This document shows positions 1 through 64,000 of a DNA stretch of 64,000 bases, piece after piece. A model generated the notes under the pieces. The model was not told the DNA's origin. It ran no database searches and saw nothing but the letters and a program-made list of their open reading frames with translations. Location of the stretch: assembly GCF_022953055.1 (NCBI RefSeq), contig NZ_JALJEJ010000001.1, positions 496,001 to 560,000 of the forward strand, in the 5' to 3' direction. How positions within the stretch are numbered: position 1 is the stretch's first letter; each line of letters starts with the position of its first letter. Origin of the DNA: Mucilaginibacter straminoryzae (GTDB lineage Bacteria; Bacteroidota; Bacteroidia; Sphingobacteriales; Sphingobacteriaceae). Both the position numbers and the translations under genes were made by a program.

Positions 1-1
1 A

Positions 2-502
2 CACGGGAAGAACACCTTTATAGACCGTACTTTTTCTTATGTGCTTTCGCAGGCCATGCTCGAGCTGACTACGTTCTCCGTTAAGCGTTTTACCCATAGA
101 ACGCGCCCAGACGGCTCTGACCGCTATTCATTCCCTTCCGGCCATACCGGAAATGCGTTTGCCGGTGCAGAATTCATGTCGCAGGAGCTGAGCGGGGTAT
201 CGCCTGTATATGGTGTAATTGGTTATACTTTCGCCACCGCTACCGGTGTGATGCGCATTTATCACGAGGATCACTGGTTGAGCGATGTAATTGCCGGGGC
301 AGGTTGTGGTATCCTGGCAACCAAGGGCGCCTACCTCCTTTATCCGATCATTCGTAACCACTTAACCAAGGGCGGGCGTGAGAAAGAAAAGAATAAAGAC
401 ATTCCACAAGAACTGCAAAAAAAGAAAGAACAGAAAAGTACCATTTTGCTACCGTCTTATTCTGGCGGAGTATTGGGAATGCACTTTGCCATGCAATTGT
501 AA
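2..502 (+). CDS. PAP2-family phosphatase, 5' end cut off by the window
   Basis: The reading frame is open from base 2, so the N-terminus lies outside the window. What remains has all three motifs of the PAP2/acid phosphatase superfamily: K-x6-RP (KRFTHRTRP), PSGH with the catalytic histidine, and R-x5-H-x3-D (RIYHEDHWLSD). Members dephosphorylate lipid phosphates such as undecaprenyl or phosphatidylglycerol phosphate, usually at the membrane. The hydrophobic stretches around the motifs fit an integral or membrane-associated enzyme. The roughly 50-residue C-terminal tail starts K/E-rich and ends in a small hydrophobic patch. A GTG at 41 could be mistaken for a start, but coding continues upstream with no break. 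Substrate is not predictable. Confidence 0.8.
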   Translation, partial: HGKNTFIDRTFSYVLSQAMLELTTFSVKRFTHRTRPDGSDRYSFPSGHTGNAFAGAEFMSQELSGVSPVYGVIGYTFATATGVMRIYHEDHWLSDVIAGAGCGILATKGAYLLYPIIRNHLTKGGREKEKNKDIPQELQKKKEQKSTILLPSYSGGVLGMHFAMQL

Positions 503-536
503 TATTGGAAATATTTTCAGTATGCAATAGCTGTTA

Positions 537-575
537 AAGGCCGTGGTTTTGCTGAGCAAACCACGGCCTTGTTGT
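537..575 (+). terminator. Rho-independent terminator after the PAP2 gene
   Basis: A perfect 13-bp stem (AAGGCCGTGGTTT pairing with AAACCACGGCCTT) encloses an 8-base loop, with a short T-containing tail. It lies 35 bp downstream of the PAP2 stop codon. Confidence 0.75.
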
Positions 576-895
576 TGAAAAATAGCGTACTGCCATTCAA
601 ATGCGGCTTTTTAAAGGTGAAGTTTATTTTGTTTTAAGGATTAATAAAATTGCATTTTAATGAAATTTATTGTTTTAATTTTTAAAATAGTGTAGAAAAT
701 ACACTGATTTGGATTCTAAAAATTAATCATTCTTATAATTTTTTTGTTTTTTGTTAAAACAAAGCGCCCCGCTGTTTGTCTCCATATATGCGATCCGTCA
801 TCGCGCTTACTGATAACTGTCATTTCTTATCGTTTTTCAAAATCGCACTTTAGAAGTGATCTATCCGTTGCTGTTATTGTAATCGTCTATTTACC
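576..895. other. A/T-rich intergenic region without a gene
   Basis: About 320 bases separate the terminator from the universal stress protein gene. I see no convincing reading frame. The stretch is rich in A/T runs and contains one inverted repeat at 689-705, AGTGTA-N5-TACACT, which could be a regulator site. The promoter of the stress protein gene should be here, but I could not fix a clear TTTG...TAnnTTTG pair. Confidence 0.4.
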
Positions 896-1753
896 ATGAT
901 AAAAACAATTTTGGTCTTTAATGACCACTCCTCTGAAGCGGAACACGCTGCAGAATTGGCGCTGGGTATCGCCCAAAAAATGAATGCCAATCTTTTACTG
1001 GCTACTATAGCCAAGGTAAAAGAAGGTAAACGTATTACCGCTCAGGAACCGGTACTTGTCGCGGGTAAGCAAAAGGCAGAACCTGTCACGTATTCATTTC
1101 AGATCACCTTGCAGGAGCACCTGCAGCAAATTGTTAATAAAGACAAACGGGAGGGATTTAAACCGGCCATTAAAAGCCTTGACCTGAGCGACCATGCCGA
1201 GATCGATCTGGCGGCCCTGGTAATTAAGAACGAGATATGGATGATGGTTAAAGGTACCTCTGCCAATCAGCAAGCCAACAATTTTAGGTCACGTATCAAC
1301 GTTCAAAGCGTGCTTAACCGCGTCATGTGCCCATTACTGCTGGTGCCGGAACAGTTTGAATTGAAAGACTTTGAACATATTGTGTATACCGCAGATCTGA
1401 GATATAGCAGGCTGCATGTAACCAAATACCTGGCAGAGATTGCTGAGGCTTATGGTGCAGACATGATGCTGGCCCACCTGTCTGCTAAAGGTATCCCGCA
1501 CATGGAAGAAAATTATGCGCATCGCTTTTTCGATACCGAAATTAACAACCGGGTAAAATATCCTAAATTGTGGTTTAACAACATCTGCGAGCGTAACCTT
1601 ACTACAGCGGTAGACGTGCTGGTTAATGGCATGCATACAGATATGCTGGCGATGGTGAATCACCGCTTCCATTTTGAACAAATTCTTGGCCGGTACATTA
1701 ACAATGCCCTGCCTGCCCATATTGCCATCCCCGTAATGGTTTTCCCTTATTAA
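896..1753 (+). CDS. Tandem universal stress protein (UspA family)
   Basis: A 285-residue cytosolic protein with the layout of two fused Usp domains. The first opens with MIKTILVFNDHSSEAEHAAELAL, a typical beta-strand plus helix Usp start, and ends near residue 150 at CPLLLVPE. The second runs from about 155 (HIVYTADLRYSR) to PVMVFPY at the C-terminus. Usp proteins bind ATP or act as stress-responsive regulators. The usual G-x2-G-x9-G(S/T) ATP-binding motif is not obvious in either half, so nucleotide binding is uncertain. The gene is single, bounded by terminators on both sides, so it is probably transcribed alone. The ATG at 896 is the only good start. Confidence 0.8.
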   Translation: MIKTILVFNDHSSEAEHAAELALGIAQKMNANLLLATIAKVKEGKRITAQEPVLVAGKQKAEPVTYSFQITLQEHLQQIVNKDKREGFKPAIKSLDLSDHAEIDLAALVIKNEIWMMVKGTSANQQANNFRSRINVQSVLNRVMCPLLLVPEQFELKDFEHIVYTADLRYSRLHVTKYLAEIAEAYGADMMLAHLSAKGIPHMEENYAHRFFDTEINNRVKYPKLWFNNICERNLTTAVDVLVNGMHTDMLAMVNHRFHFEQILGRYINNALPAHIAIPVMVFPY

Positions 1754-1765
1754 TTAAGGGTAACT

Positions 1766-1810
1766 AAAGGCATAAACTACCAGAGCCGGGTGGTTTATGC
1801 CTTTGTTTTT
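1766..1810 (+). terminator. Terminator after the universal stress protein gene
   Basis: A 12-bp stem (AAAGGCATAAAC pairing with GTTTATGCCTTT) is followed by a T-rich run, 12 bp after the stop codon. Confidence 0.75.
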
Positions 1811-1816
1811 ATACTC

Positions 1817-1842
1817 CTCAATCGTTTCCGTAGATTTTCAAA
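1817..1842. promoter_or_regulatory. Degenerate copy of the pectin-locus operator upstream of uxaC
   Basis: Aligned by eye to the two 26-bp near-palindromes at 4483 and 5731, this stretch matches 16 of 26 positions, including the block CAATCGTT and the central CCG. It lies about 110 bp before the uxaC start. The second half-site is poorly kept, so this is a weak call. Confidence 0.25.
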
Positions 1843-1951
1843 CTTTCAAGCCGTTTAATAAAAGCAGTTCGTTTATATTTACTGCCTGTCAAATAAACAG
1901 TTAAAACCTTACCGTTAACGGTATCGAGTGCTTCATCAAGCAGAAAATTAT

Positions 1952-3352
1952 ATGAAGAATTTTTTAGACGATAATTTTTTATTGCCGAATAAGTCGGCAG
2001 AAAGGCTTTATCATGATTATGCCAAAGCCATGCCGATCATTGATTATCACTGCCATTTGCCACCAGACCAGATCGCGGCAGATCACCAGTTTGAAAACCT
2101 GACCCAGATCTGGTTGTATGGCGACCATTACAAATGGCGTGCAATGCGTGCTAATGGTGTTAACGAAGCGTACATCACCGGTAATAAGTCTGACTATGAG
2201 AAGTTTGAGCAATGGGCCAATACCGTTCCGTACACCGTACGTAACCCGTTGTTCCACTGGACGCACCTGGAGTTGCAGCGTTATTTCAACGTATACGATC
2301 TATTGCTGCCAGCCAGTGCAAAAAAGGTTTACGACGATTGTACTTCCAAATTGCAAACCCCGGAATACAGTGTGCGCAGCCTGATTACCAAAATGAATGT
2401 GGAGGCTGTTTGCACTACCGACGACCCGATAGATAACCTGGAACATCACCAGAAGATTAAACAGGATGGCTACAGCGTAAAAGTATTGCCTGCTTATCGC
2501 CCGGATAAGGCGATGAATGCCGATGATATCGCTGCACTGAACACCTACATCAATAAAGTAGAAGAAGTTACCGGCCTAAAGATAGAAGATTACGATACCT
2601 ACCTGGAGGCACTGAAACAACGACACGATTACTTTGCGGCAAACGGCTGTTCGGTTTCTGACCACGGTTTAGAACAGATTTATGCCGAAGACTATACCCA
2701 GGAAGAAGTGCAGGGGATTTTCAGAAAAATCAGGGCCAACCAGGTGCTGCTGCCTGGCGAGATACTAAAGTTTAAATCGGCGATGCTGTACGAGTTTGCC
2801 CTTTGGGATCATGAAAAAGGCTGGGTGCAGCAATATCACCTCGGCGCATTGCGCAACAATAACAGCCGCGCGTTCCGTAACCTGGGCGCAGATACCGGTT
2901 GGGATTCAATAGGTGATTTTTCGCAGGCACGCGCACTTTCTAAATTCCTGGATAAGCTGGATAGCGAAGACCGCCTGGCAAAAACCATTATTTATAACCT
3001 TAACCCTGCTGATAACGAGCTGATGGCAACCATGATCGGTAATTTTAACGATGGTTCCGTTGCCGGAAAAATACAGTTTGGTTCGGCATGGTGGTTCCTG
3101 GATCAGAAAGACGGTATGACACGCCAGATCAACGCCTTATCTAACATGGGCTTGCTGAGCCGGATGGTAGGTATGCTGACGGATTCGCGCAGCTTCCTGT
3201 CATACCCCCGCCACGAATACTTCCGCCGTTTGTTGTGCAGTATCTTAGGTGAAGATATTGAGAATGGAGAATTACCTGCTGATTACGAGTGGATCGGTAA
3301 AATTGTGCAGGATATCTGCTATCATAACGCTAAAAATTACTTCAGCTTTTAA
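1952..3352 (+). CDS. uxaC: Uronate isomerase (glucuronate/galacturonate isomerase)
   Basis: Converts D-galacturonate to tagaturonate, or glucuronate to fructuronate, the first cytosolic step of hexuronate breakdown. From the ATG at 1952 the protein is 466 residues, matching the roughly 470 of the family. The metal-site motif DYHCHLPP at residues 31-38 is typical of this amidohydrolase-superfamily branch, and the whole length reads as UxaC (for example GSAWWF, LTDSRSFLSYPRHEYFRR). A GTG 24 bases upstream is in frame but would add an atypical extension, so I prefer the ATG. It sits apart from uxaB and uxaA, which lie 6 kb downstream on the same strand beyond the divergent LacI gene. It is probably under the same control. 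Confidence 0.93.
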   Translation: MKNFLDDNFLLPNKSAERLYHDYAKAMPIIDYHCHLPPDQIAADHQFENLTQIWLYGDHYKWRAMRANGVNEAYITGNKSDYEKFEQWANTVPYTVRNPLFHWTHLELQRYFNVYDLLLPASAKKVYDDCTSKLQTPEYSVRSLITKMNVEAVCTTDDPIDNLEHHQKIKQDGYSVKVLPAYRPDKAMNADDIAALNTYINKVEEVTGLKIEDYDTYLEALKQRHDYFAANGCSVSDHGLEQIYAEDYTQEEVQGIFRKIRANQVLLPGEILKFKSAMLYEFALWDHEKGWVQQYHLGALRNNNSRAFRNLGADTGWDSIGDFSQARALSKFLDKLDSEDRLAKTIIYNLNPADNELMATMIGNFNDGSVAGKIQFGSAWWFLDQKDGMTRQINALSNMGLLSRMVGMLTDSRSFLSYPRHEYFRRLLCSILGEDIENGELPADYEWIGKIVQDICYHNAKNYFSF

Positions 3353-3388
3353 TTAAGCTGAAGTATCCTATACGGGCCTGTTAGCTGG

Positions 3389-4411
3389 TTATGCCTTGTG
3401 GGACGATTCGCGGTCGATCAGGATCGTGTCCAACGTTTCAGTGGTAAACTCGGTAACAGGCCTTTTGCTTTCTATCACATTAATCAGCATTTCGGTAGCA
3501 ACCTGGCCGATCTGAAAAGCTGGCTGGCGAACCACGGTTAGCGGAGGTGCAAAAAGCTCGGCCACGTCAGAATTGGTAAAGCCTGCAATCGCGACATCAT
3601 CAGGGATACGCAACCCTAATTTTTTAATCATCGGGATACAAGTGGTGGTCAGCCGGTCGCTGGCGACAAAGATAGCATCCGGTTTTTCCTGCATCAGCTG
3701 CGTTACTGCTGTTTCCACTTCTTGCTGAACGGTACCGCCATGGTTGCAATGCTTAACCAGTTCTGCCTGGAAGGGAATACCATGTTTTTCAAGGGCGGCT
3801 TTGTACCCTTCTAAACGTTCGCGGGTGATGGAGAGCTGGCTGGCACTGGTGAGGTGCCCTATCTTTTCAAAACCGGTTTTTATTAAATGTTCTGTAGCTT
3901 CAAAAGCGCCCTTATAGTTGTCCGCGGTTACTTTGTGCGTATCTATTGAATTAGCAATACGGTCGAAAAAAACAATCGGGAAACCTTTATCGTGCAGGTA
4001 TTTGTATTGGTCAAGGTCGGTTGTTTCAGACGATAGCGATACCAGCAAGCCGTCTACATGGCGCGATAATAAGTGTTGTACGTTGGCGGCTTCACGGGCA
4101 GCAGACTCATGCGTCTGGGTGATAATTACGTGATACCCGCGGTTATAAGCAATAGATTCTATTCCGTTTATGGCCTGCGAGAAGAAGTTATTCGCTACTT
4201 CGGGCACCACCACGCCGATAGAGTGACTCCGCTGATCTTTTAAACTAAGTGCGATAGGGTTAGGGCGATAATTGATCTTTTCGGCATACTCAAGTACCAG
4301 TTTCTTGGTTTCTGCACCAATTTCGTAACTGCCGTTTAAGGCCCGTGATACAGTGGAAGTGGACAGGCCCAGGGCCTTGGCTATATCTTTTATCGTGTAT
4401 GACTGGAACAT
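3389..4411 (-). CDS. LacI-family transcriptional regulator of the pectin/galacturonate locus
   Basis: A 340-residue LacI/GalR regulator. An N-terminal helix-turn-helix (YTIKDIAKALGLSTSTVSRAL, about residues 5-25) is followed by a hinge helix (NPIALSLK, 51-58). The periplasmic-binding-protein-like sensor domain then starts at SIGVVVP. The ATG at 4411 gives the canonical start just before the HTH; a TTG ten codons upstream is unlikely. It is transcribed away from the pectinesterase gene and lies between uxaC and the secreted pectin enzymes, so it is very probably their regulator. The effector may be a galacturonate derivative, which is inference. The near-palindrome at 4483-4508 lies 72 bp upstream of its start, consistent with autoregulation and control of the divergent operon. 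Confidence 0.9.
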   Translation of the reverse strand: MFQSYTIKDIAKALGLSTSTVSRALNGSYEIGAETKKLVLEYAEKINYRPNPIALSLKDQRSHSIGVVVPEVANNFFSQAINGIESIAYNRGYHVIITQTHESAAREAANVQHLLSRHVDGLLVSLSSETTDLDQYKYLHDKGFPIVFFDRIANSIDTHKVTADNYKGAFEATEHLIKTGFEKIGHLTSASQLSITRERLEGYKAALEKHGIPFQAELVKHCNHGGTVQQEVETAVTQLMQEKPDAIFVASDRLTTTCIPMIKKLGLRIPDDVAIAGFTNSDVAELFAPPLTVVRQPAFQIGQVATEMLINVIESKRPVTEFTTETLDTILIDRESSHKA

Positions 4412-4482
4412 ATCGTTGCTAATGTAATTGTTATTTAGCAATAATTAAATGACGTTTTTAGCGCGAAAAAAATTGTCTGGGT

Positions 4483-4508
4483 TGCAATCGTTCCCGGAAA
4501 CGTTTGCA
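4483..4508. promoter_or_regulatory. LacI-type operator, copy 1 (lacI / pectinesterase intergenic)
   Basis: A 26-bp near-palindrome with outer arms TGCAATCGTT and AACGTTTGCA around a CCGG centre; 11 of 13 base pairs are symmetric. The identical 26 bases recur at 5731-5756. Even length with a central CG is the usual form of LacI-family operators. It lies between the divergent regulator and pectinesterase genes. Confidence 0.75.
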
Positions 4509-4659
4509 CACTTTTTACCCTGATTATCCTTTTTTTAATCGCCGCTACTGTTTAATCTTGTTTTTAAGATCGGGCTGATTTTTAAAGTACGAATCTTAAC
4601 CAATTATCGAACGTTTTATGGAAAGGCCCCGATAAGAAGGCGTCGTCCATCTATCAATT

Positions 4660-5658
4660 ATGAAGAAGATCTTTTCTGTTTTATTACTGCTCTTTAGCCT
4701 GTCTGCTTTTGGCCAATACAAACCGGTGTTAACGGTAGCGCAGGATGGCAGCGGCGATTACAGCACCATACAGGAAGCTGTGAACAGCGTGCGCGATCTT
4801 GGGCAGCAGCAGGTAACTATCCGCATCAGAAAGGGTGTCTATCACGAAAAGCTGGTGATCCCTTCCTGGAAAACCCATATCTCATTAGTAGGTGAGGATA
4901 AGCAAAACACGGTAATCACCAACAACGATTATTCAGGAAAAGCCAATCCCGGTGGGAGGGACCAATTCGGGAAGGAAAAATTCACTACTTATACCTCTTA
5001 TACAGTATTGGTGGAAGGGAATGATTTTACCGCAGAGAACCTGACGATTGAAAATACGGCGGGCAGGGTGGGACAGGCGGTGGCGTTACATGTAGAGGCC
5101 GACCGTTGTATCGTGAAGAACTGCAATATTTTAGGTAACCAGGATACCTTATACGCCGCTAAAGAAGGTTCGCGGCAGTTGTACCAGGATTGCTTTATCA
5201 CCGGTACTACCGACTTTATCTTCGGCGAAGCCATTGCTGTATTTCAAAACTGCACCATCAAAAACCTTACTAATTCTTTTGTGACTGCCGCAGCGACGCG
5301 GCAAAGTCAGCTCTATGGTTTTGTGCTTCTAAACTGTAGAATTGTTGCCGATACCGGCGTAACCAAGTGTTTCCTTGGCCGCCCATGGCGGCCCTACGCC
5401 AAAACGGTCTACATTAATTGTTTCCTGGATAAGCACATTACCCCGGTTGGTTGGAATCCCTGGGATGGTGATGCCATGTTCCCGAATAAAGATCGCACGG
5501 CTTACTACGCCGAGTATAAGAGTGAAGGCCCCGGCGCGAGTACCGCGCAGCGCCAGCCCTGGTCAAAACAACTGACAACTGCCGAGGCGCGGAAATACAC
5601 CATTGGGAATATCCTTTCAGGGCAGGACCACTGGGACGCACAAGTTAACCATCCCTAA
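4660..5658 (+). CDS. Secreted pectinesterase (carbohydrate esterase family 8)
   Basis: Removes methyl esters from pectin, releasing methanol and exposing polygalacturonate for the neighbouring GH28 enzyme. It has 332 residues, with a signal peptide ending near residue 19 (LLLFSLSAFGQ), so it is exported. The CE8 active-site set is complete: GQAVAL (Gln139), GNQDTLY (Gln161/Asp162, general acid), TDFIFG (Asp185, nucleophile) and LGRPW (Arg241, Trp243). The rest is a right-handed beta-helix. It is the first gene of the rightward pectin run, with an operator copy 150 bp upstream and a second one between it and the next gene. That second copy suggests two separately controlled transcripts. Confidence 0.93.
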   Translation: MKKIFSVLLLLFSLSAFGQYKPVLTVAQDGSGDYSTIQEAVNSVRDLGQQQVTIRIRKGVYHEKLVIPSWKTHISLVGEDKQNTVITNNDYSGKANPGGRDQFGKEKFTTYTSYTVLVEGNDFTAENLTIENTAGRVGQAVALHVEADRCIVKNCNILGNQDTLYAAKEGSRQLYQDCFITGTTDFIFGEAIAVFQNCTIKNLTNSFVTAAATRQSQLYGFVLLNCRIVADTGVTKCFLGRPWRPYAKTVYINCFLDKHITPVGWNPWDGDAMFPNKDRTAYYAEYKSEGPGASTAQRQPWSKQLTTAEARKYTIGNILSGQDHWDAQVNHP

Positions 5659-5681
5659 CAAACTATTGAATTATTTTTTGC

Positions 5682-5693
5682 TTAAACGTTTAA
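5682..5693. promoter_or_regulatory. Short perfect palindrome TTAAACGTTTAA
   Basis: A 12-bp perfect palindrome with an AACGTT core like the operator arms, about 40 bp upstream of operator copy 2. It may be an auxiliary site for the same regulator, or chance in A/T-rich DNA. Confidence 0.25.
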
Positions 5694-5730
5694 ACTATTA
5701 GTAATATCACCTTTACTATTGCTGTACCGC

Positions 5731-5756
5731 TGCAATCGTTCCCGGAAACGTTTGCA
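5731..5756. promoter_or_regulatory. LacI-type operator, copy 2 (upstream of the polygalacturonase gene)
   Basis: Base-for-base identical over 26 bp to the near-palindrome at 4483-4508. It lies about 114 bp upstream of the GH28 start codon, in a 211-bp gap. Exact conservation at two promoters of the same pathway argues for a real binding site of the LacI-family protein encoded at 3389-4411. Confidence 0.75.
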
Positions 5757-5869
5757 TAAATATTTATGCAAGAATAATATCTAAAGCTGAAAAAACTAAT
5801 TACAATTGTTTGATGCAAAGTCTCTAAAGGGCTATTCTAACCAATTTTTTAAGATTCTAAGAGGGAGAA

Positions 5870-7567
5870 ATGATAAGGATGTTTAATAAAACACACCGGT
5901 TTACCATACTGGCTGCAATGCTATTGCCGTTGCTTGCTATCAACGCGTCGGCCCAGAAAAATAGCGGAAGCGCAAATCCGTTTTCAGGAAAAGTGCTGCC
6001 CAAAGTTCAGCTGCCTGTATTTAAAAAAGATACCATCAACATTAAGCGTTACGGCGCCGTACCTGACGGCGTAACACTCAATACGCAGGCCATCAATTCG
6101 GCTATAGCAGCATGCAGTAAAAAGGGCGGGGGCGTAGTTGTGGTGCCGACAGGTATCTGGCTTACAGGTCCCATTGTGATGCAGAGCAACGTAAACCTGC
6201 ACATCAACCGCGATGCGATGTTGCTGTTTACTAAAGATTACAGCCAGTACAAACTGGTAGCCGGTAACTGGGAAGGCGTGCCTGCCGCACGTAACCAATC
6301 ACCTATTTCTGGTAAAAACCTACAAAATATCGCCATCACCGGCGAAGGTATCGTAGATGGTAATGGCGATGCGTGGCGCGCAGTAAAACGCGATAAGCTA
6401 ACTGATAGCCAATGGAAAACGTTGGTAGAATCTGGCGGTGTGTTAAGTGAGGATAAAAAGATGTGGTACCCTTCAGAAGGGTATTACAAAGGCTCGCAGG
6501 TGAAAAAAGCCGGTGTATTGTTGAACGGCAAAACGGTAAAGGATTTCGAGGAGATTAAGAATTTCCTGCGGCCTAACCTGGTAGTATTAGAAAGCTGTAA
6601 AAAGGTACTGCTGGAGGGCGTTACCTTCCAAAACTCACCTGCATGGAACCTGCACCCGCTGATGTGCGAAGATATTACCGTTAGAAATGTTTACGCTAAG
6701 AACCCATGGTATGCGCAGAACGGCGACGGTATCGATCTGGAATCATGCAAGAATGCGTTGATAGAGAACAGTACTTTTGATGTGGGCGATGATGGTATCT
6801 GCATTAAATCCGGCAGGGATGAGGAAGGCCGTAAAAGGGGAAAGCCAACCGAGAACGTCATCATCCGTAACTGCGTGGTTTACCATGCGCATGGCGGTTT
6901 TGTGATCGGCAGTGAAATGTCCGGCGGGGTGCATAATATGTATGTCTCTAACTGCACCTTCATCGGTACAGATATCGGCCTGCGTTTTAAAACAACCCGC
7001 GGTCGCGGCGGGGTGGTAGATCAAATCTATATCAGCGATATCAATATGAAGGATATCGTCGGCGATGCCATCCTGTTCGATATGTATTACGAAGGTAAAG
7101 ACCCGGTGCCACTGAAAGGCGAGCAGCGCGATGCACCTAAAGTTGAGACTTATAAAGTAACCGAAGCAACGCCGCAGTTCAAGGACTTTCACGTAAGCAA
7201 CGTGGTTTGTAACGGCGCAGCCAGGGCCATTTTTGTACGTGGGCTACCGGAAATGAACATTGCTGATATCTGGCTGAATAATATGGTGATCCAGGCTAAA
7301 ACTGGGATGGATTGTACCGAAGCAACTAATATCAACCTGAAGAATGTAAAGCTGATTACAGACAATACCAACCCGGTAATCAGTATTGATAACAGCAAAT
7401 CGATCACTTTCGACGGGCTGAAATACAATGCCGGAAGCGAGTTGCTGTTTAACATCGGCGGCAGCAAAACGTCAGACATCAAGGTAAGCAATACCAGTTT
7501 CACCAATGCTAAAAACAAGGCGAACTTTGTACAGGGCGCTTCACAGCAATCATTGATCACCAATTAG
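5870..7567 (+). CDS. Secreted polygalacturonase-type glycoside hydrolase (GH28)
   Basis: Hydrolyses alpha-1,4 galacturonosidic bonds in de-esterified pectin or rhamnogalacturonan. It has 565 residues with a signal peptide ending near ASAQ (residue 29). The GH28 motifs are present in order: NGDGID (Asp286/Asp289), GDD (Asp307/308), HGG (341-343) and RFK (372-374, equivalent to RIK), on a parallel beta-helix. Here the usual NTD motif reads NGDGID. Bacteroidota homologues of this length are often exo-acting, but mode cannot be read from sequence. An unusually clear purine-rich ribosome-binding site (GAGGGAGAA) abuts the ATG. Eleven bases separate its stop from the GH105 gene. Confidence 0.92.
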   Translation: MIRMFNKTHRFTILAAMLLPLLAINASAQKNSGSANPFSGKVLPKVQLPVFKKDTINIKRYGAVPDGVTLNTQAINSAIAACSKKGGGVVVVPTGIWLTGPIVMQSNVNLHINRDAMLLFTKDYSQYKLVAGNWEGVPAARNQSPISGKNLQNIAITGEGIVDGNGDAWRAVKRDKLTDSQWKTLVESGGVLSEDKKMWYPSEGYYKGSQVKKAGVLLNGKTVKDFEEIKNFLRPNLVVLESCKKVLLEGVTFQNSPAWNLHPLMCEDITVRNVYAKNPWYAQNGDGIDLESCKNALIENSTFDVGDDGICIKSGRDEEGRKRGKPTENVIIRNCVVYHAHGGFVIGSEMSGGVHNMYVSNCTFIGTDIGLRFKTTRGRGGVVDQIYISDINMKDIVGDAILFDMYYEGKDPVPLKGEQRDAPKVETYKVTEATPQFKDFHVSNVVCNGAARAIFVRGLPEMNIADIWLNNMVIQAKTGMDCTEATNINLKNVKLITDNTNPVISIDNSKSITFDGLKYNAGSELLFNIGGSKTSDIKVSNTSFTNAKNKANFVQGASQQSLITN

Positions 7568-7578
7568 AAGAGAGATAT

Positions 7579-9486
7579 ATGAGGAAATTTATTTATAGCT
7601 GTCTGGTTGTTTGCTGTTGTTTTACGCAGCTGCACGCACAGCAAAAGCCCCTGTCGCAACAGATGGCTGCCACCACCATGACCATCTGGAAAGACAGTAT
7701 GGGCGGTGGGCGCTGGATGTATGACCAGGGTGTGGTATTAAAAGGGATTGAAGGCGTATGGATGCAAACCGCCGATGCGCAGTATTTTAAATATATCCAG
7801 CGCAGTATGGACCGTTTTGTTACTGCGGATGGTACTATCCAAACCTATAAAGCAGAAGATTATAACCTGGACAACGTACTTTGCGGCCGTTCGCTACTAA
7901 TGTTGTACAAAGTATTAGGTGCAGATAAATACCGCAAAGCAGCAGCCTTACTTCGCGAGCAGTTGAAAACGCAGCCCCGCGTACCCGAGGGAGGCTTCTG
8001 GCATAAGAAAAAATACACCAACCAGATGTGGCTCGATGGCCTTTATATGGCCGAGCCGTTCTATGCAGAATATGCAGCGACATTTCATGAGGATGCCGCT
8101 TTTGATGATATTGCCAACCAGTTTATCCTGATGGAGCAGCACGCCCGCGACCCAAAAACAGGCTTGCTATATCACGCCTGGGATCAAACTAAAACAGAGC
8201 GTTGGGCAGATCCTAATACAGGATTATCAAAAAATTTCTGGGGCAGGGCAATGGGCTGGTACGCTATGGCGCTGGTAGATGTGCTGGACAACTTTCCAGC
8301 ACATCACCCTAAACGCGCGCAATTGCTGGCTATCCTTAACCGTTTGGCAATAGCGATACAGAAATACCAGGATCCTAAAAACGGATTGTGGTACCAGGTG
8401 CTGGATAAAGCAACTTCAAAAGGAAACTATCAGGAAGCATCTGCCTCTTGTATGTTTGTTTATGCCTTGGCCAAAGGTGCGCGTTGCGGTTACCTGCCAT
8501 CATCTTACCTCGAGGTGGCAAAAAAAGGTTATCAGGGTATCATGGGCAAGTTTATCGAAACCGGTTCAAACGATATGGTTAACCTGAACGGTACCGTAAG
8601 CGTAGCCGGTTTGGGTGGAAAGCCTTACCGCGACGGCAGCTACGAATATTACCTGAGCGAGAAAGTGGTACAGAACGACCCTAAAGGTGTGGGCGCATTC
8701 CTGCTGGCCAGTGTAGAGGTAGAACGTTTAGCCCATATCGGCGAAGCCAAAGGCAAAACCGTTTTACTCGATAGCTATTTTAACAGCGAGACCCGTAAAG
8801 ATGTAACCGGAAAGATAATTCCTTTCCATTACAAGTGGGACGAACTTTCAAATAACGGCTTCTCTTTATTCGGGCATATTTTTGATAACTACGGTTTTAA
8901 AAAGGCCACCCTTGAGCAGGCCCCCGATGCTGCAAACCTGAAAAAGGCCGATGTATTTATTATCGTCGACCCGGATATCCCGAAAGAAAATCCTAATCCC
9001 AATTATATCGAAGCGCCGCATGTAAAAGCAATCAGCGAATGGGTGAAAGACGGCGGGGTACTATTGGTATTCAACAACGATACCGGCAATGCAGAGTTTA
9101 ACCACCTGAACAAGCTGATGGCTAAATTCGGTATGCAGTTTAACCTGAACAGCCGAAACCACGTAGAGGGTTCGCAGTTTGAACAGGGCGCCATCATGAT
9201 CCCGGCGAATAATCAAATTTTCAAAGAGGCGCGTAAGATCTATGTTAAAGAGATCAGCACTCTTAACCTGACTGCCCCGGCCAAACCGGCTTTGGAGGAT
9301 AAAGGCGACGTGATTATCGCGGTAGCTAAATATGGTAAAGGAACGGTCTTCGCCGTGGGCGATCCGTGGTTTTATAACGAATACCTGGACGGGCGTAAAC
9401 TGCCACCATCTTTTGAAAACTTTACCGCGGCGAATGACCTGGTAAAATGGGTAGTAAAACAACTGCCTGCCGGGAACAAAAAGTAA
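7579..9486 (+). CDS. Unsaturated rhamnogalacturonyl/glucuronyl hydrolase (GH105) with C-terminal DUF4350-like domain
   Basis: Removes 4,5-unsaturated galacturonate from the ends of pectin fragments made by lyases. A signal peptide (about residues 1-20, cleaved at LHAQ) is followed by an (alpha/alpha)6 barrel to about residue 385. The motif MWLDGLYMAEP carries the probable catalytic Asp153, and GSYEYYLSE is another family signature. The last ~240 residues, from KTVLLDSYFN, form a separate Rossmann-like domain resembling DUF4350/glutamine-amidotransferase-like folds (ADVFIIVDPD, DGGVLLVFNND). Stand-alone GH105 enzymes such as YteR are about 370 residues, so this is a two-domain form. It is co-transcribed with GH28, 11 bp upstream. 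No pectate lyase is visible in the window, so its substrate must come from elsewhere. Confidence 0.88.
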   Translation: MRKFIYSCLVVCCCFTQLHAQQKPLSQQMAATTMTIWKDSMGGGRWMYDQGVVLKGIEGVWMQTADAQYFKYIQRSMDRFVTADGTIQTYKAEDYNLDNVLCGRSLLMLYKVLGADKYRKAAALLREQLKTQPRVPEGGFWHKKKYTNQMWLDGLYMAEPFYAEYAATFHEDAAFDDIANQFILMEQHARDPKTGLLYHAWDQTKTERWADPNTGLSKNFWGRAMGWYAMALVDVLDNFPAHHPKRAQLLAILNRLAIAIQKYQDPKNGLWYQVLDKATSKGNYQEASASCMFVYALAKGARCGYLPSSYLEVAKKGYQGIMGKFIETGSNDMVNLNGTVSVAGLGGKPYRDGSYEYYLSEKVVQNDPKGVGAFLLASVEVERLAHIGEAKGKTVLLDSYFNSETRKDVTGKIIPFHYKWDELSNNGFSLFGHIFDNYGFKKATLEQAPDAANLKKADVFIIVDPDIPKENPNPNYIEAPHVKAISEWVKDGGVLLVFNNDTGNAEFNHLNKLMAKFGMQFNLNSRNHVEGSQFEQGAIMIPANNQIFKEARKIYVKEISTLNLTAPAKPALEDKGDVIIAVAKYGKGTVFAVGDPWFYNEYLDGRKLPPSFENFTAANDLVKWVVKQLPAGNKK

Positions 9487-9527
9487 GATGGTCAGGCCCG
9501 CATAAATACCCCTCAACAATTATATAT

Positions 9528-11045
9528 ATGATCTTATCAAGATACAACTTAAAGAAAATTAATCAACCAGGACTGATTGTACCCGCTGACAATATTTTTG
9601 ACCTTCCTGAAAAGGTATTACAATTTGGTACCGGCGTATTGCTGCGCGGCCTGCCGGATTATTTTATTGATAAAGCAAACCGCGAAGGCAAGTTTAACGG
9701 GCGTGTAGCGGTGGTAAAGTCGACCGATACCGGTTCTGCTACGGATTTCGATCGCCAGGACAACTTGTATACCCTGTATATAAAAGGTATTGAAAACGGG
9801 CAGGAAGTAAATGAGCAGATTATTTGTTCTGCCATTAGCCGGGTGTTATCCGCAGGGCAGGATTGGGCCGGTATTTTAAAGATTGCCCATAACCCCAACC
9901 TGCAGGTGGTCATATCCAATACTACAGAAGTAGGTATCCAACTGGTTCAGGACGATATCCGCAAGCATCCCCCGGTTTCTTTTCCCGGCAAGTTGCTGGC
10001 TATCTTATACGAGCGTTACAAGGCGTTTCAGGGAAGCGATAAATGCGGTTTGGTAATCGTACCTACCGAACTGATTGTTGATAATGGTAAAAAGCTGGAA
10101 GCAATCGTGCTGGAACTGGCGCACCTGAATAAACTGGAGCCTGCATTTATGGACTGGCTCGAAAGCAGCAACCATTTCTGCAATTCGCTGGTGGACCGTA
10201 TTGTGCCGGGTAAGCCGCAGGCAGAGCAATTGGCTGCGCTGGAAGAAACGTCAGGTTATCAGGATGATCTTCGTACCGTATCAGAAGCGTATGCGCTTTG
10301 GGCTATCGAGGGTAATGATCATATCAAATCTGTACTGAGCTTTGCCGAAAGTCACCCTGGGGTGATCATCACGCCGAATATCGAGATGTTCCGCGAGCTG
10401 AAGCTGCGCTTGTTGAACGGTACGCATACCCTTACCTGCGCTATTGCCTTTTTATCCGGTTTCGAGACGGTGTACAAAGCGATGGAGAATGAATCTTTCT
10501 TGCAGTTTATCAAACAGCTGATGCTGAATGAGATTGCGCCTGCTATTCCGTACGAGGTGGATATGGATACCGCTGCCGATTTTACCAATAAAGTGCTGGA
10601 CCGTTTCCGTAACCCGAATATCGAGCACCAGTGGATCAGTATTTCTGCACAATATTCATCTAAATTGAAGATGCGAGTGATACCTTTGCTGTTGAATCAT
10701 TATCAGCATAGTCAGGCCGTGCCCGATTACTTTGCTTTCGGTTTTGCAGCATTCATCCGTTTTATGAAGATTGCTAAAAATGCAGAAGGTAAATTTGCCG
10801 GAAATAACAATGGGGTAACTTATATCGTTACTGATGCTAATGCTGATATATTTGCACAAGCATGGCAAAGTAATGATGCGAAGACCGTAGTGGAAACCAT
10901 TTTCAGGAATACCACTTTATGGGATACGGATCTGACACAACTGCCGGGATTTAAGGATGCAGTGATTAAAAGATTGGAAACTATTATTTATAGCGGTACA
11001 TTAAGAGTTTTAGAAAATATACATGTTAAAAGTTTAGCCCGATGA
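9528..11045 (+). CDS. uxaB: Tagaturonate reductase (altronate oxidoreductase)
   Basis: NADH-dependent reduction of tagaturonate to altronate, the second step of galacturonate catabolism. It belongs to the mannitol-dehydrogenase-like long-chain family: the N-terminal nucleotide-binding region begins at LQFGTGVLLRG (about residues 31-41), and the substrate-domain signature LNGTHTL is present. From the ATG at 9528 the protein is 505 residues, close to the ~480 of the family. An earlier in-frame ATG overlaps the GH105 gene and would add 27 non-homologous residues, so I reject it. The stop codon overlaps the start of uxaA in ATGA, which implies translational coupling. Confidence 0.92.
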   Translation: MILSRYNLKKINQPGLIVPADNIFDLPEKVLQFGTGVLLRGLPDYFIDKANREGKFNGRVAVVKSTDTGSATDFDRQDNLYTLYIKGIENGQEVNEQIICSAISRVLSAGQDWAGILKIAHNPNLQVVISNTTEVGIQLVQDDIRKHPPVSFPGKLLAILYERYKAFQGSDKCGLVIVPTELIVDNGKKLEAIVLELAHLNKLEPAFMDWLESSNHFCNSLVDRIVPGKPQAEQLAALEETSGYQDDLRTVSEAYALWAIEGNDHIKSVLSFAESHPGVIITPNIEMFRELKLRLLNGTHTLTCAIAFLSGFETVYKAMENESFLQFIKQLMLNEIAPAIPYEVDMDTAADFTNKVLDRFRNPNIEHQWISISAQYSSKLKMRVIPLLLNHYQHSQAVPDYFAFGFAAFIRFMKIAKNAEGKFAGNNNGVTYIVTDANADIFAQAWQSNDAKTVVETIFRNTTLWDTDLTQLPGFKDAVIKRLETIIYSGTLRVLENIHVKSLAR

Positions 11046-12694
11046 GACAGTGGATTTTAAAAATACATCCTGAAGATAACGTGCTGGTAGCGCTTACCGA
11101 TCTGAAAGCCGGAGAGGAAGTTGTTTACGAAGGACAAACCTATACCCCGGCCGAGTTTATCCCGGCGAAGCATAAGTTTACTATTGACGCGATGCCCGTA
11201 GGTTCGCATATCATTATGTACGGGGTGCTGGTAGGTGTGGCTCAGCAGGATATTATTAAAGGCGGCTTAATTACCACGGCTAACATTAAACATGCTTCTA
11301 ATGATTTCATGAGCGAAAGGCATGCTTACACCTGGAGCAAACCCGACACCACTAAGTTTGAAGGCCGTACGTTTATGGGTTACCACCGGACGGATGGTAG
11401 TGTTGGTACCGGCAACTACTGGCTGGTAATTCCGATGGTGTTCTGCGAAAACCGTAATGTGGATGTATTGCAGGAAGCGCTGATCAAGCCTTTGGGTTAT
11501 GGCCGTAAGAAAACTTATGAGCTGAAAGCCCAGACCCTGATTGAAAGGATTAAAGCGGGCGGCAGCGTTGAAGAAGTATTATATACGGAAACTGAAAGTG
11601 ATACAGAAAATGCCATTGGTGCAAAAGTATTCCCGAATGTAGATGGTATTAAATTCCTGACCCATGCAGGCGGCTGCGGCGGTATCCGTCAGGATGCGAT
11701 CGCCTTATGCGGTTTGCTGGCAGGGTACATTACCCATCCTAACGTGGCTGGTGCGACCGTATTAAGTTTGGGTTGCCAGAATGCCGAGGTACGCATTTTG
11801 GAAGAGGAGATAGCTAAACGTTCACCAAACTTTAGCAAGCCGCTCTATATTTTAGATCAACAGAAAACAGGCACCGAACAGGAGCTTTTGGATAAAGCAT
11901 TGCGCCAAACTTTAGCAGGCTTAATGCAGGCAAATGAAATTGTTCGTCAACCGGCGCCATTAAGTAAACTGGTGATCGGTTTGGAGTGTGGTGGTTCAGA
12001 TGGTTTTTCTGGTATTTCTGCTAACCCGGCTATCGGTTATACATCAGACCTGCTGGTAAGCCTTGGCGGTTCGGTGATCTTAGCCGAATTCCCTGAACTT
12101 TGCGGGGTGGAACAAAACATGATAGACCGTTGCGTAGATAAAGAACGTGCAGAACGCTTCAGTCACCTGATGCGTACATACAATGCGCGTGCGGAAGAAG
12201 CAGGATCAGGATTCTATATGAACCCATCACCGGGTAACATTAAAGATGGTCTGATCACCGATGCGATAAAATCGGCCGGTGCAGCTAAAAAAGGCGGAAC
12301 TTCGCCGGTTGTAGATGTATTGGATTATCCTGAAAAGGTAACCAAGCCAGGTTTGAACCTGTTGTGTACTCCGGGTAATGATGTGGAATCTACCACGGCC
12401 GAGGTTGCATCTGGCGCTAACGTGGTATTATTTACCACCGGCTTAGGCACCCCGACAGGTAACCCGATTGCACCAGTCGTAAAGATTGCAACCAATACCA
12501 CGCTTTATAAGAAGATGAATGACATCATCGATATCAATACTGGTACTATTATCGAGGGTGAAGAAACCATTGAACAGGCCGGTGAACGTATTTTAGATTA
12601 CGTGATCAAGGTAGCCAGCGGCGAAGTACAGGTAAGTGCAGTGCGCCACGGTCAGGATGATTTCATTCCATGGAAACGCGGTGTTTCTCTATAA
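11042..12694 (+). CDS. uxaA: Altronate dehydratase
   Basis: Dehydrates altronate to 2-keto-3-deoxygluconate in the cytosol. The 550-residue protein has the family layout: a small N-terminal SAF domain (about 1-75) joined to the large D-galactarate/altronate dehydratase domain. The conserved THAGGCGG is at 207-214, with further signatures ECGGSDGFSG and CTPGNDVEST. The cysteines fit the iron-dependent site known for this family. It overlaps uxaB by 4 bp and is followed by a strong terminator, so it closes the pectin operon. The product needs KDG kinase and KDPG aldolase, neither of which is in the window. Confidence 0.93.
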   Translation: MRQWILKIHPEDNVLVALTDLKAGEEVVYEGQTYTPAEFIPAKHKFTIDAMPVGSHIIMYGVLVGVAQQDIIKGGLITTANIKHASNDFMSERHAYTWSKPDTTKFEGRTFMGYHRTDGSVGTGNYWLVIPMVFCENRNVDVLQEALIKPLGYGRKKTYELKAQTLIERIKAGGSVEEVLYTETESDTENAIGAKVFPNVDGIKFLTHAGGCGGIRQDAIALCGLLAGYITHPNVAGATVLSLGCQNAEVRILEEEIAKRSPNFSKPLYILDQQKTGTEQELLDKALRQTLAGLMQANEIVRQPAPLSKLVIGLECGGSDGFSGISANPAIGYTSDLLVSLGGSVILAEFPELCGVEQNMIDRCVDKERAERFSHLMRTYNARAEEAGSGFYMNPSPGNIKDGLITDAIKSAGAAKKGGTSPVVDVLDYPEKVTKPGLNLLCTPGNDVESTTAEVASGANVVLFTTGLGTPTGNPIAPVVKIATNTTLYKKMNDIIDINTGTIIEGEETIEQAGERILDYVIKVASGEVQVSAVRHGQDDFIPWKRGVSL

Positions 12695-12711
12695 GGATAG
12701 ATAACATTTCA

Positions 12712-12746
12712 AAAAAACGGGCTTGCATAACGCAAGCCCGTTTTTT
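12712..12746 (+). terminator. Strong terminator ending the pectin operon
   Basis: A perfect 15-bp stem (AAAAAACGGGCTTGC with GCAAGCCCGTTTTTT) and a 5-base loop, 17 bp after the uxaA stop. The A-run before and T-run after make it potentially bidirectional. Confidence 0.85.
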
Positions 12747-12751
12747 GTTAA

Positions 12752-12850
12752 GCCCCACCTAATCCTCTCCGCCAGCTGGCGGAAGGATTTCTAAAGCCCC
12801 TCTCTTTGGAGAGGGGCTTGGGGAGAGGCCTCTTGATTCTTGTTTCTTGA
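12752..12850. repeat. Intergenic palindromic (REP-like) repeat
   Basis: It contains a 16-bp perfect palindrome (TCCGCCAGCTGGCGGA, 12768-12783) and an 11-bp stem inverted repeat (AAGCCCCTCTC ... GAGAGGGGCTT, 12794-12819). These are followed by near-tandem CTTGATTCTTGTTTCTTGAC-like words. A shortened version of the CTTGATTC...CTTG words recurs near 33655. This matches the style of multicopy intergenic repeats in Bacteroidota genomes. Copy number cannot be judged here. Confidence 0.55.
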
Positions 12851-12868
12851 CTCTTGTTTCTAAAAAAG

Positions 12869-13603
12869 CTACTTCACATCCGAATATGCCGTCGGGTGCA
12901 TCAGGATAATATCAGCCTTATTCACATTTTTCTGGTATTCCTCCATTGCCGAAAGTTTCTTCCAGTAGGCATCATCACTAAAAGCTTTCCAATGTTCGTC
13001 ATGGCTGGCCTGGTTATCAAAACTGGTCATGTACATCAGGTTTGGCATGCGGCTGCCAGCCAAAACATGCGCGTAAAAAACGGCGTTAAAACCTAAGCGT
13101 GCAAATAAAGGTACCTCGCCGCCTGCGTTAAACATTTTTACTTTAGAAATATAACGCTCTTCGGTAGGGCTTTCGTAGCTGCGTAGCTCAAAAATGTGTT
13201 GTTGCGGGTCGCCGTTCAGTTGCGGTATTTTAAACTTAGGGGCCTTCTCAAAAGCAGCAAGTACGATGTTTTCTAACCTGTAGTATTTTGGTGCAGCGGC
13301 GTTAGGGCTTAGCTGGTGCAACTGCTGAAGCGATTTCAGCGGTACCCATATCACTATCTTCTTATCCGCACTGGTATCGTTGGTCATCGGTGTAAAAACG
13401 CCCACGGTGCTAAGCCCGCGCTGATGTAATAACGGCAAATATGTACTTTGCAGGTATTGGTTCAGCGAATCTAACTGCCCGGCATTTTTAGTATGGTAAA
13501 TGCTGATGACATAGTAATCGCCGTATGATTTTTTAAGGTCCTGGCTAATAGCAGCCGATGCTGCCGTAAAAAGGCAGATGAAGATTAGTATAGTCTTTCT
13601 CAT
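12869..13603 (-). CDS. Secreted NIPSNAP-family protein
   Basis: A 244-residue protein with a signal peptide (about 1-20, ending ASAAISQ). The C-terminal half, from IFELRSYESPTEERYISKVKMF, carries the NIPSNAP ferredoxin-like signature, including LMYMTSF and an aromatic-rich HWKAF. The first half looks like a diverged second copy of the same fold (YYVISIYHTKNAGQLDSLNQYL). The biochemical role of bacterial NIPSNAP proteins is not established. It stands alone on this strand, convergent with the pectin operon. Confidence 0.8.
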   Translation of the reverse strand: MRKTILIFICLFTAASAAISQDLKKSYGDYYVISIYHTKNAGQLDSLNQYLQSTYLPLLHQRGLSTVGVFTPMTNDTSADKKIVIWVPLKSLQQLHQLSPNAAAPKYYRLENIVLAAFEKAPKFKIPQLNGDPQQHIFELRSYESPTEERYISKVKMFNAGGEVPLFARLGFNAVFYAHVLAGSRMPNLMYMTSFDNQASHDEHWKAFSDDAYWKKLSAMEEYQKNVNKADIILMHPTAYSDVK

Positions 13604-13669
13604 TGGAGGTGGTTATAATTTGAATCGCTAATTTATCGTTTATACTTACAATAAGACGACAAAGTGTAC

Positions 13670-13700
13670 TTTGTTTTAGCACAACCTTCTGTTACTTTCG
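13670..13700 (+). promoter_or_regulatory. Bacteroidota-type promoter
   Basis: TTTG (13670-13673), a 19-bp spacer and TACTTTCG (13693-13700) match the Bacteroidota consensus TTTG-N19-TAnnTTTG with one mismatch. It lies 32 bp before the ATG at 13733. Confidence 0.5.
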
Positions 13701-13732
13701 GCGTTTTATTAATAACCATTTATCAGAAAAGT

Positions 13733-14107
13733 ATGAAACGTGTACGAGTAATGCTGATGGGGTTAATACTGTTTGGCATTAGCTCCTGTCTTCTAGCTCA
13801 AAACAAGCTGGAAAAGGGTAGAGACCTGGTTCAACATGGTCCCATTGTTACCGATGATCATAACCTGGGCGCACAACCCGGTACTTCACAAAGTAAACAA
13901 CGCGTAACATTCTATAATCAACCGCGGAAATTAGTACCTGTAGTAGCCGATGCAAGTTTACAGCCCGGTACTACACAAAGTAAGCAAAGCCGTGCGCTTA
14001 TTACCCCTGCAAATCCGGGTAAGCAGTACGTAGCGCATGGAATCTATCAAACATCGGCGCCTAATCCTAAAACTTCTAAAATAGAACACGTAACATTAGG
14101 CGATTAA
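13733..14107 (+). CDS. Small secreted protein with a duplicated QPGTxQSKQ motif
   Basis: The 124-residue product has a signal peptide or lipoprotein-like start (MGLILFGISSCLLAQ). The mature part is basic and low in hydrophobic residues, with the motif QPGTSQSKQR repeated about 36 residues later as QPGTTQSKQSR. I do not recognise a family. The ATG at 13733 is preferred over in-frame codons upstream because it starts the signal sequence and follows a good promoter match. Both flanks carry their own transcription signals, so it is probably monocistronic. Confidence 0.65.
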   Translation: MKRVRVMLMGLILFGISSCLLAQNKLEKGRDLVQHGPIVTDDHNLGAQPGTSQSKQRVTFYNQPRKLVPVVADASLQPGTTQSKQSRALITPANPGKQYVAHGIYQTSAPNPKTSKIEHVTLGD

Positions 14108-14257
14108 GTGCTGCTGTATTGTAGATCACATTAAGCGGGCCCGGGCAAAATGCCGGGCCTGTTTGTTTAAGAAAATCTGATCAATGTAATATTACAGAAA
14201 GGGTAGTAAACATTGCGTAACCCAAAAATGTATATATGTAATTAGCCACCCTTCAAC

Positions 14258-15472
14258 GTGAACTACGAGCAATTAATACAAGAAGTTGAAAAATTTATAA
14301 AGCGGTATTTCAAAACGCATCACGACGACCGTTACATTTATCATAACGCCGCGCATACCCGGGATGTGGTGAAAGCCGTTACCTTGCTGGCAGACCATTA
14401 CCAGTTAAACGAAGAAGACCGGTTTACCGTAATTACCGCCGCCTGGTTCCACGATACCGGCTATCTGGGCGCTGATGCTACCAACCACGAGGAACGGAGT
14501 GCATTAATCGCTGCGGACTATTTAAAGGGCTTATCGCTTGCGTCGGGTGTTACCCGCAAGGTGCAGGATTGTATTCTGGCTACGCGAATGCCCCAGCACC
14601 CGGAAACTTTGCTCGAAAATATTCTTTGCGATGCAGACCTGTTCCATTTAGGTCAGGATGATTTCGCCCCGAAAAGCCGTTTGATGCGGAAGGAAATGGA
14701 GACGCTGAAGTATAAGCGGATTAAGAAAAGCGACTGGCGCAGGATGACCATCCAGTTAATGGAAAACCATCAGTACCATACCGAATATGCCCAGTTGTTG
14801 CTGAATACCACAAAGGAACGTAATCTCGAAAAGTTAAGAAGTAAGCAAAAAGAGGCAACCGTTACTGTCACACCGGCGATGCCTAACTTGCTGCCGCAAC
14901 CGGGAGGGGTTGATGACAAGACCTGGAAGAAAATATGTACTGAAAAGCCGACCAAGGGCGTTGAGACCATGTTCAGGGTGACGGCTTCCAATCACCAGCG
15001 GTTGAGCGATATGGCTGATAGTAAAGCCAATATCATGATTTCGGTAAACGCCATCCTGATTTCGTTGCTCTTAAGCCTGGTGCTGCGCCGGTTGGATGCG
15101 CATCCGCAGGAAGGTATTCCCGCAATTTGCCTGCTGATTGTGAGTGTAATTACCATGATCTTTGCCATATTAGCTACGCGGCCCAATTTGCCGCCGGGCG
15201 TTTTTACGCGCGAGGATGTAGATTACCGAAGGGTTAACCTGCTCTTCTTTGGCAATTTTTATAAGATGAGCCTCGACGATTACAGCAGGGGAATGGTATC
15301 CATGATGAACGACCGTGATTTTTTATACGGCAGCCTCATCCGCGATCTTTATTACCAGGGTGTGGTGCTGGGTAAAAAATATCACCTGCTCCGAACATGT
15401 TATAATGTGTTTATGTTTGGGTTGGTAGGTTCGGTACTGGCCTTTATTCTTTCGGCAATCATATATGCTTAA
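14258..15472 (+). CDS. HD-domain phosphohydrolase fused to a Pycsar-effector-type membrane domain
   Basis: The N-terminal ~200 residues form an HD domain: His33 (HNAAH), FHD at 64-66 (His65/Asp66) and a distal Asp in LCDADLFH, the usual metal ligands of HD phosphohydrolases or phosphodiesterases. After a linker, the region from about 245 (SNHQRLSDMADSKANIMISV) with membrane helices near 267-287, 295-315 and 381-404 matches the PycTM/DUF5706 domain of Pycsar effectors, which in known systems responds to cyclic UMP or CMP. No pyrimidine cyclase gene lies nearby, so this may be housekeeping nucleotide signalling. The start is GTG; no ATG fits. The next gene follows closely, suggesting an operon. 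Confidence 0.8.
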   Translation: MNYEQLIQEVEKFIKRYFKTHHDDRYIYHNAAHTRDVVKAVTLLADHYQLNEEDRFTVITAAWFHDTGYLGADATNHEERSALIAADYLKGLSLASGVTRKVQDCILATRMPQHPETLLENILCDADLFHLGQDDFAPKSRLMRKEMETLKYKRIKKSDWRRMTIQLMENHQYHTEYAQLLLNTTKERNLEKLRSKQKEATVTVTPAMPNLLPQPGGVDDKTWKKICTEKPTKGVETMFRVTASNHQRLSDMADSKANIMISVNAILISLLLSLVLRRLDAHPQEGIPAICLLIVSVITMIFAILATRPNLPPGVFTREDVDYRRVNLLFFGNFYKMSLDDYSRGMVSMMNDRDFLYGSLIRDLYYQGVVLGKKYHLLRTCYNVFMFGLVGSVLAFILSAIIYA

Positions 15473-15497
15473 ATTACCTATGCTTAATCAAAACACA

Positions 15498-16343
15498 ATG
15501 ATAAAAGTAAGCCTGTTAGCTGTTGTTATCGGCTTTATGGCCTGCAAACAGCAAGAAAAGTATAACAGCCCACCAGGTTATGATCTCACCAAACCTGTAA
15601 AATATAACATGCCGGTAGACCTGGGCGAAATTTCTGGTATTGCTTTTAACCAGGGCAACCCGGATATGCTTTATACAGAGGAGGACGAGAATGGCCGGGT
15701 TTACCAGCTGAAGTTGGGGTCGAGAGATGCAAAGTTCAGCACGTTTAAACAAACCGGCGATTTTGAAGACATTGCAATTTGCAGGCAGCAGGTAATTATG
15801 TTGCAAAGCAAGGGGAAATTGTACACCTTCCCAATTGCCAGTACGGCCAACAAAAAAATAGATAACGCAAAAGAATTTAAAGATTTGCTTCCACCGGGCG
15901 AGTTTGAGGGCATGTATGCCGATGAACAGACCGCCAAGGTTTATGTGCTTTGTAAGCATTGCGAGATAGACAAGACCAGCCATAGCAATAGCGGGTTTAT
16001 TTTTCAATTAGCTCAGGACGGCGGGTTGTCCCCGGCAGGCAACTTCGATATTAAAGTAAAACAGATTGCCAAGCTTGCCGGTGATGATAAAGTAAAGTTT
16101 CACCCTTCCGGCATTAGCCAAAACCCTTTAACCAAAGAATGGTATGTGTTATCGTCGGTTAATAAAATACTGGTTGTGCTGAGTAGTAATTGGGACGTAA
16201 AGCAGGTGTATCACCTTAAACCCAGATACTTTCCGCAACCGGAAGGGATTGCTTTTGACCGCTCCGGTAATTTATACATCTCTAACGAAGGCGACAAAAT
16301 AGATCCGGGTACTGTATTAAAATTCACTTACAACGCAAAGTAG
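15498..16343 (+). CDS. SdiA-regulated-like beta-propeller lipoprotein
   Basis: From the ATG at 15498 the protein is 281 residues with a short lipoprotein signal (IKVSLLAVVIGFMAC; lipidated Cys16). The remainder is a beta-propeller of the SdiA-regulated/YjiK type: GEISGIAF near the start, DFEDIAI, GEFEGMYAD, HPSGISQNP and QPEGIAFDRSGNLYISNEGD. These repeats resemble strictosidine synthase/SMP-30 propellers, but the function of the family is unknown. In-frame ATGs at 15465 and 15480 are possible starts; the first overlaps the HD gene by 8 bp. It ends 10 bp before the large phosphoesterase gene, so the two are probably co-transcribed. Confidence 0.75.
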   Translation: MIKVSLLAVVIGFMACKQQEKYNSPPGYDLTKPVKYNMPVDLGEISGIAFNQGNPDMLYTEEDENGRVYQLKLGSRDAKFSTFKQTGDFEDIAICRQQVIMLQSKGKLYTFPIASTANKKIDNAKEFKDLLPPGEFEGMYADEQTAKVYVLCKHCEIDKTSHSNSGFIFQLAQDGGLSPAGNFDIKVKQIAKLAGDDKVKFHPSGISQNPLTKEWYVLSSVNKILVVLSSNWDVKQVYHLKPRYFPQPEGIAFDRSGNLYISNEGDKIDPGTVLKFTYNAK

Positions 16344-16353
16344 TTATTGGTAA

Positions 16354-19300
16354 ATGAAGAGATTCCTTTACGTACTGTTTTATAGTTTATTGCCATTTTT
16401 TGCTGCAGCGCAGCCGGTGATTACCCACCGGATTATTTACATTGGTGATGCGGGCGAGAATAATAAGTTTCAGGGCGGGGTAATTGGCGACGCCCAAAGT
16501 AAAATTCTTACCGGTAAAACCACCGTTATTTACCTGGGCGATAATATCTATCCTACGGGAATGGGTTTACCGGGCAGCCGCGAAGAAAAGGCTACCGAAC
16601 AGATATTACAGCACCAGTATAAACCCATGCGCGAGAAAGGCGCCCCGGTCTACTTCATTCCGGGTAACCATGATTGGGACCGTATGGGGCCCCGTGGGTT
16701 GGCAAAGATAAAACGGCAATGGCAGTACATCTCAGAACAGAAGGATTCGCTGCTAAAAGTTGTGCCTGAAAATGGCTGTCCTGAGCCTTACGAGATTAAG
16801 ATCAACGATAAATTTGTGGTGATTGCTTTCGATAGTGAGTGGTGGGTTCATATCTTCAGTAAAGCCAACCCCGAAGCAGATTGCGATTGTAATACCGAAG
16901 ACGAAATTATCGCACGCTTTAAAGAGTTACTGGCAAAAAACCGTGATAAGGTGATCATGCTGGCAGATCACCATCCGTTTTATACCTATGGTCACCATGG
17001 TGGCTATTATAACCTGGTCGATTATTTCTTCCCCCTGACCTCTGTCAATCGTAAGCTATACATCCCTTTACCGGTTATCGGCGCGATCTATCCATTCGTT
17101 CGCGGAACATTTTCTGTAGCCGAGGACAAGGGGCATCCGCTGTACAAAACCATGATCGAGCGGATTAACGGGGTATTCAAAGGCTTCCCAAATATGCTGA
17201 ATGTTTCCGGCCACGAACACGGTATACAGTTCATCAAAGATGACGAGCATATGCAGGTAGTGAGCGGTGCAGGTGCAAAAGAAGCCTTTGTAAAGAAAGG
17301 TAAGAACGCCCTCTACGCCAAAACGCTTCCGGGTTATGTCACCGCCGATCTGATGAGCGATAAGAGTATCAAGCTTACTTATTACGCTACGGAAGACACT
17401 GTTTTTAAACAGGTGTTTACTTATACCAAAACTTATAGCCCTGTAAAACCTGTTCCGGTGATTACTAAAGCCCCAATCACGGCGGATAGCATTCTGGTAA
17501 GCGCCCGTCCCAATCTGGACAAAGTGAGTAAATGGCACCGAAAGCTTTACGGAGAAAACTATCGTAAAGAATGGGCTGCTAAGGTAAAACTGCCCGTAAT
17601 CCGCATCAGCGAATTCAAAGGCGGCTTAACGCCCGAAAAGATAGGCGGCAACCATCAGGCGCGGTCATTGCGTTTGACAGATAATAGCGGGAAAGAATGG
17701 CTTTTAAGCAGTATAGAGAAGTATCCGGTAATAGATCTGCCAGAGTCGCGTCGGGAAACTTTTGCAAAGTCGTGGCTGTATGATGCTATTTCGGGTAAAC
17801 ATCCTTATTCGTCACTCATCGCTCCCGAGCTGGCAAAAGCTGTAAAGGTAGCACACACCAAGCCCGTGATTGGGTATGTATCGCCAGATCGTAAGTTAGG
17901 TATTTACGAAGCGGAGTTTGCCGGTACGGTTTGCGTGCTGGAAGAAAGCAAAGGCGCCGGGGCGACAGATAATACCGGTTTGATGATGCGCCAGCTAAAT
18001 GCGGATAATAACAACCGGGTAGATACGCTTGAGTTCTTTAGGGCCAGGCTGCTAGACTGGTTTATGGGCGACTGGGACCAGCAGCAGGACCAGTGGAAAT
18101 GGGCCAACAAGACTCGCGATGGGAACAAATACTACAATGCTGTTCCGCGCGATCGGGATCAAGCGTTTTTCATTAACCAGGGGCTTGTACCAAAAGCAGC
18201 CGCAGCCAAATGGATGGCGCCATACCTGGAAGGCTACAAAGCTAACAAGAACAACATTTCAGACTTTTTTGTAAACGGTCGCGAACTGGATGCACGCTTC
18301 CTTTCCGGGCTTGATTACGTTAAGTGGATGCAGGCTGCGCAGGATTTTAAAGATGCGCTGACAGATAGGGTTCTGGAAAAAGCACTTCTTGCAATGCCGG
18401 AAGCTGCGTATAAGATCAGGCATCAGGAAATGTTCAAACTAATGCAACGCAGGCGCGATCAGTTGGTAAAGGCGGCCGATGTTTACTATAAATTCTTCAA
18501 CCGGGTGGTAGATGTGAAAGCTACCGATGGTGACGAACTGATCACCGTAACAGACACGGGTGCGAGCGATGTGAATGTTTCCATATTTAAAAGGCACCCT
18601 AAGGGCGGGAAAGGCTATCCCGTTTTTTCAAAAACATTTGATCATAGTATTACCCACGAGGTTAGGATCTACGCCTCGCAGGGTAAAGACAGCATTTACA
18701 TCAACGATGGCAAAACTCCGATTAAAGTACGGTTGATTGGTGGCAAAGGGCAGAAAACTTATTATGCGGCTTCATCTACTCACCACACCAAGGTGTATGA
18801 TAAGCAGAGTAATTCTGCTTTTAGCGGTGCCGGGTCGGGTATTATCAGCAAGCATTTTTCTGACGATACTACAACTGTGAGCTATATTCCGGTAAATCCC
18901 TATAACAAAACTATCCCGCTAATCTCAATGGGATATAATTTTGATTACGGTGTCTGGCTGGATGCCGGTTTTAAACGGGTCACCAACGGCTTCAGGAAAG
19001 AGCCCGGCAGCACGCAAGAGTTCGGGGCGATGCATACCTTTGGCAGCAATGCCTGGCGGTTCCGCTATAATGGTACCTGGTTCCGCGCCATCGACAAAGC
19101 CGACCTCGAGATCAAGAGCCGCATTTACACGCCTAATGCCATCAACTTTTTCGGTATCGGAAATGAAACCAGATTTTCAAACGGCATAGATTATTACCGC
19201 ATCCGGTTTGATCTGGCCGAGGTAAGCGCAGCGCTGCGCTGGCATAACCAGGATAGCTCTGTAAGCGTACGTGTTGGCCCGACATTCCAGTATTACCGCT

Positions 19301-19947
19301 ATGTGAACGATCCTAAAGATAAACTGACCGATAACCCGCTCGCTGTCCATAGTTTTGATAGCACTACCATTAGTAAACAGAAGTTCAACGGCGGCCTGAC
19401 GGCATGGTACATACTGGATAAGCGTAATAATCGCAATCTGCCGGACTGGGGCGTTTACCTTAGTTTGAAGTTACAAGGCATGGCCGGGCTCAATACCTGG
19501 TCGCGCAGTTATGTGCAATTTACGCCCGAAGTACAACTTTTTAAAAGCGTAACAAACAACTCGTCATTCGTCATTAGCGAGAAGCTCGGCGGCGGTGTTA
19601 CCCTTGGGCAAACGGCGTTTTATCAGTCGATGTTCCTCGGGGGAGCGACAACTTTGCCTGGTTTCAGGGAAAATCGGTTTGCCGGGCGTCAAATGTTTTA
19701 CAATTTGGTAGAAGCAAGGGTAAAGCTTAATACCTTTGTACCCTATATTCTGCCGGGGCAGTTCGGGTTTACGGGGGGCTATGGCATCGGCAGGGTATGG
19801 GATAACCGGACACCATCGCGGCTATGGCATAATACCGGTTTACTGGGCGCTTATTTCGCACCGGCAGATATGGTTTTATTAAATATCAGTACGGGTTACA
19901 CCGGCGATGGTTTTTATCCGTATATAACACTTAAACTGAACCTTTAA
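16354..19947 (+). CDS. Metallophosphoesterase-kinase-like-outer membrane beta-barrel protein (1197 aa)
   Basis: Three parts follow a signal peptide (1-20). First is a calcineurin-type metallophosphoesterase: GDAG 31-34, GDN 62-64, GNHD 104-107, DHHPFYTYGHHGG and GHEHG. A middle region of about residues 385-730 is clearly homologous to the neighbour at 22438 (shared WHRKLYGENYRKEW / RSLRL / PYSSLIAPELA). It carries GDWDQQQDQW (572-581) and PRDRD (598-602), reminiscent of HipA/FAM20-like kinase catalytic and metal loops. Last is a C-terminal beta-barrel of surface-antigen/BamA type (GGATTLPGFRENRFAG, ending LNL). It is probably anchored in the outer membrane; which side the enzyme domains face is not known. 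It sits between the SdiA-like lipoprotein and the GAF gene. Confidence 0.8.
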   Translation: MKRFLYVLFYSLLPFFAAAQPVITHRIIYIGDAGENNKFQGGVIGDAQSKILTGKTTVIYLGDNIYPTGMGLPGSREEKATEQILQHQYKPMREKGAPVYFIPGNHDWDRMGPRGLAKIKRQWQYISEQKDSLLKVVPENGCPEPYEIKINDKFVVIAFDSEWWVHIFSKANPEADCDCNTEDEIIARFKELLAKNRDKVIMLADHHPFYTYGHHGGYYNLVDYFFPLTSVNRKLYIPLPVIGAIYPFVRGTFSVAEDKGHPLYKTMIERINGVFKGFPNMLNVSGHEHGIQFIKDDEHMQVVSGAGAKEAFVKKGKNALYAKTLPGYVTADLMSDKSIKLTYYATEDTVFKQVFTYTKTYSPVKPVPVITKAPITADSILVSARPNLDKVSKWHRKLYGENYRKEWAAKVKLPVIRISEFKGGLTPEKIGGNHQARSLRLTDNSGKEWLLSSIEKYPVIDLPESRRETFAKSWLYDAISGKHPYSSLIAPELAKAVKVAHTKPVIGYVSPDRKLGIYEAEFAGTVCVLEESKGAGATDNTGLMMRQLNADNNNRVDTLEFFRARLLDWFMGDWDQQQDQWKWANKTRDGNKYYNAVPRDRDQAFFINQGLVPKAAAAKWMAPYLEGYKANKNNISDFFVNGRELDARFLSGLDYVKWMQAAQDFKDALTDRVLEKALLAMPEAAYKIRHQEMFKLMQRRRDQLVKAADVYYKFFNRVVDVKATDGDELITVTDTGASDVNVSIFKRHPKGGKGYPVFSKTFDHSITHEVRIYASQGKDSIYINDGKTPIKVRLIGGKGQKTYYAASSTHHTKVYDKQSNSAFSGAGSGIISKHFSDDTTTVSYIPVNPYNKTIPLISMGYNFDYGVWLDAGFKRVTNGFRKEPGSTQEFGAMHTFGSNAWRFRYNGTWFRAIDKADLEIKSRIYTPNAINFFGIGNETRFSNGIDYYRIRFDLAEVSAALRWHNQDSSVSVRVGPTFQYYRYVNDPKDKLTDNPLAVHSFDSTTISKQKFNGGLTAWYILDKRNNRNLPDWGVYLSLKLQGMAGLNTWSRSYVQFTPEVQLFKSVTNNSSFVISEKLGGGVTLGQTAFYQSMFLGGATTLPGFRENRFAGRQMFYNLVEARVKLNTFVPYILPGQFGFTGGYGIGRVWDNRTPSRLWHNTGLLGAYFAPADMVLLNISTGYTGDGFYPYITLKLNL

Positions 19948-19979
19948 GTTTTTTAACAGGTTTTTACTAATTTCAGCAG

Positions 19980-22340
19980 ATGGAGGTCGACGTATTTCAA
20001 ATCAGTAAATCGCTTACCCTTGAGGGTGAACTGGATACTGCATTTAGTTTCAGACCGTTCATCCGCGACATGCACCATCGTATCGAGACGGAGCATACCA
20101 TCAGGGCGCAGTTCTACCGTTTCGTATTACAGAATTTCAATAACTATCCGCAACTGGATGCACCTATTACGGCAGTAGAGGCTTTAAAATATCCGGATAT
20201 ATTAGAGCTGATCTACGCGGTGCTATCGCCGTCCGTTACAGACGAACACAATTTTCATTGGGCAATAGGTACACCGTTGCCGGGTAACATCCTGTATAGT
20301 ACACCGGCGTTTAAAGATTTTGTGGAACTGTACCACCAGGATCAGAGCGCTACTATTAACCAGGGGCAGGAAGCTTTTAAGAACCGCCAGAAGGATTTCG
20401 TTTACCGGCTCATCCTGAAAAAGCTGTATAAAATATCGTCAGATATAGATAACGATACCATTTATACCAAGCTGGACGAGACCAATTGTCTGCTGGAGAA
20501 GTATTATAAGATCCACATCGATACCGCTTATGTTGATGTAAGCGTAAAAGGCGAATTGCCTACGCTGCGGCCGGAAGTAATTGAACAGTTCCTGCACGAA
20601 GGGGCTGATCCTGGTATTTTCGACCGTATCCTGCCTTTAGATCTGGTAACTATAGAGGGCTTTTCGATCATTACCGTTGAAGATGTTACAGCTCAGCAAT
20701 CAATAGATAATATCCGTTTAGCGTTAGTTAACGATGCCGAAGACCAGAACCAGCTTTTTGCCCAGGTAACGCATTCGCTGCAAACCTTAACCGGCAATAG
20801 CTGCATTGAATTTGGTTTATTGCCTTTCCTGAAAGTGAACGGCAGGCTGGTTTATGATGCGGAGGAATGTTTTAATAGTATCCTGATTCAAACCTCTTCA
20901 GAACAGGGCATGGCGCAGGAAGCTTACCAGGACCTGATCGAGAGCTATATCAAAAAGCCCAAAGCAATTTTCTTTAATGAAATTTGCGAGGATAATGTCT
21001 GCAAGCATTTCTATCTGAAAGCTTTGCAGCAATCGGGTATAAAATCTTACGCATTGCTGCCTGTTTACTATAACCGGCAGTTGGCAGGGGTGATGGAGAT
21101 CTACTCGCGTAAGACGATTATCTATTACGAAAAGCTGCTTTCCAAACTGGAAGCTGCCGTTCCGCTGCTTAGCCAACTACTGCATAATAGTATTGAACAG
21201 TTTAACCAGCGGATAGAAGATATTATTAAAGAGCAATTTACCAGTTTGCAGCACGCCGTAGAATGGAAGTTTAACGAAGCGGCATGGAATTATCTCCGGC
21301 AGGAGCGCCACGGTTCAGAAGCTAACGAGATACAAACCGTTGCGTTTAAAGATCTGTACCCGCTTTATGGCGCAATAGATATCCGGAACTCTACCCATGA
21401 GCGGAATGAAGCCCTGCAGCGCGACCTGGTTTTTCTGCTGGAGAAAATAATTGCGGTACTGCAACAGGCCAATGAACATCCCGAAGCGGAAGTAGATAGC
21501 CGTTTAATTGCCAAATGCGAGGCCTGGCTGCAGCGGATCAATAAACAGGTTACCGATAACGACGATACCCACATCCGTGCCATGCTGCAAACGCAGATCT
21601 ATGCTTTGTTTGATGAACTGAAAGTACGGGTGCCTGCATTGCGTGAAGAGATTGAAGCTTATTTTGAAGCTGAGAATGAAGAAACGGGTGAAGGTTTTAA
21701 GCACCGGCGCGCATTGGAGAACTCTATCGGTAAAATAAACCAGGCATTGAACGGTTATTTCGAAAAGGCGCAGCAGAAGCTTCAGCAGATTTATCCCTGC
21801 TATTTCGAGAAGTTCCGTACCGACGGTGTAGAATATGACGTGTACACCGGCAAATCCCTTGCGCCGGATATGACTTTTGACGAGCAGAAGCTAAATGAGT
21901 TCCGTCGCTGGCAGCTGAACTCGATGATCGATATTGTGCACATCACCAATAAGCTGTTCGACCGGATGGAATGCCACCTGCGTACTACCCAGCTGATCTT
22001 TATCCACTCGCACCCGATTGATATCTGTTTCAGGAAGGACGAACACCGCTTTGATGTGGAGGGGGCGTACAATATCCGTTACGAGGTAATCAAAAAACGT
22101 ATTGATAAAGTACTGATTAAGGATACCGGCGAACGGCTTACCCAGCCCGGAAAAATTGCGCTGGTTTACACCACTTCTGATGAAGCCCAGGAATACCTGA
22201 AGTATATTAAAGAATGCTGCCAGCAGCAATTGTTGACAGGCGAAACCGAACACTTCGAACTGGAAGAATTACAGGGTGTAGCCGGGTTAAGAGCCATCAG
22301 GGTAACGGTTAATGCACCCGAATGCGGCGTCGAAAAATAA
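19980..22340 (+). CDS. GAF-domain protein of unknown function
   Basis: A 786-residue soluble protein with no signal peptide. A GAF-like sensor fold is recognisable around residues 235-400 (QNQLFAQVTHSLQTLTG..., LPVYYNRQLAGVMEIYS). The rest is mostly helical and charged, and no kinase, cyclase or HTH output domain is visible. It starts 32 bp after the giant phosphoesterase gene and is followed 97 bp later by that protein's paralogue, so the three may work together. This arrangement is the main clue. I do not assign a ligand. Confidence 0.7.
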   Translation: MEVDVFQISKSLTLEGELDTAFSFRPFIRDMHHRIETEHTIRAQFYRFVLQNFNNYPQLDAPITAVEALKYPDILELIYAVLSPSVTDEHNFHWAIGTPLPGNILYSTPAFKDFVELYHQDQSATINQGQEAFKNRQKDFVYRLILKKLYKISSDIDNDTIYTKLDETNCLLEKYYKIHIDTAYVDVSVKGELPTLRPEVIEQFLHEGADPGIFDRILPLDLVTIEGFSIITVEDVTAQQSIDNIRLALVNDAEDQNQLFAQVTHSLQTLTGNSCIEFGLLPFLKVNGRLVYDAEECFNSILIQTSSEQGMAQEAYQDLIESYIKKPKAIFFNEICEDNVCKHFYLKALQQSGIKSYALLPVYYNRQLAGVMEIYSRKTIIYYEKLLSKLEAAVPLLSQLLHNSIEQFNQRIEDIIKEQFTSLQHAVEWKFNEAAWNYLRQERHGSEANEIQTVAFKDLYPLYGAIDIRNSTHERNEALQRDLVFLLEKIIAVLQQANEHPEAEVDSRLIAKCEAWLQRINKQVTDNDDTHIRAMLQTQIYALFDELKVRVPALREEIEAYFEAENEETGEGFKHRRALENSIGKINQALNGYFEKAQQKLQQIYPCYFEKFRTDGVEYDVYTGKSLAPDMTFDEQKLNEFRRWQLNSMIDIVHITNKLFDRMECHLRTTQLIFIHSHPIDICFRKDEHRFDVEGAYNIRYEVIKKRIDKVLIKDTGERLTQPGKIALVYTTSDEAQEYLKYIKECCQQQLLTGETEHFELEELQGVAGLRAIRVTVNAPECGVEK

Positions 22341-22437
22341 TAGCTTAAAATTGTGTTAAGTAAAAGCACAAAAGTTGTTAATTAGTGTTATTGTATTTGT
22401 ATCGAAACACAATAAGCCGCTTTTATAGCCGTTGCAC

Positions 22438-25017
22438 ATGCTCAACCATTACCGCAAGAATTTTTTTTGTATAACTTTTATTTTGTCGGCCTGCTTTGGC
22501 AGGGAGTTGCCTGTTCTGGCGCAATCAAAAGATGTAGTCACGGTTGCGGTAGAGCCGGAGTATAACAGGGTAAGCAAGCTGCACCGCAAGTTTTTTGGCG
22601 AGAATTACCGGAAACTCTGGGCTACCCCGGTAACCATGCGGGTTTTTCATTTGAGCAAAGAAAAAGGCGGATTAAAAATTGTAGGCCAGGGCGGCGGTTT
22701 ACAAACCCGAAGCCTGAAACTGAAAGACAGTGCCGGGAACGACTGGGCTTTACGTACCGTGCAGAAATACCCGGAGCGCGCTTTGCCCAAGAATATGCGT
22801 AAAACCATCGTAAAAGATATCCTTCAGGATGAGGTGACCACATCGCACCCTTTTTCGGCGCTGATTGTACCACCGTTGGCAGAAGTTTTGCATATACCGC
22901 ATTCTAACCCCGAGATTGTTTATGTGTCAGACGATCCCGCGTTGGGTGAATACCGTAAGGATTATGCCAATAAGGTGTTTTTATTTGAGGAACGCGATCC
23001 GCTGGATATCGATAAGACTGATAATACCGAAAAAGCGCAGAAGAAGGTAGAGGGCGATAATGATAACCGTTTCAATCAGCGAATGGTACTAAGAGCCCGC
23101 CTGCTGGATATGATCATCGGTGATTGGGACCGCCACGAAGACCAATGGCGCTGGGACAGGGAAAAGAATGATACCGGTATCGTATACCAGCCCATCCCGC
23201 GCGACAGGGACAAAGTATTTTATACCACTTCAGGCATATTTCCCTGGGTGCTGGCACACCAGAGCTTGAAATCACAGCTACAACCGTATAGGGGAGATAT
23301 CCGTGCTATCAGTGAGTGGAACTTTAATGCGCGTTACTTCGATCGTTATTTTCTGACACAATTGAGCAAGGAAGACTGGGAACAGGAGATCCGTTTTGTG
23401 CAGCAAGCCTTGACGGATAACCTGATCGATTCGGCAATGAAACGCATGCCGGCGAATATCTATAAGCAGTCAACCTGGATCACCCCTTACATCAAACAAC
23501 GACGCGATAACATTGAACGCGAGGGGCTGTCTTATTATAGCTTCCTGGCAGACCATGTTGATATCCCCGGTACGGATAAGCACGAACAGTTTGATGTAGA
23601 CGAGCAGGCCGGGGGCAAGGTAGCGGTGACCATCCGTAAGATTAAAAAAGACGGTACGCCTGCCCAGGTAATCTACCAACGAACTTTTGATCCTAAGGAA
23701 ACGAAAGAGATCCGCCTTTATGGTTTAGATGATGCCGATGTTTTCAGCGTAAAAGGCACTGAACCTTCGCCTATTAAAGTACGCATGATCGGTGGTGGCG
23801 GTGTAGATAGTTTTTACGTAGACAAGAACCTGAACAATAAAAGCAAGCTGTTTATTTACGACCGTAAGGACAAGAAAAATATTATTCCGGATGGTTCGCT
23901 GGCCCGCATCAGAACTTCACGCGATTCGGACGTGAACACTTTCGACCGCAAGAATTTTAAATATGACCAGACAGGGCCAATCGTATTGGCCAATTACAAT
24001 ACAGACGAAGGTCTGATCCTGATCGGTGGCATCATGAGCGAGCGCGAAGGCTTCCGGAAATCGCCCTATGCCAGCCATCAATCGTTGTTAGCCGGTTACT
24101 CGCTCGGCAGGCAATCGTTCATGATCAATTACAATGGCGATTTCAGACGGGTAATTGGTAACAATGACCTTAATATTAGTATTGTGTCGCGCGGGCCAAA
24201 TAACGTAAGCAACTTTTTTGGTGTTGGAAACAATACCGTGTTCGACAGGAGCGAAGATGTCGGCATCACCTATTACCGCAACCACTACAACTTTGTAAAT
24301 GCAGATGTACGCCTGTTTCATAATTACAACAGGTGGCAGCTAAGCGGTGGCGTTACCGGGCAGCTCTACTACAGCAGTGATTCTCCTAATAAAGGCCATT
24401 TTTTGTATACCTATGCACAGCAAAACCCTGATCAGAAAGTGTTTGATACCAAAGGTTACGCTGGTGTAATTCTGGGTGTGAAGTTTGACAGCCGGAACAA
24501 TATCACCAATCCGGTAAGCGGCGTTTTCTGGAACACCACCGTGAATACCTCTACTGGTATAGCCAATGCCCATAATACCTATACACAGGTGGCAAGCGAG
24601 TTCAACTTCTACCTTAACCCCGACCGTGATTCTGTACTGATTGTAGCCAACCGTATCGGCGGGGGGACGATCATCGGCCACGCAGAATTCTTTCAGCAGA
24701 TCAAGATCGGTGGTCCGCAAAATCTGAGAGGCTTCCATACTTTCAGGTTTATCGGTAAAACTGGTGTTTATGATAACCTTGAGTTGCGCCTGAAACTGTT
24801 CAACTTTACCTCTTACCTGTTTCCGGGAACGTTTGGTTTAATTGGCTTTAATGATATCGGCCGGGTATGGGTGCCCGATGAAAAATCTAACAAATGGCAT
24901 GATGGTTACGGCGGCGGCTTCTTCCTGATCCCTGCCCGAACGCTGATTGTACAGGCTGCTGTAGGTTTTTCAACAGAAGGTGCGCTGCCTTATATCAGCC
25001 TCGGATACCGCTTTTAA
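22438..25017 (+). CDS. Kinase-like domain plus outer-membrane beta-barrel protein, paralogue of the product at 16354
   Basis: The 859-residue product has a signal peptide (to about LAQS, residue 30). The homologous middle region (KLHRKFFGENYRKLW, RSLKLKDSAGNDWALRTVQK, HPFSALIVPPLAE) carries GDWDRHEDQW (228-237) and PRDRD (254-258). D-R-H-x2-Q followed by a D-R-D about 20 residues on looks like the catalytic and metal-binding loops of HipA/FAM20C-type kinases. The C-terminal ~340 residues form a surface-antigen-type beta-barrel ending in Tyr-Arg-Phe, as outer-membrane proteins do (GGPQNLRGFHTFRF). It lacks the phosphoesterase domain of its paralogue. The ATG at 22438 is preferred to a TTG six bases upstream. 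Confidence 0.78.
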   Translation: MLNHYRKNFFCITFILSACFGRELPVLAQSKDVVTVAVEPEYNRVSKLHRKFFGENYRKLWATPVTMRVFHLSKEKGGLKIVGQGGGLQTRSLKLKDSAGNDWALRTVQKYPERALPKNMRKTIVKDILQDEVTTSHPFSALIVPPLAEVLHIPHSNPEIVYVSDDPALGEYRKDYANKVFLFEERDPLDIDKTDNTEKAQKKVEGDNDNRFNQRMVLRARLLDMIIGDWDRHEDQWRWDREKNDTGIVYQPIPRDRDKVFYTTSGIFPWVLAHQSLKSQLQPYRGDIRAISEWNFNARYFDRYFLTQLSKEDWEQEIRFVQQALTDNLIDSAMKRMPANIYKQSTWITPYIKQRRDNIEREGLSYYSFLADHVDIPGTDKHEQFDVDEQAGGKVAVTIRKIKKDGTPAQVIYQRTFDPKETKEIRLYGLDDADVFSVKGTEPSPIKVRMIGGGGVDSFYVDKNLNNKSKLFIYDRKDKKNIIPDGSLARIRTSRDSDVNTFDRKNFKYDQTGPIVLANYNTDEGLILIGGIMSEREGFRKSPYASHQSLLAGYSLGRQSFMINYNGDFRRVIGNNDLNISIVSRGPNNVSNFFGVGNNTVFDRSEDVGITYYRNHYNFVNADVRLFHNYNRWQLSGGVTGQLYYSSDSPNKGHFLYTYAQQNPDQKVFDTKGYAGVILGVKFDSRNNITNPVSGVFWNTTVNTSTGIANAHNTYTQVASEFNFYLNPDRDSVLIVANRIGGGTIIGHAEFFQQIKIGGPQNLRGFHTFRFIGKTGVYDNLELRLKLFNFTSYLFPGTFGLIGFNDIGRVWVPDEKSNKWHDGYGGGFFLIPARTLIVQAAVGFSTEGALPYISLGYRF

Positions 25018-25028
25018 TTTATAACAGG

Positions 25029-25057
25029 TTTGCTTGCCTGCTTTTTCTTTAATTTGC
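25029..25057 (+). promoter_or_regulatory. Possible promoter of the WYL regulator gene
   Basis: TTTG at 25029 and TAATTTGC at 25050 resemble the Bacteroidota -33/-7 pair, though the spacer is short (17 bp). An inverted repeat TTGCCTG (25034-25040) / CAGGCAA (25063-25069) overlaps it and could be an autoregulatory site. Confidence 0.3.
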
Positions 25058-25075
25058 AGAAACAGGCAATCCTAA

Positions 25076-26038
25076 ATGAACCGCATCGACCGTATTTCTG
25101 CCATACTTATACAACTGCAATCCCGGCGGACGGTAAAAGCATCGGATATAGCAGAGCGTTTTGGAATTAGTTTACGCACCGTCTATCGCGATGTAAAAAC
25201 GCTGGAAGAGGCGGGTGTGCCTATCATTGGCGAAGCTGGTGTAGGCTATTCGCTGGTTGAGGGGTACCGGTTGCCGCCGGTAATGTTTACACGCGAAGAA
25301 GCGGCAGCGTTTCTTACCGCAGAAAAGCTGGTAGATAAACTGACCGATGAAGCGAATAGCGCCAGCTACCGCTCAGCCATGTATAAGATAAAATCCGTAT
25401 TGCGGAACAGCGACAAGGATTTTCTGGAAACCATTGATAACCGCATCGAAGTGATTCGTTCGCGGGGCGCAAGACATAAGCAGTTGCGGCTGAACCCGCT
25501 TCAGGATATCCTGCAGGCTATTGCCCACAAAAAGGTATTGCAAATTGTTTATCAGCCTGCTTACCGCGCCGAGGCCACCGAACGGGCGATTGAACCGGTA
25601 GGTGTGTTTTATCTGGATAATAACTGGCACCTGATTGCTTATTGCCGTTTAAGGAAGGATTACCGCGATTTTCGTTTCGATCGTCTGATGAGTATGGAAT
25701 GTACTGATGAAATTTTTTCAGCATCGCATCCGCAGTTACAGGAACATATCCGTTGTATATTTAAAGATCAGCAGTTATTTAATGTGACGATAGAGGTGAA
25801 GAAAGAAGTGGCCATGTACCTGGGCGAGCAAAAGTATTATCACGGTTATGTAGGTGAAAGCATTATTGGCGATGTGATAGAAATGAAGTTTGTCTGCTGG
25901 TCTTTAGAAGGGTTTTCGCGTTGGTTTGTGATGTTTGCAGATATGGCGCGCATAGTAGAACCCGCGGAGTTGAATGAACGGATTCATACGCTGGTAAGAA
26001 AAATTTCAGAAAATTTAACTACCTCAAAATCCTGCTGA
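25076..26038 (+). CDS. YafY/WYL-domain transcriptional regulator
   Basis: A 320-residue regulator with an N-terminal HTH_11 winged helix (VKASDIAERFGISLRTVYRDVKTLEEAGV, about residues 20-50). A WYL domain from about residue 145 (KVLQIVYQPAYRAE, IEPVGVFYLDNNWHLIAYC) and a WCX extension at the C-terminus follow. WYL domains sense ligands such as nucleic acids or small molecules; the ligand here is unknown. The next gene encodes a DinB-family protein, a pairing I know from Bacteroidota. Its stop codon forms part of an inverted repeat that may be its own operator. Confidence 0.9.
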   Translation: MNRIDRISAILIQLQSRRTVKASDIAERFGISLRTVYRDVKTLEEAGVPIIGEAGVGYSLVEGYRLPPVMFTREEAAAFLTAEKLVDKLTDEANSASYRSAMYKIKSVLRNSDKDFLETIDNRIEVIRSRGARHKQLRLNPLQDILQAIAHKKVLQIVYQPAYRAEATERAIEPVGVFYLDNNWHLIAYCRLRKDYRDFRFDRLMSMECTDEIFSASHPQLQEHIRCIFKDQQLFNVTIEVKKEVAMYLGEQKYYHGYVGESIIGDVIEMKFVCWSLEGFSRWFVMFADMARIVEPAELNERIHTLVRKISENLTTSKSC

Positions 26039-26051
26039 CATAGGGCTGTCA
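26036..26051. promoter_or_regulatory. Inverted repeat TGACA-N6-TGTCA between the WYL and DinB genes
   Basis: A perfect 5-bp inverted repeat with a 6-bp spacer overlaps the WYL stop codon and lies about 43 bp before the DinB start, where a regulator would act. The natural candidate is the WYL protein just upstream. Confidence 0.4.
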
Positions 26052-26094
26052 CTTGCGCGTAGTTGTTTTGTATCGTCATCAAAAACAAAACACT

Positions 26095-26625
26095 ATGTCA
26101 CAGATTAAAATTTTCACCGAAGAATTAGCAAACGAAGCTGTAACTACCCGCAAAATGCTGGGGCGTATCCCGTCTGATCAGTTTGCATGGCAGCCGCATC
26201 AACGCAGCATGACCATTAAACGCCTTGCCACTCACATTGGCGACCTGCCGGGATGGATACAAATGGTGCTCGATACAGACGAACTTGATTTTCAAAACAC
26301 TACCTGGGCCGAACCTGATTTAAATACCACGGAAGAAGTGCTGGCTTTCTTTGAGGAGTCGCTTAAGAAGGCGAAGAAAAGCCTTAGCGAAGCTAACGAA
26401 GAAGAACTGGATAAGATATGGACGTTAAGAAGTGGCGAAGCTATTTACGACCGCTCGACAAAAGCGCAGGTGATCCGCATGTGCCTTAATCAAATCGTAC
26501 ATCACCGTGCGCAAATGGGCGTTTACCTTAGACTGTTAGACATCCCAATCCCTGGTAGCTATGGCCCAAGTGCCGATGAGCATGAAGACATGATTCCAAA
26601 AGAAGAGACCGAGGCAGCAAGCTAA
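26095..26625 (+). CDS. DinB-family protein
   Basis: A 176-residue four-helix-bundle protein of the DinB/DUF664 superfamily. The family's three metal-binding histidines fit HIGDLPGW (first) and HHRAQMGVYLRLL (last pair). Such proteins are metal-dependent, sometimes thiol-transferases, with roles in stress or detoxification; the substrate is unknown. The ATG at 26095 is preferred because the 14 codons before it have no family match. It probably forms a regulatory unit with the WYL gene 56 bp upstream. Confidence 0.85.
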   Translation: MSQIKIFTEELANEAVTTRKMLGRIPSDQFAWQPHQRSMTIKRLATHIGDLPGWIQMVLDTDELDFQNTTWAEPDLNTTEEVLAFFEESLKKAKKSLSEANEEELDKIWTLRSGEAIYDRSTKAQVIRMCLNQIVHHRAQMGVYLRLLDIPIPGSYGPSADEHEDMIPKEETEAAS

Positions 26626-26655
26626 TCTTTTAAAATTTTGCAACAGGAGGATCTG

Positions 26656-27111
26656 TTACAGCACCTGCTTAATCTGGTATTGGTTGCCGTTAACGCTGAA
26701 AGATTCTCCTGTTTTTTTACCTCTCAGCTGTACACCTATCGGCGAGCTGATAGAAACGGCAAAATATTTCTGACTCTCAAGCGTCAACGTTCCGGCACTG
26801 ACAGAGATATAGAAGTTCCCCTTATCGGTAACTACCAGGCTACCTGTATCCGCGCTGGTATTCGCACTGCCCGCGTTAATGCCATTCAGTATTACCAGTT
26901 GTTTATTGGCTTCGTTCAGCATCAGCATATTGCGGTCAGTCTCCTGCTGCATCATCTCGCGGCTGGTTTCATACTTATCTCCCGCGCTTGATTTAGTTTC
27001 ATTTTCTGTCGCTTCCTGTATCTCTGCAAGCGCTAATTGTGCATTTTCTATACGCTGTTTAATAGCGTCGGTACAGAGCTTAAACAGGCGGGTTTTAGTT
27101 TCGGTGTTCAT
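26656..27111 (-). CDS. GreA/GreB-like protein
   Basis: A 151-residue protein whose architecture resembles transcript-cleavage factors. It has an N-terminal helical coiled-coil with SSAGDKYETSREMMQQE (about 40-57) and a C-terminal FKBP-like beta domain ending in SPIGVQLRGKKTGESF, close to the S-P-x-G-x-A-L-x-G-K motif of GreA/GreB. The acidic tip that stimulates RNA-polymerase cleavage is not well conserved, so it may instead modulate RNA polymerase like Rnk or Gfh1, which is inference. It is a single gene on this strand. Confidence 0.7.
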   Translation of the reverse strand: MNTETKTRLFKLCTDAIKQRIENAQLALAEIQEATENETKSSAGDKYETSREMMQQETDRNMLMLNEANKQLVILNGINAGSANTSADTGSLVVTDKGNFYISVSAGTLTLESQKYFAVSISSPIGVQLRGKKTGESFSVNGNQYQIKQVL

Positions 27112-27211
27112 GGATTGAATAGTCGCTCTTTAACAAAATAAAGGTCGCAATGGTTTTGCTGTAACGGGTTACAGAACATGTTAAAAAGTAAGAGATAAAT
27201 AGTGATAGCTA

Positions 27212-27520
27212 TTATACCGCTATATCGCCGTGACGCGGATCTTCGGGCAGAATCTCCATATCCGGGCATTCAACATAGTTGGCATACCATTGTATGGCGC
27301 TCACCACATCTAAAGCATCTTCGGGGGTAATCCTTATGGTTTCGAAAGCATAAAGCTTGTTGTTAGCATAACCGTAAAGCTGTATTTCGTTAATATCGGG
27401 GACGAAGTTTTCATCGGTCAAACAGAAAACTTTAACCTTCAGATCAGTATCTCTGGAGTGGATAACATCTCTGCACGGATCTTTCGGATCGGTCGCCAGC
27501 AAATATACATTATGATCCAT
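27212..27520 (-). CDS. Conserved-looking hypothetical protein
   Basis: A 102-residue acidic cytosolic protein without signal peptide or membrane segment. It alternates short beta-like stretches (NVYLLATDP, LKVKVFCLTD, EIQLYGYANNKLYAFETI) with one helix (PEDALDVVSAIQWYANYV). I do not recognise the family. The ATG at 27520 is chosen over a TTG five codons upstream. It ends 100 bp before the Gre-like gene. Confidence 0.6.
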   Translation of the reverse strand: MDHNVYLLATDPKDPCRDVIHSRDTDLKVKVFCLTDENFVPDINEIQLYGYANNKLYAFETIRITPEDALDVVSAIQWYANYVECPDMEILPEDPRHGDIAV

Positions 27521-27633
27521 ATGTTGGTTTAACAAAGCGTAATTAAGAAGGTTTAATATTAAATATATAATTGTAGCGGCTTAATATACTAAACAAATGG
27601 GGTGATGCTTTGTCTGGATTTAAGAAAGAGCTT

Positions 27634-27792
27634 ATGAAGGGAATGATATTTATCCTGGCAGCACTGGTAGTTGCGCTAACCTGCTGTCACCAGGATCCGC
27701 ATAATAAATTCGGTGGACCATCAAATCAGCCACAAGACACCGCCGCAAAAAAGCGTGATACCTCATCTGTCGGTACACGGACCGACAGGTAG
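27634..27792 (+). CDS. Small putative lipoprotein
   Basis: A 52-residue product. MKGMIFILAALVVALTCC is a plausible lipoprotein signal (lipobox ALTC), followed by a short polar tail rich in Gln, Asp, Thr and Arg. Nothing indicates its function. A TTG eight codons upstream is in frame but makes a worse signal. Small size makes this uncertain. Confidence 0.5.
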   Translation: MKGMIFILAALVVALTCCHQDPHNKFGGPSNQPQDTAAKKRDTSSVGTRTDR

Positions 27793-27803
27793 TTGCACTG
27801 CGA

Positions 27804-28040
27804 TTAATAATACATGTCGCTGGTATAATTTTTTCTTCTGCTGGCGAGGGTAAAAGTTCCACCCATAAAAAACAGGATGAGGCCGGTATGTACAGGCCAG
27901 CGGAAAGCAGTCGGATTGTTGTTTTTAATTAAGGCGACAGAGCTGTTGGCCGCTGTGTTTGGTTTAGCTGTATAGAAGAAGCTCCCGGCGATAATTAAAA
28001 CTATCCCGATCATCATCAGGTAGATACATATCTTTCTCAT
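27804..28040 (-). CDS. Small two-helix membrane protein
   Basis: A 78-residue protein with two hydrophobic helices, about residues 5-23 (ICIYLMMIGIVLIIAGSFF) and 50-66 (TGLILFFMGGTFTLASR). A polar loop lies between them and the end is basic. No family recognised. It is convergent with the small lipoprotein gene, 11 bp away. Confidence 0.65.
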   Translation of the reverse strand: MRKICIYLMMIGIVLIIAGSFFYTAKPNTAANSSVALIKNNNPTAFRWPVHTGLILFFMGGTFTLASRRKNYTSDMYY

Positions 28041-28092
28041 AAGCTGTACTTGTTTTTAAAGCACAACACATAAGAGCGACAGCTGTTTTAAA

Positions 28093-28554
28093 CTAACGTT
28101 TGGTTAACCCCTGTTGGCCGAATTTGATCAGGTCACTTGCGCCAATGTAACCTACCGTTCCGTAAACAGGTTTACCATCCGGGGTGCAGATAATTAAAGT
28201 TGGGTAAGCCTGTATATTCCACGCAGATGATAAGGCAGGGCCTTCGCCACGCTCCATATCTATCGCCACGTTTACAAAATTGGCGTTAAAAAAAGCTGCC
28301 GCCTTGTTGTTTTTAAACGTAGTGGCTTTAAGCATTTTGCACGGGCCGCACCAGGTAGCGTAGGCATCTACAAAAATATATTTATGCTTTGCCGTAGCCT
28401 GTTTTACGGCTTCTTTCCAGGAGTTTTCTATAAAATTAATCTGCGAATCTGGTCCTTTCACAGTTTTGCTGCCGGGGCCGAAACTGCAAAATGATAGGGC
28501 GAAAAATGCGAGCAGGATAAATATCCCACCTTTATAACGAGCAATGTTGTTCAT
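28093..28554 (-). CDS. Exported thioredoxin-fold protein
   Basis: A 153-residue protein with an N-terminal hydrophobic signal (IFILLAFFALSFC; the Cys could be lipidated). A thioredoxin fold carries the redox motif WCGPC (Cys69, Cys72) in VDAYATWCGPCKMLKATTF. The cis-proline loop YPTLIICTPDGKPV is also present. This layout matches envelope thiol-disulfide exchange proteins of the DsbD-C/thioredoxin_7 type. It is 69 bp downstream of the Q-rich gene on the same strand and may share its transcript. Confidence 0.83.
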   Translation of the reverse strand: MNNIARYKGGIFILLAFFALSFCSFGPGSKTVKGPDSQINFIENSWKEAVKQATAKHKYIFVDAYATWCGPCKMLKATTFKNNKAAAFFNANFVNVAIDMERGEGPALSSAWNIQAYPTLIICTPDGKPVYGTVGYIGASDLIKFGQQGLTKR

Positions 28555-28623
28555 GTTGGATTAAATAATGCATAAAAATAGCACATATCTTTTGAGGATA
28601 TGTGCTATTCATAAAAACTATTC

Positions 28624-30645
28624 TTAGCGGTTGGGGCGTCCCGGTCTTTCGCGTTCTTGCTCCTGTTGCTGCTGACGTTGCTGTTGCTGCTGTTGCATTT
28701 GTTGTTGGCGCTGTTGCTCCATCTGCTGCTGGCGTTGCTGTTGTTGCTGTTGCATTTGTTGTTGGCGCTGTTGCTCCATCTGCTGCTGTTGTTGCTGCTG
28801 CATTTGTTGCTGGCGCTGTTGCTCCATCTGCTGCTGACGTTGCTGTTGTTGTTGCTGCATCTGTTGCTGGCGCTGTTGCTCCATCTGCTGCTGACGTTGC
28901 TGTTGTTGTTGCTGCTGCATTTGTTGCTGGCGCTGTTGATCCATCTGCTGCTGACGTTGCTGCTGCATTTGTTGTTGGCGCTGTTGATCCATCTGCTGCT
29001 GACGCTGCTGTTGTTGTTGCTGCTGTATTTGTTGCTGCTGTATTTGTTGCTGCTGTATTTGTTGCTGGCGTTGCTGATCCATTTGCTGCTGGCGTTGCTG
29101 ACGCCATTGTTCGCGCTGCTGATCGGTAGGTTGGCTTTGTTGCTGGCCTTGCTGTTGCTGCTGCATTTGCTGCTGGCGTTGTTGACGCCATTGTTCGCGT
29201 TGCTGATCAGTAGGCTGACTTGGTTGCTGACCTTGCTGCATTTGCTGCTGACGTTGTTGACGCCATTGCTCGCGCTGCTGATCGGTAGGTTGGATGGATT
29301 GCTGGCCTTGCTGTTGCTGCATTTGCTGCTGGCGTTGTTGACGCCATTGCTCACGCTGTTGATCAGTAGGCTGGCTTGGCTGCTGACCTTGTTGACCTTG
29401 CTGCTGCTGTTGTATTTGTTGCTGGCGTTGTTGGCGCCATTGTTCGCGCTGCTGATCAGTAGGCTGGCCCTGTTGCTGGCCTTGCTGCTGTTGCATTTGC
29501 TGCTGGCGTTGTTGGCGCCATTGTTCGCGCTGCTGATCAGTAGGCTGGCCCTGTTGCTGGCCTTGCTGCTGTTGCATTTGCTGCTGGCGTTGTTGACGCC
29601 ATTGCTCACGCTGCTGATCAGTAGATTGGCCGGATTGCTGGCCTTGCTGGCGCCATTGTTGTCCCTGTTGATTGTTAGGCATACCTTGCTGCTGAGGCTG
29701 GCCTGGATTACCAGGACGGGTTGGCCTGTCTATGGTCTTTACAAAAGGCCTGTTATTATTGTTGTTGTTATTATTTCTTGCCTCTTGTGCCAGCCGTTGC
29801 GCATTTTGATAGTTTATGCGACCAAAGTCACGGTCGCCTATCCTGTCGTTAGGGTGGGCATTACGGTAAGCATCAGCATCTACCACACGTATCGGGCGGG
29901 TAGGGGCATTGCGGTTCACCTGCGGGCGATAGATATTCAAGGCATCATTCCTTAACATCGGCCTCCCTGGGCGGCTGATATCATTAATGTGATACACGTT
30001 TACCGGGCCACGCACCACACGCTGAATGTCTTCCCTGCGCGGGCCGCACCAATACGGGCGGTTGTTCACCACGTAGGTATTGCGTATAATAGTAGTTCGG
30101 TTAATAATATTCACCACCCTTGGGCGCGGAACGTAATAATTGTAAATAGCCGGGCTGGTAATATAGGCGCGCGGAGCGAAGGTCCAGTAATAGTCTGGCA
30201 CATCGAAACCGCCAAAGCTTACATCGATACTTACACCTGGGGTTAAAGGTGCCCAGCCGTAATATTCGCCGCCGCTTCTCCAGCTAACCCATGCCGGTCC
30301 CCACTCGTAGCCGGGTATCCATTCCCAGCCGTAGTAATCATCAAAACGCCAGCGGCCGTAGTGGAACGGCGCCCAGCCCCAGTCGTAATCAGATACCCAG
30401 GTATTACCGTAATCGGTAAGCACCCAGTGTCCATTGGTGGCATAGGGTTGAAAATCCTGGTCTACATCGGGCACCCAAACCGTACCGTACTGTGGGTCGT
30501 CAACCCAGGTGCCGTAAGGCTGTAATTCGTCATAAAACTCCTGGAAAGAAATGGTAGCGCCCTGCGCCTGCGTTTTATGTGGTATCGCCGCTACTAACAG
30601 CATAAGCAGTAAGCTGCGGCAGAAAAGTGAAATTAACTTCTTCAT
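28624..30645 (-). CDS. Exported DUF6600-like protein with a long Q/R-rich repeat tail
   Basis: A 673-residue protein. A signal peptide (about 1-27, cleaved at TQAQ) precedes a compact Trp/Tyr-rich domain (about 30-170) with repeats such as YGTWVDDPQYGTVWVPDV and DYGWGW-type motifs, as in DUF6600 proteins. From about residue 300 to 665 it is almost entirely Gln, Arg and Met. This includes seven units of DQQREQWRQQRQQQ and then many RQQQM(D/E)QQ units, ending in a basic RPGRPNR. The tail is probably disordered and possibly nucleic-acid- or surface-binding. Long poly-Leu and poly-Ala frames on other frames are artefacts of the repeats. Confidence 0.8.
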   Translation of the reverse strand: MKKLISLFCRSLLLMLLVAAIPHKTQAQGATISFQEFYDELQPYGTWVDDPQYGTVWVPDVDQDFQPYATNGHWVLTDYGNTWVSDYDWGWAPFHYGRWRFDDYYGWEWIPGYEWGPAWVSWRSGGEYYGWAPLTPGVSIDVSFGGFDVPDYYWTFAPRAYITSPAIYNYYVPRPRVVNIINRTTIIRNTYVVNNRPYWCGPRREDIQRVVRGPVNVYHINDISRPGRPMLRNDALNIYRPQVNRNAPTRPIRVVDADAYRNAHPNDRIGDRDFGRINYQNAQRLAQEARNNNNNNNNRPFVKTIDRPTRPGNPGQPQQQGMPNNQQGQQWRQQGQQSGQSTDQQREQWRQQRQQQMQQQQGQQQGQPTDQQREQWRQQRQQQMQQQQGQQQGQPTDQQREQWRQQRQQQIQQQQQGQQGQQPSQPTDQQREQWRQQRQQQMQQQQGQQSIQPTDQQREQWRQQRQQQMQQGQQPSQPTDQQREQWRQQRQQQMQQQQQGQQQSQPTDQQREQWRQQRQQQMDQQRQQQIQQQQIQQQQIQQQQQQQRQQQMDQQRQQQMQQQRQQQMDQQRQQQMQQQQQQQRQQQMEQQRQQQMQQQQQQRQQQMEQQRQQQMQQQQQQQMEQQRQQQMQQQQQQRQQQMEQQRQQQMQQQQQQRQQQQEQERERPGRPNR
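28660..29100. repeat. Short tandem CAG-type repeats inside the Q-rich gene
   Basis: Imperfect repeats of roughly 40-70 bp built from TTGCTGCTG-like words, encoding RQQQMEQQ/RQQQMDQQ units. All differences keep the reading frame. Confidence 0.7.
29102..29640. repeat. Seven in-frame tandem repeats of 75-93 bp in the Q-rich gene
   Basis: The word CGCCATTG(T/C)TC recurs at 29102, 29186, 29261, 29342, 29435, 29516 and 29597. The spacings (84, 75, 81, 93, 81, 81) are all multiples of three, so unit number can change without breaking the protein. Confidence 0.8.
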
Positions 30646-30813
30646 ATATTTATGGTTTAAAGGCCTTTGCGAGGGGCCTTTATTGTTAGTTCGACTATAT
30701 TTAAACAGAAGCGTTTAATCGATGGTTATGTTTGTGGATTTTGTGAGATTATGATGAGGAAGTGAAAATTTAATCAGATGTTTGCAGATAGTTTTAATTA
30801 AATTTTATTGGTT

Positions 30814-31776
30814 ATGAGCACTATAAATATTCCAAGACTCGACCTTAATACCTATTTAAATGGTACACCGGAAGAGCGTAAACGCTTTTCTGACGATATA
30901 GGCCGCGCCTTTAATGAAACCGGTTTTGTTACCATCACCAACCACGGTTTAAGCAAAGAACTGATAGATAATTTATATAAGCAAGTAAAAGCTTTATTTG
31001 CACTACCGGAAGCTGTTAAACTAAAATACGAGAAGCCTGAACTGGCGGGCCAGCGTGGGTATACCAGCAAAGGCAAAGAAACGGCAAAAGGCTTTAAGGT
31101 GCCGGATCTGAAAGAGTTTTGGCAGATTGGTCAGACCGTTACCGATGGCGACCCTATTAAAGAACAATATCCGGACAATATTTATGTAGACGAACTGCCG
31201 GAGTTTAATAGCGTTACCCGCGAGATTTACCAGAAGCTTGAAACCGCCGGCACAAACCTGCTGCGTGCCATAGCGGTTTACCTGGGCTTACCCGAAAGCT
31301 ATTTTGACGATAAGGTACATAATGGAAATTCTATCCTGCGTACACTGCATTACTTCCCGATTGAGGACCCTGATGCGCTGCCGCCAGATGCCGTTCGTGC
31401 CGGTGCGCATGAGGACATTAACCTGATCACCCTGTTGATCGGTGCCAGTGCTGACGGTTTGGAAGTACTTACCCGCGAAAATACCTGGTATGCTATAAAA
31501 GCCCATGGCGAAGATATTGTAGTGAACGTAGGCGATATGCTGCAGCGTTTAACTAACGGCAAGCTGAAATCTACCACTCACCGCGTGGTAAATCCGCCTA
31601 GAGAAGAAATGAAAAACTCACGTTTTTCTGTACCGTTCTTCCTGCACCCGAAATCAGACATGGATTTAACCAGCCTGGAGTCCTGCATAGATGAGCAGCA
31701 TCCGAAGCAATTCAGCGACATGACAGCCGGCGAATACCTGGATGAGCGTCTTCGCGAGATTGGTTTGAAGAAGTAA
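30814..31776 (+). CDS. 2-oxoglutarate/Fe(II)-dependent dioxygenase, isopenicillin N synthase-like
   Basis: A 320-residue cytosolic enzyme. The non-haem iron site is complete: His199 and Asp201 (AHEDINLITLL) and His256 (STTHRVV). The 2-oxoglutarate-binding R-x-S is Arg270/Ser272 (SRFSVPFF). The N-terminal DIOX_N part (GFVTITNHG) is also typical. Members hydroxylate or desaturate small molecules and include isopenicillin N synthase and plant oxygenases; the substrate is unknown. The ATG at 30814 is favoured over a TTG two codons earlier. It is a single gene with its own terminator. Confidence 0.88.
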   Translation: MSTINIPRLDLNTYLNGTPEERKRFSDDIGRAFNETGFVTITNHGLSKELIDNLYKQVKALFALPEAVKLKYEKPELAGQRGYTSKGKETAKGFKVPDLKEFWQIGQTVTDGDPIKEQYPDNIYVDELPEFNSVTREIYQKLETAGTNLLRAIAVYLGLPESYFDDKVHNGNSILRTLHYFPIEDPDALPPDAVRAGAHEDINLITLLIGASADGLEVLTRENTWYAIKAHGEDIVVNVGDMLQRLTNGKLKSTTHRVVNPPREEMKNSRFSVPFFLHPKSDMDLTSLESCIDEQHPKQFSDMTAGEYLDERLREIGLKK

Positions 31777-31790
31777 TCCCGAAAATTTCA

Positions 31791-31832
31791 AACAGAAAGG
31801 CTTCCCATCGACAGGAAGCCTTTCTGTTTTTA
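31791..31832 (+). terminator. Terminator between the oxygenase and amidase genes
   Basis: A 15-bp perfect stem (AACAGAAAGGCTTCC with GGAAGCCTTTCTGTT), an 8-base loop and T-run, 14 bp after the oxygenase stop. It may also serve the convergent amidase gene. Confidence 0.82.
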
Positions 31833-31855
31833 TCGGGGTTTTTGATTAAAAAGTA

Positions 31856-33469
31856 TCAAACCACAATAGGCGATTTAAATTGCGGCGCTTTTCTTTTTTT
31901 GCTGGCTTGCTCATAAGCGTAGGCCATTGCCAATAGTTGTGGTTCGTGCCAGGCGGTGCTGAAGAAAGACAGTCCCATCGGCAGATCGTGCCACTGGCCC
32001 ATGGGTACGGTAATATGGGGGTATCTGGCCATTGCCGCTGGTGACGAAAACGAGAAACCATTATTGTAATCGCCGTTGATAAGGTCGATACAAACGGCGA
32101 AGCCATTCGTCGGGCCGATAATGGCATCCAGGTTATTTTCTTTCAGCATGTTGTCGATAATGGTCCGGCTTAACCCGTTCGACTTTTTTAATGCTTCCAG
32201 GTACTCCGCACTGTTCAGGTCGCCTTTTTGGTTCGCCATTTCCAACGTTTCCTGCTTGAAAAATGGCATCGCTTTCGCTTCGTTCTGACGGTTGAACGCA
32301 ATCACATCATCCAGCGATTTCATTTTGGAGTTTGCTCCTTTTAAGTAATTATTTACGCCGTCTTTAAACTCATATAGCAATACCTGGAAAGATGCGTTGC
32401 CCGTTTGCTGACGAATCTCTTTCATCAGATCGACTTCCACTATAGTGGCGCCCTTGCTTTTCAGCACTTCTACAGCCTCTTTTAATAAGGCAACGGCAGC
32501 GGCACTTCCTTGTAACGCAGATTTTTCCAGCCCCAGGCGTTTGCCTTGTAATCCGTCAGTTTTCAGGTAAATGGTATAATCTTTTTTTGCTTTGCCTTCA
32601 CTTTCCTGTGTTACCAGGTCTTGCGCATCCGTTCCGGTAAGTGCGCCTAATAATATGGCAGCATCTTTTACAGTGCGCGCCATCGGTCCGGCGGTATCCT
32701 GCGTTTTAGAAATCGGGATGATATGGCTTCGGCTCCATAAGCCGACTGTTGGTTTAATACCTACCAGGCCGTTAACAGATGATGGCGATACAATAGAACC
32801 ATTAGTTTCCGTACCGATAGCAATAGCGCAAAGGCTGGCTGCTACGGCTGCACCCGAGCCGGAGCTTGATCCGCTAGGGTTGCGGTCTAACACATATGGG
32901 TTTTTAGTTTGGCCGCCACGGCTGCTCCACGCACTGGTTGAATGATTAGAGCGAAAGTTTGCCCATTCGCTCAGGTTGGTTTTGCCAAGAATTACAGCAC
33001 CCGCATCGCGCAGTTTAGTTACGATAAAGGCATCCTTACTGTAAATGTTATCTGCGAGTGCCATGGCGCCTGCCGTGGTATGCATCCGGTCGCCGGTGCT
33101 GATGTTGTCTTTTATCAGTACGGGGATACCGTGGAGTGGGCCGCGTACTTTTCCGCTTGCGCGTTCTTTATCTAACTGGTCTGCCAGGATCAGCGCATCT
33201 GGGTTTAATTCTATTACGGCATTCAGCTTTGGCCCGGCTTTATCGATAGTCTGGATGCGCTTCAGGTACATTTCCACCAACTGGCGCGAGGTATACTTTT
33301 TATCGCGCATCAGTTGCTGCAGGTCGGTGATAGATTTTTCCGTCAGGTCGAATGCTGTCGCAGGGGCCGATACTGCATCATTTTCTGCTTTTGCGGCGTT
33401 TGTGTTAAATATGGAACCAATAGTCAGACTAGCTAAAGAGCTGGTTTGAAGGAATTTTCTTCTTTGCAT
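31856..33469 (-). CDS. Amidase-signature enzyme with twin-arginine signal
   Basis: A 537-residue protein. It begins MQRRKFLQTSS, a twin-arginine export signal, so the folded enzyme probably reaches the periplasm. The amidase-signature Ser-cisSer-Lys triad is visible: Lys120 in PVLIKDN, the serines of GSSSGSG (200-206), and Ser225 in ETNGSIVSP. It hydrolyses an amide bond; the family includes GatA, acylamidases and peptide amidases, and substrate cannot be read. Length and secretion argue against GatA. It is a single gene on this strand. Confidence 0.88.
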   Translation of the reverse strand: MQRRKFLQTSSLASLTIGSIFNTNAAKAENDAVSAPATAFDLTEKSITDLQQLMRDKKYTSRQLVEMYLKRIQTIDKAGPKLNAVIELNPDALILADQLDKERASGKVRGPLHGIPVLIKDNISTGDRMHTTAGAMALADNIYSKDAFIVTKLRDAGAVILGKTNLSEWANFRSNHSTSAWSSRGGQTKNPYVLDRNPSGSSSGSGAAVAASLCAIAIGTETNGSIVSPSSVNGLVGIKPTVGLWSRSHIIPISKTQDTAGPMARTVKDAAILLGALTGTDAQDLVTQESEGKAKKDYTIYLKTDGLQGKRLGLEKSALQGSAAAVALLKEAVEVLKSKGATIVEVDLMKEIRQQTGNASFQVLLYEFKDGVNNYLKGANSKMKSLDDVIAFNRQNEAKAMPFFKQETLEMANQKGDLNSAEYLEALKKSNGLSRTIIDNMLKENNLDAIIGPTNGFAVCIDLINGDYNNGFSFSSPAAMARYPHITVPMGQWHDLPMGLSFFSTAWHEPQLLAMAYAYEQASKKRKAPQFKSPIVV

Positions 33470-33539
33470 GAATGATTAAAGTAGACGGCTTAATTTAGGA
33501 AAAAGGTTCGATTTGAATGACAGCCTTTGAAGTATATTG

Positions 33540-33690
33540 TTGCCAAACTACGGCCCTTGTTATCTCGAATGCAGTGAGAAATCTTCTTCTGGCAACAGGC
33601 ATTTGGAAGGAGACTCTTCGCTTCGCTCTGAATGATAGCCTTTTTTAAATTCGTCTTGATTCCTGACTCTTGCTTCTACTCAGATTTTTG
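33540..33690. repeat. Degenerate intergenic repeat
   Basis: It contains words like GTGAGAAATCTTCTTC and GACTCTTCGCTTCGCTCTGA in opposing orientation, then CTTGATTCCTGACTCTTGCTTC. The last part resembles the end of the repeat at 12752. No reading frame. Probably a decayed REP-like element. Confidence 0.4.
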
Positions 33691-33693
33691 CCC

Positions 33694-34371
33694 CTATTTC
33701 CTCGCCCAAATCACTGCCCACATGATGTTCTTCCAGATCACATCAGTTAAGGCAAAACAGGCGCCTTCCAGTTGTTTTAAATGCCAGCCCACCGGTGCAT
33801 GGTAATCATGCGCGTCCTGGTGGTCCATCCATAACTGCCAGTCGGCCTCGGTTGATCCCAGCTTCATTGCCTCCTCTTTCCACCGGCCAATGTGTTTCTG
33901 ATAAATTTCGTCGGTGGCGCCTTTGGTCTGGTCTGCAAAAACAAATATCCCGTTTGGTTTCAACAAAGAATAAATCTTCGGATAAAGCCTTGCCTTATCC
34001 TCATCATTAATATGGTGGATGGCAATGCTGGAAATTATCAGGTCGAAAGATCCTTCAGGGAGGTCGAGGCGGGTGAAATCCTGCTGATGATAGTAAATGT
34101 TATTATGGCCTTCAAACCTTTTGCGGCATTCGTTCAGGATATCGGCAGAGATATCCAGCGCATGAATTTCTGCATTGGGGTAATGTTTCAGGGCGGCTTC
34201 GGTAAGGTTGCCTGTTCCGCAACCTAAATCCAAAATTCTTTTTGGCTGCAGATCATCCGGGATATAGTAGAACAGGTTATAAAAAATCTCGGTATAACGG
34301 GGTACGCACCGGCTGATCAGCTCGGTATAGCGGCTGCTCAACTGGTCGTAAAATGCTTCTACGGTTTGCAT
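33694..34371 (-). CDS. Class I SAM-dependent methyltransferase
   Basis: A 225-residue cytosolic enzyme. Motif I is ILDLGCGTGNLTE, the acidic loop is HALDISADIL, and IISSIAIHHI is the post-motif loop of Methyltransf_11/25 enzymes. The substrate is a small molecule of unknown identity. The ATG at 34371 is preferred because upstream codons, from a TTG, belong to repeat-like DNA. It is divergent from fabG. Confidence 0.82.
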   Translation of the reverse strand: MQTVEAFYDQLSSRYTELISRCVPRYTEIFYNLFYYIPDDLQPKRILDLGCGTGNLTEAALKHYPNAEIHALDISADILNECRKRFEGHNNIYYHQQDFTRLDLPEGSFDLIISSIAIHHINDEDKARLYPKIYSLLKPNGIFVFADQTKGATDEIYQKHIGRWKEEAMKLGSTEADWQLWMDHQDAHDYHAPVGWHLKQLEGACFALTDVIWKNIMWAVIWARK

Positions 34372-34383
34372 AAAGTGAATGTA

Positions 34384-34490
34384 GTCAGAAAGTCCGGAAG
34401 TCGGTAAGTCCAAAATTAAAATTTGACAAATTAGTTCGCCATCAGATTATTGCTTCCGGACTCGCGGTCTTTTCTAACTTTCGGACTAAA
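34384..34490. repeat. Intergenic inverted-repeat element between methyltransferase and fabG
   Basis: AGTCCGGAAG (34391-34400) is inverted at 34453-34462 as CTTCCGGACT. Further related words (GTCGGTAAGTCC, TTTCGGACT) surround them. It looks like a decayed palindromic repeat. Confidence 0.4.
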
Positions 34491-34530
34491 ATGCCTATCT
34501 TCACCGCCCAAAATAGACATTTCGAAACTC

Positions 34531-35271
34531 ATGAAACTATTAGAAGGAAAAACTGCTTTGGTTACCGGTGCTTCTAAAGGCATTGGCCGCATGATTGCGC
34601 AAAAATTTGCCGAGCACGGCGCCAACGTTGCGTTTACCTATTTATCGTCTGTAGAAAAAGGCCTAGCCCTGGAGCAGGAACTGCAGGCTTATGGCACAAA
34701 GGTAAAAGGTTACCGATCTGATGCCTCTAAATTTGACGAAGCTGATCAGCTGATCAATGATATTGTTGCCGATTTTGGTACCATAAACATCGTGGTAAAC
34801 AATGCCGGTATCACTAAAGATAACCTATTGATGAGGATGACCGAAGAAGCATGGGACGAAGTGCTGAACGTAAACCTGAAATCAATCTTCAACGTTACCA
34901 AAGCTGCTTCTAAGATTATGATGAAGAACCGCCAGGGTGTGTTTATCAACATCAGCTCTGTTGTTGGTGTGGATGGTAACGCAGGGCAGGCTAACTACGC
35001 AGCTTCTAAAGCAGGTATCATCGGTTTCTCTAAATCAATGGCGAAAGAACTGGGTTCGCGTAATATCCGTACCAACGTAGTTGCACCGGGCTTCATCCGT
35101 ACCGAAATGACTGACGTATTAGACCCTAAAGTGGTGGAAGGCTGGACAGCAGGCATCGCCCTGAGACGTGGTGGCGAAACTACCGAGGTGGCAGATGCTT
35201 GTGTATTCCTGGCATCAGACATGAGCTCATACATCACCGGGCAGGTACTGGTGGTTGACGGGGGAATGTAA
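34531..35271 (+). CDS. fabG: 3-oxoacyl-[acyl-carrier-protein] reductase
   Basis: NADPH-dependent reduction of 3-ketoacyl-ACP in fatty-acid synthesis. A 246-residue classical short-chain dehydrogenase: cofactor motif TGASKGIG (12-19), NNAG (90-93), and catalytic Ser143, Tyr156 and Lys160 (YAASK). The C-terminal GQVLVVDGGM is as in FabG. The N-terminus MKLLEGKTALVTG fixes the start at 34531; an earlier in-frame ATG adds 27 unrelated residues. Similar reductases act in other pathways, but the match to FabG is close. It does not sit with other fab genes here. Confidence 0.9.
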   Translation: MKLLEGKTALVTGASKGIGRMIAQKFAEHGANVAFTYLSSVEKGLALEQELQAYGTKVKGYRSDASKFDEADQLINDIVADFGTINIVVNNAGITKDNLLMRMTEEAWDEVLNVNLKSIFNVTKAASKIMMKNRQGVFINISSVVGVDGNAGQANYAASKAGIIGFSKSMAKELGSRNIRTNVVAPGFIRTEMTDVLDPKVVEGWTAGIALRRGGETTEVADACVFLASDMSSYITGQVLVVDGGM

Positions 35272-35298
35272 TCAGTTGCGAGTGGCGGGGAGCGAGGT

Positions 35299-35565
35299 GT
35301 GAGTAAAGAAGCACAAAACAAAAAAATTATTACTGAAACCATTATAGCAATGGCTACAGAAAGAGGGGCGGATAAATCTATCTGCCCCTCTGACATTGCA
35401 AGGGTTTTGTTTCCTGCCGACTGGCGCAAGCATATGGATGATGTCCGTACCGAAGCTTTCGAGTTAGAACGACAGGGTAAGGTGCTCATCACCCAGAAAG
35501 GGCAGCCGGTAGAGATCGAAAATATCAAAGGGCCTATCCGGATTAAGATTGTGGTAAGATGTTGA
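35299..35565 (+). CDS. DUF3253-family small protein
   Basis: An 88-residue protein of the DUF3253 type: ICPSDIARVLFPADWRKHMDDVR followed by a short wing-like beta segment (GKVLITQKGQPVEI). The fold suggests a winged helix, but DNA binding is not proven. The start is GTG, 27 bp after the fabG stop, so it is probably in one transcript with fabG. Confidence 0.8.
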   Translation: MSKEAQNKKIITETIIAMATERGADKSICPSDIARVLFPADWRKHMDDVRTEAFELERQGKVLITQKGQPVEIENIKGPIRIKIVVRC

Positions 35566-35641
35566 TTTTTTGCTAATTATGTTTTCGGTTGTGATAATTT
35601 CTTAGGCAAATTTTCGTTTTGTCCTCATAACCTTAACAATC

Positions 35642-36118
35642 GTGAAAACTTTTCTTGCCTTATTATTTGCTGTTTTTACCTGTCTGAGTTTAAGAGCTCA
35701 AGACGTAAATGGATCAAATGCAGACAGCGGGTCTTTAGAACGGGCTACTGCAGCACTTCGCGAAGCTTTTGCCAAAGGCGATATTGCATTAGTAGTTAAG
35801 CTTCATCATCCGGATATAGTTAAATATTTCGGCGGAAAGAATGTGGTAACAGGCCGGGCCGAACTTGAAAAAGGGGTACGTGAATGGCTGACGAATTCGC
35901 ATGTAGAATTTATTGAAAATAAAGTGGAAAGTACCTTTTTCAACAAGGGTACAGCTGTACAAACATCGATATTCACTATTCGTAACACGCCTAAATCTGG
36001 CGGCAAACCTACCATTGGCAGGGGACGTTCTATGGTTGTATATGTAAAAGATAGCAGCAGCCCAACTGGCTGGTTGTCGGTACGGGAAATTGTTCAGGAA
36101 GCACCCCCTGAAATCTGA
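35642..36118 (+). CDS. Exported SnoaL/DUF4440-like (NTF2-fold) protein
   Basis: A 158-residue protein with a signal peptide (MKTFLALLFAVFTCLSLRAQ, about 20 residues) and a GTG start. The body (LREAFAKGDIALVVKLHHPDIVKYF ... MVVYVKDSSSPTGWLSVREIV) has the pattern of NTF2-like cone folds such as DUF4440 and SnoaL. These bind small ligands or isomerise substrates; no catalytic residues can be assigned. Confidence 0.72.
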   Translation: MKTFLALLFAVFTCLSLRAQDVNGSNADSGSLERATAALREAFAKGDIALVVKLHHPDIVKYFGGKNVVTGRAELEKGVREWLTNSHVEFIENKVESTFFNKGTAVQTSIFTIRNTPKSGGKPTIGRGRSMVVYVKDSSSPTGWLSVREIVQEAPPEI

Positions 36119-36183
36119 ACGTTATAGTGTGCCTTCACAATAAATTTCGCATTTTGCAGTCATCGTAGTACGCTTTACGTAAC

Positions 36184-38274
36184 ATGCTGCTTTTATTTAC
36201 TGTAACCTGGGGAGCCGTTTCGGGCTGGTGGTCGGTGGCCTGCCTGCTGCTTGGCGTACTATATGCCTGGCTGATGTACAGGCAGCCTGTTTTATTCTCC
36301 GGGGGGTATCGCTGGCTGTTAGCTGTTTTTAGGGCATTAGCTGTCACCCTGATCGGGATACTACTCTTAGCCCCTTTGATCCAAACGGTAAAATACCAGC
36401 CGCAAAAGCCGCTCATTCTCATCGCACAGGATAATTCAGAATCCATAGGGCGCTTTCAGTCTAACCAGAATGATTTAGGTTTAACCGTAAACGGACTCGC
36501 TAAATTGAAAAGCCAGCTGGGTGACGATTATGACGTACGCGAATACCATTTCGGCACTAATTTACAGCCTGGGTTAACCCGCAGCTTCAACGGTAAGCAA
36601 ACCAATATTTCTGCTGCACTGAAGCAACTGAATGAGCAGTTTGTGAACCAGAACATCGGCGCCATGGTGCTGGCGACAGACGGTATTTACAACCAGGGTA
36701 CCGACCCGCAGTATGAGGCGCAAAATATCAAGGCCAGCATATATACAGTGCCGCTTGGCGATACCATTCCCCGTCGCGACCTTTTTATCACCAACATAAA
36801 CTATAACAAAACGGCGCTTTTAGGGAATGATTTTGAGGTGGAGTTGCAGATAGGCGCTAATAAAAGTAGCGGTGAAACTGCAAGGCTAACGGTAACAGAA
36901 GATGGCAGAACGGTGCAAAGCCAGAACCAGCAGATCTTATCAGATGAATGGCAAAAGCGTATCAGGCTAAAGTTGAATGCCGATAAAAAAGGGCTAAGAA
37001 AATTTACTTTCAGTCTTGCTCCTTTGGCTAATGAGATCTCCACACAAAATAATACCCAAACCATTTATGTAGACGTAATTGATGCGCGTCAGAAAATACT
37101 GTTGGTTTATGGTAGCCCGCATCCGGATATCGGCGTTTTAAAACAAGCCATCGAACTTAACCGTAACTACGAGCTGAAGACCATACAGGCAGATGATGCG
37201 GCGAAAATAAAATGGGATGATTTTAATCTGTTCATCCTGCACCAGGTGACACTAAGCGCTAACGCTAATCTCTTTAAAGCTGTTACTGCTGCACGAATAC
37301 CTGTTTGGTTTATGGCCGGTGCGCAGAGTAATCTATCTGATTTTAACCAGCAGCAGAATGTCGTCAGGATAGCTGCTACGCGACCGGATGTGCAGGAAGC
37401 CTTTGCCCTGCCCGATGCTGGCTTCAGTAGCTTTACATTAAGTGATTCCACCCGCCAGAAGCTGGGCGCGCTGCCTCCCTTGCTTACTGCGTTTGGCAGT
37501 TACCAGGCAAACCCGCAGGCAAATGTGTTATTCAGGCAAAAAATAGGGGCCATTGCTACTAATTACCCACTTCTGGCTTTTATGGATGCACGCGGTTGCC
37601 GCACTGCGGCGCTCACCGGGGAAGGGCTCTGGCGCTGGAACCTGAGCGAATTTCAGGCCTACGGCAATCATCATTCGGTAGAGGAGCTTGTTTCGCAGAT
37701 CATCCAATATTTAACGGCGAATGCGAAGCGGCAACGGTTTAATGTTTTTACCGGCAAGAACGTATTTGATGAAAGCGAGCATGTGATCATCAATGCCGAA
37801 TTGTATAATGAGGCGTTGGAACTGGTGAATACGCCTGATGTGAAACTGGAACTGAAAGATAGCAACGGTAAACGTTACAGTTATCTTTTTAGTCGCACCG
37901 GTGCAAGCTATCAACTGGATGCCGGTTCGCTGCCTGCCGGCGATTATACTTATACCGCTTCTACCCAATTGGGCGGACGTACCTTCGCTGCCAGCGGCCA
38001 GTTAAGTATTAAAGCGCTGGATGTGGAGTTGAGGCAAAGCACGGCCGACCATGCTTTGTTGCGTTCACTTGCTAAGCGTTCGGGGGGCGTGGTGGTTAAG
38101 CCTGCTCAAATAGATCGGTTGGCAGATCTGCTTCGAAAGAATGAAAATGTAAAAACCGTACTGAATGAAGACCGCAGCTATCGCGAGCTGATTGATGTGA
38201 AATGGGTATTCGCGATCATTCTGGCATTACTTAGCGCCGAGTGGTTCCTGCGTAAGCGAGAAGGGGAGATTTGA
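36184..38274 (+). CDS. Large VWA-like membrane protein
   Basis: A 696-residue protein with two N-terminal membrane helices (about 8-30 and 43-60) and one near the C-terminus (WVFAIILALLSAEWFLRKREG). Between them is a VWA-like region (LILIAQDNSESIG, GAMVLATDGIYNQG) and a glutamine-amidotransferase-like segment (ILLVYGSPHPDIGVLKQAIELN). This resembles uncharacterised BatA/VWA-type envelope proteins of Bacteroidota. The classic MIDAS D-x-S-x-S is partly present as DNSES. Role unknown. The start ATG directly precedes the first helix. Confidence 0.72.
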   Translation: MLLLFTVTWGAVSGWWSVACLLLGVLYAWLMYRQPVLFSGGYRWLLAVFRALAVTLIGILLLAPLIQTVKYQPQKPLILIAQDNSESIGRFQSNQNDLGLTVNGLAKLKSQLGDDYDVREYHFGTNLQPGLTRSFNGKQTNISAALKQLNEQFVNQNIGAMVLATDGIYNQGTDPQYEAQNIKASIYTVPLGDTIPRRDLFITNINYNKTALLGNDFEVELQIGANKSSGETARLTVTEDGRTVQSQNQQILSDEWQKRIRLKLNADKKGLRKFTFSLAPLANEISTQNNTQTIYVDVIDARQKILLVYGSPHPDIGVLKQAIELNRNYELKTIQADDAAKIKWDDFNLFILHQVTLSANANLFKAVTAARIPVWFMAGAQSNLSDFNQQQNVVRIAATRPDVQEAFALPDAGFSSFTLSDSTRQKLGALPPLLTAFGSYQANPQANVLFRQKIGAIATNYPLLAFMDARGCRTAALTGEGLWRWNLSEFQAYGNHHSVEELVSQIIQYLTANAKRQRFNVFTGKNVFDESEHVIINAELYNEALELVNTPDVKLELKDSNGKRYSYLFSRTGASYQLDAGSLPAGDYTYTASTQLGGRTFAASGQLSIKALDVELRQSTADHALLRSLAKRSGGVVVKPAQIDRLADLLRKNENVKTVLNEDRSYRELIDVKWVFAIILALLSAEWFLRKREGEI

Positions 38275-38344
38275 ACCTGATAATGTTGACGCAAATAAAG
38301 CGTTAAACTCTTATTCTAATTATTAATTTTGCCGCTGTAACCGG

Positions 38345-38836
38345 ATGAAAAGAAACCTGCTTTTATTGTTGTCGCTGATAGTGGTATTGGTTGTCTACAA
38401 CTCCTGCAAAAAGGAAAGGCAGAGCTATCTTCCTACTTTACTTACTTCGTCAACATGGGAACTGGCATCTGTACAGGTAACCACTTACCAGGGATCTACC
38501 CAATTGGGTACGGCAACATTAAATACTAATTGCCAGCTAAAACAAACTTTTACTTTCAACCCAGATCAGAGCTGCAGTTACCAGAACTTCATCTGCCGGT
38601 CTGACATTGCCTCCGGCAAGTGGCAGTTTAGTGATGATAAGCTCACCCTGCAAGCCAATATGCTTTGTAAGGATACCGTGCCGGGTGGTAAGGATACCGT
38701 AGATGCGCCTTTTTTAAATGCAAGGATCGTTAATCTGGGGTCATACTCGCTGGTGCTGGAAACCGGTGATATCAACGAGTATTCTGGCAGTACAAAAAAG
38801 AGGGTGATCCGAAGATTTGCTTTTGTTCACCAGTAA
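38345..38836 (+). CDS. Lipocalin-like lipoprotein
   Basis: A 163-residue lipoprotein: MKRNLLLLLSLIVVLVVYNSC is a good lipobox signal (Cys21). The mature part begins LLTSSTWELASVQVTT and continues with beta-rich segments (FTFNPDQSCSYQN, GKWQFSDDKLTLQ), as in Bacteroidota lipocalin-like/DUF5004-type proteins. Ligand unknown. A single gene before purN. Confidence 0.72.
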   Translation: MKRNLLLLLSLIVVLVVYNSCKKERQSYLPTLLTSSTWELASVQVTTYQGSTQLGTATLNTNCQLKQTFTFNPDQSCSYQNFICRSDIASGKWQFSDDKLTLQANMLCKDTVPGGKDTVDAPFLNARIVNLGSYSLVLETGDINEYSGSTKKRVIRRFAFVHQ

Positions 38837-38913
38837 TTCATAATCATGCTATTACGCTTTAAAGTATAGCTCAAAATTTTATATTTGGAGAGTCCCACTA
38901 AATACTAGCTGAT

Positions 38914-39492
38914 TTGAAAAAGAGAATAGCCATTTTTGCTTCAGGTTCTGGTTCAAACGCCCAGAAAATCATCGAACATTTTAAGCGCAGCCCGGTGGCA
39001 GAAGTGGTGCTGGTGCTGAGCAACAACCCGCAGGCTTATGTGTTGCAGCGGGCAGATAACTTCGAAATACCTTCGCACGTATTTAACCGGGAAGAGTTTT
39101 ACCAGACAGATGGTGTGGTCAAACTACTGAAAAACCTGCAGGTAGACCTTATTATTTTAGCTGGTTTCCTTTGGCTGGTACCAGAATCGCTGTTAAAGGC
39201 ATTTCCAAACCGTATTATTAACATCCACCCTTCGTTATTGCCTAAATACGGTGGTAAAGGTATGTATGGCGATAAAGTGCACCAGGCGGTGTTGGATAAT
39301 AAAGAAGAAGAATCGGGCATAACCATCCATTTTGTGAATGAGCATTTTGACGAAGGCGAGGTGATCCATCAATCCAGGTTTAAAATAGAACCCGGCGATA
39401 CGATAGAAGTGGTTAAATTTAAAGGGCAGCAGTTAGAGCATCATAACTTTCCACGGGTTGTAGAGGCGCTGCTTAGTAAGATCAAAAGTTAG
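38914..39492 (+). CDS. purN: Phosphoribosylglycinamide formyltransferase
   Basis: Transfers a formyl group from 10-formyl-THF to GAR in purine synthesis. A 192-residue protein with FASGSGSNAQ at the N-terminus, the catalytic INIHPSLLPKYGGKGMYG (Asn and His) and the Asp in HFVNEHFDEGEVI. The start appears to be TTG at 38914; no ATG or GTG fits the N-terminal beta-strand. The last four bases overlap the convergent kinase-like gene. purH lies 1.3 kb away on the same strand. Confidence 0.92.
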   Translation: MKKRIAIFASGSGSNAQKIIEHFKRSPVAEVVLVLSNNPQAYVLQRADNFEIPSHVFNREEFYQTDGVVKLLKNLQVDLIILAGFLWLVPESLLKAFPNRIINIHPSLLPKYGGKGMYGDKVHQAVLDNKEEESGITIHFVNEHFDEGEVIHQSRFKIEPGDTIEVVKFKGQQLEHHNFPRVVEALLSKIKS

Positions 39493-40586
39493 TCTTTGTC
39501 TTCTTCGGTAAAAGCTACTATTTCCCTGATTTTTTCATCAAGCTCTGTCGTTATTTTTTCCATCAGTTGCAGGTCTTCTTTGGTAGCGCGGTATTTGTTC
39601 GCTTTAAAAAGCTCCATAAAACCTAATATGCCTGCTACCGGTTTACGCAGTTCGTGCGATTGGATATGAGCGATCTGTTTCAACGATTCGTTCTGTGCTA
39701 AGATTTTTTCTTCGTACCGTTTCGCCGATGTGATATCGGTGGCTTTATAGGATATACCGATGATTTCGCCGTCTGTATCATAACTGGGGTCAAAGCTGAC
39801 GTGCCACCAGATCTTTTCACCGTTTCTGTATTGAACCTGCCTTTCGTAAGTAACAGGCGTACCGTTAAGCGCAATCTGGAAATCTTTTACAAAATCATTC
39901 AGGTAATGGCCCCGTAAAATCTCATTCACACCCATACCCGGGTGAATTTTAACCCCATTTACCCTTTTCAGAAATTTGTACATGTTTTTGTTGTAGGCCA
40001 CCAGCCGTAAGTTCTGATCAATCAGCAATAGGCATGAGCCTGAACTTTCAAAGTACGAGCGCAGTTTGATCTCTGCATTCTTTGCTTCTATAAATTGTTG
40101 TTTCAGTACTTCGAGGCTAAACTCAAACTCCATGATCTGGATAATGCGTTTGGCTAAAACTGTAATTAAATGCCGTTGCGAGTCATCGATATCGCGCGCT
40201 ACGGTATCGGCGATACACAAATACCCTAAAGTATAATTGTCATGCGTGATTAGCGGCGCTCCTGCATAAAACCTGATGTGGGGGTAGTCGGTTACAAGCG
40301 TGCTGGTAGAGAAAAACGGGTGTTGAGTGGCGTCCGGGATGACGGTGATTCCCTGGTGTTTGTCCAGGAAGTTACAAAAGAGCTTCGATTCCAGGTCATC
40401 GATTCTGCTGACGTCGATATTTGACTTCAGGTACCTGATTACACCATCGGTGGTAATAACAGCTGTCGGTACGCGGCATAATTCGGCTGCGAGTTCAACA
40501 ATCTCCTGCAATTCATGGTCTTTGTTAATTTCGAGGTTTAGAAAACGATGAACGGCTTGTAATTTTTCCAGCTCTTTATTTTGCAT
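39489..40586 (-). CDS. GAF-PAS-HisKA sensor protein lacking an ATPase domain
   Basis: A 365-residue cytosolic sensor. A GAF domain (about 20-165) is followed by a PAS/PAC domain (about 175-290, ending SYKATDIT) and a coiled-coil. A HisKA-like dimerisation segment, IQSHELRKPVAGILGFMEL, has the phosphoacceptor-type His311. The protein stops about 55 residues later, so the HATPase_c domain (N, G1, F, G2 boxes) is missing. No frameshifted HATPase coding is visible between it and purN. It may be phosphorylated in trans or act by dimerisation. Confidence 0.78.
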   Translation of the reverse strand: MQNKELEKLQAVHRFLNLEINKDHELQEIVELAAELCRVPTAVITTDGVIRYLKSNIDVSRIDDLESKLFCNFLDKHQGITVIPDATQHPFFSTSTLVTDYPHIRFYAGAPLITHDNYTLGYLCIADTVARDIDDSQRHLITVLAKRIIQIMEFEFSLEVLKQQFIEAKNAEIKLRSYFESSGSCLLLIDQNLRLVAYNKNMYKFLKRVNGVKIHPGMGVNEILRGHYLNDFVKDFQIALNGTPVTYERQVQYRNGEKIWWHVSFDPSYDTDGEIIGISYKATDITSAKRYEEKILAQNESLKQIAHIQSHELRKPVAGILGFMELFKANKYRATKEDLQLMEKITTELDEKIREIVAFTEEDKD

Positions 40587-40741
40587 CGGCTACTTCAAAG
40601 TATCTCTAATATCCGAAATTTGTTCGTCATATTTACAGATATCAGCGTCGGTTAAAATTTAGTTCATATGGTTTACCAGGTGTTTTAAATTTACCCATTA
40701 TTTAGTAATTAAAACAGGGTTACTAATCCGTTAAAATTCAC

Positions 40742-40749
40742 TACTTTTG
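40742..40749 (+). promoter_or_regulatory. -7 promoter element upstream of purH
   Basis: TACTTTTG is a perfect TAnnTTTG element 20 bp before the purH ATG. No matching TTTG is found at the -33 position. Confidence 0.4.
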
Positions 40750-40769
40750 CGGCTCGAAAAACAACCTCA

Positions 40770-42296
40770 ATGAGTCAGCCCGTAAAAATCAAGAATGCTC
40801 TGATCTCCGTCTATTACAAAGATCACCTCGAGCCTGTAATTCAAGAACTTAAACGCCTTGGTGTAACGATATATTCCACAGGAGGAACAGAAACGTTTAT
40901 AAAAAGTTTGGGCGCAGATGTGGTGGCGGTTGAAGATCTTACTTCCTATCCGTCTATCCTTGGCGGCCGGGTTAAAACGCTTCACCCAAAAGTATTCGGC
41001 GGTATTCTTTCACGCCGTTCCCTGGATCAGGATAAAGCGCAGCTGGCGCAATATGAGATCCCTGAGATTGACCTGGTGATTGTTGATTTGTATCCGTTTG
41101 AAGAAACGGTAGCATCAGGCGCAGGGCACGACGATGTGATCGAGAAAATCGATATCGGTGGTATTTCTTTGATCCGTGCAGCAGCTAAGAATTATAAGGA
41201 TGTAGTAATTGTTTCTTCTAAGAATGATTATCCTGCTTTAGAAGCGTTATTAAAGACTAAAAACGGCGAAACTGATATTGAAGACCGCAAGCTGTTTGCA
41301 GCAAAAGCCTTCAATGTTTCGTCTAACTATGATACGGCAATTTTTAACTACTTTAACCAGGACGAGCAGATTCCTGCATTCAAGCAAAGCATTACGCATT
41401 GCCAAACTTTACGTTACGGCGAAAACCCGCACCAGAAAGGGGTGTTCTACGGTAACCTAGATGCCATGTTCACCAAGCTGAACGGTAAAGAGCTTTCATA
41501 CAATAACTTGGTAGATGTGGACGCTGCAGTGGCATTGATCGATGAGTTTACCGACCCAACCATCGCCATTTTAAAGCATACCAATGCTTGTGGTGTAGCT
41601 ACCCGCACCCATATTAAAGATGCCTGGGTAGATGCACTGGCTTGCGACCCGGTATCGGCTTTTGGCGGTGTAATTATCGCTAATGACGAGATCAACGAAG
41701 CCACAGCCGCAGAAATGACCAAGCTGTTCTTTGAGGTGTTGATCGCTCCGGCTTATACAGATGAGGCGTTAGCTATTCTGAAAGAGAAAAAGAACCGCAT
41801 CATATTGATCCGTAACGGAGTAGAGCTTCCTGTTAAACAGTTCAAAACTTTATTGAACGGTGTGATTGAGCAGGATAAAGACCTGGTGATCGAAGGCCCT
41901 GCGCAGATGACCACCGTTACTAATCGCCAGCCGGATGAGCAGCAACTGCGCGACCTTTATTTTGCCAACAAAATTGTAAAGCACACCAAGTCTAACACGG
42001 TTGTCCTGGCTAAGAATGATCAGTTGCTGGCAAGTGGTGTAGGCCAAACCTCCCGCGTGGATGCGTTGCGCCAGGCCTTAGAGAAAGCAAAAAGCTTTGG
42101 CTTTGATGTAAACGGTGCGGTGATGGCTTCAGATGCTTTCTTCCCTTTCCCGGATTGTGTGGAGATTGCGGGCGATGCCGGTGTAGTTGCGGTTTTACAG
42201 CCAGGCGGTTCCATTAACGATCAAAAGTCTGTTGATATGGCTAACCAGAAAAATGTAGTAATGGTTACTACAGGGGTTCGCCACTTCAAACACTAA
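40770..42296 (+). CDS. purH: Bifunctional AICAR transformylase / IMP cyclohydrolase
   Basis: The last two steps of IMP synthesis. A 508-residue protein with an N-terminal MGS-like cyclohydrolase domain (NALISVYYKDHLEPV, YSTGGT, GGRVKTLHPKVFGGIL) and a C-terminal AICAR transformylase domain (LRYGENPHQKG, LKHTNACGVA, SDAFFPFPD). Length is normal. The ATG at 40770 directly precedes the conserved start. Confidence 0.95.
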   Translation: MSQPVKIKNALISVYYKDHLEPVIQELKRLGVTIYSTGGTETFIKSLGADVVAVEDLTSYPSILGGRVKTLHPKVFGGILSRRSLDQDKAQLAQYEIPEIDLVIVDLYPFEETVASGAGHDDVIEKIDIGGISLIRAAAKNYKDVVIVSSKNDYPALEALLKTKNGETDIEDRKLFAAKAFNVSSNYDTAIFNYFNQDEQIPAFKQSITHCQTLRYGENPHQKGVFYGNLDAMFTKLNGKELSYNNLVDVDAAVALIDEFTDPTIAILKHTNACGVATRTHIKDAWVDALACDPVSAFGGVIIANDEINEATAAEMTKLFFEVLIAPAYTDEALAILKEKKNRIILIRNGVELPVKQFKTLLNGVIEQDKDLVIEGPAQMTTVTNRQPDEQQLRDLYFANKIVKHTKSNTVVLAKNDQLLASGVGQTSRVDALRQALEKAKSFGFDVNGAVMASDAFFPFPDCVEIAGDAGVVAVLQPGGSINDQKSVDMANQKNVVMVTTGVRHFKH

Positions 42297-42405
42297 TTTT
42301 ATACCAACACAATAAACTACGTTTTTCGACGCTTTAAAAGGCAACGGATTGCAGTTATTGAGGATTTTTTTTAAACTTTGCAGATAGTTTCGAAACAACG
42401 GTTAA

Positions 42406-43428
42406 ATGGGTTTATTTAATTTTTTTACGCAAGAAATTGCGATAGATTTAGGTACAGCAAATACCCTGATTATACATAATGATAAAGTAGTGGTTGATGA
42501 ACCGTCAATCGTAGCTTTAGACAGACAAACCAATAAAGTAATAGCCATTGGCCGCCAGGCAATGCAGATGGAGGGTAAAACGCACGAGAAAATTCGTACG
42601 GTTCGCCCCTTGAAAGACGGTGTGATTGCCGACTTTGATGCTGCAGAGCACATGATCCGCGGGATGATCAAGATGATCAACAAAGGCAAAAGCTGGTTCT
42701 TCCCTTCTTTGCGTATGGTAATCTGTATCCCTTCGGGTATTACAGAGGTAGAGAAACGCGCCGTGCGCGACTCTGCCGAGATTGCCGGTGCTAAAGAGGT
42801 TTATCTGATCTATGAACCAATGGCTGCTGCGGTAGGTATTGGTATAGACGTGGAAGAGCCGATGGGAAACATGATCATCGATATCGGTGGTGGTACTACC
42901 GAGATTGCGGTTATTGCGCTTTCAGGTATCGTGTGCGACCAGTCTATTCGTGTAGCGGGTGATAACTTTGATGCAGATATTGTTCAGTATATCCGTCGTC
43001 AGCATAACATCATGATTGGTGACCGTACTGCCGAGAAGATCAAAATAGAAGTTGGTGCGGCATTGCCAGAACTGGCAGATCCACCGGCTGACTTTGCCGT
43101 ACAAGGTCGCGATTTGATGACCGGCGTGCCGAAACAGATCACCGTATCTTATACCGAAATTGCACATTGCTTAGATAAGTCTATCTCTAAAATAGAAGAA
43201 GCGATTTTGAAAGCCCTGGAGATTACTCCGCCAGAGCTTTCTGCCGATATTTACCAAACCGGTATTTATTTAACCGGTGGTGGTGCATTGCTGCGCGGTT
43301 TAGATAAGCGTGTGGCTGCTAAAACCAAACTGCCGGTACACGTAGCGGAAGATCCGCTTCGTGCTGTAGTACGCGGAACCGGAACAGCATTGAAGAACAT
43401 CGGAAACTTTAAATTTTTAATGCAATAA
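42406..43428 (+). CDS. mreB: Rod shape-determining protein MreB
   Basis: An actin-like filament protein that guides lateral wall synthesis under the inner membrane. 340 residues with the actin-fold signatures IAIDLGTANTLI (phosphate 1), IDIGGGTTEIAVI (phosphate 2) and YLTGGGALLRGLDK (adenosine motif). It is the first gene of the cell-shape cluster mreB-mreC-mreD-PBP2-rodA. The ~100-bp gap to mreC contains a palindromic repeat. Confidence 0.95.
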   Translation: MGLFNFFTQEIAIDLGTANTLIIHNDKVVVDEPSIVALDRQTNKVIAIGRQAMQMEGKTHEKIRTVRPLKDGVIADFDAAEHMIRGMIKMINKGKSWFFPSLRMVICIPSGITEVEKRAVRDSAEIAGAKEVYLIYEPMAAAVGIGIDVEEPMGNMIIDIGGGTTEIAVIALSGIVCDQSIRVAGDNFDADIVQYIRRQHNIMIGDRTAEKIKIEVGAALPELADPPADFAVQGRDLMTGVPKQITVSYTEIAHCLDKSISKIEEAILKALEITPPELSADIYQTGIYLTGGGALLRGLDKRVAAKTKLPVHVAEDPLRAVVRGTGTALKNIGNFKFLMQ

Positions 43429-43433
43429 TTGCG

Positions 43434-43512
43434 TTGTGAGTTGCGGGTTGTAAGTTGCGGGTGACCAGGGAAAACTACTAACCTTTTACTCGCAACTCGT
43501 AACTTTTAACAC
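43434..43512. repeat. REP-like inverted repeat between mreB and mreC
   Basis: GAGTTGCG (43438-43445) is inverted as CGCAACTC (43491-43498). The same word recurs as AAGTTGCGGG and AACTTTTAAC variants around them. No coding potential. It may form a long hairpin in the mre transcript. Confidence 0.5.
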
Positions 43513-43527
43513 GAAACTGTAAACAGC

Positions 43528-44376
43528 ATGCGTAACCTTTTGATATTTATCAGCAAGTACAACGCATTTTTTCTGTTCCTGATTTTCGAGGTTAGTGCAT
43601 TAATTATCTACATCAAATACAATTCATTCCAGAAAGCAACTTTCGTTAACAGCTCTAACCAAGTTACCGGCAATATTTACGGGCGCATCAGTAAACTAAA
43701 CCAGTACCTGCGCTTAAAAGATGTAAATGATAGCCTGGTACAGGAAAATGCGAGGCTGCGTGGGCAACTGGCTTCGGCTTTCTACGGCGATACCGCCACT
43801 AAGCACACCGTTACCGATACTGTTTATCACCAGCAATACACCTACATTGCAGCGAGGGTGATCAATAACTCGGTTAACCGCCCCAATAACTATATTACCA
43901 TCAACAGGGGTACCGATGCCGGTATTGCCAAAGATATGGGGGTGATCTGCAGTGCAGGGATTGTTGGTATTGTGGTGAACGTTTCGCAACACTTTGCTAC
44001 CATCCGCTCCTTTTTACATAAAGACACCAAGGTAAGCGCCATGCTGGGCGATACCAAAGATATCGGTTCCATGATCTGGAGTGAAGATTTAGGCCCTAAC
44101 ACCGGTTTGCTGATCGATATACAGAACCACGTAAAACCACACCTGGGCGAAACGGTGGTTACTTCAGGCTTTTCGTTGTGGCCTGCGGGTATTCCTATCG
44201 GTAAAATCAGTAACCTGAAAGCTAAAGGCGGCGGCTTTTTCCTGAATATGGAGGTGGCGCTGGCAGTAGATTACAGCAGGTTACAATACGTTTACGTGGT
44301 AAATAATAAACTGGCCCTTGAACAGGCCAATATGGAGGCACAGCAGAAAAAAGATGAGCAGGACAATAATAATTAA
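43528..44376 (+). CDS. mreC: Rod shape-determining protein MreC
   Basis: Links MreB filaments to periplasmic wall enzymes. A 282-residue protein with one N-terminal membrane helix (about 12-30), a coiled-coil (LNQYLRLKDVNDSLVQENARLRGQL) and a beta-rich periplasmic domain with GTDAGIAKDMGVI and VVTSGFSLWPAGIPIGKI. Its C-terminal tail is Gln/Lys/Asp-rich. The end overlaps mreD by 23 bp. Confidence 0.92.
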   Translation: MRNLLIFISKYNAFFLFLIFEVSALIIYIKYNSFQKATFVNSSNQVTGNIYGRISKLNQYLRLKDVNDSLVQENARLRGQLASAFYGDTATKHTVTDTVYHQQYTYIAARVINNSVNRPNNYITINRGTDAGIAKDMGVICSAGIVGIVVNVSQHFATIRSFLHKDTKVSAMLGDTKDIGSMIWSEDLGPNTGLLIDIQNHVKPHLGETVVTSGFSLWPAGIPIGKISNLKAKGGGFFLNMEVALAVDYSRLQYVYVVNNKLALEQANMEAQQKKDEQDNNN

Positions 44377-44872
44377 CCTGATACGGTTTTTCGCCCTGGT
44401 TTTTCTGCAGGTATTCCTGCTGAAGAACCTGACGCTCTATAACCTGTCTACGCCCTATCCGTACATCACGTTTATTTTGCTGTTACCCTTTGAAACACCC
44501 AACCTGGTGCTTTTTGTTCTCTCGTTCATCCTGGGCTTAACCATCGATGCTTTTTACGATACGCCGGGGCTGCATGCCGCCACTTGTGTGATCTTGGCGG
44601 TGGTACGCGTGATCTTTATTAACCTTACCGTGCAGAAAGATGGTTTTGATAACGAGCCCGAACCTACATTGTCTGTCATGGGCTTCAGGTGGTTTTTTTT
44701 CTATGCCAGTATCCTGACGCTGTGCCACCATTTTTTCTTGTTCAACCTTGAAGTTTTCAGGTTTTCTGAAATACAATATACCTTACTCCGTTTTATATTT
44801 AGTTCGATATTTACAATAGTTTTAATGCTGATATCAGGCTTCTTATTTTTTAGAAGCAGAGAACGGAAATGA
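44354..44872 (+). CDS. mreD: Rod shape-determining protein MreD
   Basis: An integral inner-membrane partner of MreC. 172 residues with about five hydrophobic helices and the family segment YITFILLLPFETPNLVLFVLS. The ATG at 44354 is preferred because the preceding in-frame codons lie inside mreC and are not hydrophobic. Its stop overlaps the PBP2 start by four bases. Confidence 0.9.
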   Translation: MSRTIIINLIRFFALVFLQVFLLKNLTLYNLSTPYPYITFILLLPFETPNLVLFVLSFILGLTIDAFYDTPGLHAATCVILAVVRVIFINLTVQKDGFDNEPEPTLSVMGFRWFFFYASILTLCHHFFLFNLEVFRFSEIQYTLLRFIFSSIFTIVLMLISGFLFFRSRERK

Positions 44873-46884
44873 ATAGTTTTTTTGCCCGACGATACGTTAT
44901 TACCGGAATTTTTGTAGCGCTTTGTCTTGTACTGCTGGTGAGGTTGTTCTACATGCAGATCATGGACGATAAGTACCTGCTTGCTTCAAAAAGCAACGTA
45001 GTACGCCGTTATATTGTTTATCCGGCTCGTGGTCCGATCCTTGACCGGCATGGTAAGATCATGGTACAAAACGTGCCGGTGTTTGATATTACCGTACTTC
45101 CGCGCGAGGTAAAGCCTTTTGATACCACCTTGTTTTGTAAATTGCTGGGTATTGATAAAGAAGGTTTCGATAAGCGTTTTAACAAAGCAGTAAAATATTC
45201 GCCTTACCTGCAATCGGTTTTTGAAAAACAGGTTCCGCTGAATGTGTGGGCATCCTTCCAGGAGCGTTTGCCAGAGTTTCCCGGTTTTGACGTGCAGCGC
45301 CGTACCATGCGTACCTATCCGGATTCTACAGCGGCGCAGTTTTTAGGGTACATCGGTGAGGTAACCGATCGCGACATTGAAAAATCAGGGGGATTCTACC
45401 GTCCAGGCGATTATATAGGCCGTAGTGGCGTGGAACGTGCCTATGAAGACTTACTGCGCGGACAACGGGGGGTAAGAAACGTGCTGGTAGATTCACGTAA
45501 CGTGCAGAAAGGCTCTTTTGCCAATGGTGCCTTTGATACTTCGGCTGTGGCTGGGGAACGGTTGATTTCTTCGCTGGATAGCAAGCTGCAAAAGCTGGGC
45601 GAGCAACTGATGAAAAATAAAGTGGGTAGTATCGTCGCGATTGAGCCTTCTACCGGCGAGATATTGGCTTTTGTAAGCAGTCCGACTTATGATCCTAACA
45701 TAATGGTGGAAAAAGGTAAAGGGAATGTGATATCTGCCATGTACAATGATCCTTACAGTCCTTTCCTGGTTCGTCCGATACAGGCTTACTATTCTCCAGG
45801 TTCTTCGTTTAAGCCACTGGATGCTTTGATTGCCTTGCAGGAAGGGATCATCACACCACAGACTACCTTCTTTTGCCCGCACTATTACCAGGCAGGGAAC
45901 CACCGTGTGGGTTGCGAACACTTTGATGGGGTGACAGATCTTCGAAAAGGGATTTCACAATCCTGCAATACCTATTTTTGTAACGTGTTCGACAGGCTAA
46001 TCAATGCACACGGCCCGAAGAATACAGCCACCACCTATGGCGCATGGCGAGAGAAGGTGAATAATTTTGGTTTCGGTGTGAAGCTGGATGTCGATCTGCC
46101 GCATGAACGACGCGGTTTGGTACCTACCCCGCTTTACTACGATAACCGTTTTGGCAAGAACCACTGGCGGTCCAGCTCGGTGATCTCTTTAGCCATCGGG
46201 CAGGGCGAGTTGTTGGCTACGCCGCTACAAATGGCAAATATCGAATGTACCATTGCTAACAGGGGTTTCTACTTCAAACCGCACCTGATTAAAGCCATCG
46301 GCGATAAGAATGTGATTAAAAAGGAATTCACCGAGAAACATTACGTAGGCGTGGACAGTAATTACTTTCACCCGGTGATTGACGGTATGCAGGATGTGGT
46401 TGACCATGGTACGGCGGCGGACTCGCGTATTCCTGGTATAGTCATGTGCGGTAAAACCGGTACGGTGCAAAATCCGCATGGTAAAAACCACTCTGTATTT
46501 GTAGGTTTTGCTCCACGTGATAACCCTAAGATTGCGATTGCCGTGGTGGTAGAGAACGCCGGTTATGGTGCTTCATGGGCCGCGCCTATCGCCAGCTTTA
46601 TGGTTGAAAAGTATTTAAAAGATTCTATTACCCGCAGGCCCTCAGGTATTGATCTGCACCGTTATATGAATGCAAATCTGTTGCCGCCTACACCTGCACA
46701 GATCAAAGCGCAGAAGCAACGTCAGGATAGTTTGCGCAGATTAATGAAAGATACCAGCCGCAAACGTACGGATACGTTGGAGAAGCCTCGAGTACAATTG
46801 AAATCTGCCGGTAACAACAATCGCCGCGATACCATGGCCAAGCTTTACGCTGCACGCTTAAAACGGAGGGAAGATGCGGAGTAG
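44869..46884 (+). CDS. mrdA: Penicillin-binding protein 2 (elongation transpeptidase)
   Basis: Cross-links peptidoglycan during lateral growth, working with RodA. 671 residues: an N-terminal membrane anchor (about 8-26), a PBP dimerisation domain and a transpeptidase domain with SSFK (catalytic Ser312, Lys315), SCN (QSCNTYF) and KTGT (about 528). A basic, probably disordered C-terminal tail of roughly 90 residues (RRPS... RRDTMAKLYAARLKRREDAE) is longer than in E. coli. It overlaps mreD (4 bp) and rodA (11 bp). Confidence 0.94.
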   Translation: MNSFFARRYVITGIFVALCLVLLVRLFYMQIMDDKYLLASKSNVVRRYIVYPARGPILDRHGKIMVQNVPVFDITVLPREVKPFDTTLFCKLLGIDKEGFDKRFNKAVKYSPYLQSVFEKQVPLNVWASFQERLPEFPGFDVQRRTMRTYPDSTAAQFLGYIGEVTDRDIEKSGGFYRPGDYIGRSGVERAYEDLLRGQRGVRNVLVDSRNVQKGSFANGAFDTSAVAGERLISSLDSKLQKLGEQLMKNKVGSIVAIEPSTGEILAFVSSPTYDPNIMVEKGKGNVISAMYNDPYSPFLVRPIQAYYSPGSSFKPLDALIALQEGIITPQTTFFCPHYYQAGNHRVGCEHFDGVTDLRKGISQSCNTYFCNVFDRLINAHGPKNTATTYGAWREKVNNFGFGVKLDVDLPHERRGLVPTPLYYDNRFGKNHWRSSSVISLAIGQGELLATPLQMANIECTIANRGFYFKPHLIKAIGDKNVIKKEFTEKHYVGVDSNYFHPVIDGMQDVVDHGTAADSRIPGIVMCGKTGTVQNPHGKNHSVFVGFAPRDNPKIAIAVVVENAGYGASWAAPIASFMVEKYLKDSITRRPSGIDLHRYMNANLLPPTPAQIKAQKQRQDSLRRLMKDTSRKRTDTLEKPRVQLKSAGNNNRRDTMAKLYAARLKRREDAE

Positions 46885-48154
46885 CAGCGCTAACCAGCGG
46901 GGATTTTTTTTCAACGTGGACTGGTTGACGGTATTGCTCTACCTGATCTTGGTAACCATCGGTTGGTTTAACATTCATTCGGCAGTTTTCGATCCAAAAC
47001 ATCCAGAGGTAATTGGATTTGATACCAACTACGGTAAGCAACTGGTATATATTATTGCCGGTGTGGTGCTCGCTATTGTGATCCTGCTGTTAGATAACCG
47101 CTTTTTCATCGCCTTTGCTTCTATATTTTATGCCATCACCATTATCCTGCTCATTGCAGTGTTAATTGTCGGGCGAAATGTGGGGGGTAACCAGGCGTGG
47201 ATCCCGTTAGGCAGCTTCCGGCTGCAGCCGTCTGAGTTTGCTAAGGTGACGACATGCTTGTTACTGGCGCGATATCTTAGTGGTCCTAATATCCGAATTA
47301 CCGAATGGAAATCCTTTTTAGCAGCAGGTGCCATTATCGGCGTACCAATGATGCTGATTATGCTGCAGCCGGATACAGGTTCTACACTGGTGTTCTGCTC
47401 GCTGATATTCGTGCTTTATCGCGAAGGTTTGTCGCCCTGGTTCCTGATTGTTATCGCGCTGATTATCGCCCTGTTCGTCCTCACTTTGTTGTTTAACCAG
47501 TTATACCTGATACTTAGCCTGGTGGTGCTGGGGCTGCTGGTCATCTGGATGTTTAAGCATTACCGGCAGGTGGTGTTTGCAGTGCTCATCGGGTTGGCCA
47601 TATCCATCTCCTTTATCTTTAGTGTGAAATACATTTACGGCCACGTGCTGAAACAGCACCAGAAAGAGCGTATTGATATTTTACTTGGCCTTACTACAGA
47701 CCTGAAGAAGAAGGGCTATAACGTTAACCAATCTAAAATTGCAATAGGCTCCGGTAAACTTTGGGGTAAGGGCTACCTGCAGGGTACCCAAACGCGCTAT
47801 TCTTTCGTTCCTGCGCAGAGTACCGACTTTATTTTTTGTACCATAGGTGAAGAGTGGGGCTTTGCCGGATCGTTGACGTTAATTGGTATTTACCTTTTCC
47901 TGCTGCTGCGGTTGGTGGCTATAGCCGAGCGGCAGCGATCGCCGTTCTCGCGGATCTATGGTTATGGCGTAGCGTCGATATTGTTTTTCCACGTGATGAT
48001 CAATATCGGCATGACTATCGGTATCGTCCCGGTAATTGGTATACCGCTGCCGCTAATCAGCTATGGCGGCTCATCACTCTGGAGCTTCACCATTTTATTG
48101 TTCATCCTGGTCAAGCTGGACTCGAACCGGATGGGGACAATATCGCCGGCTTAA
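46874..48154 (+). CDS. rodA: Rod shape-determining protein RodA (SEDS glycosyltransferase)
   Basis: A polymerase of lipid II glycan strands in the elongasome. A 426-residue polytopic protein with the SEDS signatures GGNQAWIPLGSFRLQPSEFAKV and IPLPLISYGGSS, and a long loop around residues 255-300. The ATG at 46874 lies inside the PBP2 gene (11-bp overlap), so the two are translationally coupled. Confidence 0.94.
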   Translation: MRSSSANQRGFFFNVDWLTVLLYLILVTIGWFNIHSAVFDPKHPEVIGFDTNYGKQLVYIIAGVVLAIVILLLDNRFFIAFASIFYAITIILLIAVLIVGRNVGGNQAWIPLGSFRLQPSEFAKVTTCLLLARYLSGPNIRITEWKSFLAAGAIIGVPMMLIMLQPDTGSTLVFCSLIFVLYREGLSPWFLIVIALIIALFVLTLLFNQLYLILSLVVLGLLVIWMFKHYRQVVFAVLIGLAISISFIFSVKYIYGHVLKQHQKERIDILLGLTTDLKKKGYNVNQSKIAIGSGKLWGKGYLQGTQTRYSFVPAQSTDFIFCTIGEEWGFAGSLTLIGIYLFLLLRLVAIAERQRSPFSRIYGYGVASILFFHVMINIGMTIGIVPVIGIPLPLISYGGSSLWSFTILLFILVKLDSNRMGTISPA

Positions 48155-49396
48155 TTAAGCAAACCGGCGTTTTAAAAGCTCGTAAAATCGGTCTGCCGTT
48201 GCCTGTTTGGCGGCCCAGTTATTCTTTCCCACATAGTTATTGGTTAGGAAACGGCTGGCTTCGTCAAAGTTGTTAAAGCGGTTCAATATCTCTATTGCTT
48301 CGCTGTAGGCCAAGCTGTACCCGTTAAACAGGTCGCGTACGAACAGCATTTTATCGTTGAGGGATATCGCAGATTTTAAATCTTTAATCGGGGCTTGGGA
48401 AGAAGAGGTAGTTGTTGCTTCGGCGGGTTTATTACCCGATAACTGCGCCGATATACGCTCATTAAGTGTTAACGGCCTTTGCGGTTCTTCTGCCGGTGGA
48501 TAGGCCGTGTGCGATACGTTCTTAGCCCTTGGAAACTCAGATGCAGGTTCTGCCACAGGCTCAGGTTTAATTTCTTCTGCCGGTGGAAGAATCGTCGGGC
48601 GATTTTGTATTGCTTCAACAGGTTCCTCTTCCGGCCATGCCGCAGATTCATTTAAGTTCAGTTCATGACGAATCACTTCCGGTTCTGCCTGGCGGGTGAA
48701 CGAAAAGGTATCGTTGCCTTTACTTTCAAAAAGATTTATTTCGGGTACCGGCTTATCTTCTACAGGTTGAACGGGCGAAGCCACTGGTTCTTCTGCAGGT
48801 AATGCCGTTTCTGATGCAACTGGCTGTTCTTCCGGGTGCTTGTTCAGTATAAAGAAGCTTTCCTGTTCTTCTGTTGTGCTATTTTCCTGGTGTGCAGGCT
48901 CTTCATCATGTGGATACACTGGCTCTACATAAATCGGTTCTGCTGGCTTCAGGTCGAAGTGAAACTCGTTAGATGCAGTTAAAGGTTCTTCAGCAACGGG
49001 TTCTTCAACAATTTCTTCTTCTTGTTCTGCCGGTTCGGGGTCCCGTATGGGTTCCGGTTCGCTCATCACTGCTGCAGGTTGTGTTTCTACAGGTGGCAGC
49101 GTGTAAACGGTTTCGGCTGGTGCTGTTTCCGGTGCAGGTAAAATAAAAGTGGCTTCTGTTCCTTCGCTTACCGTCGGCAATGCCTTTTCTTCTTCATGTA
49201 CCGGCAGGGCTTTTGTAATGTGTGCATTTAATTTTCTCAGTATCTCGAGATGGTCGGTCAGGAAATTTGCATTGGCTGCAAATAACTCCAGTTCCAGGTC
49301 ATTTAATGCATCTTGTTGGGTTTTCAGATAATCGTACTGCTCGTTCAGTTCCTGTAAAATTCCACCTATTTTTCTAAAAACATCCTGTTGCCTCAT
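48155..49396 (-). CDS. Hydrophilic protein with conserved ends and an acidic Pro/Glu-rich middle
   Basis: A 413-residue cytosolic protein. The N-terminal ~65 residues are predicted coiled-coil (IGGILQELNEQYDYLKTQQDALNDLE). Residues ~70-320 are low-complexity, rich in Pro, Glu, Ala and Val. The last ~85 residues form an ordered helical module (SLNDKMLFVRDLFNGYSLAYSEAIEILNRF ... FYELLKRRFA). I know this architecture only as uncharacterised Bacteroidota proteins. It may tether partners through its two ends. The gene abuts rodA tail to tail with no gap. Confidence 0.65.
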   Translation of the reverse strand: MRQQDVFRKIGGILQELNEQYDYLKTQQDALNDLELELFAANANFLTDHLEILRKLNAHITKALPVHEEEKALPTVSEGTEATFILPAPETAPAETVYTLPPVETQPAAVMSEPEPIRDPEPAEQEEEIVEEPVAEEPLTASNEFHFDLKPAEPIYVEPVYPHDEEPAHQENSTTEEQESFFILNKHPEEQPVASETALPAEEPVASPVQPVEDKPVPEINLFESKGNDTFSFTRQAEPEVIRHELNLNESAAWPEEEPVEAIQNRPTILPPAEEIKPEPVAEPASEFPRAKNVSHTAYPPAEEPQRPLTLNERISAQLSGNKPAEATTTSSSQAPIKDLKSAISLNDKMLFVRDLFNGYSLAYSEAIEILNRFNNFDEASRFLTNNYVGKNNWAAKQATADRFYELLKRRFA

Positions 49397-49469
49397 AAGC
49401 TGTGTTGGGAAAATTGCTTATCAAAAGTAGGATTTAATTCTGATATTAGCAGGCTCTAATTGGTGATAG

Positions 49470-50048
49470 ATGCTGTTCAGCGAAGATGTTTTCAGAAGAA
49501 AAAGTGAGTTAGGCGGAAGCATAGAAGTGATCTGCGGGTCTATGTTTTCAGGTAAAACCGAAGAGCTGATCAGGCGGATGAAACGCGCGCAGATTGCCCG
49601 CTTGCGGGTGGAGATCTTCAAGCCGAAAACAGACGTCCGTTACGATGAAACCAACGTGGTATCGCACAACCAGAACGCCATACCGTCTGTCCCTGTAGAA
49701 CACTCCTCGTCTTTATTGTTGCTGATCACCGATAACGTTGATGTAGTGGGAATTGACGAAGCCCAGTTTTTTGACGATGAGTTACCCAATGTTTGCAACG
49801 CACTGGCCAACCGCGGTATCCGCGTGATTGTAGCCGGCTTGGATATGGATTTTAAAGGCCAGCCCTTTGGCCCTATGCCGGCAATAATGGCCATGGCAGA
49901 GTCTGTTACCAAAGTTTATGCTGTTTGCGTTCAGTGCGGCAACCCTGCTTTATATTCTTATCGCCTGGTGCCGGATAGCGGCAAAATTCTCCTCGGCGAA
50001 AAGGAAAGCTACGAGCCCCGCTGCCGGGTTTGCTTCAACAAAGGTTAA
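49470..50048 (+). CDS. tdk: Thymidine kinase
   Basis: Phosphorylates thymidine in nucleoside salvage. A 192-residue type II thymidine kinase: P-loop GSMFSGKT (23-30), catalytic Glu97 in DEAQFFD, and lasso-domain zinc cysteines (CVQCGNP ... CRVCFNKG). Length and motifs are standard. It is divergent from the preceding hydrophilic protein gene. Confidence 0.95.
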
Positions 50049-50300
50049 ATTGGTCTAACCGGAGATCGCTCTAACCGGCAAATAATCCTCTCTGAAAGAT
50101 AGTGCTTTAAATTCCCTCTCCTTTTGATTGGTTAGGAGGAGGTCACTTGCTGGATTTCGCATATAAAAAGCATATTACAGACCTAATGTTTTGAGCACTT
50201 TTATGCTAGGAAAAAAGTGGCTGTAACAATACTGTAATATTTCTATCCCAACGAACAAAAAACGCTGTTTCCACGTTATTTCGATATAAATAAACCGGTT

Positions 50301-50591
50301 ATGAGCGTGAAAGTAATCAATGTTTTACAGTGCGCATCTGATGCAGAAGAGACCTTTGAACAGGAGTTGAAAAAACTGGTTGACATTTCTCTGCATGAAG
50401 AAGGGTGTTTGGCTTACGAGATCTACCAACCCAAGGACAAGCGCGGCGAATACGTAATGATCGAAGAGTGGCAGAACGAAGATGCGCTCAGCAATCATAA
50501 GGGGTCGTCCCATTACCGGCATTTCATCAGGGTTTCGCCTGTGCTGCAAAACAGTCCGGCCGAAGTTAAGGAACTGGTGAGGCTGGTGTAA
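50301..50591 (+). CDS. Antibiotic-biosynthesis-monooxygenase-fold (ABM) protein
   Basis: A 96-residue ferredoxin-like dimer-type protein: EEGCLAYEIYQPKDKRGEYVMIEEWQNEDAL and HYRHF are typical of YgiN/ABM proteins. These range from quinol monooxygenases to haem-degrading enzymes; the substrate is unknown. The 250-bp gap upstream, after tdk, shows no gene. It is probably a single gene. Confidence 0.82.
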   Translation: MSVKVINVLQCASDAEETFEQELKKLVDISLHEEGCLAYEIYQPKDKRGEYVMIEEWQNEDALSNHKGSSHYRHFIRVSPVLQNSPAEVKELVRLV

Positions 50592-50707
50592 TTTAATATA
50601 GGCTTATGAGTAGTTCTGATAAACAAAAGCAATGGTTTAGCTGTTTATAAGCCTATACTGTCATTGGTGCAGTATGCTGATTTGTGGTTTATTTCCGATG
50701 CGATAGT

Positions 50708-51082
50708 ATGATGCCAAAGAAAATACTGGTTATAGAGGACGATAAAGATATTCGTGATACCATCATGTTTACCCTTCAACGGCGGGGTTATGAGGTAATT
50801 GCGTCTGAGAATGCGAAGATACTGAAGACGGTTAAGGATATTGACCCTGACCTGATTCTGCTGGATAATTGGCTGAGCGATTGGAAAAGCGATGCCAACG
50901 GACAGCAGTTAAGCAAAGAGTTGAAGAGCAGCCAGGCAACGGCACACATACCTGTAGTGATCATATCTGCGGTAAGCAATATCAGGGAGATCAGCGAAGC
51001 GGCGCTTGCCGACGGTTACCTGAAAAAACCTTTTGAACTGGAAGAATTGATCGGTGTGGCAGAAAGGTTTGTTCGCAAGTAA
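50708..51082 (+). CDS. Single-domain response regulator
   Basis: A 124-residue CheY-like receiver with no output domain: acidic pair Asp11/Asp12 (IEDDKD), phospho-acceptor Asp53 (LLDNWLSD), and Lys near 107 in LKKPFE. It probably relays phosphate in a phosphorelay or binds a partner. No histidine kinase gene is adjacent; the nearest sensor is the incomplete one at 39489. The start could be either of two adjacent ATGs; I use the first. Confidence 0.85.
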   Translation: MMPKKILVIEDDKDIRDTIMFTLQRRGYEVIASENAKILKTVKDIDPDLILLDNWLSDWKSDANGQQLSKELKSSQATAHIPVVIISAVSNIREISEAALADGYLKKPFELEELIGVAERFVRK

Positions 51083-51141
51083 ACCGACCACGCGTTTCCA
51101 TTAGTCAAAAAGAGTATCTTCGTAACCACCAATTTAAAATT

Positions 51142-51579
51142 ATGATAAAGAGACTATTTCTGACTGCTATAGTTGCGTGCATTTCTTTCGCGGTAGTACA
51201 TGCCCAAAATGCTGACGGTGTATTGGGTAAATGGATTAATTCTACGGGCGAAGGCCAGATCCAGATCTATAAAAAAGGCGCTAAATACTTCGGTAAGCTT
51301 TCGTGGATTAAAACCCCGAATGACGAAAACGGAAAGCCTAAGGAAGATACCCATAATCCTGACGCTTCTTTACGTAACCGCCCTTTACTTGGCCTGGAAA
51401 TACTAAAAGATTTTGTTTACGATGGGGATAACGTTTATAACGACGGTACCATCTACGACCCTAAAAACGGCAAGACCTACAGCTGCAAGATGACCCTAGA
51501 CGGCAAAAAGCTGCGCATGCGCGGATATATCGGCATTTCGCTGATCGGTCGTACCGAAGTCTGGACACGGGTTGAATAA
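51142..51579 (+). CDS. Exported DUF2147 protein
   Basis: A 145-residue protein with a signal peptide (about 1-21, ending VVHAQ). The DUF2147 pattern is GKWINSTGEGQIQIYKKGAKYFGKLSW, then GLEILKDF and GTIYDPKNGKTYSCKMTLDG. The family is a small periplasmic or secreted beta-barrel of unknown function. A TATCTTCG word at 51115-51122 could be its -7 element. Confidence 0.85.
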   Translation: MIKRLFLTAIVACISFAVVHAQNADGVLGKWINSTGEGQIQIYKKGAKYFGKLSWIKTPNDENGKPKEDTHNPDASLRNRPLLGLEILKDFVYDGDNVYNDGTIYDPKNGKTYSCKMTLDGKKLRMRGYIGISLIGRTEVWTRVE

Positions 51580-51584
51580 ATAAT

Positions 51585-52460
51585 TTAGTGAGGAAGCGGC
51601 TGGCGCTTGATCAGTCCTCCCTTTACTTCTGACACCGTATGCGTAGTAATAAATGCCGCGCTATCTATCCGCTGAACAGCGCTAACCAATCTGGGTACAT
51701 CCAAACGGGTAATCACCGTGAAGATGATATCAATCTCTTTCTCTTCAATATCATTTCGCCCGAAACCACGCTCGCCTTTGTAAACGGTTACGCCTCGTTT
51801 CAATTGACGGGTGATCACCTGCTTAACCAGGTCGCTTTTTGCCGACACAATAGTTACGGCGGTATATTCATCTATACCCTGGATAATATAGTTAATGGTT
51901 TCTGATGCTGCGAGGTAGGTAAGGATAGAATACAAAGCAGATTCAATCCCCAAAAAGAATGCTGCTACGCCAAAGATCAGGATGTTAATGAGCAGGATGA
52001 TCTGCCCGATAGATAAAACCGATTTTGGATTGATATAAACGGCAAGCAGTTCGGTACCATCAATCACGCATCCGCCGCGCATCACCAGGCCAATCCCCGC
52101 GCCGAGGAAGAAACCGCCGAACACAGCAGTCAGCAGCTTATCGTTAGTTACGTGCGGAAAATTTACAAAGTATAAGACCAGCGACAGTGTAAGGATAGCG
52201 AAAAGCGTTTTTATAGCGAACAGTTTGTTAACGCGGCGGTAGCCCAGCCATATAAAGGGAATATTAATGATGGCAATCAAAACAGAAATGGGCCAGTCTG
52301 TCAGCGAGCTGATCAGCAGCGATATACCTGTAACACCACCATCAATAAAATCATTCGGGATTAAAAAGCCCTTTAGGCCGAAAGAGGCGCACAAGATACC
52401 TGTTGCAACAAATACCAGGCGCATGAATTCTCTGCGTTGTTGTCCGTTTTTCTTATTCAT
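51585..52460 (-). CDS. YitT-family membrane protein (DUF161/DUF2179)
   Basis: A 291-residue protein with five or six membrane helices in the N-terminal two-thirds, containing the family motifs GLKGFLIPNDFIDGGVTGISLL and GGCVIDGTELLAVY. A cytosolic DUF2179 domain follows at the C-terminus (EYTAVTIVSAKSDLVKQVITRQLKRGVTVYKGERGF). The role is unknown; transport has been suggested for relatives. It is convergent with the DUF2147 gene. Confidence 0.88.
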   Translation of the reverse strand: MNKKNGQQRREFMRLVFVATGILCASFGLKGFLIPNDFIDGGVTGISLLISSLTDWPISVLIAIINIPFIWLGYRRVNKLFAIKTLFAILTLSLVLYFVNFPHVTNDKLLTAVFGGFFLGAGIGLVMRGGCVIDGTELLAVYINPKSVLSIGQIILLINILIFGVAAFFLGIESALYSILTYLAASETINYIIQGIDEYTAVTIVSAKSDLVKQVITRQLKRGVTVYKGERGFGRNDIEEKEIDIIFTVITRLDVPRLVSAVQRIDSAAFITTHTVSEVKGGLIKRQPLPH

Positions 52461-52546
52461 AGGCTAAAAGCAGGGGTATCGGGCAAAAGATAGCAATTTT
52501 ATTGCCGAAGCGCGGATTGAAATCTATAACATTAGATTTGTATGAT

Positions 52547-53548
52547 ATGGCACGTTTATATTTCTTCTTGCTTGTCTTGCTGTTTGCGATAAATTGTTCT
52601 GCTCAGAAAATTGAAGTGATTGAACAGGGAATTCACACTAATATCAGGGGGATGTCTGTACTGAACGATAGGGTAGCTTGGGTGAGTGGTAGCAATGGTT
52701 ATGTCGGATGCTCGGCTAACGGAGGGAAAACCTGGCGGTGGCAACAGGTAAAGGGTTATGAAAAAAGCGACTTCAGGGATATTGAAGCTTTTTCAGAAAA
52801 GGAAGCCGTGATCATCAGTTCGGGTACACCTGCGTTGATCCTGAGAACGACTGACGGCGGCGCTACCTGGAAAGCATGTTACCGGAATGAAGATAAAGCT
52901 TACTTTCTGGATGCAATGGATTTTAAGGATAGCAAGCACGGATACGTTCTGGGCGACCCTATTGACGGAAAGTTTATGCTGTTAGAAACCACCGACGGCG
53001 GAACTACTTGGAATGAGTTCGCTCATCGCCCCGATGCAGTAGATGGCGAGGCTGCCTTTGCGGCAAGCGGCACCTGCTTTAGAATTACGGGTAAGTCTCA
53101 ACTGATCATTGTTACCGGGGGAAAGGCGACGCGAGTGCTCACCCTTCAAAAGGCTGCTGATCATTGGCATGCCGATAACCTGGGTGTAAAGACAGTTAAA
53201 GAAAGTAAAGGCGCATTTTCTGTAAATGAAACCGGTACTATAGTAGTCGGCGGAGATTATGCAAGTGATAAACAGACGGAAGAAACTGCTTTTACACGTG
53301 TGGAAAATAGTAGTGGCTGGATAGAAAGCAAAGTTTTACCAGCAGGGTTTCAATCGTGCGTTACCAATATTAGCAAAGACATAGTGCTTTCCACGGGAAC
53401 TTCCGGAACAAATATCAGTACAGATGGTGGTATTAGCTGGAAGCAGATAGTTAAAGAGAGTTTTAACGTTTGTGCGAAGGCAAAGCGCGGAAAACTTGTT
53501 TTACTGGCCGGAGCAAACGGGCGGATAGCATTATTTAAACTTTATTAA
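52547..53548 (+). CDS. YCF48-like beta-propeller protein, exported
   Basis: A 333-residue protein with a signal peptide (MARLYFFLLVLLFAINCSAQ). The body is a BNR/YCF48-like propeller with the repeat core D/N-G-G-x-T/S-W at least four times: NGGKTWRW, DGGATWKA, DGGTTWNE and DGGISWKQ. Relatives in plants and cyanobacteria help assemble photosystem II; here it is a generic exported propeller. The ATG at 52547 starts the signal peptide. TAGATTTG at 52533-52540 is a promoter-like word only 6 bp before it. This is the last gene before tRNA-Lys. Confidence 0.82.
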   Translation: MARLYFFLLVLLFAINCSAQKIEVIEQGIHTNIRGMSVLNDRVAWVSGSNGYVGCSANGGKTWRWQQVKGYEKSDFRDIEAFSEKEAVIISSGTPALILRTTDGGATWKACYRNEDKAYFLDAMDFKDSKHGYVLGDPIDGKFMLLETTDGGTTWNEFAHRPDAVDGEAAFAASGTCFRITGKSQLIIVTGGKATRVLTLQKAADHWHADNLGVKTVKESKGAFSVNETGTIVVGGDYASDKQTEETAFTRVENSSGWIESKVLPAGFQSCVTNISKDIVLSTGTSGTNISTDGGISWKQIVKESFNVCAKAKRGKLVLLAGANGRIALFKLY

Positions 53549-53597
53549 GCTGATAATAAAGGGGTAATAAAAACTTTTAAAATATTTCTATTTTTGA

Positions 53598-53629
53598 TTT
53601 GCAGGGTATTTTAAATAACTCTATATTTG
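53598..53629 (+). promoter_or_regulatory. Promoter of tRNA-Lys
   Basis: TTTG (53598-53601), a 20-bp spacer and TATATTTG (53622-53629) are a perfect Bacteroidota -33/-7 pair 43 bp before the mature tRNA. Confidence 0.7.
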
Positions 53630-53672
53630 CACCACTTTAAAGGAAACGGTTAAACGTTCTAAACAAAGTGAT

Positions 53673-53745
53673 GATTCCGTAGCTCAGCCGGTAGAGCATA
53701 ACACTTTTAATGTTGGGGTCCTGGGTTCGAGTCCCAGCGGGATCA
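53673..53745 (+). tRNA. tRNA-Lys (anticodon TTT)
   Basis: The cloverleaf folds by hand over 73 nt. The acceptor stem is GATTCCG/CGGGATC with discriminator A, and the D stem is GCTC/GAGC. The anticodon stem TAACA/TGTTG has loop CTTTTAA giving anticodon TTT at 53706-53708, and the T arm contains GGTTCGAGTCC. CCA is not encoded. The DNA downstream changes from chromosomal to accessory content, so this tRNA marks the boundary of an inserted element. Confidence 0.95.
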
Positions 53746-53748
53746 CTT

Positions 53749-53782
53749 AAGGAGACGATCAAATTTGATTGTCTCCTTTTTT
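53749..53782 (+). terminator. Terminator after tRNA-Lys
   Basis: A 15-bp stem (AAGGAGACGATCAAA with TTTGATTGTCTCCTT, one G-T pair) with essentially no loop beyond the turn, then a T-run. It starts 4 bp after the tRNA. Confidence 0.8.
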
Positions 53783-53894
53783 GTTTTAGTAAACTCTCTG
53801 TGCTTCAGTAATTTAAGTCCATGATATGCGATGGTGGAATGGTTCGATATTTTACATGCTGTCACTTACCTATCAATATAACCAATATTAATTG

Positions 53895-54116
53895 CTATAA
53901 AATAGGTTCAGATAACGGTTCTGTGTTCGATTTCCCTTTCGGGCTACTATCTGAATTTTCATATACTTTGGCAAACAAATAAAGAAAATCCAGAATCACC
54001 TTGGCTTCATCTGCGTTTGCATTGATACCATTATTTTTTAAAACTTTCATGGCTAGTTCAATGGAAACTTTGCGATCCGAAAAGATTGCGGGTTTATTAT
54101 AGGAAACTTGTTGCAT
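53895..54116 (-). CDS. Small protein downstream of the serine recombinase
   Basis: A 73-residue protein, helical in the middle (ELAMKVLKNNGINANADEAKVILDFLYLFAKVY) with a polar Ser/Pro/Glu tail. It follows the recombinase gene by 30 bp on the same strand, so it is probably co-transcribed and may be an accessory or directionality protein; that is inference from position. The pattern of a helix pair with NAxEAxxILDFLY is familiar from small proteins next to Bacteroidota recombinases. Confidence 0.65.
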   Translation of the reverse strand: MQQVSYNKPAIFSDRKVSIELAMKVLKNNGINANADEAKVILDFLYLFAKVYENSDSSPKGKSNTEPLSEPIL

Positions 54117-54146
54117 GTTTAGACGGTTAGTTAATACAATTCAGCT

Positions 54147-55619
54147 TTATGCACAATTGGTAGTTATCAAACAAATAGCTTGATTAATTTGCAATGCGTT
54201 TAGTTGTTTAGTGGCGGGGTTGATGGAAACAGGTGTAAATAAATCTATGATGTGACGTTTACCTGCTATGTCTTGATTCTGATACAGTTGAAAGATACTA
54301 GTTTGTTGCAGTTTTAGCTCTCTATCAATCATAGGCGCTCGAAAATTGATTATCCTTTCGTTTACAACAGATAACTGACCGTGTAAGGCATCCAGTAGAT
54401 TTTTGTATTCCTTTTTCAAATCATTAAAGTCATCAATGTCAATCTTATCCTGGATAAAATGTCTTCTTACTTTTGCAAGTAAAATTTCTTGTTTTGAAAT
54501 TTCTTCAAGAATTTCCTTCCGTTCATTAGTGCACTTCTTTTCCTCAGTTAATATATTTTCATCCTTCAAAATTAGATTAAGCAAATCATATACTTCTGGC
54601 CTTAATAAAATCTTATTTAAGCTGTCTTCGTATTCCTTATCCAAATAATCAGCCCTGACACGGCCTTTGCATTTGCTAACTAAACAGTGGTAATAACGAT
54701 ATTTAGCATGTCTGCCAGAAGATATACTTGCTGTAAAGCGCCGGCCACAGAAAGGACATGTTAGAAATCCTCGTAGTAAAAAAACAGGTTTCGTTTTTTG
54801 CCTAAAAGGATTCTTCGTGCGTCGGCTATTCAGTATTTGTTGCACATCTTGAAATAGCCGCTGTGAAATTAGAGGCTCATGAATGCCAACTACGGTTTCT
54901 GATTCTTCATTTTTTGTTGCTGGAACGGATACCAAACCGCAATAAAAAGGGTTACGTAAAGCCTTCCAAAAATTATTCCTGCCACACTTCAATCCCTTAA
55001 GATTAGCCATTTTTCTTACTTGGCTGATCGTAGATCTTCCCTTTGAATACTCTTTAAAAGACCACGCTATAAATGTAGCTTCGGGTTGCTTTGGTACAAT
55101 AACCTTTCTGCCATCTGTTGCGCTAAAATTCATATATCCGATCGGTGCCTTAGCTGGCCATCGGCCCATCTTTCTTGCTCGCCGCATTCCGTCAGATGTA
55201 TTCTTGCCTCGTCGATTGTTCTCGGCTTCAGGAATAGATAAATAAACAGCAAGCATCACTATACTTTCAGGAATATCAAAGTCAATTGGTTGATCGATAG
55301 CCATTGCCTGTGTGTTAAGCCCTCGTAATATCCCAATCATCTGGTAGGCATATTCAATACTGCGGCTAAAGCGATCCCATTTGATAAACAAGATATTCTC
55401 TGATGGTCTGTACTTGTTTTTCTTTATTGTTTTAATTAGTCTTTTCCATTCTGGTCGATTAAAGTTTTTAGCTGAAAAATCTTCCCGGAAAATTCCTTCA
55501 ACCTTAATCTGGTTCATCTCGCAATGCTTTAGAAGGCGGTCTTCTTGCTCAATAAGCGAAAACCCTTTCTTCTTTTGTTCATCAGTACTTACTCTGACAT
55601 ATAAATAGGCTGATTTCAT
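54147..55619 (-). CDS. Large serine recombinase (resolvase/invertase superfamily integrase)
   Basis: Catalyses site-specific integration or excision of the element. A 490-residue protein: an N-terminal resolvase domain with YVRVSTDEQ (catalytic Ser11) and WDRFSRS, then a Recombinase domain (IPEAENNRRGKNTSDGMRRARK, PIGY). A zinc ribbon with Cys288/Cys291 (CPFC) and Cys312/Cys317 and a C-terminal coiled-coil (about 370-440) complete the large-serine-recombinase layout. The gene reads toward tRNA-Lys, so the attachment site is probably between 53746 and 53894. A TATTAT-N6-ATAATA inverted repeat at 55630-55647 lies just upstream of its start. Confidence 0.92.
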   Translation of the reverse strand: MKSAYLYVRVSTDEQKKKGFSLIEQEDRLLKHCEMNQIKVEGIFREDFSAKNFNRPEWKRLIKTIKKNKYRPSENILFIKWDRFSRSIEYAYQMIGILRGLNTQAMAIDQPIDFDIPESIVMLAVYLSIPEAENNRRGKNTSDGMRRARKMGRWPAKAPIGYMNFSATDGRKVIVPKQPEATFIAWSFKEYSKGRSTISQVRKMANLKGLKCGRNNFWKALRNPFYCGLVSVPATKNEESETVVGIHEPLISQRLFQDVQQILNSRRTKNPFRQKTKPVFLLRGFLTCPFCGRRFTASISSGRHAKYRYYHCLVSKCKGRVRADYLDKEYEDSLNKILLRPEVYDLLNLILKDENILTEEKKCTNERKEILEEISKQEILLAKVRRHFIQDKIDIDDFNDLKKEYKNLLDALHGQLSVVNERIINFRAPMIDRELKLQQTSIFQLYQNQDIAGKRHIIDLFTPVSINPATKQLNALQINQAICLITTNCA

Positions 55620-56015
55620 AATAATTGATTATTATAATTCGATAATAGAAAATCTTATTGCTCAATATCATACCAATTCGAAAAGGGAAAGAATCCAAAA
55701 ACATTGTAAACTATCGACGCATATCAAAGCTGATATTGTTTGTTGAATACATTGGTTATCTGCGAGATTGGCATTCTTGTCCAGAATAGGAGATATGAAA
55801 TATTTAAAATTTAATTTAAAATTCTTAATTTGCCGTTTCCTTAACCTTAAATCCAATATGCTAATTATCATTTTACAATCTCCAATTTCTATCTAGTTGT
55901 GATATTTATTTTTCGAAAATAAATTTATAAAACAGCCCGCCTCTTTTAATTGATTACCTCCATTGTAAAGCTGGCGTTAGATTGAAATTATAGTTATTTA
56001 AGTCCCTCAATTAAA
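55620..56015. other. A/T-rich divergent intergenic region of the inserted element
   Basis: About 396 bases separate the divergent recombinase and methyltransferase genes. No credible gene; a 67-codon frame on the minus strand has no support. It contains the inverted repeat TATTAT-N6-ATAATA (55630-55647) and a direct repeat of TTTAAAATT around 55803-55820. The promoters of the recombinase and of the defence-like operon must both be here, but no clear -33/-7 pair stands out. Confidence 0.4.
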
Positions 56016-57005
56016 ATGTCCAAGCCCAAGATATATAAGTCCAGACAAGGAATGTTGATCCAAGGAAACTCCATTGAGTTACTTAAGAGCAATGAAGAAA
56101 TATCGGAACTAAAGGGGAAGGTGAATTTGATAATAACATCCCCTCCATTTCCATTAAATAACAAGAAACAATATGGTAATGAGAAGGGCGAAGAGTATCA
56201 GAAATGGTTTACAGAATTGGCACCAGTATTTTCAGATTTATTAACCAATGATGGATCACTTGTTATTGAGATTGGTAATGCATGGGAACCGGAAAGGCCT
56301 GTGCAATCTTTATTACATTTGGAATGTTTGTTCGGCTTAGTTAAGCACCCTGATGCCAATTTGCGGCTAATACAGGAGTTTATATGCTATAACCCATCTA
56401 AACTACCTTCTCCTGCTCAGTGGGTCACTGTAAATAGATTAAGAACAGTGGATAGCTACACTCACGTATGGTGGCTGGCAAAAACAGACTTTCCCAAAGC
56501 TGACAATAGTAGAGTGCTCCGACCATATAGCAAGAGTATGAAACAGCTATTGAAAAAGCAAAAATATAATGCTGGTAAACGTCCATCGGAACATCAAATT
56601 AGCGAAACAGGTTTTTTGACAGATCATGGGGGAAGTATAGCTCACAATTTTTTTGAGATGGAGGTTATTGACGAACAACGTGAAGTTCGATTACCACACA
56701 GTGTTTTGAGCTTTTCCAACACGAACTCTAATGATTATTTTCTAAAAAAATGCCGAGAGAAAAAGGTTATTCCACATCCGGCGAGGATGTCTGGAGGTCT
56801 AATAAATTTCTTTACTCAGTTTCTTACTGATGAAGGGGATTTAGTACTAGATCCGTTTTCAGGTAGTAACACAACTGGCTATTGCGCTGAAAAACTAAAC
56901 AGGAAATGGGTTTCCTTTGAGATAAAGGAGGAATATGTAAAACAGGCAATTATCCGATTTAGCGAACCAGATATTAATTCGCCTTTAACCAAACTTAAAT
57001 CATGA
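56016..57005 (+). CDS. Beta-class DNA methyltransferase (N4-cytosine/N6-adenine)
   Basis: Methylates an exocyclic amino group in DNA using SAM. The 329-residue protein has motif IV TSPPF (41-45) near the N-terminus and motif I DPFSGSNTTG (279-288) near the C-terminus, with the target-recognition region between. This is the beta-class order. TSPPF is more usual in N4-cytosine enzymes, but N6-adenine cannot be excluded. No classical restriction enzyme follows. Instead its stop overlaps the HerA-like gene in ATGA, making it the first gene of a five-gene operon. It may protect host DNA from the nucleases encoded behind it. DNA here is A/T-richer than the chromosome to the left. Confidence 0.88.
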   Translation: MSKPKIYKSRQGMLIQGNSIELLKSNEEISELKGKVNLIITSPPFPLNNKKQYGNEKGEEYQKWFTELAPVFSDLLTNDGSLVIEIGNAWEPERPVQSLLHLECLFGLVKHPDANLRLIQEFICYNPSKLPSPAQWVTVNRLRTVDSYTHVWWLAKTDFPKADNSRVLRPYSKSMKQLLKKQKYNAGKRPSEHQISETGFLTDHGGSIAHNFFEMEVIDEQREVRLPHSVLSFSNTNSNDYFLKKCREKKVIPHPARMSGGLINFFTQFLTDEGDLVLDPFSGSNTTGYCAEKLNRKWVSFEIKEEYVKQAIIRFSEPDINSPLTKLKS

Positions 57006-59023
57006 GTACTATCGATAAGATAAAAGATATTATGGCTATTGATCCTTTAGTTCAAGGGAAACAGGAAGAGCTTTTCGTTGGTCATCCTTTTTCATTAGAC
57101 TACAATAAAGCCAATATCCTTGTTTGTGATGACGATAAAGAGAGAGTCAAAGGTATTTCGCAAGGAACATTTTTGTTAGCTTTTTACGATAACGAAGAAA
57201 CGGTTGAAGAGGCAATTCTATTGAGAGCACTAGCTCCTGCAAAATTACCGACAGATAGTGCTATGATTAGCTCCATGATTGAATATTATAAAGATAATTT
57301 ACCAACTTCAGGTAAAACATCTAAGCTGGATGATTTCACACGATATGAGTTCAGTTTTTCTGGATTGGAGTGCCGAGTATTGGGGACATTTTATAGAAAC
57401 GGGAAGAAAGTTGAATTCGGAGCTGATTTAGAAAATTTCTACTCAGCACATCATTACAGCGTTTATAAAGTCAATAAAGCTGTTCTTCAATTTATCGTCA
57501 ATCAAAGAGACTCTTCAGATATTATTCCGGGGAATGATAATGAGTTCTCAATAGGGCATGTAAGGTACAGTTCCAGTTTACGATTTCAAAGTAAGGATAT
57601 TAATAACGATGCGGAAGTTTTTATTCATCCTGCCGATTTATTAGGTAAGCGTACAGCTTTGTTTGGTATGACTAGGACCGGTAAATCAAATACGGTGAAG
57701 AAAGTTATTGAAGCTACCGTTCAAATATCATCAAAATCAAAACAAAAATTGGCTGAGATAAATGAAGGTAAGCTTGAAGAACATTTGCAAAGCTTTGACC
57801 CTCAAGGAGCTCCAAAGTTTCCCGTAGGCCAGATAATTTTTGATGTAAATGGGGAGTATGCTAACGCGAACCTTCAGGATGGGAACGCTATATCAGATAG
57901 ATATGAAAACGATGTAACCAGATATAGTGTATTACATAAAGTAGGATTTATAGTGATGAAGGTAAATTTTTACAAACAAATCCAATCAGGATTTGAATTG
58001 GTAAAAAGCTTCCTTTATGATGAAAATGGTGATTATGTCAAAAGTCTATTGGCTATAGACCTAACGGAACCGGATTCGTCTGATAAAAGTGCTCATATTA
58101 GATGGGAGAGAAAGATTGCAGCTTATTTATGTTGCTTACACGCAGCAAAATTCCCCTTGCCACCTGATATGGAAACAATAAGATTCTCCGGCAATGATGA
58201 ACTGAATAAACTGGTATGGAGTGAAGGAACGCTGAATCCCAATAATGGAATTTCTTTTGATAATGCGATTAACTGGTTTACTACAATTTGGGATAATTAT
58301 AACACGCATAAACATTTTACAGATTACCGTACGAAAAAGGGTCGTGAATGGGCTGACGAAGACTTGAAAGCACTTCTTGTCTTTTTAACAAGAAAACGCA
58401 CACCTGGAGGAGCGGCTAATGTCAGTGGTTATCAAAAGCTGCGTGGTATAGTCGAACAACATACAAGTACAGGAACAAAGGCTTTTGAAGAAGAGATTAT
58501 TGAGAAACTAAGGGCGGGCAAAATTGTGATTATTGACCTATCACAAGGGAATCCTAAGATACAAGAGCTTTATTCAGAAATCTTGTGTCAGAAGATATTT
58601 AATCATTCTATGAATAGGTTTGTTAGCAATTTCCCAAATAATTTTATTCAATTCTATTTTGAAGAAGCGCACAACCTTTTTCCAAAGAAGGACGATAAAG
58701 ATCTGAGTCAAATTTATAATCGTATTGCCAAGGAAGGAGCCAAACTGAATTTAGGAATGATCTATGCCACTCAAGAGGTCAGTTCTATTAGTGCTAACAT
58801 ATTGAAAAACACTCAAAATTGGTTTATTGCCCATTTAAATAATGATGATGAAATCAAAGAACTAAGAAAGTATTATGATTTTGATGATTTCGCTGATGCA
58901 TTAATCCGGTTCAGTGCGAAAAATGATAAAGGGTTCGTAAGAATGAAAACCTATTCGAATCCTTTTGTTGTCCCTGTTCAAATCAATAAGTTTTCGATAG
59001 AGACATCTAAAAAGGATAATTAA
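57002..59023 (+). CDS. HerA-like ATPase (FtsK/HerA superfamily, DUF87)
   Basis: A probable hexameric DNA translocase of 673 residues. The first ~205 residues include a beta-rich section (VRYSSSLRF). The P-loop is GMTRTGKSN (222-230), with DVNGEY just after, as in HerA. Walker B is FYFEEAHNLF (about 552-561) and the sensor is IYATQE (about 587). HerA drives the nuclease NurA in archaeal end resection, and HerA-like ATPases partner SIR2 or other nucleases in bacterial defence. The next gene looks like NurA, so a HerA-NurA machine is likely. It overlaps the methyltransferase gene by 4 bp and the next gene by 1 bp (TAATG). Confidence 0.87.
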   Translation: MSTIDKIKDIMAIDPLVQGKQEELFVGHPFSLDYNKANILVCDDDKERVKGISQGTFLLAFYDNEETVEEAILLRALAPAKLPTDSAMISSMIEYYKDNLPTSGKTSKLDDFTRYEFSFSGLECRVLGTFYRNGKKVEFGADLENFYSAHHYSVYKVNKAVLQFIVNQRDSSDIIPGNDNEFSIGHVRYSSSLRFQSKDINNDAEVFIHPADLLGKRTALFGMTRTGKSNTVKKVIEATVQISSKSKQKLAEINEGKLEEHLQSFDPQGAPKFPVGQIIFDVNGEYANANLQDGNAISDRYENDVTRYSVLHKVGFIVMKVNFYKQIQSGFELVKSFLYDENGDYVKSLLAIDLTEPDSSDKSAHIRWERKIAAYLCCLHAAKFPLPPDMETIRFSGNDELNKLVWSEGTLNPNNGISFDNAINWFTTIWDNYNTHKHFTDYRTKKGREWADEDLKALLVFLTRKRTPGGAANVSGYQKLRGIVEQHTSTGTKAFEEEIIEKLRAGKIVIIDLSQGNPKIQELYSEILCQKIFNHSMNRFVSNFPNNFIQFYFEEAHNLFPKKDDKDLSQIYNRIAKEGAKLNLGMIYATQEVSSISANILKNTQNWFIAHLNNDDEIKELRKYYDFDDFADALIRFSAKNDKGFVRMKTYSNPFVVPVQINKFSIETSKKDN

Positions 59024-60366
59024 TGGCATACAGCAGCAGAACAGGCAAACGCCCGGATGAATTAGCCAGCAAATCCTCTCACTCGTATATCATCAATGAT
59101 AAGGAGGTACAGGATTTTTTGAACGGTTGTACTTATCCCAAGTCCGTAGAGGAGGTAGAATTGGATAGGGCATTAGTTCTTCAGGTTCAATACCCTGAAG
59201 AAAATCCCATCGAGCATATTATTGCAATGGATGGAGGCTATTCTACCATACCTGTAAAAAAGACTTTTCCATCATCATTGATCACGTTTTTTCAGTTTGG
59301 AGAACTATTACTAAATACCAAGGACTTAGATGAAATAACCGAGATGCCGTTTATTTCAAGAACATCTATGTCGAAATTAAAAGAACTGGAACGACGTAAG
59401 CTTGTACTTCCTACCAAAAATGTATCTTATCAGTCTGCGTTAACGCTAACCCATTCTGTGCGTAAAAGCATTTACGAGTTTTTTAGACATAAAGATAATG
59501 ATGGTAATAATCTACTCAGTACACTATACTGGCTTGTCTACGAGCTTTATGCTACGCCTGTCAATACCTATAGTTTATCAAGATGTCCATATTGCAACGA
59601 ACCGAACGTTCCGTTGAATAGGACAGATTTCAATAGTAACTATGTATCAAATTCTTGTCAAATTTGTAACAAAGAAATTTATCTGACTGACTTGTTTAGG
59701 TTCCATGAAGTTGTAGATGATGAACTAGGAGCCGGTGGAATTTTAGGCTATCTCACCAATGTTATAGAACAGATGAATATTATCCATACGATAAAATTCA
59801 TTAAAGAGAATAAATCAGAATTGCTTAACAAATTCCTATTTATAAAAGATGGCCCTCTTGCTTTCTTTGGTCAAACTGCAAATATGCATGAACCTGTAAG
59901 AAAGTTGTGTAACTATCTTTTCGATAAGCACAATTTATTTCTAGCGGGGTTGGAAAAATCCGGTGCATTTGTCGAACACGCTGATGAAATAAAAGATCTT
60001 TTGAAACCAGGTGAGGTATTACTCTTAAACAATAGACATATTTATTCATATATTCTGCCCGGTCCCGCAGATACTCCTGATCCATATGCCCATACCTCAT
60101 ACTATAGCTCTAAGATCATATTTAAATCGAGAGATAGTAGGATGTATGTAATCACACTCCCTGTTGAAACCGAAAATATTGTATTAAATCCACAGAAGTC
60201 TGATTTTAAAAACTTGGATACTGTCTTGTGGAATATCGAAAAATTGAGGTGTGATATGTACGATAACGCTATCGTCCCAGTAGCATTAGCCAATAAACTT
60301 ATATCCTTATCAAGCCACCCAAGCGCTATTATATTAGAGAAGTTCGCAAAAACTCATACCAGATGA
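59023..60366 (+). CDS. NurA-like nuclease with a zinc-ribbon insert
   Basis: A 447-residue protein. IIAMDGG (Asp70) resembles the first catalytic motif of NurA (D-G-S), FIKDGPLAFFG (Asp276) the second (D-G-x-L), and LFLAGLEKSG (Lys312) the later lysine region. The C-terminal AIVPVALANK recalls the NurA ending, but the usual catalytic histidine is not seen there. A zinc-ribbon, Cys188-x2-Cys191 and Cys212-x2-Cys215, is inserted between the motifs. NurA trims DNA ends in partnership with HerA, and the gene directly follows a HerA-like one (1-bp overlap). The assignment rests on motif order and context, not on overall similarity, so it remains provisional. Confidence 0.62.
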   Translation: MAYSSRTGKRPDELASKSSHSYIINDKEVQDFLNGCTYPKSVEEVELDRALVLQVQYPEENPIEHIIAMDGGYSTIPVKKTFPSSLITFFQFGELLLNTKDLDEITEMPFISRTSMSKLKELERRKLVLPTKNVSYQSALTLTHSVRKSIYEFFRHKDNDGNNLLSTLYWLVYELYATPVNTYSLSRCPYCNEPNVPLNRTDFNSNYVSNSCQICNKEIYLTDLFRFHEVVDDELGAGGILGYLTNVIEQMNIIHTIKFIKENKSELLNKFLFIKDGPLAFFGQTANMHEPVRKLCNYLFDKHNLFLAGLEKSGAFVEHADEIKDLLKPGEVLLLNNRHIYSYILPGPADTPDPYAHTSYYSSKIIFKSRDSRMYVITLPVETENIVLNPQKSDFKNLDTVLWNIEKLRCDMYDNAIVPVALANKLISLSSHPSAIILEKFAKTHTR

Positions 60367-62618
60367 TTTATGTAGACAGATCCGTTGTTTCTCATCCAGA
60401 AGTATTTTATTCAAACGAGATAGCCATTGCCAGAAGGCGACTGGAGGAATTTTATACTCGGACTAGAGAATCCAGAGCACAGGAGAAATATACTAGACCT
60501 TTTGAGCCCGAACTTAGAAACAAGTTCTTAAAAGCTTTAAGAGAAGTTTTTAATGGTAAATGTGCCTATTGTGAATCTTCTGTTCCCTTAGATATTGCTA
60601 AATCTGAATATGACCACTTTCGTCCTAAGAACGGAGCCAGGGGATTAGAGAAAGAATTTTCAAATGATCATTACTGGTGGCTTACTTATGAGTGGAATAA
60701 TCTCTACTACTGCTGTCCAAACTGTAATCAATATAAGTCAAGTTGGTTTCCTGTAGATGGGCCTCGTGCCGAAATAGGCGCAGGCTACGCGGATATTATT
60801 TCCCAAGAAGTCTCACTATTGATTGACCCTTGTAATGACCGTCCCGAAGATCATTTGACATATAATGATTGGGGAGAAATTGACTTTCTTACGGTAAAGG
60901 GTACAACGACTATTGAACTATTAAAATTAAATCGGACCGATCTTGTTCAAGCCAGGAAAAAGGTATTGGAGGAGCTTAAAGATCAATGGATACTTTTCCT
61001 ATCCCTTTTTTCGAATGCTTCTCAAAACATGGTACAGATAAATAGAATTACCCAGATATGGGGTGATATTTTTAATAATCCGGAATCAAATCGTCCCTAT
61101 TTGGGCATTCAAAGGCAAATGCTGACCAAATGGCTTAAAGAGAAAGAGATTCATGATTATTTATTTAACAGGGATTTCAAAGTCTTTCTGGACACTGAAA
61201 TAAAAAAGGGTGAACCCATAAATTTTTCAGTTTCAGAAATCGAAAAATTTGCAAACAAAATTGAGCTTACTCCTGAGGCAAAAGAAAGGATAAATGAGGA
61301 ATTAAAGCTAGATGATATTAGACATATTTATGTTGAAAAAATAGAGCTAAAAAACTTCAAATGTTTTACACATCTATTATTGGATTTCAGGCATAATAGT
61401 GGAATTGAAGAAAGCAAGATAAAGAATGCAAATCCGCGAACGGAGCCCTGGGTTTTATTTTTAGGCGAGAATGGTGTGGGTAAAAGTTCTCTGTTAAAAG
61501 CTCTGGCTATTGGATTAACAGGAAAAGAATATTTGGCTGAATTAGGTATAACCGGAAAGGAGATCCTTAAGCACGGTGCAACAGAGGGATTGATCAGAAT
61601 ACATTTGGTAGGAGCAATAAGGCCTATCGAAGTTCACTTTACTAGGAGTGAAATTACTTCAACAGTTTATCAGCCTGTTGTGAATATATTGGCTTATAAT
61701 TCCATTCGTCTTAAGCCCAAAATAGGTAAAATGGTTCCCGAGAAAAACGAATTCTACGGTGCCAAAGTCAGAAATCTTTTTGACTATACTTCTTCGCTTA
61801 TTGACGCGGATAATTGGCTGGCTACGTTAAACAAAGATGTCTTCGATCGTGCGGCTTTGACATTAAAGGACTTGATGCTTCTTGACCAAAATGATGTTAT
61901 TGAGATAGAAGAATATCAGGCAATTTTAAGACGTGGCGATGAAAAGTTCTATATAGATGAATTAAGCGATGGCTATAAATCCATTTTTTATCTTGCTGTA
62001 GATATAATGGCAACATTGGCTGGCGAAAATGTGACATTTGATTTAGCAGAAGGAATGGTCTTAATTGATGAAATAGGAACACATCTTCATCCCAGGTGGA
62101 GGATGGAGGTTGTGGGCCGATTAAGAAAAGCCTTTCCTAAAATCAAGTTCGTAGTTACCACACATGAACCGCTTTGTTTGCGTGGTTTAGTCGCAGGAGA
62201 AGCAGTAGTATTAACCAAAAATGAGGACAAGGAAATTATTGCTTTGTCAGATCTGCCAGATCCCAGCGAGCTTCGTATCGATCAAATCCTTACTTCAGAT
62301 TTTTTTGGGCTCAAGAGCACCATTGATCCGGAAACAGAAAAGCTGTTTGATGAGTATTATGCAATATTAGCTCTAGATGATCAGGATAGAACTGATGAAC
62401 AAAAAAGACGTATCCTTGAACTCAGTGCTCTTATTCCAAGGATTAAGCATCTTGGTGACAATCTCAGGGAAGAGTTGGCCTATTACGTCATCGATGAATT
62501 GTTGGCAAAAAAAACCAGAGAAAAAGGTTTAAAAATCAAAGAAGATTTAAAAGCCCAGGCGGTCAAACAAGTAGCCAGCATATGGAATACCATTGAAGGC
62601 AAAACGAACATTCAATGA
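60363..62618 (+). CDS. HNH nuclease-AAA ATPase fusion (Septu PtuB-PtuA-like)
   Basis: A 751-residue fusion. Residues 1-~270 are an HNH nuclease of the PtuB/TIGR02646 type: CAYCE (Cys67, Cys70), YDHFRPK (Asp84, His85) and WNNLYYCCPNCNQ (Cys118, Cys121). From about 320 follows an SMC/OLD-like ATPase: IELKNFKCF, Walker A GENGVGKSS (368-376), signature LSDGYKS (534-540), Walker B MVLIDEIGTHLHP (565-577) and an H-loop VVTTHEP (597-603). In Septu and retron Ec78 these two activities are separate proteins, PtuB and PtuA, that act in phage defence. Here they are one chain, overlapped by 4 bp with its neighbours. A second HNH protein follows. Confidence 0.83.
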   Translation: MIYVDRSVVSHPEVFYSNEIAIARRRLEEFYTRTRESRAQEKYTRPFEPELRNKFLKALREVFNGKCAYCESSVPLDIAKSEYDHFRPKNGARGLEKEFSNDHYWWLTYEWNNLYYCCPNCNQYKSSWFPVDGPRAEIGAGYADIISQEVSLLIDPCNDRPEDHLTYNDWGEIDFLTVKGTTTIELLKLNRTDLVQARKKVLEELKDQWILFLSLFSNASQNMVQINRITQIWGDIFNNPESNRPYLGIQRQMLTKWLKEKEIHDYLFNRDFKVFLDTEIKKGEPINFSVSEIEKFANKIELTPEAKERINEELKLDDIRHIYVEKIELKNFKCFTHLLLDFRHNSGIEESKIKNANPRTEPWVLFLGENGVGKSSLLKALAIGLTGKEYLAELGITGKEILKHGATEGLIRIHLVGAIRPIEVHFTRSEITSTVYQPVVNILAYNSIRLKPKIGKMVPEKNEFYGAKVRNLFDYTSSLIDADNWLATLNKDVFDRAALTLKDLMLLDQNDVIEIEEYQAILRRGDEKFYIDELSDGYKSIFYLAVDIMATLAGENVTFDLAEGMVLIDEIGTHLHPRWRMEVVGRLRKAFPKIKFVVTTHEPLCLRGLVAGEAVVLTKNEDKEIIALSDLPDPSELRIDQILTSDFFGLKSTIDPETEKLFDEYYAILALDDQDRTDEQKRRILELSALIPRIKHLGDNLREELAYYVIDELLAKKTREKGLKIKEDLKAQAVKQVASIWNTIEGKTNIQ

Positions 62619-63496
62619 TAAAGATTGACAGAAACACGGTTCCTAGACCTACTGTACTAGATGGGAAAGGGAAAGCAGAGACAATAAATGCTATCGCTTA
62701 CTATACCCCGTACGATGATACCAAAGACGCATTTAAGTTTAAAGTGTATTCAGACCCTGAGGTAAAAAATGCTTTGATTGAATTATTCAAAGGGAAATGT
62801 GCATATTGTGAAAGTACATTTTTACATGTCTATTCCGGCGATGTGGAACATTTTCGTCCTAAAGGAGAAATAGAAGAAGCTGTGCCTGATAAAAAGCCAG
62901 GTTACTACTGGTTAGCTGCTGATTGGGACAACCTATTACTCTCTTGCAGAAATTGCAATCAAAAATTAGCACATTCAGTATACGGCGCGTCTGGAAAGAA
63001 GACTATGGGAAAAATGAATCAATTTCCATTGTCTGACACAAGCAGGTATGTCCGTAAACACGATCATCCTAATGGTGTGAGTGATGAAGAAACATACAGA
63101 CTATTACTGAACCCTTGTATAGATAATCCAGAATTGCATCTCGAATATGGTGATGAAGGAGTAATTCGCCCTAAAAGAGGTGCCAACAACATTCTAAGTC
63201 CTAAAGGGAAAACTTCTATTGAAGTTTATGTTTTGCAGCGTGTGCCTTTAGTCCAATCAAGAGAGAAGGTTTTGATAGACATTCAGGCCCAAATACAAAG
63301 GGTAATCGAGGCTACCCAAAATTTCAATAAGTTTTTAGATGACCCAGATCCAGCTTTAAGGTTTTATTTCGAAAAAATACTTAAACGGGAATTGGAAAGA
63401 CTTAAGAAATTTTTGAGTTTAGATGAGCAATATGTGGGGATGGCCAGACAAATAATCGGAAAATTTCTCGCCTTAAATTTTGGAATCAAATTGTGA
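62615..63496 (+). CDS. PtuB-like HNH endonuclease
   Basis: A 293-residue protein with the same HNH core as the N-terminus of its neighbour: CAYCES (Cys62, Cys65), VEHFRPKG (His79) and WDNLLLSCRNCNQ (Cys111, Cys114). The C-terminal ~130 residues are mostly helical and charged. Presumed to cut nucleic acid as the effector of a Septu-like system. Having both a fused and a free HNH domain suggests duplication and then divergence within the operon. The start overlaps the fusion gene in ATGA. It is the last clearly overlapping gene; 130 bp follow before the next frame. Confidence 0.83.
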   Translation: MIKIDRNTVPRPTVLDGKGKAETINAIAYYTPYDDTKDAFKFKVYSDPEVKNALIELFKGKCAYCESTFLHVYSGDVEHFRPKGEIEEAVPDKKPGYYWLAADWDNLLLSCRNCNQKLAHSVYGASGKKTMGKMNQFPLSDTSRYVRKHDHPNGVSDEETYRLLLNPCIDNPELHLEYGDEGVIRPKRGANNILSPKGKTSIEVYVLQRVPLVQSREKVLIDIQAQIQRVIEATQNFNKFLDDPDPALRFYFEKILKRELERLKKFLSLDEQYVGMARQIIGKFLALNFGIKL

Positions 63497-63626
63497 CTTT
63501 ATCTGAAATGAATTGAGAAATAAACACATACCTGACGTAAAGCTACCGGTAAATAAGTCAATAAAGTGTTTCAACGATAAAATGGGATTGTAAGAGTATT
63601 TTGTCAATTATATCAATGATAAATAA

Positions 63627-64000
63627 ATGAAGCTTAACTTTCTTGAAAGTGGCATTGACTCTCTAAAAAAAGGATTTGAAAATCTTACTGCTTACGAAAA
63701 CCTTCAATTTAATAATGATCTCATAAGGAAAAAGAAGCAAAGATACTATCATCTTAAAGATGCAATACTATTTATACAGCATGGCGTTGAGATTCTCTTT
63801 AAACAAATTATCGTTAAACATAGTGAGTATTTGCTTTTTACAAGCATTGACGAAAATGTAAAGAAGGCTTTTCGAGAAAAAAAGGAAAAAAATCTTAAGA
63901 GCATATTTGAAAGTGAAGTAAAGCATAAGATACACACTGTCTCTTTTACAGAATCCATAGAGCGTATTAAAATTCTTCCGCAAATTCATTTTGGGAAGCA
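63627..64000 (+). CDS. Unknown helical protein, 3' end beyond the window
   Basis: Open from the ATG at 63627 to the window edge (124 codons) with no stop. The fragment is A/T-rich, basic and predicted all-helical; KDAILFIQHGVEILFKQIIVKH resembles the amphipathic helices of HEPN-like ribonuclease or abortive-infection proteins. No R-x4-H catalytic motif is seen in the visible part, so this is a suggestion only. It lies 130 bp after the last HNH gene and belongs to the same accessory element. Confidence 0.55.
   Translation, partial: MKLNFLESGIDSLKKGFENLTAYENLQFNNDLIRKKKQRYYHLKDAILFIQHGVEILFKQIIVKHSEYLLFTSIDENVKKAFREKKEKNLKSIFESEVKHKIHTVSFTESIERIKILPQIHFGK

Follow-up and report, generated by a model that had tools for sequence, protein, structure and literature searches.

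Can an outer-membrane barrel protein carry a kinase, or even a kinase together with a phosphatase? This question is raised by two genes in the window, a stretch of 64,000 nucleotides from Mucilaginibacter straminoryzae, whose products, here called P1 (1197 aa) and P2 (859 aa), share GDWDxxxDQW and PRDRD within a region of about 370 aa that matches no Pfam or NCBIfam family. As argued below, it is rather probable that both proteins are atypical kinases of an unnamed family, of the branch of CotH, HipA and type II phosphatidylinositol 4-kinase (PI4K-II), with a predicted activity in the cell envelope.

Both open reading frames lie where the original prediction had placed them (Table 1), although the listed frame of P2 begins at a TTG (22432) upstream of its ATG (22438). 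That the two are paralogues is borne out, as their homology extends well past the motifs (842 aa aligned, 272 identities, 32% identical, 443 bits, E 3e-143), and a third paralogue elsewhere in the same genome is 57% identical to P2 within the kinase-like domain. The barrel proposed for each protein is found as an Omp85 match in Pfam (33.6 bits in P1 and 34.6 in P2, cut-off 24), and the phosphoesterase proposed for one of them as a Metallophos match in P1 (32.1 bits, cut-off 21.5). An AlphaFold2 model of full-length P1 has pLDDT 84.6 and pTM 0.73.

Table 1. Features of the locus, in positions of the window.
Feature	Position	Strand	Evidence
First gene of cluster: PycTM membrane protein with HD phosphohydrolase	14258..15472	+	PycTM E 6.8e-33, HD E 2.8e-5
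SdiA-regulated/phytase-like beta-propeller	15465..16343	+	PF06977 E 3.6e-9
P1: signal peptide, phosphatase, kinase-like domain, beta domain, Omp85 barrel	16354..19947	+	ORF, Pfam, model
P1 purple-acid-phosphatase (ACP5/TRAP)-like metallophosphoesterase, aa 20-360	16411..17433	+	PF00149
P1 kinase-fold domain, aa 379-715	17488..18498	+	secondary structure of P1 model; homology to modelled P2 domain
P1 Lys456, candidate ATP-binding Lys	17719..17721	+	46/46 rows of P1-type alignment A5
P1 GDWDQQQDQWKW, aa 572-583, candidate catalytic loop (Asp575)	18067..18102	+	
P1 PRDRD, aa 598-602, candidate metal-binding DxD (Asp600, Asp602)	18145..18159	+	both Asp in 46/46 A5 rows
P1 all-beta segment between kinase and barrel, aa 718-835	18505..18858	+	DSSP of model
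P1 16-strand Omp85 barrel, aa 852-1195	18907..19938	+	16 long strands in model
786-aa protein between P1 and P2, weak GAF match	19980..22340	+	GAF_2 E 0.012, below cut-off
P2: signal peptide, kinase-like domain, beta domain, Omp85 barrel	22438..25017	+	ORF, Pfam
P2 kinase-fold domain, aa 29-395 (region modelled)	22522..23622	+	AlphaFold2, Foldseek, VIA-align
P2 Lys110, candidate ATP-binding Lys	22765..22767	+	K in 131/137 rows
P2 Asp131, acidic residue, helix taken as alpha-C	22828..22830	+	D in 130/137 rows
P2 GDWDRHEDQWRW, aa 228-239, candidate catalytic loop (Asp231, 23128-23130)	23119..23154	+	Asp231 in 126/137 rows
P2 PRDRD, aa 254-258, candidate metal-binding DxD	23197..23211	+	Asp256 in 128/137, Asp258 in 126/137 rows
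P2 beta domain, approximate	23554..23916	+	alignment to P1 718-835
P2 Omp85 barrel, approximate start	23968..25014	+	PF01103; alignment to P1 852-1195

What fold does the unmatched region take? A sequence search of the PDB with the domain profile gave three matches, all at E 0.85 or worse and none relevant. The AlphaFold2 model of the P2 domain, built from 73 sequences, reached pLDDT 90.4 and pTM 0.90, and the 50 entries listed by Foldseek for this model are kinase-fold proteins. For a few of them (such as MSMEG_1954, YihE, 'MDT protein' and 6fai_l), whose entries do not state a kinase, this is our assumption, which for YihE also has a basis in the literature. The best of the 50 is CtkA (E 2.1e-5), and HipT and HipA are also among the best, but the query TM-scores, 0.21 to 0.42 across the list, count against the kinase reading. 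VIA-align placed PI4K-II beta first (Z 14.0, 260 residues aligned, 4.9 Å) and a second PI4K-II entry at Z 13.8; CotH (5jd9) reached Z 13.6 (242 aligned, 4.0 Å), CtkA 12.6, HipA (2wiu, 4pu5) 10.9, and the Golgi casein kinase 4kqa, presumably a FAM20 protein, 10.1, below several other kinase groups. HipA, CotH and a FAM20-type kinase, the three kinds named in advance for comparison, are all among the matches. A non-kinase fold, which had been named beforehand as the outcome to speak against the idea, was not seen: the fold predicted for the P2 domain is kinase-like with high confidence, so that a HipA/FAM20C-like kinase domain, putatively catalytic, is supported by the model.

Might the likeness come from a mere coincidence of two short motifs? 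It is true that no kinase family of Pfam or NCBIfam was matched, except that CotH (PF08757) matched one of 16 members, at E 0.013, and none in a larger set of 73. Against a coincidence stand the confidence of the model and its listed kinase-fold matches, the best of which spans model residues 39-343. Nor are the motifs due to chance, since the family in which they form well-conserved columns is present in 111 of 296 Bacteroidota genomes. A coincidence is highly improbable.

The shared motifs are real in both proteins, and the residues originally numbered as Asp231 and Asp258 of P2 are indeed these. By DSSP of the model, they sit where catalytic and metal loops belong, in the order of helix, loop, beta hairpin and then DxD, and Asp131 falls in helix 96-105 of the model. 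Conservation was counted over 137 of the 139 places that hold the domain, leaving out two contig fragments, both in genome G280. It is to be noted that alignments A3 (71 of the 80 loci listed from a contig pattern scan) and A5 (45 of the 46 tri-domain ORFs; L133, a near copy of L132, was left out) consist of loci retrieved by means of the pattern WDRHx[DG]QW, so that D231, R232, H233, Q236 and W237 are over-represented in them and intact members may also be favoured. What the computation gives is a predicted kinase fold whose Lys, catalytic-loop Asp and DxD are kept in most of the sampled members. At position 576, P1 has Gln in place of the usual Arg, as in only 1 of the 137 rows.

Does such a domain still transfer phosphate? 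At least one of Lys110, Asp231 and Asp256 is missing in 16 of the 137 rows, and at least two in eight of these, so some family members are probably dead; two frames of tri-domain length, L213 and L217 (1255 and 1262 aa), have Gly at Asp231. The kinase fold might then transfer no phosphate and serve on the barrel for binding or scaffolding. Besides the lost residues, such a pseudokinase would suit three loci (L049, L050 and L138) each with a Ser-for-Asp231 copy beside Asp copies, and the replacement of the metal-binding Asn of kinases, Asn171 in PKA, by Gln, seen in 127 of the 137 rows as against five with Asn, which counts against the kinase reading. The same can be said of the compartment, since the periplasm is not known to hold much ATP. 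However, Lys110, Asp231 and Asp256 are jointly intact in 121 of 137 rows, and Lys456, Glu530, Asp600 and Asp602 are kept in all the 46 rows of A5, which is enriched for intact loops, while phosphatase ligands vary in the same rows (e.g., D63 in 34 of 46). A family of pseudokinases is therefore regarded as unlikely, and an active kinase remains the preferred reading.

To which known kinases is this putative kinase related? Three hhalign runs against CotH gave E 0.0075, 0.0023 and 0.00024 at low probabilities (5%, 12% and 44%), whereas phosphatase and barrel decoys gave E 0.11 and 0.3; in all three alignments GDWD was consistently paired with the catalytic loop of CotH, and PRDRD with its P-x-DYD. 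With HipA, after removal of the loci L166 and L180, which contain stops, E was 0.12, no better than the decoys, though the catalytic loop fell on the N-x-D-x-H loop. Judged from these profiles, CotH and not HipA is the nearest family among those tested. P1 and P2 themselves are unmatched by PF08757, and HipA_C (PF07804), Fam20C and PI3_PI4_kinase (PF00454) are absent from both and from the Pfam scans of 16 and 73 members; a search of 99 genomes with PF00454 gave zero matches, but as its control was likewise silent it carries no weight. A non-systematic look at the Pfam-scanned neighbours of P1 and P2 found no HipB-type antitoxin. Another possibility is an active lipid or small-molecule kinase like PI4K-II, which would act on head groups of outer-membrane lipids while the phosphatase acts on the same lipids. 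The two top entries in VIA-align, the anchoring of the enzyme at the membrane and a weak phytase-like match of one neighbour, below cut-off, are in line with it. CotH, a protein kinase, is nevertheless within 1 Z unit, the profiles favour CotH among the families compared, which did not include PI4K-II, and no lipid-binding feature was identified; we give such a specificity a minor, though real, chance. Inositol-lipid metabolism, suggested by the phytase-like neighbour together with the PI4K-II match, was dropped, as nothing more backed the idea.

The phosphatase domain of P1 holds GDAG, LGDN, GNHDW, DHH and GHEH, comes closest in the PDB, by sequence, to TRAP/purple acid phosphatases (best E 1.5e-7), and has GAP50 among its Foldseek matches; with PF00149 above cut-off and metal-ligand motifs, it has the traits of calcineurin-like/purple acid phosphatases. 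The P1 barrel finds BamA in Foldseek (E 1e-10) and the barrel of TamA with a TM-score of 0.79 on the target, and shows the Omp85 traits, PF01103 above cut-off and 16 strands, while NCBIfam Omp85_fam stays below its cut-off. Pfam matched no POTRA before the barrel in P1 or P2, and residues 718-835 of P1 are, by secondary structure, all-beta and no POTRA.

Within the family, the kinase-like domain may be joined to a purple-acid-phosphatase-like domain and a 16-strand Omp85 barrel, to the barrel, or to no more than a beta domain, or it may stand by itself, these classes being set by the length before and after the domain and not by a domain scan. Two loci of the last class are not true stand-alone kinases, because L077 runs into a contig end while L085 is interrupted, and the second ORF of L075, which is cut, is classed as K+L. 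Five plasmid records with the domain are from Bacteroidota genera, and the 80 loci listed from the contig pattern scan, out of at least that many, all bear names that we take to be Bacteroidota. An N-terminal hydrophobic segment, indicating export, is present in 109 of the 116 kinase ORFs examined; membrane anchors are seen at the N-terminus of the five kinase-only ORFs, and lipobox-like sites in 8 of the 12 ORFs of the kinase + beta form. At L048 and L055, a kinase lipoprotein, a phosphatase lipoprotein and a barrel are encoded by three adjacent genes.

On which side of the outer membrane do these enzymes work? Omp85 proteins by default have their N-terminal domains on the periplasmic side. 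The catalytic domains may instead be brought out of the cell, either through the barrel or alongside it, and use extracellular ATP, as proposed for the patatin of PlpD, an enzyme domain that precedes an Omp85 barrel and gets to the surface according to the account in PMC4104836. BamA-, TamA- and PlpD-type proteins have POTRA (for PlpD, see the same account), whereas P1 has its all-beta segment instead, and the anchored kinase-only ORFs, the lipobox-like sites and the split operon need no translocation by a barrel. Surface exposure thus seems doubtful, and the periplasmic side is retained here.

The gene neighbourhood adds another layer. The propeller gene shares 8 bases with the HD-PycTM gene and ends 10 bases ahead of P1; among 43 loci where the tri-domain form is the sole one (the near copies L132 and L133 both counted), a propeller homologue is found in 22 and one of the 786-aa protein in 9. 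Linkage between the kinase gene and PycTM genes is strong; most of the linked PycTM genes have HD-fusion length, others lie close to a nucleotide cyclase, and a few show neither. If a border of 84 bits, chosen after viewing the list, is drawn between strong and weak PycTM copies, 80 of 105 strong copies have a kinase gene at a distance of 12 kb or less. Of the 296 genomes, 93 have both kinase and strong PycTM, 6 strong PycTM only, 18 kinase only and 179 neither; both copies and genomes are raw counts, uncorrected for shared ancestry. Of the 80 linked copies, 58 are in frames of at least 380 aa, our definition of HD-fusion length, 15 are short and have a close cyclase at 12 kb or less, and 7 (e.g., at L265) are short without it, so that the nucleotide theme is not general. 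With the specific cyclase domain rather than PF00211, whose matches were too dense for distances to be measured, and all 64 matches set against all 139 kinase places, 23 matches are no more than 12 kb away from a kinase gene, all of them within the 28 best-scoring.

How might these parts work together? The barrel would serve as an outer-membrane tether for the enzymes, whose N-terminal domains would face the periplasm. A nucleotide would be bound between the kinase lobes, where Asp231 may serve as catalytic base and Asp256 and Asp258 may hold the metal; the kinase would phosphorylate an envelope protein or a lipid head group, and the phosphatase would undo this step or recycle its product. An inner-membrane PycTM protein, together with a cyclase or phosphohydrolase, might couple the enzymes to a nucleotide signal. 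A kinase-shaped domain on barrels, in one case beside a phosphatase, suggests that phosphate may be added and removed outside the cytoplasm, where ATP is not expected. It is even conceivable, though quite unlikely at present, that the kinase/phosphatase barrel is the outer-membrane arm of a trans-envelope pathway widespread in Bacteroidota, in which a nucleotide signal set by a cyclase or HD phosphodiesterase would be read by PycTM in the inner membrane and lead to phosphorylation or dephosphorylation in the envelope, the extracytoplasmic donor possibly coming via PycTM. If this is true, the defence effectors of Pycsar would be an offshoot of a wider PycTM family that acts mostly outside defence.

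How new is such a protein? The original prediction held the union of kinase and phosphatase to be novel, which stands for the kinase part only. The phosphatase-Omp85 fusion was catalogued in 2014 as the 'Metallo' subfamily of Omp85 (Heinz and Lithgow, PMC4104836), whose description calls PF00149 a metalloprotease, and the word kinase is absent from the main text of that paper. Among the papers listed by searches of the open-access literature, outside which most subscription journals lie, no report of the kinase domain was found. OMP76 of Riemerella (710 aa), considered as prior art, was rejected since its published description, as far as it goes, shows no such architecture. A predicted kinase is paired with a phosphatase in one protein, the question of a phosphate donor outside the cytoplasm is raised, the conserved residues are offered as targets of mutation, and the PycTM family, named for anti-phage defence, gains a likely partner outside defence.

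Among known systems, CotH (PF08757; PDB 5jd9, 5jda) resembles the family in fold and in catalytic Asp, beta hairpin and P-x-D-x-D at near-equal spacing, with a profile match that is weak, yet better than decoys. P1 and P2 differ from CotH in that they do not match PF08757 above its cut-off, have Gln and not Asn after the catalytic Asp, while CotH is described as retaining equivalents of PKA D166, N171 and D184 (PMC12189002), and belong to a family exported and fused to a barrel or phosphatase. PI4K-II has the top Z in VIA-align, but the matched entries are human lipid kinases, and neither PF00454 in the Pfam scans nor the PDB sequence search linked the kinase-like domain to them. HipA, HipT and CtkA supply the best Foldseek entries, and catalytic loops coincide in the HipA profile alignment; however, HipA and HipT are cytoplasmic toxins whereas the P1/P2 family is exported, and the HipA profile stays at decoy level. 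The FAM20 kinases of the secretory pathway share the fold (4kqa) and act outside the cytoplasm, but are animal proteins with a lower Z and, we assume, different motifs. Pycsar, a cyclase with a PycTM effector, is resembled by kinase-linked PycTM with HD or near a cyclase, although the linked copies score high against PF18967 and none of the 26 low-scoring ones is near a kinase gene. In architecture, the 'Metallo' subfamily, with its Omp85 barrel and N-terminal PF00149 domain as described in PMC4104836, is alike, and its members may well be tri-domain proteins of the P1 type.

The two proteins P1 (1197 aa) and P2 (859 aa) are encoded by complete ORFs and are paralogues, with 842 aa aligned at 32% identity (E 3e-143). 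As the original prediction had it, both carry GDWD...DQW followed by PRDRD and both are fused to an outer-membrane barrel, one of them also to a phosphoesterase: Pfam matches Omp85 in P1 and P2, and Metallophos in P1. P1 is atypical in that Gln replaces Arg after the Asp at the catalytic position (1 of 137 rows). About 370 aa ahead of the barrel linker in both proteins gave no match in Pfam and NCBIfam scans, and two scans of homologous domains (n=16 and n=73) gave no consistent family match, CotH being matched in one of the 16 (E 0.013) and in none of the 73. A full-length model of P1, made with 45 homologues, has pLDDT 84.6 and pTM 0.73, at which relative domain placement is unreliable. Foldseek matches its barrel to BamA and TamA; the only other match listed is GAP50, a row without range that, judging by the fold of GAP50, we take to align to the P1 phosphatase. 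Sequence comparison places this phosphatase closest to tartrate-resistant purple acid phosphatase (E 1.5e-7).

Coordinates of the features discussed (nucleotides, or residues for parts of P1; G, genome in the Bacteroidota sample; C, contig; L, fetched locus)
Feature	Location	Strand	Remark
HD-PycTM gene	14258-15472	+	first of cluster; high-scoring PF18967
P1	16354-19947	+	
P1 signal helix	2-18		predicted
P1 phosphatase	to ~360		predicted
P1 kinase-like domain	379-715		predicted
P1 all-beta domain	718-835		predicted
P1 barrel	852-1195		predicted; 16 long strands
GAF-like gene	19980-22340	+	786 aa; weak GAF match
P2	22438-25017	+	
Regulator-like ORF	25076-26038		HTH start; WYL-like by eye; 58 bases past P2
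Gln/Arg-rich ORF	28624-30645		673 aa; long repetitive tail; mirror ORFs in other frames probably spurious
PycTM	G000:C5:10832-11164		high-scoring PF18967
Cyclase and PycTM in one frame	G042:C1:228962-230020		~380 aa
Cyclase and PycTM in one frame	G119:C261:8396-9469		~380 aa
PycTM gene without HD	L265:2514-3230		adjoins propeller and tri-domain protein
Divergent kinase-like member	L262:4935-7394		annotated hypothetical protein; Parabacteroides distasonis plasmid record
CotH-family match near a kinase-like member	G019:C15:16534-17403 and 18854-19924		~1.5 kb apart

What kind of domain is the unmatched region? A HipA/FAM20C-type kinase fold had been proposed, and the predicted structure argues for it. 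The P2 domain, modelled from 73 rows (P2, P1 and 71 of the 80 loci listed in the pattern search), has mean pLDDT 90.4 and pTM 0.90. In this model a long helix leads to Asp231, a beta hairpin and Asp256/258 (P2 numbering), and these residues sit at the catalytic- and metal-loop positions of kinases. A Foldseek search of the PDB returned 446 matches with E ≤10, including 12 with E ≤0.001; the best 50 of the 446 are kinase-fold proteins, such as CtkA (E 2.1e-5), HipT-type kinases, PI4K-II, Rio2 and HipA, with query TM-scores of 0.21-0.42. A few of these rows, including 7cz2, 7cy2, 1zyl, 3dnu, 3dnt and 6fai_l, do not bear the word kinase, and we take them to have the kinase fold. YihE (1zyl) is described as an atypical kinase (PMC12189002). 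VIA-align 2, for which the best Z is typically 7-8 for models without clear match, gave Z of 14.0 for PI4K-II beta, 13.6 for CotH, 12.6 for CtkA, 10.9 for HipA and 10.1 for Golgi casein kinase (4kqa). Since rows at most 1 Z apart are tied, PI4K-II and CotH are not separable on structure alone.

The domain occurs in 139 places in 111 of the 296 Bacteroidota genomes, and 137 of these places were compared. Of these 137 rows, 131 retain Lys110, 130 Asp131, 126 Asp231, 128 Asp256 and 126 Asp258; Lys110, Asp231 and Asp256 are jointly present in 121, and 8 of the remaining 16 rows miss at least two of the three. Among these 16, Arg stands at the Asp256 position in four rows (L035, L036, L037, L040), and Gly at that of Asp231 in L213 and L217, whose frames of 1255 and 1262 aa are of tri-domain length. 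Ser is found at the Asp231 position in copies in L049 and L050; in these and L138, kinase-beta genes are adjacent, one copy having Ser at the catalytic Asp and the others Asp. FAM20C and FAM20A are a kinase-pseudokinase pair, and by analogy these neighbours are possibly such pairs. In the 46 P1-type rows, Lys456, Glu530, Asp600 and Asp602 (P1 numbering) are invariant. Outside the proteins of the window itself, the catalytic-loop letters of this and the 73-row alignment are dictated by the fetch pattern, which may favour intact members. The phosphatase ligands vary in the 46 P1-type rows (D63 and H289, 34/46 each).

Four forms can be distinguished by length around the domain. Two have the barrel: phosphatase-kinase-beta-barrel, sole form in 43 of 80 loci listed, and kinase-beta-barrel, sole form in 29. 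Two lack it: kinase-beta, of about 500-590 aa, and a stand-alone kinase of about 430 aa (L044-L047, L052). By a hydropathy rule that chooses the best start, rather than a trained predictor, N-terminal hydrophobic segments are found in 48/49 phosphatase-kinase-barrel, 42/48 kinase-barrel, 12/12 kinase-beta and 7/7 remaining ORFs (two cut or interrupted); 8 of the kinase-beta ORFs also have lipobox-like sites. L048 and L055 carry the modules as three neighbouring genes (kinase plus beta domain, phosphatase, barrel; Pfam on L048), the first two encoding apparent lipoproteins. This split speaks for the domain limits, and it suggests joint action of the three parts.

P1 and P2 lie in a same-strand run of HD-PycTM, propeller, P1, GAF-like and P2 genes with gaps of -8, 10, 32 and 97 bases; thus, the five are probably one operon. 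The regulator-like ORF may be part of the cluster. The GAF-like protein recurs by kinase genes in 17 of 108 loci searched. HD-PycTM homologues accompany 35/43 loci with the tri-domain form only, versus 4/29 with kinase-barrel only, some loci being cut by contig ends. There are 105 PycTM (PF18967, named Pycsar effector) matches of at least 84 bits, a border chosen after the list was seen, spread over 99 genomes; 80 of them have a kinase gene within 12 kb, versus 0 of 26 weaker ones. By genome, 93 have both, 6 strong PycTM only, 18 kinase only and 179 neither (Fisher p 3e-50, shared ancestry ignored), and both strong copies in the window's genome adjoin kinase paralogues. This high-scoring group may not be for defence. 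Of the 80 copies, 58 are in frames as long as HD-PycTM (at least 380 aa), the HD domain being Pfam-confirmed solely in the window's copy and L266; among the 22 shorter ones, 15 have a close class III cyclase at most 12 kb away and 7 do not. Conversely counted, 23 of 64 close cyclase matches have a kinase gene at most 12 kb away, and in L263 and L264 a TPR-repeat cyclase stands between kinase gene and PycTM. The G042 and G119 frames are apparently cyclase-PycTM fusions; the domain search of genomes found no kinase-like match in these two. L265, with no cyclase called within the 12 kb read around its PycTM gene, is a third arrangement.

Most likely, the domain would be an envelope kinase, periplasmic by default topology, phosphorylating an envelope protein or lipid, counteracted by the attached phosphatase and coupled to signalling by a nucleotide at the inner membrane. 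Of this reading, the analysis computed the fold, the residues, the export segments and the linkage; we infer the catalysis, the phosphate donor, the substrate, the membrane side and the regulation. A possible kinase and phosphatase in one envelope protein had been put forward as something that would be novel. The phosphatase-Omp85 fusion is already catalogued, as the 'Metallo' subfamily with PF00149, a domain termed metalloprotease there (PMC4104836), the main text of which does not contain the word kinase. CotH is described in PMC12189002, and none of the new Legionella kinase families in the available text of PMC9758233 is in an Omp85 protein. The open-access literature searched yielded no report of an Omp85 protein with a kinase domain.

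Which known kinases are closest in sequence? Against profiles of 15 or 20 Bacteroidota CotH sequences, the family gave E 0.0075 (probability 5%) and E 0.0023 (12%), and the widest set of 129 sequences E 0.00024 (44%); unrelated profiles gave E 0.11 and 0.3. The HipA profile aligned its loop sensibly at E 0.12, which is within the range of unrelated profiles, and therefore HipA is without sequence support. CotH and HipA profiles compare at E 0.0014. All CotH alignments place GDWD on the CotH catalytic loop and PRDRD on P-x-DYD, and the solved CotH chain reads NFDGFVHNYALY, then PWDYD. CotH differs in having Asn where the P1/P2 family has Gln, and 23 residues from the catalytic Asp to the first metal Asp instead of 25.
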